DNA from: an uncultured Lachnospiraceae bacterium
Lineage (GTDB): Bacteria; Bacillota; Clostridia; Lachnospirales; Lachnospiraceae
DNA: 37,083 nucleotides
Assembly (NCBI GenBank): GCA_947589095.1
Contig: CANQBX010000038.1
Location: forward strand, 1-37,083
Direction of reading: 5' to 3'
The translations under genes and the position numbers were made by a program. The notes under the pieces were generated by a model that had not been told where the DNA came from, did no database searches, and was given only the letters and a program-made list of their open reading frames with translations. How positions within the stretch are numbered: position 1 is the first letter of the stretch; each line of letters starts with the position of its first letter. Below are positions 1 to 37,083 of the stretch, piece after piece.

Positions 1-1397
1 GTCGGAGCGCCCTTGATGTCGCCGTCTAAGATCGCGTCGATGATGCCGCGGGTGTCCTTGATGGAGATACGCTTGCCGGTGCCGTTCCAGCCGGTGTTCA
101 CCAGGTAAGCCTTCGCTCCGTTCATCTCCATTCTCTTAACCAGCTCTTCCGCGTACTTGGTCGGATGCAGCTCCAGGAACGCCTGGCCGAAGCATGCGGA
201 GAAGGTGGGCGTCGGCTCGGTGATGCCGCGCTCTGTGCCGGCCAGCTTCGCCGTGAAACCGGACAGGAAGTAGTACTGGGTCTGCTCCGGGGTCAGGATG
301 GATACCGGCGGAAGTACGCCGAAGGCGTCGGCGGACAGGAAGATCACGTTCTCAGCTGCCGGAGCCGCGGAAACCGGGCGTACGATCTTCTCGATGTGGT
401 TGATCGGGTAGGATACGCGGGTGTTCTCGGTGACGCTCTTGTCAGCGAAATCGATCTTGCCGTTCTCGTCCAGAGTCACGTTCTCCAGAAGCGCGTTCCT
501 TTTGATCGCGTTGTAGATATCGGGCTCGGACTCCTTGTCCAGGTTGATGACCTTCGCGTAGCAGCCGCCCTCGAAGTTGAAGACGCCCTTGTCATCCCAG
601 CCGTGCTCGTCGTCGCCGATCAGCAGACGCTTCGGGTCGGTGGACAGGGTGGTCTTGCCGGTGCCGGACAGACCGAAGAAGATCGCGGTGTGCTCGCCGT
701 TCATATCGGTGTTGGCGGAGCAGTGCATGGAAGCGATGCCCTTAAGCGGCAGGTAGTAGTTCATCATGGAGAACATGCCCTTCTTCATCTCGCCGCCGTA
801 CCAGGTGTTCAGGATGACCTGCTCACGGCTGGTGATATTGAAGACGACCGCGGTCTCGGAGTTGAGGCCCAGTTCCTTGTAGTTCTCTACCTTCGCCTTG
901 GAAGCGTTGTAGATGACGAAATCCGGCTCGAAGTTCTCAAGCTCTTCCTCGGAAGCCTGGATGAACATGTTCTTTACGAAATGAGCCTGCCACGCGACTT
1001 CCACGATGAAGCGGATCGCCATGCGGGTGTCCTTGTTGGCGCCGCAGAAGGCGTCCACGACATACAGCTTCTTGTTGGACAGCTCTTTGACAGCCAGATC
1101 CTTGACGGCCTTCCAGGTCTCCTCGGAAGCCGGATGGTTGTCGTTCTTGTAAGCGTCGGAGGTCCACCATACGGTGTCCTTGGAATTCTCATCCATAACG
1201 ATGAATTTGTCCTTGGGGGAACGGCCGGTGTAAACGCCGGTCATAACGTTCACCGCGCCCAGATCGCTTAACTGGCCCTTGTCATAGCCTTCCAGCGAGG
1301 GATCCATCTCCGCCTCGAACAGATACTCGTAGGAGGGATTGTAAACGATTTCGGTGGTTCCAGTGATGCCATACTTGGTTAAATCCGGAGTTGCCAT
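1..1397 (-). CDS. pckA: Phosphoenolpyruvate carboxykinase (ATP), C-terminal end outside the window
   Basis: This enzyme interconverts oxaloacetate plus ATP with PEP, CO2 and ADP in the cytosol; in fermenting anaerobes it often fixes CO2 towards succinate. The minus strand reads [20 protein letters not shown] from the ATG at 1395-1397. About 465 codons are in the window and the frame stays open to base 1, so roughly the last 70 residues of a ~535-aa family protein are missing. Visible signatures are TGRSPKDKF near residue 60, and the nucleotide-binding loop [14 protein letters not shown] near residues 240-253, preceded by [11 protein letters not shown]. An AGAGGT ribosome site lies just before the start. 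Codon use is strongly GC-rich, as in leuS. It is divergent from the MATE gene. Confidence 0.97.
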
Positions 1398-1493
1398 GAT
1401 ACATCATACCTCTTTTCTTTTTAAAATATATGGTTGGTAGGCTGCTATGTGATAAGTCCTGGCGTACAAGACCAAACCTTCCACTATTCCTAT

Positions 1494-1521
1494 ATTATAC
1501 ATGATAAGGCAAGAAAATCAA
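1494..1521 (-). promoter_or_regulatory. Predicted sigma-A promoter of pckA
   Basis: Read on the minus strand there is a TTGATT -35 box at 1516-1521, a 16-base spacer, and a perfect TATAAT -10 box at 1494-1499. It would start transcription about 90 bases upstream of the pckA ATG. This is sequence-pattern evidence only. Confidence 0.6.
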
Positions 1522-1639
1522 CTAGATTTTGCCGGATTGTTCAAATTTTAGTACAAAGCGGTGACAGGTTCAGGCGGCGAGGGAAAAGATGTAAAACGGC
1601 TGTAAAAACAGCTGCAGAAATGTCTGTGAAACCGCGATT

Positions 1640-1815
1640 TTGGCGGTTGATGTTACAGGGAAAATGTGGTAACATCGGGAGAGCCGGAGATGTAAACGGA
1701 TGTCCCGGAAGACGAAGCCTGCCGGAGGAGCAAGGCCGGAAAAGTCTGTCCGCGGAATCGTATTGCCGGTACGATGATGCCTGAGAATCAAACTGCCGCC
1801 GGAGTCGTCCGGCGG
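1640..1815 (+). promoter_or_regulatory. Structured, GC-rich leader upstream of the MATE gene; possible divergent riboswitch
   Basis: The stretch before the MATE gene is non-coding and rich in short complementary arms. It ends in a perfect 8-bp hairpin (CCGCCGGA at 1796-1803, loop GTCG, TCCGGCGG at 1808-1815) placed 7 bases before the AACGGAGGA ribosome site, where it could act as a terminator or sequester the site. Elements in cobalamin-riboswitch-like order are seen: GGGAA, GGTAA, TGTAAACGG, GAAGCC, and GATGATGCCTGAGAATC before CTGCC. The conserved B12-box core (AGGAGACC) is absent. The ligand is therefore unassigned; it may simply be a structured 5' UTR. Confidence 0.3.
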
Positions 1816-1836
1816 TTTAAACGGAGGAATTGTTAC

Positions 1837-3264
1837 ATGTCACAGAAACAGAAGAAGCAGCCTTTCCCCTGGCGCACATTTCTGCCCAGCCTGGCGTCGG
1901 TGGCGATCCCGATCGCCCTGCAGAACCTGCTGACGACCACGGCCAGCATGATCGACACGATGATGGTTGCGCCCCTGGGCGAGCTGTCAGTGGGAGCGCT
2001 GGGGCTCTGCGCCCAGTTCTCGTCGCTTATGTTCTCGGGCTACTGGGGCTTCGTCGGCGGGGGGATGCTTTTCATTTCCCAGTACTGGGGGTCTAAGGAG
2101 GACGACGGGATCGAACGGTCCTACGGCATGACGCTTATGTGCATGATGGCGGTGGCCGCGGTGTTCGGATGTCTGGCGATCTTCGCGCCGGAGCAGATCA
2201 TGCGTCTCTATACGGATAAGGAGGCGATCCGGGAGATCGGCGTCCAGTACCTGCACATCGTGGGAGCGGCGTATTTCCTGCAGATCCTTTCCATGGCCAT
2301 GAGCTGTCTTCTGCGGGCCACGGAGCGGGTCCGGATCCCGATGGTCGCGTCCATCGCCTCGGTGGCGACGAACCTGGTACTGAACTGGGTCTTCATCTAC
2401 GGCCATTTCGGCCTGCCCGCCATGGGAATCCGCGGCGCGGCCCTGGCGACCACCTGCGCGGCGGCCGTGAACGTGATCATGATCTATCTGCTGGCGTGGG
2501 GAACCGGGTATCCGTATCTGTTCCGGGTGCGGGGACATTTCCGGTGGAACGGACGGCAGCTGAAAGCGTATTTTATCAAATGCTTCCCGATCATCTGCAA
2601 TGAGGTGCTGATCGGCGTCGCCAACATGCTGATCAACGTAACGCTGGGACGCCAGCCGGAGCATGTGATCGCGGCGCTGGCCGTCTTCCGTACGCTGGAA
2701 GGACTGATCATCGGCTTCTTCGCCGGCTTCTCCAACGCGGCCTCGATCCTGGTGGGCAAATGCGTCGGCGCGGGAGAGCTGGATACGGCCTTCGAGCGGG
2801 CGAAGCGGCTGGTATACATGTGCAGCGGCGTGATCTTTATGGCGGATCTGCTGGTGATCCTTGTGCATAAGCCGCTCCTGACGGCCATGAGTCTGTCCGG
2901 CGAGTCCTATCTGGCGGGATTCCGGATGCTTCTGATCTACGCAGTGGTGTCGGTGATCCGCATGGGCAACTGGATGCAGAACGATACCTACCGGGCTTCC
3001 GGCGACGCGGTGTACGGGACGGTGCTGGAGATCGTGTTCATGTATGTCATGGTGCTGCCCTGCGTGCTGTGCAGCGGGTTCGTGTTTAAGCTGCCCTACT
3101 GGGTGATCTTCATCTGCTGCTACATCGACGAGCCGGTACGGTATGTGCTGATGCAGATCCATCTGTATTCCGGCAAATGGGTGAAGCCGGTGACGGAGCT
3201 GGGAATGGCGGCGCTGCCGGCGTTTCAGGCGAAGCATGGGAGACGGCGCGGGGGGAAGACGTGA
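1837..3264 (+). CDS. MATE-family multidrug/cation efflux transporter
   Basis: This is an inner-membrane antiporter of 475 residues, the usual MATE length, expected to export organic cations or drugs using a Na+ or H+ gradient. Twelve hydrophobic segments can be picked out. The N-terminal half begins SVAIPIALQNLLTTTASMID, typical of MatE domains, and the second half repeats the pattern (NEVLIGVANMLINVTLG). The start at 1837 is preferred to an upstream in-frame ATG (1774) because a strong GGAGGA site lies 8 bases ahead and the upstream region is the structured leader. It is followed by a strong terminator, so it is probably monocistronic. The substrate cannot be told from sequence. Confidence 0.93.
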   Translation: MSQKQKKQPFPWRTFLPSLASVAIPIALQNLLTTTASMIDTMMVAPLGELSVGALGLCAQFSSLMFSGYWGFVGGGMLFISQYWGSKEDDGIERSYGMTLMCMMAVAAVFGCLAIFAPEQIMRLYTDKEAIREIGVQYLHIVGAAYFLQILSMAMSCLLRATERVRIPMVASIASVATNLVLNWVFIYGHFGLPAMGIRGAALATTCAAAVNVIMIYLLAWGTGYPYLFRVRGHFRWNGRQLKAYFIKCFPIICNEVLIGVANMLINVTLGRQPEHVIAALAVFRTLEGLIIGFFAGFSNAASILVGKCVGAGELDTAFERAKRLVYMCSGVIFMADLLVILVHKPLLTAMSLSGESYLAGFRMLLIYAVVSVIRMGNWMQNDTYRASGDAVYGTVLEIVFMYVMVLPCVLCSGFVFKLPYWVIFICCYIDEPVRYVLMQIHLYSGKWVKPVTELGMAALPAFQAKHGRRRGGKT

Positions 3265-3291
3265 CGGGCGGCAGGCATAAGTATCAAAGGT

Positions 3292-3335
3292 TACCGTTCA
3301 GACTGCGTTTGTATAAGCAGTCTGAACGGTATTTT
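3292..3335 (+). terminator. Rho-independent terminator after the MATE gene
   Basis: A perfect 15-bp inverted repeat (TACCGTTCAGACTGC at 3292-3306, with its complement at 3317-3331) has a 10-base loop and is followed by TTTT. It lies 28 bases after the MATE stop codon. Confidence 0.85.
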
Positions 3336-3408
3336 GCGTATTTTATATGGCAGTTTCCATAGGATTATGGTAAAATAATAAATAGTTCTTCTAGAGGAGG
3401 TCATTTTC

Positions 3409-4026
3409 ATGAAAGTATTAATACTGAACGGTTCCCCGCACGCCAAGGGCAATACATATCTGGCGCTGCATGAGATGGAGAAGGAGTTTGAGAAGGCCGG
3501 TATCGAGACCGAGCTGGTCTGCATCGGCAACCAGGATATTCGCGGCTGTATCGCCTGCAATTCCTGCTACAGGAACGGTAAATGCGCTTTTACCGATGCG
3601 GTCAATGAGCTGGCGCCCAAATTCGAGGCGGCAGACGGCCTGGTGGTGGGAAGTCCTGTGTATTACGCGTCCGCCAACGCCACGCTGGTCGCGTGTCTGG
3701 ACCGGCTGTTCTACAGCACCGGTTTTGACAAGACGATGAAGGTAGGCGCGGCTGTCGCAGTCGCCCGCCGCGGCGGATTATCGGCCACATTTGACGAATT
3801 AAACAAATATTTTACCATCAGCGGCATGCCGGTGGCGTCCAGCCAGTACTGGAACAGCGTCCACGGCCGCACGCCCGGCGAGGCGGAGCAGGACGGTGAG
3901 GGGATGCAGACGATGCGGACTCTGGCCCGGAATATGGCGTTTCTGATGAAGAGCATCGCGCTGGGCAGGGAGAAGTACGGACTGCCGGAGACGGAGCCGC
4001 GGGTGTCGACGCATTTTATTCGGTGA
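3409..4026 (+). CDS. Flavodoxin-fold NAD(P)H-dependent oxidoreductase (FMN reductase family)
   Basis: A 205-residue protein with the N-terminal signature MKVLILNGSPHAKGNT, the phosphate-binding loop of the NADPH-dependent FMN reductase / flavodoxin-2 group. It continues with GCIACNSCYRNGKC (residues ~46-59), a cysteine cluster found in iron-sulfur-flavoprotein relatives, and VVGSPVYYASANATL around the flavin edge. Family knowledge predicts a cytosolic FMN-binding electron-transfer enzyme acting on quinones, nitro compounds or metal ions; the substrate is unknown. A GAGGAGG ribosome site is well placed before ATG 3409. It stands alone between a terminator and the DJ-1 gene. Confidence 0.88.
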   Translation: MKVLILNGSPHAKGNTYLALHEMEKEFEKAGIETELVCIGNQDIRGCIACNSCYRNGKCAFTDAVNELAPKFEAADGLVVGSPVYYASANATLVACLDRLFYSTGFDKTMKVGAAVAVARRGGLSATFDELNKYFTISGMPVASSQYWNSVHGRTPGEAEQDGEGMQTMRTLARNMAFLMKSIALGREKYGLPETEPRVSTHFIR

Positions 4027-4105
4027 CGCGGCTGAGTTGATGTGCCGGTCGGAACGATCAGGCATATCGTATATACGTGAAATGATAAGAAAGGGGCAGA
4101 TCAGA

Positions 4106-4660
4106 ATGAACAAATTAGCGATTTTCCTTGCGGACGGGTTTGAGGAGATCGAGGGGCTGACTGTGGTGGACATCTGCCGCCGGGCCGGCCTTGACATCAC
4201 GATGGTATCCATCAATGATACGACTGCGGTGAACGGCTCCCACGGTATCCGCGTGACGGCGGATCAGGTGCTTTCGGAGGCGGATTTCGCGTCCATGGAG
4301 ATGCTGATCCTGCCCGGCGGCAAGCTGGGAACCATAAATCTGGAGAATTGCGGGCCGCTGATGGAGCAGATCGACACATTTTACCGGGAAGGGAAATATG
4401 TGGCCGCGATCTGCGCCGCGCCCAGCATTCTGGCACACCGCGGGATCCTGACGGGGAAGAAGGCGTGCTGCTATCCCTCATTTGAGTCTCATCTGACGGA
4501 AGCGAAAGCGGAGCTTGTGCGGGAGCCCGCAGCCACATCAGGCACGGTGATCACCGGGCGGGGTATGGGTTGTTCGATCCCGTTCGGTCTGGCGATCGTC
4601 GCGGCCTGCTGCGGACAGGCGAAGGCGGACGAGATCGCGGCGCAGATCGTGTATGCTTGA
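4106..4660 (+). CDS. DJ-1/PfpI (ThiJ) family protein
   Basis: A 184-residue class I glutamine-amidotransferase-like protein of the DJ-1/YajL group, linked in the literature to glyoxalase/deglycase or redox-chaperone roles. The nucleophile elbow AAICAAPS supplies Cys103, and DGFEEIE supplies the glutamate (Glu16) that contacts it in DJ-1. The remaining fold motifs (LILPGG near 67-72, ITGRGMGCSIPFGL near the C-terminus) are present. The start at 4106 follows an AAGAAAGGGG site; an upstream in-frame ATG at 4037 would add 23 unconserved residues. It is 79 bases downstream of the flavin oxidoreductase and may be co-transcribed. Confidence 0.92.
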   Translation: MNKLAIFLADGFEEIEGLTVVDICRRAGLDITMVSINDTTAVNGSHGIRVTADQVLSEADFASMEMLILPGGKLGTINLENCGPLMEQIDTFYREGKYVAAICAAPSILAHRGILTGKKACCYPSFESHLTEAKAELVREPAATSGTVITGRGMGCSIPFGLAIVAACCGQAKADEIAAQIVYA

Positions 4661-4771
4661 CCGCAGGGAGTGCCGGCGTGTGGGAGTGTCTGGCGCTGTA
4701 CAAATGGCTACTAATGGCGCCGGGAAACTTCGCGGACAGAACCATTTTTACAAAATAAGCAAGGAGAATGG

Positions 4772-5209
4772 ATGATGTGTAAAAGGTATCCGCATATTGA
4801 CGCATACCGGACGGGGCAGAACATCAAACGGATCATGCGGCTTAGAGGCCTGACGGTGCAGGATATCCAGACATACCTGTCTCTGGCGGTTCCGCAGACG
4901 GTCTATCGGTGGTTCGAGGGCCGGAATCTGCCGTCTGTTGATAATTTGTACGCATTAAGCGGGCTGTTCTGCGTACCGCTGGACGCGCTTGTCGCTGGCG
5001 ACCGGGAAGCGCAGCCCGGGCGGCAGGGGTATTTCCATGCGAACAGAGCGCCAGTGACGCCTTGCTTGTATTGGGAATGGCAGCAGGACGCGTTTGGCCC
5101 GCAGGAGAAAGCGGTTAATTGGGAACCCATTTCCGGGTGGCGTGCGTGCGCGGCCGAGCGCAGGCTTATTGCTTATTATCGGAGACTTTGTATGCCGCTG
5201 GCCGGATAG
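4772..5209 (+). CDS. Small XRE/HTH-type DNA-binding protein
   Basis: A 145-residue protein. Residues ~15-70 (NIKRIMRLRGLTVQDIQTYL, then TVYRWFEGRNLPSVDNLYALS) match the five-helix lambda-repressor/XRE HTH plan, with VYRWFEGR in the recognition-helix position. The C-terminal half has no recognised domain and may not fold independently. AAGGAG at 4761-4766 serves either of two adjacent ATGs (4772 or 4775). The target is unknown, and no clear palindrome was found beside it. It is not closely related to the two XRE repressors at 12.9 and 29.9 kb. Confidence 0.75.
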   Translation: MMCKRYPHIDAYRTGQNIKRIMRLRGLTVQDIQTYLSLAVPQTVYRWFEGRNLPSVDNLYALSGLFCVPLDALVAGDREAQPGRQGYFHANRAPVTPCLYWEWQQDAFGPQEKAVNWEPISGWRACAAERRLIAYYRRLCMPLAG

Positions 5210-5253
5210 GCGGGCGGCGATGCGCTGAAAACCGTGAGGCCGTTGCTTCCCTT

Positions 5254-5313
5254 ATTTTATAGCAGCGCTTCAATGACAAACCGGAAATCCTCTCTTATAA
5301 TAGTCTTGTATGG
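5254..5313 (+). repeat. 60-bp direct repeat, upstream copy, containing a promoter
   Basis: The 60 bases starting ATTTTATAGCAGCG recur at 6442-6501 with 11 mismatches by eye, so the repeat brackets the Rpn-type gene. The upstream copy contains a usable promoter. Confidence 0.75.
5273..5301 (+). promoter_or_regulatory. Predicted sigma-A promoter of the Rpn-type gene
   Basis: ATGACA at 5273-5278, a 17-base spacer, and a perfect TATAAT at 5296-5301. It lies inside the direct repeat. The downstream repeat copy keeps the geometry with ATGAAA and TAAAAT. Confidence 0.6.
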
Positions 5314-5386
5314 AAAAACTATTGCACGGCATCCAGCGGCAGAAGTGCAGGAAACCGTCGAAGAATGCCGTGTCCGGAGGGGAAAA

Positions 5387-6433
5387 ATGAGTGAGAAGAA
5401 GGTGCAATGGCATCCGGGGTTTGCAGCGGCGCTGGATCTGGAACTGAGGGATTACCGCGAGTTTCTGCAGTATGAGAAGGAATACAATCTGAATACGAAA
5501 CCGCTGGAGATCGATCTGTTGGTGGTCAAGAAGAATGCGAAGATACGGATCGATAACGAGATCGGAAGGATATTTCGCGGGCATAATATAATGGAATACA
5601 AGTCGCCCGACGACAGCCTGAATATTGATACATTTTATAAACTAAGTGCGTATGCCGGTCTCTATAAGGCGTATGGCAAGACCGTGGATGAGATCAGAGC
5701 CGACGATGTGACGGTGTCGTTGGTCCGGGAGCGCCGGCCGGAGGGTTTGTTTCGATATTTCAGGGAACACGGCGGGTATTCGTTATCCAATCCATATCCG
5801 GGGATATATTATGTAGAAGGAAAGGTGCTGTTCCCGACGCAGATCATTGTTACCGGAGAACTTAGGACAGAGGATCATATTTGGCTGAAGGCGCTGTCCG
5901 GACGTATGAGACCGCAGGATATGAGGCGGTTATTTGAGTATGTCCTAAGGCTTAGCGGGAAATACGACAGGGAACTGGCAGACTCGGTTGTAGATGTAAG
6001 CGTCCGTGCCAATGAGTGGTCGCGGGATATGTTGATGAAAGGGGAAGAGAAGATGAGCGGAGCGTTATTGGAGATTATGATGCCGCAGGTGAAGATAGAA
6101 GCGCGGGAGATGGCGGTGGGTATGGCGCAGGACATGGCGAAAGATATAGCGCAGGATATGGCAAAGGACATGGCGCAGGATATGGCAAAGGACATGGCGC
6201 AGGATATGGCAAAGGACATGGCGCAGAATATGGCAAAAGACATGGCCAAGGATCTGATGAAAGGTATGGCGCAGGACATAGCGCAGCAGGCTAGAAGGCA
6301 GGGAATTCGGGATACTGTCTCTGCGCTTCGCAGTCTGCGTCATGATGATGACGAAATTAAGCGGGTGATTATGGCTCAGTATGATCTGACAGATCAGGAT
6401 GCGGAAGAGTATCTGGGACTGAAATTGAAATAA
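5387..6433 (+). CDS. PD-(D/E)XK nuclease-fold protein (Rpn/PDDEXK transposase-like) with repetitive tail
   Basis: A 348-residue protein. The N-terminal part carries a PD-(D/E)XK-like core: an acidic residue in PLEIDLLVVKK followed by IMEYKSPDD (E-x-K), then a helical FYKLSAYAGLYK segment. This is the layout of Rpn-type recombination-promoting nucleases and PDDEXK 'transposase' families common in Lachnospiraceae. Residues ~246-293 are twelve tetrapeptides of the MAQD/MAKD kind, an amphipathic, probably coiled-coil tail encoded by a 24-bp DNA repeat. The start at 5387 follows GGAGGGG; upstream in-frame codons lie in the promoter repeat. Role inferred: phage- or recombination-related nuclease. 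Confidence 0.72.
   Translation: MSEKKVQWHPGFAAALDLELRDYREFLQYEKEYNLNTKPLEIDLLVVKKNAKIRIDNEIGRIFRGHNIMEYKSPDDSLNIDTFYKLSAYAGLYKAYGKTVDEIRADDVTVSLVRERRPEGLFRYFREHGGYSLSNPYPGIYYVEGKVLFPTQIIVTGELRTEDHIWLKALSGRMRPQDMRRLFEYVLRLSGKYDRELADSVVDVSVRANEWSRDMLMKGEEKMSGALLEIMMPQVKIEAREMAVGMAQDMAKDIAQDMAKDMAQDMAKDMAQDMAKDMAQNMAKDMAKDLMKGMAQDIAQQARRQGIRDTVSALRSLRHDDDEIKRVIMAQYDLTDQDAEEYLGLKLK
6122..6265 (+). repeat. In-gene tandem repeat, 24-bp unit, about 6 copies
   Basis: Units of the form ATGGC[A/G]CAGGA[T/C] plus ATGGC[A/G]AA[A/G]GA[C/T] repeat about six times in frame and encode MAQDMAKD. The length is a multiple of 3, so copy-number slippage would lengthen or shorten the tail without a frameshift. 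Confidence 0.9.
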
Positions 6434-6441
6434 TTTCTATC

Positions 6442-6501
6442 ATTTTATAGCAGCGTTTCAATGAAAAATAAAAAATCTTCTCTTAAAATGGTCTTATACG
6501 G
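6442..6501 (+). repeat. 60-bp direct repeat, downstream copy
   Basis: Second copy of the promoter-bearing repeat, 8 bases after the Rpn-type stop codon. No intact Rpn-like gene follows it, which suggests a former tandem paralogue has been lost. Confidence 0.75.
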
Positions 6502-6795
6502 CAGATAAATTACTTGATTGCGAGGGATCGTTTTGAGAGAAGTTTTTTATTGTACAAAAGCAGATTTTGTAATGATAGCCATTTTATGGCACAACGATAT
6601 GCAGGATTCAAGGCGAATTCTGCGGTGCCGGGATTCAGAAAAACCGTCTGAAACTGATAAGACCGGAATGGTATGTATTTACAGTGATGGATTTGAACAC
6701 ACATAGGAGGTATCCGCTTCATCGGATACAGGAACTCCGTATGCAGTTGCAGCTTCAGATGGTGCCGATTGAAGAAGAGGGGCTGGGATTTTCCT
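6502..6795. other. Stretch without a convincing gene
   Basis: Short open frames occur (for example 6518-6706) but none has a good ribosome site or a recognisable domain. It follows the duplicated promoter and may be decayed coding DNA. Confidence 0.5.
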
Positions 6796-6957
6796 ATGGC
6801 AGTGGGGCGGAACTTCTGGAGAGCCAGAGGAAAATATGTTTCCGGCATGAACAAGGAAGGTATCGTGATCCGGCCGACGGAACCGGTGTATTCGGAGATA
6901 ATCAAAGGCCCATTGTCGATGAAGGTACTCAACAATGATTATCTGCTTAAGGAGTGA
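6796..6957 (+). CDS. Small hypothetical protein (53 aa)
   Basis: Reads MAVGRNFWRARGKYVSGMNK and ends in a hydrophilic SMKVLNNDYLLKE. A GAAGAGGGG tract lies about 12 bases upstream of the ATG, which is rather far. No domain is recognised. It is followed closely by another small frame that begins 6 bases after its stop, so the two could form a small operon. It may instead be remnant DNA. Confidence 0.35.
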   Translation: MAVGRNFWRARGKYVSGMNKEGIVIRPTEPVYSEIIKGPLSMKVLNNDYLLKE

Positions 6958-6963
6958 GGCAAG

Positions 6964-7107
6964 GTGACGGAAGAGAACAATCGTTCTTTAGAGAGCAGGA
7001 TATTTGTGATTGAGGTGGATATGGAAAGCCGTGCTGCGGAGGAGATTGCACTGAATGCAGTAAAAAGAATACTGGAGATTATGGACGAATTAAAAACCGA
7101 GATCTGA
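6964..7107 (+). CDS. Small hypothetical acidic protein (47 aa), GTG start
   Basis: Begins VTEENNRSLESRIFVIEVDM and ends in a predicted amphipathic helix (LNAVKRILEIMDELKTEI). AAGGAG lies about 11 bases before the GTG, inside the end of the previous frame. No family is recognised. Confidence 0.4.
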   Translation: MTEENNRSLESRIFVIEVDMESRAAEEIALNAVKRILEIMDELKTEI

Positions 7108-7140
7108 TGAATTGATTCATCGTATACTGAGAATGGCTCC

Positions 7141-7168
7141 GGAATACCGAAAATGCATCTGGTATTCC
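7141..7168. terminator. Possible hairpin between the small ORFs and the esterase
   Basis: A perfect 8-bp inverted repeat, GGAATACC (7141-7148) and GGTATTCC (7161-7168), with a 12-base loop. There is only a weak T-rich tract after it. A TATAAT (7192-7197) just downstream could be the -10 box of the esterase promoter. Confidence 0.35.
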
Positions 7169-7245
7169 ATCCATTCTTTTGTTATAATAAAAGCAGAAGT
7201 AACCGGCATACAGCCGTTCATTTTCAGAAAAGGAGACCAGACACC

Positions 7246-8097
7246 ATGGAATTCACTTACCAAATCCCGGAAACAATGTTCAGAACACCGTCCGCTAAGG
7301 GCGAGGTCGTACGGTTTACATACGATACCCAGACCTACGATGAACCAAGTGAACCGCTGAAAAAGGGAGCGTGGGTCTATCTGCCCTACGGTTATGCTGG
7401 GGAGAAGCGGTACGATATCCTGTACCTCCTTCACGGCGGCGGAGAAGATGAAGGCATGTGGCTCAAAAAGTTCCCTGAGACGGTCACGATGCTTGACAAT
7501 TTGATCGCAGACGGCGTCTGCCGGCCGTGTATCATCGTGACGCCCACATTTTACCGCAATGGTCCGACGAGGGAGATCGTCGAGGATGTGACGGAGCATT
7601 TTAAGTATGAGCTCCGCCGCGACCTGATCCCGGCGGTCGAGAAGGTATTTTCTACTTACGCGGGCGGCGACGTGTCGGAGGCCAATCTGATCAGGACCCG
7701 GGCGCACCGTGCGTTTGCGGGACTTTCCCTGGGCTCGATGACGACTTACCGCGCGGCTCTTTACAATAATTTCGACCTCTTCGCCTGGTACGGTCCGTTC
7801 TCCGGCTGCGCGGGACCGAAGGGAAGCCGTGAGGCAGAAGTGAAGAGAATCTGCGAGGCGCTTGCGGAGGGCGAGAAGAAGGGACTGGATCTGAAGTGTA
7901 TGTTCTGCTGCAACGGCGACAAGGACATCGCTTACGCCGAGCATATCGATGTCATGGGAAAGGCCGAGGCCGCGTGCCCGCAGCTTAAGAAGGGCGAGAA
8001 TTATTTCTTCATGACGATTCCGGGCGGCGTACATGACATGAAGGCGTGGCAGACAGACCTTTACAACGTGCTGCCGGTGTTTTTCCGGGCGGAATAA
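7246..8097 (+). CDS. Putative esterase, alpha/beta hydrolase (esterase D / CE1-like)
   Basis: A 283-residue cytosolic serine hydrolase (no signal peptide). The fold markers are DILYLLHGGGEDE (oxyanion region, residues 58-69), the nucleophile elbow AGLSLGS with Ser161, an aspartate in NGDKD (225 or 227), and His263 in GGVHDMKAW. This order and spacing match the PF00756 esterase family, which includes feruloyl and acetylxylan esterases, so a plant-polysaccharide ester or similar substrate is likely but not provable. ATG 7246 follows AAAAGGAG; an in-frame ATG at 7153 lies upstream of the likely promoter. Confidence 0.9.
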   Translation: MEFTYQIPETMFRTPSAKGEVVRFTYDTQTYDEPSEPLKKGAWVYLPYGYAGEKRYDILYLLHGGGEDEGMWLKKFPETVTMLDNLIADGVCRPCIIVTPTFYRNGPTREIVEDVTEHFKYELRRDLIPAVEKVFSTYAGGDVSEANLIRTRAHRAFAGLSLGSMTTYRAALYNNFDLFAWYGPFSGCAGPKGSREAEVKRICEALAEGEKKGLDLKCMFCCNGDKDIAYAEHIDVMGKAEAACPQLKKGENYFFMTIPGGVHDMKAWQTDLYNVLPVFFRAE

Positions 8098-8128
8098 GGC
8101 TGAGGCCGGCACAGAGGAGGAATGAAAG

Positions 8129-8278
8129 ATGGAAGATCCATTGGATTTAATACGTGATCTGTTCTCGCAGGACTGCTCGATCGAGACAGTCCTGCATATG
8201 GTTATGGCACATTTTAATCTGTCTGAGGAAGAAGCGCAGGCGAAGATCACGGAGTATTTTGATATTGTCGGATGGTAG
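8129..8278 (+). CDS. Small hypothetical protein (49 aa)
   Basis: Reads MEDPLDLIRDLFSQDCSIET and continues as two predicted helices, ending FDIVGW. AGAGGAGG lies 8 bases before the ATG, a near-perfect ribosome site. The composition is that of a folded acidic helical peptide. It sits 31 bases after the esterase stop and is probably co-transcribed. No function is known. Confidence 0.65.
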   Translation: MEDPLDLIRDLFSQDCSIETVLHMVMAHFNLSEEEAQAKITEYFDIVGW

Positions 8279-8345
8279 GGAAAGCGGATGAAAGGGGCAG
8301 ATCGGAGAACGGCTGCAAAAGAAAATGAGATGCGGAGGATGAAAT

Positions 8346-9026
8346 ATGCTGTCAGAAAAATCGGGAAGAATACGGAATGGATACGTTCCGGATTATGTGG
8401 TCTTTGATCTGGAGACGACCGGAATTTCCAGTGAAACGGACGATATTGTGGAAATATCCGCCATTCGGGTCGCCGGCGGCCGGATCACGGACGAGTTTTC
8501 TACGCTGGTGAATCCGGGCCGTTCGATCCCGTATGCAGCCAGTATGGTGAACGGCATCACGGACGACATGGTGAAGGATAGTCCATCGGTCAGGGACGCG
8601 CTGGCTGATTTCCTGAGATTTGCCGGCGACGCGGTGCTGGTCGGCCATAATATCCATACGTTTGATATGAAATTCCTCTGCCGCTATGCCAGGGACTTCT
8701 GGGGCCGGACCATCGGCAACGATTATATTGACACGCTGCAGCTGGCGAGGGCCTGTCTGCCGCAGCTGGGACATCACAGACTGACGGACCTGGCGGTTCA
8801 CTACGGAATTTCTGCCGAAGGAGCTCACCGGGCGCTGAATGACTGCCGAATGAACCAGATGGTTTTCGAGCAGCTGGCGAAGGAGACGGCAAAGCGTTCC
8901 GGTGGCACGGAGGCGGTTAAGCTGTGTCCGAGATGCGGCAATGTGCTTCGGAAACGGAATGGGAAGTTCGGAACATTCTGGGGATGTATGAGTTACCCGG
9001 AGTGCCGGTATACGGAGAATGGCTGA
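8346..9026 (+). CDS. DEDDh 3'-5' exonuclease (DnaQ-like) with C-terminal topoisomerase-type zinc finger
   Basis: A 226-residue protein. The exonuclease domain shows all four acidic residues and the general base: Asp21 and Glu23 in VFDLETTG, Asp107 in HNIHTFD, and His161 with Asp166 in HRALNDC. This is the DEDDh arrangement of DNA polymerase III epsilon-like proofreaders. After a short linker the C-terminus holds a four-cysteine zinc finger (Cys194, 197, 214, 220: CPRCGNVL, then GCMSYPEC), as in type IA topoisomerases. It probably binds single-stranded DNA and trims 3' ends in repair. GGAGGA precedes the ATG. Confidence 0.9.
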   Translation: MLSEKSGRIRNGYVPDYVVFDLETTGISSETDDIVEISAIRVAGGRITDEFSTLVNPGRSIPYAASMVNGITDDMVKDSPSVRDALADFLRFAGDAVLVGHNIHTFDMKFLCRYARDFWGRTIGNDYIDTLQLARACLPQLGHHRLTDLAVHYGISAEGAHRALNDCRMNQMVFEQLAKETAKRSGGTEAVKLCPRCGNVLRKRNGKFGTFWGCMSYPECRYTENG

Positions 9027-9135
9027 GGGGATGCCTTGATTTAAGAGTCTTTTTCATCAAGAAAATGTATCAACAAATCTTACACGCCTGACTCTGTTTC
9101 TCGGCAATGAATTAACGCCGATTCCAAGAACACTC

Positions 9136-9164
9136 TTGTGTGATTCACGATTTTATGCTATAAA
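9136..9164 (+). promoter_or_regulatory. leuS: Predicted sigma-A promoter of leuS
   Basis: TTGTGT (9136-9141), a 17-base spacer, and TATAAA (9159-9164). The resulting leader is about 138 bases. No T-box (no AGGGTGG-like antiterminator core) is seen in it. Confidence 0.6.
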
Positions 9165-9308
9165 TATATGTCAGAATCGGAAAATTCCGACTTTCCCGCG
9201 GAAGGCACGGTACGGAAAGGCCCACGGCGGGACACCGGCAGACGATGGAAGCGTCGGCCGGGCGGAATCATTTCCGGAATCACAGAAAGAAACAGGCAGG
9301 AAAAGACA

Positions 9309-11708
9309 ATGAAATATCAGTATAAGAAAATCGAAAAGAAATGGCAGCAGAAGTGGGAGGACGCCCAGATCTTCAAGGCATCCGACGACTTCACGAAGAA
9401 GAAATTCTACGGCCTGGTGGAGTTCCCCTACCCCAGCGGCGCGGGCATGCACGTAGGCCATATCAAGGCGTACACCGGCCTGGAGGTCGTCAGCCGCAAA
9501 CGCCGCATGCAGGGCTACAACGTCCTGTTCCCCATCGGCTTCGACGCGTTCGGCCTGCCGGCGGAGAACTACGCGATCAAGACCAAGACCCATCCGCGGA
9601 TCATTACCGACCAGAACATCCGGCATTTCTCCGAGCAGCTCAAGAGCGTGGGGTATTCCTTCGACTGGAGCCGCGTGGTGGACACGACGGACGAGGATTT
9701 CTACCGCTGGACCCAGTGGATCTTCCTGAAAATGTTCGAGCACGGGCTGGTGTTCCGCGACAAGGCGCTTGTCAATTACTGCCCGTCCTGCAAGGTGGTC
9801 CTTTCCAATGAGGACAGCCAGGGCGGCAAATGCGATATCTGCCACAGCGACGTGATCCAGAAGTCCAAGGACGTCTGGTACCTGCGGATCACCCAGTACG
9901 CCGATAAGCTGCTGGAGGGTCTGGAGACCGTGGATTACCCGCCGAACATCAAGCTGCAGCAGCAGAACTGGATCGGCCGTTCTACCGGCGCGTTCGTGGA
10001 TTTCACGATTGATGGCATCAACGAGAAGCTGGAGATCTATACGACCCGTCCGGACACGCTGTTCGGCGTGACCTTCATGGTCATCGCGCCGGAGCATCCG
10101 CTGATCGACAAATACGCGGACAAGATCGGCAATCTGGACGAAATCAAGGCGTACCGGACTGAGTGCGCCAAGAAGAGTGAGTTCGAGCGGACCCAGCTGG
10201 TAAAGGACAAGACCGGCGTGAAGATCGACGGCCTGACGGCCGTGAACCCGGTCAACGGCGTGAAGATCCCGATCTTCATCGCGGATTACGTCATGATGGG
10301 CTACGGCACCGGAGCGATCATGGCCGTGCCGGCCCACGACCAGCGCGACTTCGAGTTTGCGACCAAGTTCGGCATCGACATCATCGAGGTCATTAAGGGC
10401 GGCGACATCACGAAGGAAGCCTACACTGGCGACGGCGAGATGATCAATTCCGGCTATCTGAACGGATATACGAACAAGAAGGACTCCATCGCCCGCATGA
10501 TCAAGGAGCTGGAGGCCCGCGGCATCGGCCGGGCCGGCGTCCAGTACAAGATGAAGGACTGGGCGTTCAACCGCCAGCGCTACTGGGGCGAGCCGATCCC
10601 GATCATCCACTGCCCGAAGTGCGGCATGGTTCCCGTGCCCTACGAGGAGCTGCCTCTGAAGCTGCCGGAGGTGGAGAACTTTGAGCCGGGCACCGACGGC
10701 GAATCGCCGCTGGCGAAGCTGGATTATTTTGTCAACTGCACCTGCCCGAAATGCGGCGGCGCCGCGAAGCGCGAGACGGACACGATGCCCCAGTGGGCCG
10801 GTTCGTCCTGGTATTTCCTGCGTTACATCGACCCGCACAACACCGAGGCGCTGGCCGACCGTAAGAAGATGGAATACTGGATGCCGGTAGACTGGTACAA
10901 CGGCGGCATGGAGCATGTAACCCGCCATATGATCTACTCCCGGTTCTGGCACCGGTTCCTCTACGACATCGGCGTCGTGAACACGCCGGAGCCCTACGCC
11001 AAGCGCAGCGCCCAGGGACTGGTCCTTGGCCCGGACGGCGACAAGATGAGCAAGTCCAAGGGCAATGTAGTGGATCCGCTGGATATCGTTGACGATTACG
11101 GCGCGGACACCCTGCGCACTTATGTAATGTTCATGGGCGATTACGGCGCGGCTGCTCCGTGGAACGACAACTCCGTGAAGGGCTGCAAGCGCTTCCTGGA
11201 GCGCGTGGCCGGCCTGACCGATATCATGACGAAGGACGCGACGCCGGAACTGGAGACCAGGCTTCACAAGACGATCAAGAAGGTCTCCGCCGATATCGAG
11301 GACATGAAGTTTAACACCGCGATCGCCAGCATGATGGCGCTGCTGAACGACATTTATGACAATGGAAAGATCAGCGAGGAGTACCTGGCCACATACCTGA
11401 AGCTGCTCTGCCCCTTCGCCCCGCATCTGTGCGAGGAAATGTGGGAGAGCATGGGCCGGGAAGGCTTCATTTCCCTGGCCGAGTGGCCCGAGTACGACGA
11501 GGCCAAGACCGTGGACCAGACCGTGGAGATCGGCGTTCAGGTGAACGGAAAGCTCCGCGGCACCGTGGCGGTTCCCACCGGCTGCGACAAGGAGACCGCC
11601 TTTGCGACGGCCAAGGCCAACGAGAAGGTGGCGCCGTTCCTGGACGGCAAGACGCTGGTGAAGGAGATCTACGTGCCGAATAAGATCGTGAATTTCGTGG
11701 TGCGGTAA
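9309..11708 (+). CDS. leuS: Leucyl-tRNA synthetase
   Basis: Class Ia aminoacyl-tRNA synthetase that charges tRNA-Leu. It has 799 residues, typical for bacterial LeuRS. Seen: the HIGH motif as HVGH (residues 48-51) after EFPYPSGAGM, an editing (CP1) domain with TTRPDTLFG and the conserved GTGAIMAVPAHDQRD, zinc-type cysteine pairs (CPSC..CDIC and CPKCG), the catalytic KMSKS loop (residues ~578-582), and a C-terminal anticodon-binding region. The start at 9309 (MKYQYKKIEKKWQQKW) matches the family; the longer frame from 9168 begins before the predicted transcription start. Highly GC-biased codons suggest strong expression. Confidence 0.98.
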   Translation: MKYQYKKIEKKWQQKWEDAQIFKASDDFTKKKFYGLVEFPYPSGAGMHVGHIKAYTGLEVVSRKRRMQGYNVLFPIGFDAFGLPAENYAIKTKTHPRIITDQNIRHFSEQLKSVGYSFDWSRVVDTTDEDFYRWTQWIFLKMFEHGLVFRDKALVNYCPSCKVVLSNEDSQGGKCDICHSDVIQKSKDVWYLRITQYADKLLEGLETVDYPPNIKLQQQNWIGRSTGAFVDFTIDGINEKLEIYTTRPDTLFGVTFMVIAPEHPLIDKYADKIGNLDEIKAYRTECAKKSEFERTQLVKDKTGVKIDGLTAVNPVNGVKIPIFIADYVMMGYGTGAIMAVPAHDQRDFEFATKFGIDIIEVIKGGDITKEAYTGDGEMINSGYLNGYTNKKDSIARMIKELEARGIGRAGVQYKMKDWAFNRQRYWGEPIPIIHCPKCGMVPVPYEELPLKLPEVENFEPGTDGESPLAKLDYFVNCTCPKCGGAAKRETDTMPQWAGSSWYFLRYIDPHNTEALADRKKMEYWMPVDWYNGGMEHVTRHMIYSRFWHRFLYDIGVVNTPEPYAKRSAQGLVLGPDGDKMSKSKGNVVDPLDIVDDYGADTLRTYVMFMGDYGAAAPWNDNSVKGCKRFLERVAGLTDIMTKDATPELETRLHKTIKKVSADIEDMKFNTAIASMMALLNDIYDNGKISEEYLATYLKLLCPFAPHLCEEMWESMGREGFISLAEWPEYDEAKTVDQTVEIGVQVNGKLRGTVAVPTGCDKETAFATAKANEKVAPFLDGKTLVKEIYVPNKIVNFVVR

Positions 11709-11760
11709 GCAGGAAGTGGTTCATGTAGATTCGTGGTCGATTCATAGTGAAATACGACGA

Positions 11761-11787
11761 AAGAGGGGTTGCCCAGGCGCCCCTCTT
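11761..11787 (+). terminator. Probable terminator after leuS
   Basis: 8-bp inverted repeat AAGAGGGG (11761-11768) and CCCCTCTT (11780-11787) with an 11-base loop. The following T-tract is weak. Bases 11788-11902 hold nothing recognisable. Confidence 0.55.
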
Positions 11788-11902
11788 ATGTTATACTAAT
11801 TTCATCCGGCGCGGCGTTCTGCCGCTTCTGCCGGGGAGGACGGTCAGTCTGATTTACGTGATTTACATCGGATAAAATCCAGCGACACCAAAGAAAACGA
11901 GC

Positions 11903-11939
11903 GTACCTTGACAGTATCATATGTTTATCCGGGCAGCCG
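11903..11939 (+). repeat. 37-bp block upstream of toxin 1, identical to the block upstream of toxin 2
   Basis: The block starting GTACCTTGACAGTATC recurs without a mismatch at 12207-12243. It contains TTGACA but no -10 box at the proper distance, so it may be a 5' UTR or regulator site rather than a plain promoter. It is better conserved than the coding parts. Confidence 0.85.
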
Positions 11940-11988
11940 GGGGACGTGCTCTTGCCCATTCCGAGTCTTGCGGAAGGGGGTGATTATT

Positions 11989-12072
11989 GTGAGTACATAC
12001 GAGGAATTCATGGTATTACTGACGATGGGGATTTTCATTGTTGCAATTCTGAGTCTGGAAAATAAGAAATAG
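11989..12072 (+). CDS. Type I toxin, Hol_Tox-like small membrane peptide (27 aa), copy 1
   Basis: GTG start preceded by AAGGGGGTGA at 5-6 bases. It encodes VSTYEEFMVLLTMGIFIVAI then LSLENKK: a short acidic head, one hydrophobic helix and a lysine end. This matches the 'putative holin-like toxin' peptides of Firmicutes (PF16935), which belong with TxpA/BsrG-type type I toxins acting at the membrane. The stop codon lies inside the terminator hairpin, and a convergent antisense RNA is predicted, the usual type I toxin-antitoxin layout. Gene finders normally miss it because of its size and GTG start. Confidence 0.85.
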   Translation: MSTYEEFMVLLTMGIFIVAILSLENKK

Positions 12073-12103
12073 CCGTCTTGATCTTGGGAAACGGCTATTT
12101 CTT
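12064..12103. terminator. Bidirectional hairpin terminator of toxin-antitoxin unit 1
   Basis: A perfect 13-bp stem: AAGAAATAGCCGT (12064-12076) and its complement (12091-12103), with a 14-base loop. The toxin TAG stop is inside the left arm. A- and T-rich flanks suit termination in both directions, so the toxin mRNA and antisense RNA would overlap here. Confidence 0.8.
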
Positions 12104-12160
12104 AGTTATTGATTTCACCGGGGCGGGTGAGATAGAGTCACCTTACCGGCTGTCTTGATA
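12064..12160 (-). ncRNA. Predicted antisense RNA antitoxin 1
   Basis: Transcription from the minus-strand promoter at 12166-12194 and termination at the hairpin would give an RNA of about 95 nt complementary to the 3' end of toxin mRNA 1. This is the arrangement of RatA/TxpA and SR4/bsrG. Ends are estimated. Confidence 0.65.
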
Positions 12161-12165
12161 AGCAT

Positions 12166-12194
12166 ATTATACTACTCAAATAAGAAAAAAGCAA
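12166..12194 (-). promoter_or_regulatory. Antisense (antitoxin) promoter 1
   Basis: On the minus strand: TTGCTT (-35, 12189-12194), exactly 17 bases, then a perfect TATAAT (-10, 12166-12171). The second unit repeats the same design. Confidence 0.75.
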
Positions 12195-12206
12195 TAAAAA
12201 AATGCA

Positions 12207-12243
12207 GTACCTTGACAGTATCATATGTTTATCCGGGCAGCCG
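12207..12243 (+). repeat. 37-bp block upstream of toxin 2
   Basis: Identical to 11903-11939, 304 bases downstream. It marks the tandem duplication of the whole toxin-antitoxin unit. Confidence 0.85.
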
Positions 12244-12295
12244 ATAGGGTGCGAATACCTCTGTTTCCGAGCCTGACGGAAGGGAGGCGTTTCGA

Positions 12296-12433
12296 ATGAG
12301 TACATACGAAGAATTCATGGTATTGCTTACGTGTGCGTTACTGATTGTTGCGATTCTAAATATAAGAAATAGCACTCCACGCTCCAGCCAAGCCAGGTGC
12401 TATTTCTTGACCCCGCAGGACGGGGACAAGTGA
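12296..12433 (+). CDS. Type I toxin copy 2, Hol_Tox-like, frameshifted C-terminus (45 aa)
   Basis: ATG start with GGGAGG upstream. It begins MSTYEEFMVLLTCALLIVAI, nearly the same as copy 1. Just before the conserved end the frame is shifted, so the AAG AAA TAG ending of copy 1 is still in the DNA (12364-12372) but is read out of frame. Translation runs through the terminator hairpin to a TGA at 12431, adding a polar 20-residue tail. The peptide may be inactive or altered; the antisense gene is intact. Confidence 0.75.
   Translation: MSTYEEFMVLLTCALLIVAILNIRNSTPRSSQARCYFLTPQDGDK
12364..12408. terminator. Bidirectional hairpin terminator of toxin-antitoxin unit 2
   Basis: Perfect 12-bp stem: AAGAAATAGCAC (12364-12375) and GTGCTATTTCTT (12397-12408). 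Its base shares AAGAAATAGC with unit 1, while the loop differs. Confidence 0.8.
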
Positions 12434-12457
12434 GGCTACATATCGACTGCCCTGATA
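12364..12457 (-). ncRNA. Predicted antisense RNA antitoxin 2
   Basis: Expected product of the minus-strand promoter at 12463-12491, ending at the shared hairpin, about 93 nt. The loop and 5' part differ from RNA 1, so each antitoxin may be specific for its own toxin mRNA. Ends are estimated. Confidence 0.6.
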
Positions 12458-12462
12458 AGTGC

Positions 12463-12491
12463 ATTATACACTAAGTGCGGAAAGAATGCAA
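12463..12491 (-). promoter_or_regulatory. Antisense (antitoxin) promoter 2
   Basis: On the minus strand: TTGCAT (-35, 12486-12491), 17 bases, perfect TATAAT (-10, 12463-12468). Confidence 0.75.
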
Positions 12492-12593
12492 TAAAAATTT
12501 GGCGGAAGATGAATCAAACTAAAACTAAAATTGAATAAAAACAAAACTGCTAAAACAGCAACACATTTTTGTGACCGGAAAGGAGAAGGCAAC

Positions 12594-12815
12594 ATGGATG
12601 AGTTGTATTTGATTATGAGGGATCTGCTGGAAGTGGAATACAATCAAAGGTCTCTGCTGCGCGTCCTGGAAACTCTGGAAAGCGCATATGAGGAACCGGA
12701 GCAGGAGGATGTAAAGCTGATCGTGCATCATATAAGAGGCAGTATAAAGGAGTCGCAGGCGGAATTAAGAGAAGCTATCGGCAGACTGGACAGTTATACG
12801 GCTAAGGCAGCGTAA
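12594..12815 (+). CDS. Hypothetical helical protein (73 aa)
   Basis: Reads MDELYLIMRDLLEVEYNQRS and is helical and acidic to the end, consistent with a small coiled-coil protein. AAAGGAG lies 8-9 bases before ATG 12594; the longer frame from 12531 adds an unlikely lysine-rich segment. The last 10 codons and about 20 bases beyond the stop are imperfectly repeated just downstream (12791-12821 against 12833-12862), so the 3' end was partly duplicated. No function is recognised. Confidence 0.65.
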   Translation: MDELYLIMRDLLEVEYNQRSLLRVLETLESAYEEPEQEDVKLIVHHIRGSIKESQAELREAIGRLDSYTAKAA

Positions 12816-12911
12816 GCTTTTAGCAAACCGGTCAGTTATACGGCAAAGCGGCGTGAGCTTTTCAGAAAAGGCGGCATGGTCGGAGATAACACGGCGGATA
12901 GAGACTGTTGT

Positions 12912-13136
12912 TTATTTCTTTGGATATTCCGCCACCACATCACTGGCGCCCGTGATATAGTCCATGGATACATTATAGTGTCTGGCAAGAATCAGAAGAC
13001 TGTCTACCGGAATTCTCGTCTTGCCGCTTTCATAGTCAGCATAAGTACGCTGGCCTACGTGAAGCAGGTCGGCGACTTTTTGCTGCGTCAGAGTATGATC
13101 TTCCCGGATGTCCCGGATTCGTTCATTGTATTTCAT
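12912..13136 (-). CDS. XRE-family repressor, copy 1
   Basis: A 74-residue protein, almost entirely one HTH domain: LTQQKVADLLHVGQRTYADY (helices 2-3) and then SGKTRIPVDSLLILARHYNV. The start MKYNERIRDIRED has AGAGGTG just upstream. It is transcribed away from the vsr-DISARM operon and shares a 190-bp control region with it. A palindrome in the operon promoter spacer is the likely operator, so it is probably a repressor of both the operon and itself. Its paralogue at 29915-30139 differs at only 8 of 74 residues by eye. Confidence 0.9.
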   Translation of the reverse strand: MKYNERIRDIREDHTLTQQKVADLLHVGQRTYADYESGKTRIPVDSLLILARHYNVSMDYITGASDVVAEYPKK

Positions 13137-13180
13137 GTGATGGCACCTCTGAATTAGTATAAGAGAAAGGGGGAAAATTA

Positions 13181-13209
13181 TTGACAAATAGAGTTATAAA
13201 CTCTAAAAT
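13181..13209 (+). promoter_or_regulatory. Promoter and operator of the vsr-DISARM operon
   Basis: TTGACA (13181-13186), a 17-base spacer, and TAAAAT (13204-13209). The spacer holds the palindrome TAGAGTT-ATA-AACTCTA (13189-13205, perfect 7-bp arms), placed so a bound repressor would block RNA polymerase. A TATACT box on the opposite strand near 13155 probably starts the divergent XRE gene. Confidence 0.8.
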
Positions 13210-13329
13210 ATTAGTAGTTAGATAGAAACGGCCAAATAAATTTCGAAATTGAAATGATTCTCGACTGCTTTCACCAGAGGGTCGGCTTGCTTGATTTTGG
13301 CTGATATGCTTTGCAAAAGGAGAGCCATC

Positions 13330-13746
13330 ATGGATAGACATACTCCGGAACAGCGCCGTAAGAACATGCAGGCTGTTAAGTGCCGGGATACGTCAATAGA
13401 GGTTTTACTGCGCAGAGAACTGTGGGCAAGAGGCATTCGTTATCGAAAAAATGTAAAAAGTATTTGCGGAAAACCTGATATTGCCTTTAAGGGGAAAAAA
13501 GTGGCGGTTTTTTGTGACAGCGAGTTTTTTCACGGTTATGACTGGGAGCATAAGAAGGATGAAATAAAGAGTAACAGAGATTTTTGGATTCCGAAAATTG
13601 AAAGAAATATAGAAAGAGATAAAGAGGTAAATGAGGCATTAGAAGCAGACGGATGGGTAGTTCTTCGCTTTTGGGGGAATGAAATAAAAAGAAATGTAAG
13701 TGCATGTGCCGATAGGATTGTGAGTACTCTTGAGGACAAGACATAA
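13330..13746 (+). CDS. vsr: Very short patch repair endonuclease (Vsr)
   Basis: A 138-residue Vsr-type endonuclease that nicks 5' of the T in T:G mismatches arising from 5-methylcytosine deamination. It begins MDRHTPEQRRKNMQAVKCRD, the family N-terminus, and has ELWARGIRYRKN, the KPDIAF strand with the metal-binding aspartate, and FCDSEFFHGYDW at the catalytic/zinc region. AAAGGAG precedes the ATG. The stop overlaps the ATG of the cytosine methyltransferase by one base, as expected for a repair partner of 5mC methylation. It is the first gene of the operon. Confidence 0.93.
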   Translation: MDRHTPEQRRKNMQAVKCRDTSIEVLLRRELWARGIRYRKNVKSICGKPDIAFKGKKVAVFCDSEFFHGYDWEHKKDEIKSNRDFWIPKIERNIERDKEVNEALEADGWVVLRFWGNEIKRNVSACADRIVSTLEDKT

Positions 13747-15179
13747 TGAATCTTAAAACTATAGATTTGTGTGCAGGTATTGGCGGAATCCGCAGGGGAT
13801 TTGAATTAGCCGGAGGTTATACGAATGTAGCGTCAGCAGAAACAGATGTGATGGCGTGTAAAACATATGAGCATCTATTCGGTGAAAACCCCTATAATGA
13901 TGTGACCAGTGAAGAATTCAAAAAGTATCTTCAAAGTCTTCATTATGATGTCCTTTTAGCTGGATTTCCCTGTCAGGCATTTAGCAGTGTCGGACTTCGA
14001 CAGGGGTTTGAAGATAAAACAAAAGGTACTATTTTTTTTGATATCGCAAAGATCATACGAATAACCTGTCCGAAAGTTATTTTTTTGGAAAATGTTCAAA
14101 ACCTTTTATCGCATGACGGAAAATCTACTTTTGCGACTATCGTGGATACGTTGGATCGGTAGCTGGATTATCATATTATCGGGATTACGCATGACGAAAA
14201 CGGCGAACCCCGATATAAGCGTTCGGCGTTTTTAAGAAATTCCTGTAATTACGGAATTCCGCAGAACAGACCAAGGGTATATATTGTCGCTTTCAGCCGG
14301 GCCTATTTTGGTAGGTATCTTTCTTTTTTGCCGTGGGAAACGCCGACTGAGAGAACGGGGACGGCAATATATAAAGACTTAAAAGACGTACTGGATAAAG
14401 AGGTCAGCCCAAAGTTCTTCTTATCGAAAGGCTATTTGGAAACTTTGGAAAAGCATATTGTGAGGCAGCATGAACGTGGCTACGGATTCGGATATCGGGT
14501 AGTAAATTCACAGAACATAGATCATCCTGTTGCCAACACGCTTTTGGCTACTGGAGGAGCCGGAAGGGAAAGAAATTTAATTTATGATCCTGCAAACGGA
14601 ATGAAATATGGCGGAATGGAACTGAAAGGGAAAAAGTCCCGGATAAACAGTAAATGTATCAGAACAATGACGCCTAATGAATGGGGAAGGCTTCAGGGAT
14701 TTATCGGTTATGCTTTTGTAGATAAAGACGGCGTTGATACGTTTTCATTCCCGCAGGAAGTATCAGATGTGCAGAAGTTCAAACAGTTTGGTAATTCCGT
14801 TACGATTCCGGTTGTTGAGGAGTTCGCGAAATTTATACAATACTGCTGCAATGAGATATATAAGAGATTATCGGCAGTTGAAAAACGCCTTTTTGGGATG
14901 TATGGGAACGAGTTCCTGATGTGTAAAAAGATATATTGTGCTTTGTCGGATACGCTGAGAGAAAAAACGTTAAATACATATTTTGATATTGTGCAACATT
15001 TTGAAAGTAATAAATTCCGGGTCAAAGAATTAGCATCGTACTTAAATGTATCATCGGTAAGAGCTTCACATATTGTATCCCAATTGGCAGAAGCCGGTTG
15101 CGTCCTTCGAAATACGGACGGTTCCTATTGTTTCAGGAATTTACAGTTTACAGATGACGGTGAAAGAAAAGGAGAATAA
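13746..15179 (+). pseudogene. drmMII: C5-cytosine DNA methyltransferase (DISARM DrmMII-like) with one in-frame TAG
   Basis: One frame runs from 13746 to 15179 with a single amber codon at 14160-14162. Before it: motif I DLCAGIGGIRRGFELAG, motif IV with the catalytic cysteine in GFPCQAFSSVG, and motif VI IFLENVQNL. After it, still in frame: LDYHIIGITHDENG, motif VIII QNRPRVYIVAF, and motif X QFGNSVTIPVVEEF. The C-terminal ~110 residues look like an added winged-helix segment. All catalytic motifs are intact, so either the stop is recent, it is read through, or it is a sequencing error. In DISARM class 2 this enzyme marks self DNA. A target-recognition region lies between motifs VIII and X. Confidence 0.88.
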
Positions 15180-15180
15180 A

Positions 15181-17778
15181 ATGGACGCAGTTCGGGAGGC
15201 TATGGGCAAAGTACTTCAAAAATGCGATATTTGTCTTAATGGAAATGTGATTTCAAAGGAACTGCTTCTTACGAAATTTTCCGAATTTGTTCTGTCTACC
15301 ATGGAAAAGAAGAAGCACAATATCGGTATTATACTTCATACAGGGTCAGCCTGTTTTGATGCGCTGCTGCTTTCGTGGACTGCGATTTCTGATATTCTTT
15401 ATAATAAAACGAGTACAGATGATGTGATTTTCTCTTTGGAGCCGGAAGATATTGTTCTGTATTACAGCGGAGCTGTCGGTCAAAGGTATTATTTCAAAGG
15501 ATTTGAAAGCGGTGATAACGGAAACACCTATGTGGTTTTGCAGCAGGATGATAAAAGTAAAAGAACTTTGGTTGGAAAGAAGCATTGGTCGCAAATCATT
15601 CCCTATAACGGCAATTCGATGTCGATGGACGGAAAAGGACTGCGAAGGGAAAGTAAAAAACGCTATGAATTTCTTAAGTCCGTGCTGGAGATGGAGGATT
15701 CCGATATTTCGCGTACTACAGATACTTCTACCGTAGTAGTGATGCCGCGTGATGAATCGAATGGACTGATAAACGGATTGTCATTCCGATTTGGCGGAAC
15801 GGATGTGAAACTGACGGAACTGGTTCCGATATCATACTATACGGAAAGCGGCTCGTATCCGTACGAAGGAAATCCTGCAAAAGCGGAGCCCGTCATTAAA
15901 ATTGCGGGAAATGTGTCTGTAGCGAGAAAATTAATGCTGCAGCGCAGCGGCAATAAAAATCTTGGTCTGGTCATTATGGGAAACGAAGCATATCGACGCG
16001 GGGAATCAGAAATACCGGAGCTTCTGTCAAGGCAGTCGATACAGTATATTTATTTGTGTTTGCACATTGATTCGGAGATGTCGGGGAAACTGATCAGCGA
16101 ATATGAGGATGCGGAAGTATTTGCCTGCACGAAGGATTTTTTGCTGTCGAACAGTCTTGAATCTGTTAATAAGAATTCTCTTACTTTGCAGTTGGATGAT
16201 CAGATCAACGCAATAATTGATAAAGAAATTAACGAGATAAGTATTCCCGGATTCCCGGATTGGGAAAGTTATAAGGCATTCCAGCAGGCAATGCTTTTTA
16301 TTAAATCTTCGGATTATTACGGAGAAGACAAAGATGATTTTGTTATTCAGGCATATTCATTAATGAACTTATTCTTGACTGCCGTGTTTTCCATCGAGGA
16401 ATTAGAGCGTTATATTGATGAGGGCAGGATTGCTAATATTGAAACGCCTGCACAGCGTTTTGCCCGGATTACTGCTTATAGTCGTGAGTTTCCGGAGCAC
16501 CTGAGGAAGAAGTCGGAGACGGTATTGGATATTCTGGAAACTGCATATATGCAGTTATATGAAAAATCAGACAAAGAAGAAGCGTTATTTCAAATATTAA
16601 AGGAAGCATACGGATCGGATGTTGTGATAGTAATACCGAAAGCATATTATGCGGTTCTTATTGAGAGTAAAATTCGTCAGTGCCTTCCGGATTATATAAA
16701 TCAAGTCGAAATAGTAACGTCCGGTCGATTTGATAACACTAGGCTGTATGATCTGATTGTTGTTGTCGGAAATATTTCAGAAACCCGTTTTGATGTTTTT
16801 CGGTGTCGCGCGTCCCGGGTGATCGATGTGCTGCTCTGCAATGCAGAAAGCTATAAGTTTAGGAAAAAGGCCCGTAATTCAAAAAAAGCAGAACATATTC
16901 TGAATCAGCGTTCCACAATTGAACTTGATGATGAATATGAAGAAACGCCGCTTGCGAATGAGGATGAAATAAATGCAGTTGAGAAAATCGATGAGGAGAT
17001 GAGTCGATTTAGTGATATGGCTTTTGTCAAATCGGTACATAGTTATGCCGGTTACGGTGACAGCAGATCCATGGCGGATGTCATCGCAGCGGTTAAGTTT
17101 GATACGGGAGAAAAAGCGCTTCTGTCTAAAAACTATAAAGCCTATGTGTTGGATGTGGAACAGAATCTTGTGAAGGAGGTCGGAGTAACGGATCTTCGCG
17201 AGGGAGATACGATAGTTTTTACGAGAAGTAGTTCCAAAACGCGGGACATAGTCGAATTTATTCTTCGGTATATGGTGGAAAACCAACTTCTGCCTGCTGC
17301 TGTTAACGAAGCGTATTACAGATCCAGGCAGTGGAAAACAACTTTAGTTGAATATATGAAGCGTACAGGGGATACCGCGAAGTCGATTGCGGAGAGAATG
17401 ATCAGAAACGGCGTATCCGTGCAGACGAATACGATAATGATCTGGCTGGATGAGGATGCGCATACGGTCAGACCGAGAAAAGAAGACTCGATTCAACAGA
17501 TTGCTTTGGTTGCCGGTGATGAGGAATTATTTGATCATTCCGGGGACTGTTATCGGGCAGGAACGGTCATTTACGGAGAACGGGAAAAAATTCGGGCTGC
17601 CATCGGACAGGCAATATTGCGAAAGATTACCGGTCAGGAGAGTGATAATGACCGGATTGCATCAATCGTATCGGATAAGCTAGAGGATGCCGCGGTTATT
17701 TTGAATATTGAAACGATTGTTCCTATAAATGAAAGCTTTCCGATTAACGTTGTAAACAGACCGCTGTCTGATTATTGA
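15181..17778 (+). CDS. drmE: DISARM class 2 protein DrmE-like
   Basis: An 865-residue protein starting MDAVREAMGKVLQKCDICLN one base after the methyltransferase stop, with AAAAGGAG ahead. It has no signal peptide and no clear Walker motifs. Segments such as DVVIVIPKAYYAVLIESKIR (residues ~480-500) and the later LYDLIVVVGNISETRFDVF suggest Rossmann-like helicase-relative folds. The identification as DrmE rests mainly on size and on position between a C5-methyltransferase and drmA/drmB, which is diagnostic of class 2 DISARM; the family itself has no known activity. The residues 'FIPINVVNRPLSDY'-like end shows a complete C-terminus. Confidence 0.72.
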   Translation: MDAVREAMGKVLQKCDICLNGNVISKELLLTKFSEFVLSTMEKKKHNIGIILHTGSACFDALLLSWTAISDILYNKTSTDDVIFSLEPEDIVLYYSGAVGQRYYFKGFESGDNGNTYVVLQQDDKSKRTLVGKKHWSQIIPYNGNSMSMDGKGLRRESKKRYEFLKSVLEMEDSDISRTTDTSTVVVMPRDESNGLINGLSFRFGGTDVKLTELVPISYYTESGSYPYEGNPAKAEPVIKIAGNVSVARKLMLQRSGNKNLGLVIMGNEAYRRGESEIPELLSRQSIQYIYLCLHIDSEMSGKLISEYEDAEVFACTKDFLLSNSLESVNKNSLTLQLDDQINAIIDKEINEISIPGFPDWESYKAFQQAMLFIKSSDYYGEDKDDFVIQAYSLMNLFLTAVFSIEELERYIDEGRIANIETPAQRFARITAYSREFPEHLRKKSETVLDILETAYMQLYEKSDKEEALFQILKEAYGSDVVIVIPKAYYAVLIESKIRQCLPDYINQVEIVTSGRFDNTRLYDLIVVVGNISETRFDVFRCRASRVIDVLLCNAESYKFRKKARNSKKAEHILNQRSTIELDDEYEETPLANEDEINAVEKIDEEMSRFSDMAFVKSVHSYAGYGDSRSMADVIAAVKFDTGEKALLSKNYKAYVLDVEQNLVKEVGVTDLREGDTIVFTRSSSKTRDIVEFILRYMVENQLLPAAVNEAYYRSRQWKTTLVEYMKRTGDTAKSIAERMIRNGVSVQTNTIMIWLDEDAHTVRPRKEDSIQQIALVAGDEELFDHSGDCYRAGTVIYGEREKIRAAIGQAILRKITGQESDNDRIASIVSDKLEDAAVILNIETIVPINESFPINVVNRPLSDY

Positions 17779-17795
17779 TTAGAGGAGAATGCCGT

Positions 17796-20700
17796 ATGAG
17801 TATAACAAAAGAATATCTCAAAGCCAGAGAAGAGTATATTAAACTGATCAGGCGTGAACTTTACGGACCCGGGTCAGAGGTGTCTTTGCCGGATGTGGAA
17901 CACGAATTGATCACGAATTCTCCTGATATCCGGTATTCGATCGGTATTTTATTTCCGAGAAATAATAAGATGAATGCGGATAACAATGATTCGGTGCGTT
18001 TGGAAACGTCTGCTTCCGAGACGGAAGATGACATGGACGAAACGAGTACAGAATCTGCCATGCCATCGGAATCGGATGATGCAGTTACGCCTGCGGAAGA
18101 GGACAATCTGGACGAAGAGATCAGCCTTGCAGCGCAGAACATGCCGTCGTCTTTTGGTCTGACGTTTTTGGTATCTGAAGTTCCGGAGACATTAAGCTGT
18201 AAAGTTGATTTTGCTACATACCGACATACTGTTTTACGGGACTGCCGAATTCCCTTTTTTCCGGAATCTCCGGAGACATATGCTGTTCCGGAACAATTAT
18301 CTTCTTATGTTTTCTTTGATAAGAAAGAAAGCAGCCTGAAGCTTAGAGTTGCGTTAACCCGCAAACAGGTGAAGGAGCTTAGTGAAAAAGATTTTATAGA
18401 CGGAGAAGAATACGGGATCTTCTCAGCTATGTATAAGCTTTGCGATCAACTCAGAGGCGGATATGTCAGGGAGCCGCATTCAGCGGAACCGATTGTAAAT
18501 TTTAACGGAAAAGATTATGCCGATGACAACAAAAACCTCGATGGAACAAGCGCTAAAATAACGGCGCTGAAAAGAAAGATCGGCGAGAAGCTTTTTTCTG
18601 TCACGATCATGCTTGTTAATGATGAGGAAGGAAAATCGAATGGAGCGAGATGCATTTTCCAGCCGACGATAAGGATCGAGTCGAAGGATAATGGTTTCGC
18701 GTTCAGAGAGTATTCCGCTTTGACGGATTTTAATTCTCTGGACGATGAAGAACAGTCTTTGGAACTCCAGTACAGGAACAAAAAGGTTTACGGAAGCGGG
18801 TTAGGTACCTCTGTCAAATGGGAAATTGATGAAAGCGGACACGGATCCATTTATAATGATTTTTTTCCGGAGGTCGAGATTCCGCCTATGGATTTCTCGG
18901 TTCCTAAGGATTATGGCATTGACAGATCAGTGCTGTCAATGAGATATCTGTCTGATTTGGACAGAACTGCATCAAGATCACAAAAACTTTCGGGATTACA
19001 AAAAATTGTCGATGCATACGGGCGATGGATCGATTATTTAGAAAAAAAGAAATCTGATTTGGCTCCTCAGTATCAAAAAGCAGCGGGGAGCAACATTATC
19101 GGGTGCCGTTCCGCGCAGGAGCGGATGAATGGCGGGCTTCGTATATTAGAAACAAACGATGCGGCGTGGACAGCGTTTACGCTTGCGAACAGGGCCATGT
19201 TCATGCAGCGCGTCCATCTGAGATTTCAGGATAAAACCTCAAATATTGACAGATATCCCGATGATACGGAAGTTTCCGCATTTATGGAGTCTGTTGATTA
19301 CGCTGCGAATGCCGGACTTACCGGAGATAATTATGAGTGGCGTTTGTTTCAAATCGCTTTTATCCTGATGGATATTGATGCTATTGTTAAGGATGATTCT
19401 CTGCAGCGGGAGATCGTGGACTTAATATGGTTTCCTACCGGCGGTGGAAAGACGGAAGCTTATCTGGGCCTGACTGCGTTTACGATCTTTTACCGTAGAC
19501 TGGCTCATGCGGCGGAATCGGGCGGAACTACGGTAATAATGCGGTATACGCTGCGGCTTTTGGCTGCGCAGCAGTTTACTAGGGCATCTACGCTCATTTG
19601 CGCCTGTGAATATATACGTCAGGATGCCGTTTCAAGACGTCCGAAATACGGAAAGTATCCCTTGGGCGACTCAGAGATCACGATTGGCCTTTGGATCGGA
19701 AATGATCATACGCCGAACAAGAATGAAGACGCAAAGAAGAAGCTTAAGGCGTTGCTGGATGCTCAGGGCAGCAATCTCCAGTATGTCAAAGAACAGAATA
19801 ACAAGTTCCAGGTGTTAAAGTGTCCGTGGTGCGGTACAAAAATGGTAAAAGACTATGTAAAGGGAAAAGCCAAAGGACTTTTTGGTTACAGGATGCGGAA
19901 CAACAGGCATTTTGAACTATTCTGTCCGCAGGAAAGCTGCTTTTTCAATCTTAAGCTTCCGATCCAGATCGTTGATGAGGAGCTATACGCCTGTCCTCCC
20001 ACGCTGCTTTTCGGGACAGTCGATAAGTTTGCGATGATTCCGTGGAAAAAGGAAATCGGTGCCTTTTTTGCCGCCTGTTCGGAAAACAGGACGCCGGATC
20101 TCATTATTCAGGATGAATTGCATCTTATTTCCGGTCCGTTGGGAACCATGGTTGGTCTGTATGAGGCAGCCATTGATGCGCTGTGCAGGAAGAATGGAAA
20201 ATGTACAAAAATAATTGCTTCGACAGCTACCATAAGAAGAGCGAAAGAACAGTGCTCGGCATTGTATAACCGTCAGGTCAGCCAGTTCCCACACCCGGCG
20301 CTGGATGCGGAGGATTCTTTTTTTGCGAGAGAATCACAGATCAACTATGAGAATAATATTTACGGGCGGAAATACATCGGGTTGATGCCATCCGGAAAAA
20401 CAAAGGCAATGATGGAAGTCAGGTCGATAGCGGCGCTGCTGCAGAAGATTAATACGATGGAACTACCGGACGAGATTAAGGATAAGTATTGGACGCTTAC
20501 GGTTTATTTTAACAGTTTGAAGGATTTAGGCAATTGTTCAATGTTGGTTGATGATTCTGTAAGAGATTTTATTAGGAGAACTGCTATCAGGCTTGGAGAC
20601 TTAAAGGATGCCCGAAAGATTGGGAGGGCTGATGAACTGACAAGCCGCATTAATACTACGCAGCTTAATGAAACATTGGACAAGCTTGAGAAACTCAGCT

Positions 20701-21443
20701 ATTCCAAAGAGAATATTGCAAATAAGAGATATCCGTCCAATGTATTGCTCGCTACAAATATGATTTCGGTAGGTATTGATGTGGCGCGCCTGAATATAAT
20801 GCTTCTGGTCGGGCAGCCGAAACTGACGAGCGAATATATTCAGGCGTCAAGCCGGGTAGGGCGCTCTTATCCGGGCATGGCGTTCGTCATGTACGATGGT
20901 TCGAAGAGCAGGGATCGGTCTCACTATGAGCAGTTTAAGGCGTATCATGAATCTTTTTATAAGTTTGTCGAACCTACGGGAGCGACGCCTTTTTCTAAAC
21001 CTGCGAGAGACCGCGCACTCCATGCTGTTATGATCGCTATGATGCGGATGCTTGAAAATGAATTAAGTTCGGAAAAGGGGGCGGCAAAATTCTCACGAAG
21101 TGAGTATAAAGACAGGGTATCTCAGCTTAAGGATTATATTATTCACAGGGCGGTTGAAATCTCGTCGCGTCTGAATTCCGCTATGAAAGATGATGCCGCT
21201 GAAATGGCTGATGAAATAGATATGATATTTGAAAAATGGGAACAGTTGGCTGAAAACTACGATGAGGAGCATTTTTACTACGGGGAAAAATTCATGGCCA
21301 AGACTCCCGACGACGGAGAAGGCCGGTTACTGAAGCCCTTTAATACAAGCAGAAATGACACTGCATTCGATACAATGACATCCATGAGAAATGTGGACTC
21401 GACGGTAGCGGGCAATATACTGATTTGGGAGGAGGGTCAATAA
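17796..21443 (+). CDS. drmA: DISARM helicase DrmA-like
   Basis: A 1215-residue SF2-type helicase. Walker A is IWFPTGGGKTEAYLGL (residues ~544-559), Walker B is IIQDELHLISGPLG (~770), motif III is ASTATIRRAKEQ (~808), and motif VI is IQASSRVGRSYPG (~1010-1022), with LLATNMISVGIDVARL just before it. A cysteine pair group (CPWCGTKM, then CPQESCFF) between the RecA lobes may bind zinc. The N-terminal 200 residues are acidic and unclassified. In characterised DISARM, DrmA with DrmB recognises and loads on phage DNA. The start at 17796 follows AGAGGAG; the drmE stop is 17 bases upstream. Confidence 0.88.
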   Translation: MSITKEYLKAREEYIKLIRRELYGPGSEVSLPDVEHELITNSPDIRYSIGILFPRNNKMNADNNDSVRLETSASETEDDMDETSTESAMPSESDDAVTPAEEDNLDEEISLAAQNMPSSFGLTFLVSEVPETLSCKVDFATYRHTVLRDCRIPFFPESPETYAVPEQLSSYVFFDKKESSLKLRVALTRKQVKELSEKDFIDGEEYGIFSAMYKLCDQLRGGYVREPHSAEPIVNFNGKDYADDNKNLDGTSAKITALKRKIGEKLFSVTIMLVNDEEGKSNGARCIFQPTIRIESKDNGFAFREYSALTDFNSLDDEEQSLELQYRNKKVYGSGLGTSVKWEIDESGHGSIYNDFFPEVEIPPMDFSVPKDYGIDRSVLSMRYLSDLDRTASRSQKLSGLQKIVDAYGRWIDYLEKKKSDLAPQYQKAAGSNIIGCRSAQERMNGGLRILETNDAAWTAFTLANRAMFMQRVHLRFQDKTSNIDRYPDDTEVSAFMESVDYAANAGLTGDNYEWRLFQIAFILMDIDAIVKDDSLQREIVDLIWFPTGGGKTEAYLGLTAFTIFYRRLAHAAESGGTTVIMRYTLRLLAAQQFTRASTLICACEYIRQDAVSRRPKYGKYPLGDSEITIGLWIGNDHTPNKNEDAKKKLKALLDAQGSNLQYVKEQNNKFQVLKCPWCGTKMVKDYVKGKAKGLFGYRMRNNRHFELFCPQESCFFNLKLPIQIVDEELYACPPTLLFGTVDKFAMIPWKKEIGAFFAACSENRTPDLIIQDELHLISGPLGTMVGLYEAAIDALCRKNGKCTKIIASTATIRRAKEQCSALYNRQVSQFPHPALDAEDSFFARESQINYENNIYGRKYIGLMPSGKTKAMMEVRSIAALLQKINTMELPDEIKDKYWTLTVYFNSLKDLGNCSMLVDDSVRDFIRRTAIRLGDLKDARKIGRADELTSRINTTQLNETLDKLEKLSYSKENIANKRYPSNVLLATNMISVGIDVARLNIMLLVGQPKLTSEYIQASSRVGRSYPGMAFVMYDGSKSRDRSHYEQFKAYHESFYKFVEPTGATPFSKPARDRALHAVMIAMMRMLENELSSEKGAAKFSRSEYKDRVSQLKDYIIHRAVEISSRLNSAMKDDAAEMADEIDMIFEKWEQLAENYDEEHFYYGEKFMAKTPDDGEGRLLKPFNTSRNDTAFDTMTSMRNVDSTVAGNILIWEEGQ

Positions 21444-21444
21444 T

Positions 21445-23799
21445 ATGGCGTTGGAGTCTGCAAAAAAAATACAGTTAAATCGTATTACATATTCAGTTCG
21501 TGCATCCCAGGCCGTTTTGCAGTACGGAGTCGGAGCCATGGTTGATTTTCAAAGCCAGACATTAATGACTGCAGCCCCAGAATATTGGGAAAATCAGGTG
21601 ATTGAAATACATGATGAGCGCTTGGAAAAGGTGCTGCATGTGGATTATTTCGGACTTCCGGGCGATCGGGATGAGATGCGCTATCGGGAGGGAATTTCCT
21701 ATGTGCGTTTCCCTGAATGGTATTTTTGTCCTAAATGCAGAAAATTTCAATCGATTAAAGACTGGGTAAGCGATTACAAAAAACAAGCGAAGCAAAGAAC
21801 TTTGGATAAGGATCCTGATATGGTTAAATATATGAGGTGTCCAAAATGCGGTCAGGATCTTGTAGTTACACGTATTATTACCGCCTGCGAGTGCGGCCAT
21901 ATTGATGATTTTCCGTGGGTGAAGTGGGTTCACTGTCAAAATATGGGCGGAGCAAAACCGATATGTCCGCAACCGTCATTAACATTTAAGACGAGTGCGT
22001 CATCAATGGAAGGTCTGGAAGGTTTGACCGTATCCTGTGAAGCATGCAAGGCCAGAGCCACATTAAAAGGCGCTTTTGATAGCAATAAATTGCAGGATCT
22101 GGATGAAAAGTATGGGGATCGGTATAATTTCAGATGCACGGGAAGACATCCGTGGAAGCATATAAAGGAGAATTGCGGAAAATATCCGAAAGTATTGCAG
22201 AGGGGAGGTTCTTCTGTTTATTTTCCTGTTACGGAAAGCTCTCTGGTTATTCCGCCGTATTCAAGTCTTGTCACGAAAAAGGTTGAGCAAAGCATTGCGT
22301 TTTCCAAATGTAAGGATGCTATAGCTGATTATAAAAAGAATGCGGCGATTCCAAAGACAATTTTGACTGACGTGATCAGAAATGCGATTGGAAAATATGT
22401 TCAGGACATATCGCTGGAAATAGGGGTGGGTGCGGATAAGGTAACGCCGATATTGGAAAGAAAATGGATGGCTCCTGAAAATAAAGAAGAATATACAACC
22501 ATGAGCGTCAAATACCGGGCGGAAGAATATGAGGCGTTAAGCGGCGAAATATCCGTGCCGACAGAAGAATACGGTGATTTTGTGCGCGAGGAGACAGATA
22601 TAAAGGAGTATGCGATTCCGTATGTAAAAAATGTCTCTTTAATACACAAAGTCCGAGAGGTACAGGCTTTGGTTGGCTTCTCTCGTTTGAAACCGGCGGA
22701 ACCTGCCGTAAACAGTGAAGATTCTCAACATATTGTTTCCGTAAAGCAGTCCGACTCAAATTGGTATCCTGCGTATGAAGTTCGGGGAGAGGGAATATTT
22801 ATCGAGTTTGATGAAACGGCAATTTCCGAATGGCAGGAGAAACACCCGGAAATACAGCGCAGAGTTGATACGATTAACGAGAATTACTGCGACTCTTATT
22901 TCGGCGAATTAAGACCGAGGGAAATAACCTCGAAGTTTCTTCTGCTGCACACAATATCCCACGCGTTGATCAAGCAGCTGAGTTTTGAATGCGGGTACAG
23001 TATTGCTTCGTTAAAAGAGAGACTGTACTGCAGCGAGCCGGCGGAGGGCAAACAGATGGCGGGCATCCTTATTTATACTGCGAGCGGTGATTCCGAAGGT
23101 ACAATGGGCGGATTGGTCCGACAGGGACGTTCAGATATATTTCCGGGCATATTCAGGAAAGCCATGGAGACGGCAGTGGCTTGTTCCAATGACCCGGTAT
23201 GCAATCTGAGTAGGGGGCAGGGGAGAGATATGCTGAACCTGGCTGCCTGCTATTCCTGCTGCCTGGTACCGGAAACCAGCTGCGAGGAATTTAATGTCTT
23301 TTTGGACAGGGGAACAATTGTCGGCACTTATGAAAACAGGGATATGGGCTTTTATGCCGGACAGCTTTTTAACGGCGGTTCTTGGAAGAGTACGGATATT
23401 CGTACAGAGCAAGGCAGGACTGACAGGCAGAACAAAAATAAATTATATGTCACGGATACGGGCATTTCCCTGGCAGATATTTCGTATCGCGAGATCTGGA
23501 ACGACTTAAAATCCTGGTCAGATGAGGAGAAGGAAATTACATTACTGTCTGATCTGGCAAAAGCGGACAGAGAGTTTTCTTGCAAAGAGAAACCGCATAA
23601 AGATTGTCAGTTCCGGATGAGCGGAGACACCGAACAATATGCCTGCGATCTGTATTGGGAAAAATCGGAAGTCGCGTTTTTTACGGCTGATAATGAAGAC
23701 TGTTATCTGGCGGCAAAAAACAGTGATATCAGGTGTTTTTACAGTTTGGATGCGGAGACGACGCCCGAATCAATCCTGAATTCGTTAAAGGAGAATTGA
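21445..23799 (+). CDS. drmB: DISARM DUF1998 protein DrmB-like
   Basis: A 784-residue protein starting two bases after the drmA stop. The N-terminal part has zinc-ribbon pairs (CPKCRKF near 94, CPKCGQDL near 132, then CECGHIDDFPWVKW). The C-terminal DUF1998 domain is recognised by LLHTISHALIKQLSFECGYS (~495-515), AGILIYTASGDSEGTMGGL, and NLAACYSCCLVPETSCEEFN (~595-615). DrmB forms the core complex with DrmA in DISARM. The SNDPVCN and CYSCC cysteines suggest a further metal site. It is translationally coupled to its neighbours. Confidence 0.88.
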   Translation: MALESAKKIQLNRITYSVRASQAVLQYGVGAMVDFQSQTLMTAAPEYWENQVIEIHDERLEKVLHVDYFGLPGDRDEMRYREGISYVRFPEWYFCPKCRKFQSIKDWVSDYKKQAKQRTLDKDPDMVKYMRCPKCGQDLVVTRIITACECGHIDDFPWVKWVHCQNMGGAKPICPQPSLTFKTSASSMEGLEGLTVSCEACKARATLKGAFDSNKLQDLDEKYGDRYNFRCTGRHPWKHIKENCGKYPKVLQRGGSSVYFPVTESSLVIPPYSSLVTKKVEQSIAFSKCKDAIADYKKNAAIPKTILTDVIRNAIGKYVQDISLEIGVGADKVTPILERKWMAPENKEEYTTMSVKYRAEEYEALSGEISVPTEEYGDFVREETDIKEYAIPYVKNVSLIHKVREVQALVGFSRLKPAEPAVNSEDSQHIVSVKQSDSNWYPAYEVRGEGIFIEFDETAISEWQEKHPEIQRRVDTINENYCDSYFGELRPREITSKFLLLHTISHALIKQLSFECGYSIASLKERLYCSEPAEGKQMAGILIYTASGDSEGTMGGLVRQGRSDIFPGIFRKAMETAVACSNDPVCNLSRGQGRDMLNLAACYSCCLVPETSCEEFNVFLDRGTIVGTYENRDMGFYAGQLFNGGSWKSTDIRTEQGRTDRQNKNKLYVTDTGISLADISYREIWNDLKSWSDEEKEITLLSDLAKADREFSCKEKPHKDCQFRMSGDTEQYACDLYWEKSEVAFFTADNEDCYLAAKNSDIRCFYSLDAETTPESILNSLKEN

Positions 23800-23801
23800 T
23801 A

Positions 23802-25508
23802 ATGGCGATAATGATTCCCGAAAGACCGCGCAGTTTTGAGGCTGCAAGCCAGGAAGGGCTTATGTTCGACGCCCTCGCTCTGCTGCCGGACGACTACTAT
23901 GTGTTTCATTCCTTCCGTATCACCGACGTACATGACAATACCTTTCGTGAAAGCGAGACAGATTTTGTTATTCTGAATCGCTTAAAGGGTATAATCTGTC
24001 TGGAGGCTAAAGCCGGGCAGGTACAGTACCGGGACGGCTACTGGCTGTACGGAAGCGGGATCCCGATGCATAACGGCGGACCGTTCAATCAGGCGAGCGC
24101 CAACAAATATAAACTGATGAAATATATTTCGGACAGCAATGTCTCGTTCATTCTCAGGAAGTGCAAATTCTTTCATGCAGTTTGGTTCCCGGCCGTCAGC
24201 AGCGAGAGGCTCCAGAGTATGAATTTGCCTTCCGAAGGAGATAAGGCGCTTGTTCTGACAGAGGAGGCGTTAAAAAGTCCTGAGGAGTTTCTGAGTAGGA
24301 TTTACGCGATAGAAGTCCCGGGTAAAGTGGAAACAGATATGAGCGAGGCAGAGTGCAGGAGGCTGGTTCGGGAGATCTTCTGTCCGCAGTTCAATGTAGT
24401 ACCTTCGGCTGCATTTGATACGGAACTGAAGAAAATCGTATTTCACAGATTATTAAAAGAGCAGGCCCATATTCTGGACTTTCTGGACGAACAGCTGACA
24501 GCTGCTGTTAACGGCGCGGCCGGAACGGGAAAAACAATGATAGCGGTTGAAAAGGCACAGAGGCATGCGAATGCCGGTGAGAGCGTTCTCTTTCTGTGTT
24601 TCAATGTGAAGCTGAGAGAGTATTTGGAAAAGGCATACCCGAACAGCCTGATCGCATATTATACGGTTGCCGGTTTTGCCTGCAAAATGTGCAGCACGGA
24701 CTCTCCGAATTATGCGCTGCTAAAAAGTAAACTGGAGGATTATTATATTTCCGAGACGTTTCCGTATAAGCATGTGATAATAGACGAGGGGCAGGATTTC
24801 GGAAACGAAGTGATCGAAGAAACCGATATTTTGCAGCTGCTTCACGATATTATTGCCGATACATGTCAGGGCGGCACATTTTATGTTTTTTATGATCGCC
24901 TGCAGTTGGTACAGGCGAGGGAAATGCCTAAGTTTATCGGGGACCTGGACTGCAGGCTGACTCTTCATCGAAACTGCAGAAATACGGAAAATATTGCGAT
25001 AACCTCGTTGCGACCGATATCCGAGCGAAAGCCGAAACTGTTTGAGGGTGCCGTTAAAGGACCTCCTGCGAAACTCTATTTTTGTGAGGATCAGGAGGAG
25101 GAGAAGGAACGCATAAATTGCATTATTGATGGGCTCAGTGCCGATCGCTTCAAAGATGTTGTTATTCTGACATGTAAGATAGAAACAGCAAGCGTTCTGA
25201 ACGGTGAGGTCAGGGACGGCAAATTCAGAGATAAATATCTATTTACTACGTGCAGGAAATTTAAGGGTCTGGAGGCTGATGCGGTAATTCTGACCGATGT
25301 AGACAGGTCTGCATTTGACCCGGAAAATATACTGCTTTATTATGTCGGGACTTCCCGGGCCCGAATTCGACTGGATATCGTAGCTAATCTGAGCGACAGC
25401 GACTGTACGGAGATCCTTTACGATACGTTAAATGTTAAGGGGAAGGTCCGGCGGGGCAGGAAAGAATTGTCTGCGGCGCTTAATGCAATCGGTGTTTTGA
25501 ATATATGA
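23802..25508 (+). CDS. NERD nuclease-domain / SF1 (UvrD-like) helicase fusion, in the drmC position
   Basis: A 568-residue protein starting 2 bases after the drmB stop. The N-terminal NERD (nuclease-related) domain shows a PD-(D/E)XK core: Asp54 in SETDFVILNR, then Glu68 and Lys70 in ICLEAKAG. The second part is an SF1 ATPase: Walker A VNGAAGTGKTMIAVEKA (~235-251), Walker B VIIDEGQDF (~325), a C-terminal CRKFKGLEADAVILTDVD, and YYVGTSRARIRL. Standard DISARM has a phospholipase-D nuclease (DrmC) after DrmB; no HxK(x4)D motif is seen here. It plausibly supplies the nuclease function instead. It is the last gene of the tight operon. Confidence 0.85.
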   Translation: MAIMIPERPRSFEAASQEGLMFDALALLPDDYYVFHSFRITDVHDNTFRESETDFVILNRLKGIICLEAKAGQVQYRDGYWLYGSGIPMHNGGPFNQASANKYKLMKYISDSNVSFILRKCKFFHAVWFPAVSSERLQSMNLPSEGDKALVLTEEALKSPEEFLSRIYAIEVPGKVETDMSEAECRRLVREIFCPQFNVVPSAAFDTELKKIVFHRLLKEQAHILDFLDEQLTAAVNGAAGTGKTMIAVEKAQRHANAGESVLFLCFNVKLREYLEKAYPNSLIAYYTVAGFACKMCSTDSPNYALLKSKLEDYYISETFPYKHVIIDEGQDFGNEVIEETDILQLLHDIIADTCQGGTFYVFYDRLQLVQAREMPKFIGDLDCRLTLHRNCRNTENIAITSLRPISERKPKLFEGAVKGPPAKLYFCEDQEEEKERINCIIDGLSADRFKDVVILTCKIETASVLNGEVRDGKFRDKYLFTTCRKFKGLEADAVILTDVDRSAFDPENILLYYVGTSRARIRLDIVANLSDSDCTEILYDTLNVKGKVRRGRKELSAALNAIGVLNI

Positions 25509-25537
25509 TTTGCAGAAAAGAATCATGAGGAAAAGTA

Positions 25538-25751
25538 ATGAAAATTAACACGGACAAATTACGTGAGGACTTGCCGGAGGAAAAACAGAGGCGCATTTTA
25601 TGTCGGGCATTTTGGCGGCGCCATGGCAGAAGCGTCAGAAATCAAGTCTGCTTCGCCGGATAAACTGGTTGAGATCACGAGGCGGAATGGGGTTTCATTG
25701 TCTGATTATGAGACTGACTAAGAAGTGGAGCTTTCGGATGGCATAATAAAA
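25538..25751 (+). pseudogene. Decayed small gene, possibly Nif11-like leader peptide
   Basis: A small frame starts well (GAGGAAA before ATG 25538, MKINTDKLREDLPEEKQRRI) but soon becomes arginine-rich and stops at 25663. In another frame the DNA continues as EIKSASPDKLVEITRRNGVS, then LSDYETD, a TAA, and EVELSDGIIK. Joined, these resemble the N-terminal helix and 'PDKLVEI..NGVSLSD' pattern of Nif11-type RiPP leader peptides. It needs one frameshift and one nonsense change, so it is called a remnant. The family call is weak. Confidence 0.4.
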
Positions 25752-25773
25752 TGAAAAAGAGGAGGAATATGAA

Positions 25774-26820
25774 ATGCTGTTACCTGAAAGTCTAATATAT
25801 GCAACTATGGAGGATGCGAGTGCCGGCTGCGCACAAGTTAATATTTATTGCGCTGCAGATCTTCGGGCTGAGATAGCTTCGCGTTTTACGGAGATTTTTA
25901 ATGAAAAATACGAAGCTATAAAGGATACAATCATAAGATATGTGAGGGCCCATATCGAAGATGCAGAAAATGCGGAGGCGGAGGATGTGTACCCCTTTTT
26001 TGGTGCGCACACAGAAGACTATGGCGTCTGTTTTTCATTCGATCCCCGAAAACTGTATTATGGTGATTTTGTCAATGCAAATTATGTTTTGTTGGAAACA
26101 TTAAAGACGATAAAGCAGCAATATCCATCTATCAGGTATGAAGGATATGTAGCTTGCTGTATCTTCGATAAGTACGGGGGCGAAGCTTGTCAATATGAGA
26201 TATCATCGGAAGAGACAGAAAACGAGGATGATATCGTGTACGATTTTGTTGGCGCCAGTCTTGCTTTCGAATTGAAATACGGCTCAGCATGGGATGAGTT
26301 GTATTATCGATTAGATGACGCAGATGAAAATGAGTTCAAGAAGATTATTAAAGTGTTCCACGCCTATTCCCAATGGGTGCCGCCAGACTCAATAGACAAG
26401 CTTATCGCGCTTTCTGAAAAGGTAGATAAGAATATAAAAGAATCTCTGGAGAAATTCGCGGAAGCCATCCGGGCGGGCGAAGATGTTGAAATAGAAGAAA
26501 AATCAGAATATGAAGGCTGGCAGCCGCCGGATGGATACATGGAAGCGCTTGATATGTTCACAATGGCAGGAGAAATAAGCGGAAATACATTGAACTTCAA
26601 TGAGCCGGTGTCTTCCGACGAAGCTTTTGGACTTGTTATTGAGAAAGCTGAAGCCGGAGACGCGGAGGCAAAATTTACAGCGGGGAAATATTTTATTGCC
26701 GACCACCTGGAGGAAGAGACCGAAAGAGCGATCCGCTGGATTCGGGAAGCGGCCGAAGCCGGCATAGAAGCAGCGAAGGAATATATGGACGAGCACAGTG
26801 AAATGTTTAGGCCGGCATAA
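25774..26820 (+). CDS. Hypothetical protein with C-terminal Sel1-like repeat (348 aa)
   Basis: GGAGGA is 7 bases before ATG 25774. The N-terminal ~200 residues are acidic and unclassified (YPFFGAHTEDYGVCFSFDPR, then SIRYEGYVACCIFDKYGGEA). The C-terminal ~60 residues form one Sel1/TPR-like helical pair (EAFGLVIEKAEAGDAEAKFT, then ERAIRWIREAAEAGIEAAKE). No signal peptide, catalytic motif or membrane segment is seen. A scaffold or inhibitor role is possible. It lies outside the tightly packed DISARM operon, behind the decayed small gene. Confidence 0.75.
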   Translation: MLLPESLIYATMEDASAGCAQVNIYCAADLRAEIASRFTEIFNEKYEAIKDTIIRYVRAHIEDAENAEAEDVYPFFGAHTEDYGVCFSFDPRKLYYGDFVNANYVLLETLKTIKQQYPSIRYEGYVACCIFDKYGGEACQYEISSEETENEDDIVYDFVGASLAFELKYGSAWDELYYRLDDADENEFKKIIKVFHAYSQWVPPDSIDKLIALSEKVDKNIKESLEKFAEAIRAGEDVEIEEKSEYEGWQPPDGYMEALDMFTMAGEISGNTLNFNEPVSSDEAFGLVIEKAEAGDAEAKFTAGKYFIADHLEEETERAIRWIREAAEAGIEAAKEYMDEHSEMFRPA

Positions 26821-26886
26821 TAAGGCGTTCCTTGATTTTTAAAAATCGTAACTTCGAATAGACAATCAAATGGAAGGTGACAGAGC

Positions 26887-27897
26887 TTGCGATATGTGAT
26901 CCGGGACGAAAAATATCATTTCTGGTCTGCTTTTGATACGGAGACAGGAGCCTATGTGCGTACCGGTATTCTTGACAGAAATGGAAAGGACACCGGTGTG
27001 GATCCTTTTATGGCTTCTTACCCGCATCTGATCGATGTTGGTATCATGGGTCATTGTGTCCACGGCAAAACAGGACTTTGCGCGAAGGCGGGGATCGGCT
27101 GCTATCAAAGCGGTATGCTTGTGGAACAGCCTGATATGACAGTTGAGGACTTCCGGTGGATTACCGGGCAGTCATCCGGCAGATGCAATCAGTTCGCTCT
27201 GGGCGGCAGGGGCGACCCTGACCAGCATGAAAACTTTGAAGAGATCCTGATGATTTGCCGGGAGTATAACATCGTGCCTAATTTTACTACCTCTGGCTAT
27301 GGCATGACTCCCCAGATTGCAGACTTGTGCAAAAAATACTGCGGCGCCGTTGCTGTCAGCTGGTATAGAAACGAATATACACAAAAGGCCATTCGGCTGC
27401 TTCTGGATGCCGGCGTAAAGACAAATATTCATTATGTGCTGGGCAAAAACAGCATTGATATATTGGTGCTTGAGGATGTTTCGAAACTGGCGCAATTCTC
27501 AAAGAACATTGCATCGATAAACGACATATCGAAAATCACTATGGACCGAAATCACAGTGCGTGGGGCGAATTTTCAGAAGAGGTTGCAGATAATGATCCG
27601 GAATTATGTGAATTAGCACAAAAGGTTAATAACTCTTCAGGAGACGAGCAGGAAACAGCTTTGGCAGAAATGCTCGCTTATATCCGCAAGCCGTCCTCAA
27701 TGAGCGGATTTAGTCGCTTTGGGGAGGATCATGACGACTTCCGATACAAATGGAATGGCGACTGGAATGATTTGCTGGCTTTAGCGAAACGACTATGGAG
27801 CGGTTATGGAGCTGACGAAGAGAGGGGAAGGGAACACGATGAAATTGATTTCACTCGTGGAATTGTCGAGTCATACGCAGAATACGATCTGAAATAA
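26887..27897 (+). CDS. Radical-SAM-like protein with unusual cysteine spacing; possibly chimeric
   Basis: TTG start with GGAAGGTGA about 8 bases upstream. The N-terminal half reads IDVGIMGHCVHGKTGLCAKA, GIGCYQSG, then FALGGRGDPDQHENFEEIL and the TIM-barrel-like VPNFTTSG and KTNIHYVLGKNSID. The cysteines fit C-x7-C-x6-C instead of the common CxxxCxxC, and GGRGDP replaces the usual GGEP. After HYVLGKNSID (~195) the sequence no longer looks like a radical-SAM barrel; it becomes charged and ends FTRGIVESYAEYDLK. A deletion-fusion of two genes would explain this. The substrate is unknown. Confidence 0.55.
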   Translation: MRYVIRDEKYHFWSAFDTETGAYVRTGILDRNGKDTGVDPFMASYPHLIDVGIMGHCVHGKTGLCAKAGIGCYQSGMLVEQPDMTVEDFRWITGQSSGRCNQFALGGRGDPDQHENFEEILMICREYNIVPNFTTSGYGMTPQIADLCKKYCGAVAVSWYRNEYTQKAIRLLLDAGVKTNIHYVLGKNSIDILVLEDVSKLAQFSKNIASINDISKITMDRNHSAWGEFSEEVADNDPELCELAQKVNNSSGDEQETALAEMLAYIRKPSSMSGFSRFGEDHDDFRYKWNGDWNDLLALAKRLWSGYGADEERGREHDEIDFTRGIVESYAEYDLK

Positions 27898-27983
27898 ATC
27901 TGACTGACGGATCATGAAAGCCTGATCAATAACCGGATTTCATCCTGCGGGCGGTTAAAGAGGATGGCAGGATTTTTAAGTAT

Positions 27984-28418
27984 GTGAATGACGATTTCAA
28001 AAGCGACAGGGATATTGTGATGGCCTTCGTAAAAGATAATGGATATCTCCTTGAACATGTGAGTAAGGATCTGCGTTGCGACAGGGAAGTCGTTAAAAAT
28101 GATCGTACTGTTTATCAGTATTTGAATAAGAAATTGGCAATGACCATGATATATGGGAACAGTATGAAGGAGGTGAATATGCAAATGAAGGGATATAAAT
28201 GGTTTGACCTGAATCATGATGGGGAGATCAGCCAAATGGAGCAGATACTGGGACAGAGCATGATGTTTTCCCTGATCGAGGAAGAGGAGGAAGAAGAACA
28301 GAGAAACCGACTGACCAGTGCGGGGATCGATCCGGACGAACTGGAGGACATGGATGACTTTGAGAAATACCAGGCTCTTGAAGATGCCGGGCTTGATCCG
28401 TCTGATTTTGACTTGTGA
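27984..28418 (+). CDS. DUF4116-repeat/EF-hand-like protein, probably 5'-truncated
   Basis: The GTG at 27984 opens a 144-residue frame: DFKSDRDIVMAFVKDNGYLL, EHVSKDLRCDREVV (DUF4116 repeat), then FDLNHDGEISQMEQI, a D-x-N-x-D-G-x-I calcium-binding EF-hand loop, and an acidic tail. A partial earlier DUF4116 unit (AVKEDGRIFKYVNDDF) is in the same frame upstream of the GTG, back to a stop at 27930, and there is no ribosome site. This suggests the surviving 3' part of a longer repeat protein. No catalytic residues are seen. Confidence 0.5.
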   Translation: MNDDFKSDRDIVMAFVKDNGYLLEHVSKDLRCDREVVKNDRTVYQYLNKKLAMTMIYGNSMKEVNMQMKGYKWFDLNHDGEISQMEQILGQSMMFSLIEEEEEEEQRNRLTSAGIDPDELEDMDDFEKYQALEDAGLDPSDFDL

Positions 28419-28449
28419 TTATGCAGATGCCTGCTGCCACTGCAGACGA

Positions 28450-28490
28450 ATACCCCACTGTGTCAGGATGAGCCTGTGCCAGTGGGGTAT
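28450..28490. terminator. Hairpin between convergent genes
   Basis: A perfect 11-bp stem (ATACCCCACTG at 28450-28460 and its complement at 28480-28490) with a 19-base loop. It lies between the DUF4116 gene and the converging Rpn-type gene. There are no clear T-tracts. Confidence 0.6.
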
Positions 28491-28501
28491 GTTCCTGTGT
28501 A

Positions 28502-29725
28502 CTAATACTGCGACGCCGCACGCAGCGCTTCCAGTTCCCGGCGGAGTTCGGCGATGGAGGCGTCTTTTGATGCCAGTTCCGCCCTGCTTGTGGTCAGTTC
28601 TGCCTGGCTAGCTGCCAGTTCCGCCTGGTTGGCCGCCAGTTCCGCCTGGTTGGCCGCCAGTTCCGCTTTGCTTGATTCCAATGCAGCCTTATTCGTCTCC
28701 AGTTCCGCCTTCAACGCCTCGGATTCTTTCCGCAGCTGATCTACATAATATCTTGCCTCAGCTTCATCCATCCTGAGCAACGCTTCCGAAAACATTCCCA
28801 GCACCTCCCCTGGTTTCCTGCGGAATTCGGAGAGATCATGGTACATCTCTTCGAATATCGGGTCATATCGGCTGATCTCCCAGATCCTTTCCAGATCGTC
28901 ATATGCCAGGAAGCTCAGCCATGCCTCCAGTTCCGTCTTAATATTCTCATTTTGAAACTTTTTGCGGAAAATGTCAAGTGGCACGAAAATATATTCCTGC
29001 AGCAGCGGCATCTTAAGTCCCGTGTCAAACATTTGCTTTCCCCGGTGTATGTATGTTTCCGGATAATGGTGGAATTCTTTTGGGCTTTCTTCCATGATCA
29101 CGATCGTATACACGTTTCGCATCTGCCGGTACAGGGACAGACCGGAAATATTCTCCTTCAGCGCAGAATACTGTCTCAGCACCAGATCGCTGGAATAGCA
29201 CGCCGCCCGTTCGCCGGGGAACAGATAACCGATTTTCTGGATTTCCGCGTTCGCCAGCGCCCGGTCCTCCAGTTCCACTACGATGTCCATGATAACAAAC
29301 GGGCTTCCGGGCGCGATCCGGCCGCCCTCGTTTGGCAGTACGCTTTCCACGCGTACCTGCCGTTCAAGAATACAGGAAAGAAATCGGGACAGGCGTTCAC
29401 GATGGGTTACCGGGTTGAACACATACTTGAAAAATGGATCGTAGCAGATCATCATTCCGACTGCGCCGCTGCACATGTCGAGAAAATGCTTCTGCCGTTC
29501 GGGCGTCAGCGCTTCAAACCGACTCGCCAGTTCCGGCGACATGTAAATTTTCTTTCGTATCTCTTCTTCAGGTATCCGTTCACCCATGGCGCAGTACCAA
29601 GGCGGGCGATCGTCCGTACGTCCGGGGTTCCTTACGGCGTCTTGCGGCTGCTTTATCGTATTTTTATGTCGTTCATTTTTTCTGTCGGTATCATCACCGG
29701 CTGTCCGCTTTTTCTGCATACACAT
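28502..29725 (-). CDS. Rpn-family PD-(D/E)XK nuclease (PDDEXK transposase-like) with coiled-coil tail
   Basis: A 407-residue protein starting MCMQKKRTAGDDTDRKNERH; AGAGGAGG is 7 bases upstream, so the longer frame from 29773 is rejected. The nuclease region has DPFFKYVFN near 110 (conserved in the family), IMDIVVELEDRALANAEIQK (D...E-x-Q/K core), and YSSDLVLRQYSALK, as in Rpn/PF12784 proteins. Residues ~340-407 are heptads of the AELAANQ type, a coiled coil encoded by a 21-bp DNA repeat. It is on the opposite strand to the defence operons and has its own promoter. Confidence 0.85.
   Translation of the reverse strand: MCMQKKRTAGDDTDRKNERHKNTIKQPQDAVRNPGRTDDRPPWYCAMGERIPEEEIRKKIYMSPELASRFEALTPERQKHFLDMCSGAVGMMICYDPFFKYVFNPVTHRERLSRFLSCILERQVRVESVLPNEGGRIAPGSPFVIMDIVVELEDRALANAEIQKIGYLFPGERAACYSSDLVLRQYSALKENISGLSLYRQMRNVYTIVIMEESPKEFHHYPETYIHRGKQMFDTGLKMPLLQEYIFVPLDIFRKKFQNENIKTELEAWLSFLAYDDLERIWEISRYDPIFEEMYHDLSEFRRKPGEVLGMFSEALLRMDEAEARYYVDQLRKESEALKAELETNKAALESSKAELAANQAELAANQAELAASQAELTTSRAELASKDASIAELRRELEALRAASQY
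28572..28676 (-). repeat. In-gene tandem repeat, 21-bp unit, 5 copies
   Basis: Five 21-bp units (plus strand GCCAGTTCCGCCTGGTTGGCC and variants) at 28572, 28593, 28614, 28635 and 28656 encode AELAANQ-like heptads. Two neighbouring units are identical, so the array is recent or homogenised. Confidence 0.88.
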
Positions 29726-29860
29726 GCGTATACCTCCTCTGCTGCTTCGCGCAGACAACATGCATCCGCGCAACTACGGGTTTCATCATGGGATCCACCG
29801 GGGAATGCCCGATCAGATGCCAGATACAGACAGGAAAAGAATTCCTGTCGATGTGCTTAT

Positions 29861-29889
29861 AGTTTACCATAGGGGCGATAGAATAGCAA
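29861..29889 (-). promoter_or_regulatory. Predicted promoter of the Rpn-family gene
   Basis: On the minus strand: TTGCTA (29884-29889), a 17-base spacer, TAAACT (29861-29866), about 135 bases before the ATG. It lies 25 bases after the end of the XRE copy 2 gene, on the same strand. Confidence 0.55.
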
Positions 29890-29914
29890 GGATTTTTGGG
29901 GATAATATTGAAGC

Positions 29915-30139
29915 TTATTTCTTCGGAAATTCCGTCTTCACATCACTGGCGCCTGTGATATAGTCCATAGAGACATTATAGTATCTGGCAAGAATCAGGA
30001 GGCTGTCTACCGGGATTCTGGTTTTGTCGCTTTCATAGTCAGCATAAGTACGCTGACCTACGTGAAGCAGGTCGGCGACCTTTTGCTGCGTTAGAGAACA
30101 ATCTTTCCGGATATCCCGGATCCTTTCATTGTATTTCAT
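29915..30139 (-). CDS. XRE-family repressor, copy 2
   Basis: A 74-residue single-domain HTH protein: MKYNERIRDIRKDCSLTQQK, then VADLLHVGQRTYADYESDKT. It is about 89% identical to the copy at 12912-13136; changes include GKT to DKT after the recognition helix. It diverges from the 1546-aa helicase gene across a control region that is also duplicated. It probably represses that operon and possibly the DISARM operon as well, since the recognition helix QRTYADYES is unchanged. Confidence 0.9.
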   Translation of the reverse strand: MKYNERIRDIRKDCSLTQQKVADLLHVGQRTYADYESDKTRIPVDSLLILARYYNVSMDYITGASDVKTEFPKK

Positions 30140-30183
30140 GCGACGACACCTCTGGAATAGTATAAGAGAAAGAGGAGAAATTA

Positions 30184-30212
30184 TTGACAAATAGAGTCAT
30201 AAACTCTAAAAT
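30184..30212 (+). promoter_or_regulatory. Promoter and operator of the helicase-nuclease operon
   Basis: TTGACA (30184-30189), 17 bases, TAAAAT (30207-30212), with TAGAGTC-ATA-AACTCTA (30192-30208) in the spacer. It equals the DISARM promoter apart from one changed operator base (T to C in the left arm), which could lower repressor affinity. Confidence 0.8.
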
Positions 30213-30251
30213 CATAGTATTATCAGATAACCAGACCGAGAGGTAAATTGC

Positions 30252-33200
30252 ATGAAAGGCAAAGATAAACTGGACAAGTGGGCGGATTTACTTTTGGACA
30301 CCGGAAAACGTAATAATCTGATTCATTTTCGTGAAACAAACAACTCAACGGCGGAAGTTTTGTTGCCGGCGCCAGCTGCGCTGTTCGATAAAATGAACCG
30401 GGATAATACTGTCCTGGAGATTTTTGATCCAAAAACGGCAGAACAGGATGATCTCGGTGAAGAGAATCCGGATGGTCAGACGCAGTTTCAGAAATCAGAT
30501 ATTCAAAAAGACAGGGCAGCTTATCTGGCCCGCTATTCAGCCAAGTTTAAAAAACAGTCGCAGATCCTGCTTTATAATCATTCCGCAGCTAATCCGCTGA
30601 AGGCAGTCGCGAATATCAACAAACGAGCGCGGGAATTCGTGGAAGAGACCGGCGTGAACGTCGCGTATATGGCGTTCGGTTTCGTTCATTGGAAGGAAAA
30701 GACATCTTCCGAAGAAGAATTCAGGGCGCCTGTACTGCTTGTTCCGATCCAACTGGCCCATGATTCGGTAATGGATCCTTATTTCATCAAAACGACAGAG
30801 GACGATGTGATCGTCAATCCTACATTTGTCTATAAACTGGATGCTGAATATGGCGTCAAACTGCCGGATTATGACGATGAAGGGCTGGACGCCTATCTCG
30901 AAAAAGTCGGAGAACTGGTAAAGAAACTGCAGTGGACGGTATCTTCAGAATGTAAACTTGGTATATTTTCGTTTTTGAAGATCAATATGTACCGCGATCT
31001 GAAAGATAATGCTTCTGTGATCCTGAAAAATGAGAATCTACGGGTGCTTCTTGGTGAACCCGTGAAAAAGATCGATTCTGAAAATGCAAAAAACAAGGGC
31101 GGCTCCGAAACGAATCCGTTGATCGACCTGCATTGTGTCGTGGATGCGGATTCCAGCCAGATTGCGGCGATCGAAATGGCAAAGTCCGGCAGGAGTTTTG
31201 TACTGCAGGGACCACCGGGAACAGGCAAGAGCCAGACCATTACCAATATTATTGCCGAGTGCCTCAGCGATGGAAAAAAGGTGCTGTTTGTTTCGGAAAA
31301 GCTGGCTGCCTTGAATGTTGTTTATGACAAATTAAAGCAATCCGGACTATCAGAGTTCTGCCTGGAGCTGCACAGCCATAAGGCGAATAAGAAAAATGTG
31401 ATCGATGAGATCTGCCATACATTGCGCATTCCCAGAAGTTCTGTGTCCGCAAAGGCCGACAGTGAGATTGCTGCCAAAGAAAAGGCGCAAAAGCAGCTGG
31501 ACGAATATGCGGCAGAATTACATAAGCAGAGGCCGGTGATCGGAAAAAGCCTTTATCAGTTGTATGAAGCATTTTCTTTGACAGCAGAAGACCCGGATAT
31601 CGAATGGGCAATACCGCGCATTACTGAAAGAAACGAGGAGTATCTTTCTGAAACAGTGTCGCTTTTGGAACAATTTGGGGATTCTGTTTCGAGCGTCGGA
31701 TATTATTACATGCAGAATCCGTGGTATGGATATATTGACCCGGATACGTCTTTTCAGGAAAAGGTTCGCGTGAAGGACGGTCTGAAGGAGCTGACTGTAT
31801 TTTTGCGGACGTTGAATCCGATTTTGAAACAGGTATCGGATAAATATAAGATTTCGCCGCTGAGCCTTGAAGAGGCCCGGGTCTGGCGCGATTTTTTCCG
31901 ATTTGCATCATCTTCGCAGATCATTACGTCGCCGTTACTGGAGAAAGATAATTGCAAGTCTGTATACGCCGCGATCGACGGTTTGGAGAGCCGCGGCTGG
32001 GATGTGCATCTGAGCCAAAAAAAGATAGAAGCGGTCTGTGATGATGATATTTATCAAATCAGTGGCGAAGAATACCATAAGAAACTGACAAGGCAGTTTG
32101 GAGGTCTGTTTTCAAGGCTTTTTAATTCAGAATATAAGCAGATGATAGGTGATCTGCGAATGTGTAAAAGGAACGGAAAGAAGCCTTCCTATGAAGAGGC
32201 GGTCGCCCTGACGGAACAGCTTGCGGACTGCCAGAAAAAGGCGGAAGAATTCAGAAAGGCAGAAGCGCCTGTTAAAACCATGCTGGGACCGGCATATAAA
32301 GGACTGCAGACGAACTGGTCTTATGTAAGGGAACAGCTGAACATGCTCCGGCTCATAATAGAAACCATGGTTCCGTTTGGAAAGCTGATGTCCGGTGTGA
32401 ATTTTGGGAAGGAAGCGGATTTCTTTGCCGTGTGCGCGGACCAACTGGATCATGCGTTTTCCCAGTGTAATGAATCCAGCCTGAACCATATTGCGCAATG
32501 CTTTGACAAGGCCTTTTTTGATATAGCGAAGTCACCCTGCGAGCATATTCTGAAGAAATGCGACGCCTGCCTGGACGCGGCAGACGGTTTGGATAGCTGG
32601 TGCCGTTTCCGGGATCTGCTTTCCCGTTTAGATGAAAAAGAAGTGATTCCATATATTAATAGAGTTATAAGCAGGAAGCTGGATCCGCAGTTATTCGCGG
32701 CAGCGTTCCAAAAGCAGTTTTACAGGCAGTGGATCTATGCGGTTTTGTCCGAAGTTCCGGTACTTTCCTCCTTCAGCAGAACTTCACAGGATAAGGCTGT
32801 CAAGACATTCACAGAGAAGGACGTGGAACAGTTTGAGATCAACAAGGCGAAGATCCGTGAGCTCCTTTCCGCAAAGCGGCCATCCCTGGATGTGGTGGCT
32901 TCGGGAAGTTCTCTGGCAGTACTGCTCCGGGAAGGCGAGAAGAAGAGAAGGCAGAAGAGCATACGGACGCTTCTGGCGGAGACCGGGGAGCTTGTTTTAC
33001 ATATCAAACCATGTTTTCTGATGTCGCCGTTAAGCGTCAGTACATTTCTGCCGGCAGATGCGGTTCATTTTGATGTGGTAATATTTGACGAGGCGTCCCA
33101 GATATTCCCTCAGGACGCGATCGGGGCGATCTATCGTGCAAAACAGCTGATCGTCGTCGGGGATTCCAGACAGATGCCGCCCAGCAATTTCTTTAATTCG

Positions 33201-34892
33201 ACCGTGGAAAGCGAGAATGAGGATGAGGAAGCTGATGACGTGACAGACTTTGAATCGATTCTTGATCTGTGTTCCACGTCTATGCAGCAGTTTCGTCTGC
33301 GCTGGCATTATCGGAGCCGCTATGAACAGCTGATCGCATTTTCAAATAAGAATTTTTATGAAGGATCCCTGGTTACATTTCCATCTTCAAAGGCCAAAGG
33401 TTCCGGCACTGGAGTGGACTATTATTATGTTGATGGAATTTTTGACAGGAAGACGCGTACAAACAGAAGGGAAGCAGAATTTATCGTTGACCTGATCTAT
33501 CGCAACCTGGAAAAATATCCGGAGCGGAGTCTGGGCGTAGTTGCGTTTAATATAGCGCAGCAGGCGCTGATCGATAATCTCCTGGCGAAGCGGAGACAGA
33601 GCATGCCGGAAAAGGAATATTTATTCAAAAATAACGAAAAGGAGCCGCTCTTTATCAAAAATCTGGAAACCGTGCAGGGCGACGAGCGCGATACGATTCT
33701 GTTCAGCATCGCGTATGGAACAGACGACCAGGGCCGCTTGCTTCACAATTTCGGACCGTTGAATCGTGCCGGTGGGGAACGGCGTCTGAACGTTGCCGTA
33801 ACCCGCGCGAAGTGCAGTGTCCAGTTGGTTTCGTCAATGCATTACGCGGACATCGATCTGAGGCGTACATCATCAAATGGTGCAAGGCTTTTGAGGGAGT
33901 ATCTTGATTTCGCGGAGAATGGGAATATCGCTTTTGAACGGATGACGCCAGCGTCTTCCTATGAGAGACGGGATTCTGATTTTGAAAAAACGATCCGCAG
34001 TTTTCTGCAATCGCATGGGTACCGGGTCGATATGCAGATCGGCTGTTCGGAATCCAAAGTCGCTATCGGGCTTAAGGCTTCCGGCAGAGAAGATTATGTT
34101 CTTGCAATTGAATGTGACGGCGCGGCGTATCATGCGTCCGACAACGCAAGGGATCGTGACCGTCTGCGGAAAGAGATCCTGGAGAGAATGGGATGGAGAT
34201 TTTATCGGGTCTGGTCTATCGCGTGGTTTTGCGATCCGTCCGATGAGCAGACTCGCCTGATCAAGGCGGCCGATACGGCCCTGCGAAATCCGAAAAAAGA
34301 AGAAAAGTCAAAAAACAAAACGGAGACCGTCCGGGAAGTTTCGTTCGAGGACGCTGCCGCTGAGGAAACGCTGGTATTTCCACCGTATAAATCTGCGGAT
34401 ATTACCAGACTGCGGAAACAATATTATCCTCGGAATTTCATGGGGATGATCAAAGAGATCTTGAATGTGGAAGCGCCTCTTTCCGAAGAACTGCTTATGA
34501 AACGGATCGCCTGGTGGTTTGGGAGGGCGAATGTAACGGAGTCCCTGCGGGATGAATATGAGGGGCGGATGTCCGAGTGCCGGAAAGAGGGAATCATTCG
34601 CAGGAACGGATTCTTGTATCTGAAAGACGCGCCGGAGGTACGGCTGCGGGGACCGGGGGATATAGAACGTGACGTGAAGTATATAGCGCCTGAGGAGCTT
34701 GCCGCAGGGATGCTGACGATCATCGGGCAGAATGGCAGGGTTGATAAGGCAGGGCTTTACCGTTCCCTGGCAGCACAATGCGGTGTTGGCCGCGTCAGCA
34801 AGACGACAGAAGATTGTTTTGAAGAGGCGTTTAATACGATCCGTAAGTTTGTGGCGGTGGACGGCGATATGGTTTCGCTGAGAAATCGGTGA
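30252..34892 (+). CDS. DUF4011 - SF1 helicase - Vsr/MTES_1575-like nuclease - DUF3320 protein
   Basis: A 1546-residue multidomain protein. Order: DUF4011 (KLDKWADLLLDTGKRNNLIH at the start), SF1 helicase Walker A LQGPPGTGKSQTITNIIAE (~317-335), a long inserted helical region, Walker B VVIFDEASQIFPQDA (~942) with GDSRQMPP, then NVAVTRAKCSVQL (~1180), a PD-(D/E)XK Vsr-like nuclease (YVLAIECDGAAYHASDNARD, then RDRLRKEILERMGWRFYRVW, ~1280-1325), and DUF3320 (~1390-1455). This architecture matches a defence family reported as single-gene anti-phage helicase-nucleases (I recall 'Hhe' from Gao et al. 2020). It likely unwinds and cuts invading DNA. AGAGG precedes the ATG. Confidence 0.9.
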   Translation: MKGKDKLDKWADLLLDTGKRNNLIHFRETNNSTAEVLLPAPAALFDKMNRDNTVLEIFDPKTAEQDDLGEENPDGQTQFQKSDIQKDRAAYLARYSAKFKKQSQILLYNHSAANPLKAVANINKRAREFVEETGVNVAYMAFGFVHWKEKTSSEEEFRAPVLLVPIQLAHDSVMDPYFIKTTEDDVIVNPTFVYKLDAEYGVKLPDYDDEGLDAYLEKVGELVKKLQWTVSSECKLGIFSFLKINMYRDLKDNASVILKNENLRVLLGEPVKKIDSENAKNKGGSETNPLIDLHCVVDADSSQIAAIEMAKSGRSFVLQGPPGTGKSQTITNIIAECLSDGKKVLFVSEKLAALNVVYDKLKQSGLSEFCLELHSHKANKKNVIDEICHTLRIPRSSVSAKADSEIAAKEKAQKQLDEYAAELHKQRPVIGKSLYQLYEAFSLTAEDPDIEWAIPRITERNEEYLSETVSLLEQFGDSVSSVGYYYMQNPWYGYIDPDTSFQEKVRVKDGLKELTVFLRTLNPILKQVSDKYKISPLSLEEARVWRDFFRFASSSQIITSPLLEKDNCKSVYAAIDGLESRGWDVHLSQKKIEAVCDDDIYQISGEEYHKKLTRQFGGLFSRLFNSEYKQMIGDLRMCKRNGKKPSYEEAVALTEQLADCQKKAEEFRKAEAPVKTMLGPAYKGLQTNWSYVREQLNMLRLIIETMVPFGKLMSGVNFGKEADFFAVCADQLDHAFSQCNESSLNHIAQCFDKAFFDIAKSPCEHILKKCDACLDAADGLDSWCRFRDLLSRLDEKEVIPYINRVISRKLDPQLFAAAFQKQFYRQWIYAVLSEVPVLSSFSRTSQDKAVKTFTEKDVEQFEINKAKIRELLSAKRPSLDVVASGSSLAVLLREGEKKRRQKSIRTLLAETGELVLHIKPCFLMSPLSVSTFLPADAVHFDVVIFDEASQIFPQDAIGAIYRAKQLIVVGDSRQMPPSNFFNSTVESENEDEEADDVTDFESILDLCSTSMQQFRLRWHYRSRYEQLIAFSNKNFYEGSLVTFPSSKAKGSGTGVDYYYVDGIFDRKTRTNRREAEFIVDLIYRNLEKYPERSLGVVAFNIAQQALIDNLLAKRRQSMPEKEYLFKNNEKEPLFIKNLETVQGDERDTILFSIAYGTDDQGRLLHNFGPLNRAGGERRLNVAVTRAKCSVQLVSSMHYADIDLRRTSSNGARLLREYLDFAENGNIAFERMTPASSYERRDSDFEKTIRSFLQSHGYRVDMQIGCSESKVAIGLKASGREDYVLAIECDGAAYHASDNARDRDRLRKEILERMGWRFYRVWSIAWFCDPSDEQTRLIKAADTALRNPKKEEKSKNKTETVREVSFEDAAAEETLVFPPYKSADITRLRKQYYPRNFMGMIKEILNVEAPLSEELLMKRIAWWFGRANVTESLRDEYEGRMSECRKEGIIRRNGFLYLKDAPEVRLRGPGDIERDVKYIAPEELAAGMLTIIGQNGRVDKAGLYRSLAAQCGVGRVSKTTEDCFEEAFNTIRKFVAVDGDMVSLRNR

Positions 34893-34945
34893 AAAATTGT
34901 AAATATGATAGGTTGCTAGAGGAACAGTAGTCCGAAAGGAGATTG

Positions 34946-36007
34946 ATGAATCATATGAAATGTATGTATTGCGGAAAAGAAAATGAATATCCATTATGCA
35001 TGAACTGCCGGAGGGAGGATGTGTTTGAAGAACTTTCCCGTGTTCTGCGCTATTATCAGCAGGACAGAACAGATAATCCGTATCTGAAAGCATATATTGA
35101 AGAGGTCGGCTCCGGGAATGAGACATATAGGCAGTTTGTAGATGTTCTGAGTATGATCAATGATCCGGAGGCTTCTTATTATATCTGCCTATATCATGCA
35201 TATCTGCGGGATGACATGTTCGAGGATCTGGCTATAGCTTATGTTGAAACGCATGAATTTGACAGAAAGGCGCAGACCGTTTTATATGACCTGCTTTCAT
35301 ACTATATGTTCAGCGACTTTGAAAAGCCAGAACGCTGGGTGAGGATGATCATGGAGCGGGAAAATGTCGCTTTGGAACTGTACCGGCTGGCGGCAACGTA
35401 TTATTCCCTGGTAGGGGAATATGACTTAGCTGACAAAGCAATTTCAAAAGCGATAGAAATATTGGGACAGAATCAGATTGAGAAAAGAATGCTTTTTGGT
35501 TTTTCTGAATCTGAGAGGAAAAAACTGGATGAGTTATCTGCCAGGATAAAGAAGTACCGAGTAGGGCGCCCATATTGGCCAAGTGATTTAGAACGCCGGA
35601 AGAAAATTATTGCAGTCTACGATAAGAAAGGTATTCAGCATCCGCCTTTTGAAAAAACGCGTGATGTGAAGGAGGCAACCGCTATTCGAACTCATTATGG
35701 TCATACAAAGGAATCTGATTTTGAACCAATCACCGAATATGTCGGTGACAAGATCAGTGACTATTGTTCTTTCTGGTGCAATGAGGCCTTTGCGCTGCAT
35801 AACCATAAGGATATATATGAAATTGCGGCTATACGAGTAAGGGGCGATAAGATTATAAGCAGGTTTCAACGGTTTATTAGACCGTGGAGCGCAGGGAGTG
35901 TAGCGAAGCGGGACGTAGCCAGAAAACTGGAAATTCCGGAAGAAGATGTTGAGAAACTTGAAGGAGTGTATGATGTTATAAAGGATTTCTTAGTCAATCT
36001 TGCATAA
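34946..36007 (+). CDS. Zinc-ribbon protein with a truncated, degenerate DEDDh exonuclease segment
   Basis: A 353-residue protein 53 bases after the helicase gene. It starts MNHMKCMYCGKENEYPLCMN, a CxxC...CxxC zinc ribbon; the middle (~60-190) is helical and TPR-like (YRLAATYYSLVGEYDLADKA). The last ~75 residues resemble the first third of a DnaQ-type exonuclease: YCSFWCNEAFALHNHKDIYE, then IAAIRVRGDKIISRFQRFIR. The usual FDxETTG is replaced by WCNEAF, so the first catalytic Asp is gone, and the protein ends before ExoII and ExoIII. It probably binds rather than cuts. AAAGGA lies 5 bases before ATG 34946. Confidence 0.7.
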   Translation: MNHMKCMYCGKENEYPLCMNCRREDVFEELSRVLRYYQQDRTDNPYLKAYIEEVGSGNETYRQFVDVLSMINDPEASYYICLYHAYLRDDMFEDLAIAYVETHEFDRKAQTVLYDLLSYYMFSDFEKPERWVRMIMERENVALELYRLAATYYSLVGEYDLADKAISKAIEILGQNQIEKRMLFGFSESERKKLDELSARIKKYRVGRPYWPSDLERRKKIIAVYDKKGIQHPPFEKTRDVKEATAIRTHYGHTKESDFEPITEYVGDKISDYCSFWCNEAFALHNHKDIYEIAAIRVRGDKIISRFQRFIRPWSAGSVAKRDVARKLEIPEEDVEKLEGVYDVIKDFLVNLA

Positions 36008-36009
36008 AG

Positions 36010-36078
36010 AATGACATCACAGCAGTGCACTGGCGGTCGATTACCTCCGGCGAAGCGATGGCGATGGCAATATCATAA
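36010..36078 (+). pseudogene. 3' end fragment of a mobile-element gene
   Basis: Immediately after the preceding stop, another frame reads VHWRSITSGEAMAMAIS and stops at 36076-36078, just before the TnpV ribosome site. Its codon use is GC-richer than the defence genes. It looks like the tail of a transposon gene cut by the island junction. Confidence 0.35.
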
Positions 36079-36092
36079 TGGAGGAAAAAGAC

Positions 36093-36479
36093 ATGAGCGA
36101 ATTGAAACAGAGAATCCATGACAACACGAACGGCCTTGATTACGTCCTCGCCGGAGACTACTACATCCCGGCTATCGAATTGCCGGAAAACGATGACCGC
36201 CGCATCGGGAAGTGGGGACGGATGCACAGGGCATATCTGGAGGAAACGAACCAGCCACTGCTTAACCATTTGATTATGACCGGCAAGCTGCACACTTACC
36301 TTGCCGACTTCAACGAACAGGCACAGGAACGCTGCCAGCTTATCATCCAGCAGATGGCCAGAGCCGAAGGCGTGGATGAAGATTTGAAGCGCCGGTCGCA
36401 ATGGGAATGGATTCAAGCCATGAACAGCATCGTCAGCCGTGCGGAGGAAATAATCAGGAACGAGATGATTTATGTGTAA
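36093..36479 (+). CDS. tnpV: TnpV-like transposon-encoded protein
   Basis: A 128-residue protein starting MSELKQRIHDNTNGLDYVLA with GGAGGA 6 bases upstream. It matches the TnpV family carried by Tn4451-type and other mobilisable elements of Clostridia: GDYYIPAIELPE, GKWGRMHRAYLEE, TGKLHTYLADFNEQAQERCQ and a C-terminal EWIQAMNSIVSRAEEI. Its function in the element is not established. It marks the right edge of the acquired region. Confidence 0.85.
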   Translation: MSELKQRIHDNTNGLDYVLAGDYYIPAIELPENDDRRIGKWGRMHRAYLEETNQPLLNHLIMTGKLHTYLADFNEQAQERCQLIIQQMARAEGVDEDLKRRSQWEWIQAMNSIVSRAEEIIRNEMIYV

Positions 36480-36633
36480 TATGCCTTGATTCAACTGGCA
36501 AGGGTGTGAATGAAATAATCACCCCCTTGCCAGGCCTTCGGGCATCGCAAAGCGGTAACGCTTATTTCATAGTAACGTTTTGCAAACGTGGAAACCTCGC
36601 AAATACAGCGATACAGAAACATAATATCAACAG

Positions 36634-36663
36634 AGGCGACCAAGCGATTGGCCACCTTTTTTT
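36634..36663 (+). terminator. Rho-independent terminator after tnpV
   Basis: A 10-bp stem with two mismatches (AGGCGACCAA, loop GCGA, TTGGCCACCT) is followed directly by seven T. Bases 36480-36633 and 36664-36779 show no gene. Confidence 0.65.
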
Positions 36664-36779
36664 GTTGTGTCACATAATATTTAGAATATCTTATACCAGC
36701 ATCCAAGACACGAAAGGCCAAACTCCAATACCAACTGATGGCTTTTTGTTCCGCTTACTGAATAGATTACATAAACATA

Positions 36780-36829
36780 TTGACAACGATGTGCCTATTG
36801 ATTATAATGTGTATGTTATAACATCACAC
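36780..36829 (+). promoter_or_regulatory. Consensus promoter with overlapping operator for the GntR gene
   Basis: TTGACA (36780-36785), exactly 17 bases, TATAAT (36803-36808): both boxes are perfect consensus. A palindrome, GTGTATGTTATAACATCACAC (36809-36829; ATGTTATAACAT core with GTGT and ACAC flanks), covers the expected start site, as for autoregulated GntR/YtrA-type repressors. Confidence 0.75.
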
Positions 36830-36853
36830 TAAAGGAAAGGAGAAAGGGGTTTA

Positions 36854-37083
36854 TTGAAAATATTGATTTCAAACACTTCCGACGCCCCTCTATACCAACA
36901 GATCAAAGAACAGATCAAAGACGCCATTCTGAAAGAAGAATTGGTTGAGGGGGACGCACTTCCCTCTATCCGTGCTTTTGCAGAAGACCTGAGGGTAAGC
37001 GTCCTGACAATCAGGCGGGTATATGAGGAATTGGAGCAAGAGGGATTCATAGTAAGTCAAGTAGGAATAGGCACGTTTGTATC
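36854..37083 (+). CDS. GntR-family (YtrA-type) transcriptional regulator, cut by window end
   Basis: TTG start after AAAGGGG. The visible 76 codons encode a winged-HTH: SNTSDAPLYQQIKEQIKDAI (helix 1), LVEGDALPSIRAFAEDLRVS (helix 2), VLTIRRVYEELEQEGFIVSQ (recognition helix) and the wing VGIGTFV. This is the standard GntR N-terminal domain. Short YtrA-type members usually sit first in an ABC-transporter operon, so a transporter may follow outside the window. The palindrome in its promoter suggests autoregulation. Confidence 0.9.
   Translation, partial: MKILISNTSDAPLYQQIKEQIKDAILKEELVEGDALPSIRAFAEDLRVSVLTIRRVYEELEQEGFIVSQVGIGTFV

Follow-up and report, generated by a model that had tools for sequence, protein, structure and literature searches.

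The window, i.e., the whole stretch of 37,083 nucleotides analyzed here from an uncultured Lachnospiraceae bacterium, contains a tight run of genes on the plus strand at positions 13330–25508, which encode Vsr, a C5 methyltransferase, DrmE, DrmA, DrmB, and a NERD-SF1 helicase. The gene order, strand, and spacing (gaps of 17 bases or less, and overlaps) given in a preliminary description of this DNA were borne out by the open reading frame coordinates. The features at the locus are:

12912–13136, minus strand: divergent XRE/HTH_3 regulator (HTH_3 54.7 bits)
13181–13209, plus strand: sigma-70-like promoter TTGACA-17-TAAAAT (11/12 consensus, by consensus match alone)
13330–13746, plus strand: Vsr-type mismatch endonuclease, 138 aa (TIGR00632 149.3 bits, cut-off 97.85; PF03852 97.6 bits)
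13746–14162, plus strand: C5-cytosine methyltransferase, N-terminal piece (PF00145 DNA_methylase), stopped by an in-frame TAG
14163–15179, plus strand: C5-cytosine methyltransferase, C-terminal piece, same frame (PF00145 DNA_methylase)
15181–17778, plus strand: DrmE, 865 aa (NF038316 607.1 bits, cut-off 80)
17796–21443, plus strand: DrmA, SF2 (YprA/MrfA-type) helicase (PADLOC DrmA 710.2 bits)
21445–23325, plus strand: DrmB core (DUF1998/MZB), residues ~1–627 (NF038324 460.1 bits, cut-off 240; MZB 42.0)
23326–23799, plus strand: DrmB C-terminal tail, residues ~628–784, candidate docking domain (tail profile, DrmB length comparison)
23802–25508, plus strand: NERD nuclease-SF1 (UvrD-like) helicase fusion, 568 aa (PF08378, UvrD_C_2, PADLOC RTasNERD-Hel)

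The end of the Vsr gene and the start of the methyltransferase gene share one base. The frame of the methyltransferase runs as far as 15179, directly before DrmE (15181), and a gap of 17 bases separates the end of DrmE (17778) from the first ATG of DrmA (17796), with a TTG frame opening at 17775. The full DrmB gene spans 21445–23799. Transcription from a single promoter, as described earlier, would fit the sigma-70-like site upstream of Vsr, but the number of such sites between 12800 and 26000 (28) was near the shuffle mean of 26.3, which leaves this claim suggestive. By its position, the divergent XRE/HTH_3 gene is a candidate regulator of the operon. No Rfam family matched the window at gathering scores. 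In a sister genome (locus L039), the operon matches at 93–100% protein identity.

The reading of the operon as a class 2-type DISARM was partly supported, with strong matches of the NCBIfam DrmE and DrmB models and the PADLOC DrmA model. The 865-aa protein had been called unclassified, and it is DrmE. Pfam DrmE_C also matched this protein (36.6 bits, cut-off 27), PADLOC’s own DrmE model gave a weak score (22.4 bits), and the NCBIfam DrmA model NF038325 reached 942.2 bits on DrmA, just below its cut-off of 950. The N-terminal methyltransferase piece scored higher with PADLOC MTase_II (172.5 bits) than with DrmMII (110 bits). PADLOC defines Type II DISARM by DrmA, DrmB, DrmC, DrmE, and DrmMII (PMC9252829); by model, DrmA, DrmB, and DrmE are present and DrmC was not found. 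Overall, the gene identities in the operon have strong support.

The methyltransferase turned out not to be the one open frame that had been assumed. An in-frame TAG at 14160–14162 interrupts it at codon 139 of 478, and PF00145 matched the two pieces with 143.6 and 67.9 bits. This stop codon could mean that the methyltransferase is a pseudogene and that the operon is decaying and inactive here, with the remainder to follow. A small frame nearby (11989–12072) also ends in TAG, indicating that TAG works as an ordinary stop in this region; it favors the decay explanation and leaves amber recoding unsupported. The terminators of 17 other frames inspected were TAA or TGA. However, all operon frames other than the methyltransferase are open, the methyltransferase of the sister genome (L039) is uninterrupted, and dN/dS against the sister (Nei-Gojobori-type calculation) was 0.02–0.19 for the methyltransferase pieces, DrmE, DrmA, DrmB, the tail, and NERD. 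Because of these low values, a loss of function, if real, would be recent, and we regard decay of the operon as quite unlikely. Relaxed selection on the methyltransferase was rejected, as its two pieces (0.02 and 0.19) were at about the level of the other operon genes. The interruption could reflect a loss of self-marking, an assembly error, or marking by a second C5 methyltransferase, which is fused to Vsr and encoded on contig C104 of the same genome. With its methyltransferase interrupted, the system may be switched off.

Canonical Vsr nicks T:G mismatches at CTWGG and is paired with a CCWGG methyltransferase. The Vsr model matched above its cut-off, yet residues around the active site differ from E. 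coli Vsr. According to an alignment judged by eye, the target-recognition stretch of the methyltransferase differs from that of E. coli Dcm and resembles the Vsr-methyltransferase fusion of the same genome; a CCWGG specificity by analogy with Dcm is at most tentative. Vsr tracks the methyltransferase and not the NERD-helicase: locus L040 combines the two in the absence of NERD, and in L041 a methyltransferase frame carries a Vsr-like part. A role of Vsr against mutation from 5mC is plausible.

The last gene of the operon was identified as a NERD-SF1 fusion by matches to NERD (PF08378, 35.5 bits, cut-off 22.1), UvrD_C_2 (33.4 bits), and PADLOC RTasNERD-Hel (181.3 bits), and by the presence of the SF1 motifs and the E...D...ExK...Q residues, which we take to be the NERD catalytic set. 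E18, D54, E68-x-K70, Q97, Walker A, and DEGQD were invariant across a 16-row NERD alignment, and the corresponding motifs were kept in 16 other aligned relatives, 13 of them outside the group of close relatives. A dN/dS of 0.11 between the sister genomes indicates purifying selection on this gene. In the NERD tree, the partners from DISARM and Druantia were intermixed within one 100/100 clade. One NERD relative lies alongside another helicase (DpdF-like; L045), four lack a recognized DISARM or Druantia partner (L070, L155, L190, L191), and the NERD frame in the G1164 stretch contains a stop. The phage collection yielded no match to NERD. IMG/VR contained seven relatives (5 of 7 loci annotated), which were 24–30% identical over long stretches, with one match of 40% identity covering 51 residues; 7 of 21 plasmid matches were examined.

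None of the matches listed by PADLOC and Pfam for the proteins of the operon belongs to a PLD family. A DrmC encoded at another site of the genome was rejected as well, since NF038319 reached at most 39.1 bits (cut-off 133), on other contigs. DrmC typically sits after DrmB (PMC12458937, section 8), the slot that the NERD-helicase occupies in the window. The earlier claim that the NERD-helicase replaces DrmC thus stands for position, but a replacement in function would be a further step, and DrmC is often missing anyway. According to PMC9142583, DISARM can do without DrmC, many systems lack it, and it is not co-purified with DrmAB.

The NERD-helicase recurs beside DrmA and DrmB, but it is not specific to DISARM, as close relatives follow DruE in Druantia-like operons. 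Among ten other same-phylum genomes with DrmB above the cut-off, a NERD-helicase adjoined DrmA/DrmB in five, and in two a neighboring gene matched the DrmC model, at 132 and 86 bits and thus below the cut-off of 133. Two showed neither NERD nor DrmC in the stretch covered (in G841, the contig stops just above DrmA), and in one the locus stops at a contig edge. In another set of 16 loci, 8 have the NERD gene following DrmB within a DISARM-type operon. In the relatives, NERD starts 2–6 bases past the stop coordinate of DrmB or DruE, or overlaps slightly.

DrmB was 779–789 aa long in eight NERD-followed class 2 DISARM operons versus 617–652 aa in four NERD-less ones. None of the models from Pfam, NCBIfam, and PADLOC extends over the C-terminal tail, Pfam gave no match on the tail of the window DrmB, and an interpretation of the tail as a degenerate Vsr-type nuclease domain was rejected (hhalign probability 7.7%). 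A profile built from seven DISARM DrmB tails also detected the C-terminus of NERD-adjacent DruEs. Since the first ~20 profile positions also match the core ends of tail-less DrmBs, only matches extending past profile position 100 were counted. The tail was found in 16 of 19 partners of close-group NERD-helicases and in 1 of 37 others (nominal Fisher 3.7e-10), or in 8 of 11 versus 1 of 37 (Fisher 3.7e-6) when the seven training rows and the near-copy L023 were excluded; these values ignore relatedness, and the groups were tallied by hand. A gene was scored as “without NERD” if none followed it immediately in the stretch covered; in short loci, for example L119 and L121, NERD before DrmA would escape notice. 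L037 and L152, the latter with a truncated DruE, were assigned to the close group as tail-less. Rows dropped as duplicates were L007 and L113 (of the window), L008 and L039 (L023), L063 (L025), L085 (L148), L092 and L149 (L037), L094 (L152), L096 (L153), L009 (L043), L010 (L044), and short loci of genomes represented by L150–L164. Also dropped were frames that run off the end of a locus, fragments (L028, L038, the first piece of L087, L097, L098, L104, L118), L157/L107 (contig ends 166 bases past DrmB), and L095, L165, and L072, which were not picked by the core search.

Three partners of close-group NERD-helicases found later (G1289, G1280, G1167) all carried the tail (46–57 bits). The DISARM-only profile did not find it in L031, L037, and L152 (DruE truncated), in the protein that partners the intermediate G1224, or in the stretch around G1164. 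The tail is under purifying selection between the sister genomes (dN/dS 0.165), and tail and NERD distances mirrored each other modestly across DISARM and Druantia pairs (r = 0.42, a value reached in 143 of 5040 permutations). The tail might instead serve another purpose, for example by helping the YprA-type core to dimerize or to bind DNA, and its association with NERD might reflect shared ancestry of entire operons. Such a purpose would agree with weak tail-like C-termini on DruE-like proteins without NERD, i.e., L153 from the source genome (17.7 bits with the DISARM-only profile; followed by a UvrD helicase gene) and, with the combined profile alone, L083 and L095. It would also agree with section 10 of PMC13192584, where the C-terminal region of Druantia III DruE mediates higher-order assembly. 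Yet the tail occurs on two different cores, the split DrmB and the fused DruE, and is missing from 21 of 21 DrmBs without close-group NERD, which makes this explanation distinctly improbable.

Divergent NERD-helicases were accompanied by a short, tail-less DrmB in 10 of 10 cases, so the tail is not required for the gene association. Together with the position of some divergent genes before DrmA and of others after DrmB, this would suit a co-transcribed auxiliary or backup effector that acts alone, without docking, for example as a suicidal nuclease if the core fails. For PglW of Type-2 BREX, NERD nucleases have been suggested to be backup effectors (PMC12839542), and the four partnerless relatives named above also lack a recognized YprA-type partner. 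We consider such an independent effector unlikely in the window, because close-group NERD lies directly behind DrmB or DruE, with the tail in 16 of 19 and then 3 of 3 partners.

Taken together, it is reasonably likely that the operon is a class-2-like DISARM without DrmC whose effector is the NERD-SF1 helicase-nuclease, with the DrmB tail as its probable docking site. We infer the docking from sequence comparison: among the loci examined, the tail appears almost confined to partners followed by a close-group NERD-helicase, namely DrmB in DISARM and DruE in Druantia. DrmAB would load onto unmethylated phage DNA ends or single-stranded DNA, as published for Serratia DrmAB, and the tail would hold or recruit the NERD-helicase, which would unwind and cut the captured DNA. 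The 5mC methyltransferase would mark self DNA, and Vsr would repair T:G mismatches arising from deaminated 5mC. The chances seem about even that docking tail and NERD-SF1 helicase-nuclease form a portable cassette, which plugs in trans into DrmAB and DruE and supplies DNA destruction to systems that lack DrmC or a fused nuclease.

In the parts consulted of the open-licence papers cited here, and of PMC10952713, PMC10853773, PMC10910872, and PMC13316683, NERD was not placed in DISARM or Druantia. A structure of DrmAB has been published (PMC9142583). Our results suggest that definitions requiring DrmC, such as the one given in PMC9252829, would miss or mislabel such operons. A helicase-nuclease that lies beside DrmA/DrmB in half of the ten same-phylum genomes, and whose helicase partner bears a matching tail in one NERD group, is a concrete candidate for DNA destruction by DISARM, and it links DISARM and Druantia through a common effector.

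Class 2 (type II) DISARM, reportedly described by Ofir et al. in 2018, comprises DrmA, DrmB, a DrmE-family protein, and a 5mC methyltransferase. The window operon shares these components but differs by the lack of DrmC, by Vsr as the first and the NERD-helicase as the last gene, by the DrmB tail of ~155 residues, and by a methyltransferase that is interrupted in the present assembly. Other DISARM-like operons (L046, L073, L076, L150, L159, L162, L163, and others) also have a NERD-helicase beside DrmA and DrmB, but these divergent helicases are 23–29% identical to the window protein, DrmB is short and tail-less, the first genes are different, and the NERD gene sometimes precedes DrmA. The DRT-associated RTasNERD-Hel of PADLOC belongs to the same helicase-nuclease family, whereas no reverse transcriptase model was among the matches listed for ten window proteins. 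TALON (PMC12458937, sections 5 and 8) likewise combines a YprA-family helicase with a NERD-type nuclease. It is presented there as ARMADA-like, with TPR-CSD and TBP genes, and largely from Chloroflexota, whereas the window has DISARM genes, a helicase-fused NERD, and DrmA with a separate DrmB; Pfam gave no TBP or TPR match in the ten window proteins scanned.

The window operon is not a Druantia, as its helicase is DrmA and no DruE was among its PADLOC matches; the source genome encodes a DruE-like protein at another site (G000:C6). According to section 8 of PMC12458937, helicases of the Druantia III-like branch, which are not necessarily the DruEs considered here, are mostly without a nuclease domain. 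The upstream proteins of two Druantia operons (L033 and L148, the two scanned) had no Pfam or NCBIfam match. Druantia-type operons with DruE and a NERD-helicase (L029, L033–L037, L043, L044, L148, L185, L186, L188) resemble the window in that a close or near NERD-helicase relative comes next after the YprA-type helicase, and most DruE partners share the tail (the DISARM-only profile gave no tail for L037 and L188). They differ in their core, which is a single DruE, split in L043 and measuring 1586–1769 aa in complete copies, that follows a protein of 909–1404 aa, in contrast to DrmE-DrmA-DrmB in the window.

The operon lies on the + strand of the 37,083-base contig G000:C38, which is the whole window, and encodes Vsr, the C5 methyltransferase, DrmE, DrmA, DrmB and the NERD-SF1 helicase in tight order, with intergenic gaps of ≤17 bases or a one-base overlap, as the preliminary description had reported. 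The host genome (G000) comprises 4.1 Mb in 192 contigs, with a completeness of 97.6%. DrmE and DrmA, which that description had proposed as parts of a class 2-type DISARM, were both recovered by their models, and no PLD family was among the matches listed for the operon proteins.

Profile matches of proteins encoded by the operon (window 13330–25508, + strand)
Vsr: TIGR00632, 149 bits
DrmE: NF038316, 607 bits (cut-off 80); PADLOC DrmE model, just 22 bits
DrmA: PADLOC, 710 bits; NF038325, 942 bits, slightly below the cut-off of 950
DrmB: NF038324, 460 bits (cut-off 240)
NERD-SF1 helicase: PF08378, 35.5 bits (cut-off 22.1), plus UvrD_C_2

The C5 methyltransferase is present as originally described, but not as a single open frame: it is cut by an in-frame TAG at 14160–14162, which had been overlooked. 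The pieces on either side of it both match the C5 methyltransferase family. The sister genome G114 (loci L023/L039; an uncultured Lachnospiraceae bacterium MAG) carries the same operon with 93–100% protein identity and an uninterrupted methyltransferase of 477 aa. Between the two genomes, dN/dS values of 0.02–0.19 indicate purifying selection on the operon genes, and vsr shows no amino-acid change. The stop, if real, is therefore probably of recent origin. A second C5 methyltransferase of G000, which is fused to Vsr (580 aa in total; contig C104, L154, 5804–7546), lies beside an AAA_15 ATPase and two frames, which by eye resemble tyrosine recombinases. Its target-recognition stretch, also judged by eye, resembles the one in the DISARM methyltransferase more than the Dcm stretch of E. 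coli does, and the fusion could be a source of self-marking.

Vsr had been thought to limit mutation from 5mC. Its placement across loci shows that it goes with the methyltransferase rather than with the NERD-helicase: vsr lies immediately 5′ of the methyltransferase gene in the window, L039, L067 (L024), L063 (L025), L065 (L027) and L069 (L032), and L040 contains both genes without NERD. In L026, Vsr is encoded on the opposite strand; it was not found in the genome of L030 and not seen in L187 (genome G1167).

Sixteen loci emerged when genome contigs were scanned for the NERD-helicase. In eight (L023–L027, L030–L032; L026 cut upstream, L031 divergent) the gene follows DrmB in DISARM-type operons, and in six (L029, L033–L037) it follows a DruE-like protein, identified by PADLOC for L029 and L033 and by similarity for L034–L037. 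The partner in the remaining two (L028, L038) is reduced to a C-terminal fragment. Searching 348 genomes of the same phylum for DrmB gave 11 above the cut-off, counting the window. Among the ten others, a NERD-helicase adjoins DrmA/DrmB in five (after DrmB in G769 and G723, before DrmA in G808, G700 and G895), a DrmC-model match below the model cut-off adjoins in two (G1006, G1024), neither was seen in G1008 or in G841 (on a contig that breaks off just above DrmA), and G1012 stops at a contig edge. DrmE was searched for twice, in 299 and in 391 genomes, which gave eight distinct genomes above the cut-off. NERD adjoins the operon in three of these (G000, G114 and G451, the genome of L025) and was not seen within the 15–20 kb fetched in four (G260, G085, G668, G541); G269 was counted neither way. 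A DrmC search of 24 distinct genomes (25 handles) gave no match beside the operon in the nine that carry a NERD-DISARM operon of the close group (defined below). More distant DrmA/DrmB operons with NERD occur in plasmid and virus records (e.g., L073, L076, L074, L171–L173), as do NERD genes without a DrmA/DrmB-type partner (L070, L075). In the DISARM-like operon of L150 (7497–11304), which has a divergent NERD, DrmA is preceded by a UvrD helicase and by a protein resembling HSP70.

DrmB measures 779–789 aa in NERD-bearing DISARM-2 operons (n = 8) versus 617–652 aa in those without NERD (n = 4); in the divergent L031 it reaches 835 aa (start uncertain). The additional C-terminal tail (approximately residues 628–784 of the window DrmB) is not covered by the DrmB models of NCBIfam and PADLOC and, in the window protein, matches no Pfam family. 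It starts approximately where the DrmB of known structure (7s9v, 619 aa) ceases to match. A profile built from seven DISARM tails alone, and run on the ORFs of the fetched loci, matched the C-termini of NERD-adjacent DruEs and both partner fragments of L028 and L038. With duplicates merged and the close group of NERD-helicases delimited at ≥580 bits with the A2 profile, the tail was present in 16 of 19 close-group partners versus 1 of 37 other DrmB/DruE proteins (nominal Fisher p = 3.7e-10, relatedness ignored). These others were DrmBs with divergent NERD (10) or without NERD (11) and DruEs with divergent NERD (1) or without NERD (15). Leaving out the training rows and the near-copy L023, the counts were 8/11 versus 1/37 (nominal Fisher p = 3.7e-6, relatedness ignored). 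The sole positive among the others was a weak match in L153 (G000:C6, 4303–12723), where a 2107-aa DruE-like helicase precedes a 697-aa UvrD-type helicase; the C-terminus of the former weakly resembles the DrmB tail and the ZorE C-terminus (NF041791, 18.9 bits).

When 315 genomes of the order were searched later, nine were listed with a NERD-helicase match, including the window and the known G116. The search added three close-group NERD-helicases, behind DruE in G1289 and G1280 and behind DrmE-DrmA-DrmB (781 aa) in G1167, and the tail is present on each of their partners (46–57 bits). No tail was seen in G1224 (Druantia-type, NERD 517 bits), in G1164, where the NERD frame holds a stop and no partner was recognised, or in the distant G1290 and G1041 (short contigs). 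Two results count against a docking function: the DISARM-only profile found no tail in L031, L037 and L152, and tail and NERD distances correlate only modestly across systems (r = 0.42, 143/5040 permutations). A combined profile did find the L037 tail, but includes L037 itself. In L152 (G443, 3906–9502), DruE stops early and the NERD-helicase lacks the first 83 profile positions, as if one deletion had taken out the gene boundary.

An alignment of 16 NERD-helicases shows no variation at the nuclease residues E18, D54, E68-x-K70 and Q97 or in the Walker motifs, and the corresponding motifs are retained in 16 further relatives. In a NERD tree of 35 sequences, DISARM and Druantia forms are intermixed in one 18-row clade (support 100/100). 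Since the Druantia label requires four changes on the whole tree, all forced by supported branches, NERD-helicase partners appear to have been swapped. According to a Serratia study (PMC9142583), DrmAB is auto-inhibited and switched on by 5′-overhang DNA, and its ATPase activity is reduced when the DNA is methylated; DrmC is dispensable and does not co-purify with it. Druantia III DruE is described in PMC13192584 as loading on 3′ ssDNA, with a C-terminal region rearranged upon assembly. The tail would serve DrmB or DruE as a socket for holding the NERD-helicase, and the latter would then unwind and cut the captured DNA.

Neighbouring features of the window
11903–12433: a tandem pair of units; both contain an identical 37-nt repeat, and each has a frame for a small hydrophobic peptide (27 and 45 aa)
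28502–29773, − strand: PD-(D/E)XK family transposase, downstream of the operon
30252–34892: DUF4011 helicase with MTES_1575 nuclease domain, 1546 aa
36078–36479: TnpV transposon protein, downstream of the operon

The two genes 3′ of the operon (25774–27897) are ~99% identical to those of the sister locus L039, with dS near 0, and vsr is similarly close (dS 0.012). In the operon interior dS is 0.12–0.37, highest in the DrmB core, and this mosaic suggests recombination of defence genes between near-identical flanks. The downstream transposase and TnpV genes point to mobile DNA near the operon. The DUF4011 helicase, which is near PADLOC PDC-S37 (1417 bits) and reaches 1257 bits with the anti-phage ProA model (below its cut-off of 1500), is probably a second defence gene of the island. 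The tandem units may represent a type I toxin-antitoxin-like pair; the first peptide scores 23.2 bits with Hol_Tox, slightly below the cut-off of 23.3.

In the examined parts of a YprA survey (PMC12458937), NERD is named for TALON only, besides one reference title, and the parts of the open-access main-text literature that were examined contain no description of NERD in either DISARM or Druantia. Because, of the five components in the PADLOC definition of type II DISARM (PMC9252829: DrmA, DrmB, DrmC, DrmE, DrmMII), the window encodes DrmA, DrmB and DrmE, has only a candidate DrmMII in two C5 methyltransferase pieces split by TAG, and gave no DrmC among the matches listed for the operon proteins, the operon is classed as a class-2-like DISARM variant and not as a canonical type II DISARM. 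It probably functions like type II DISARM.
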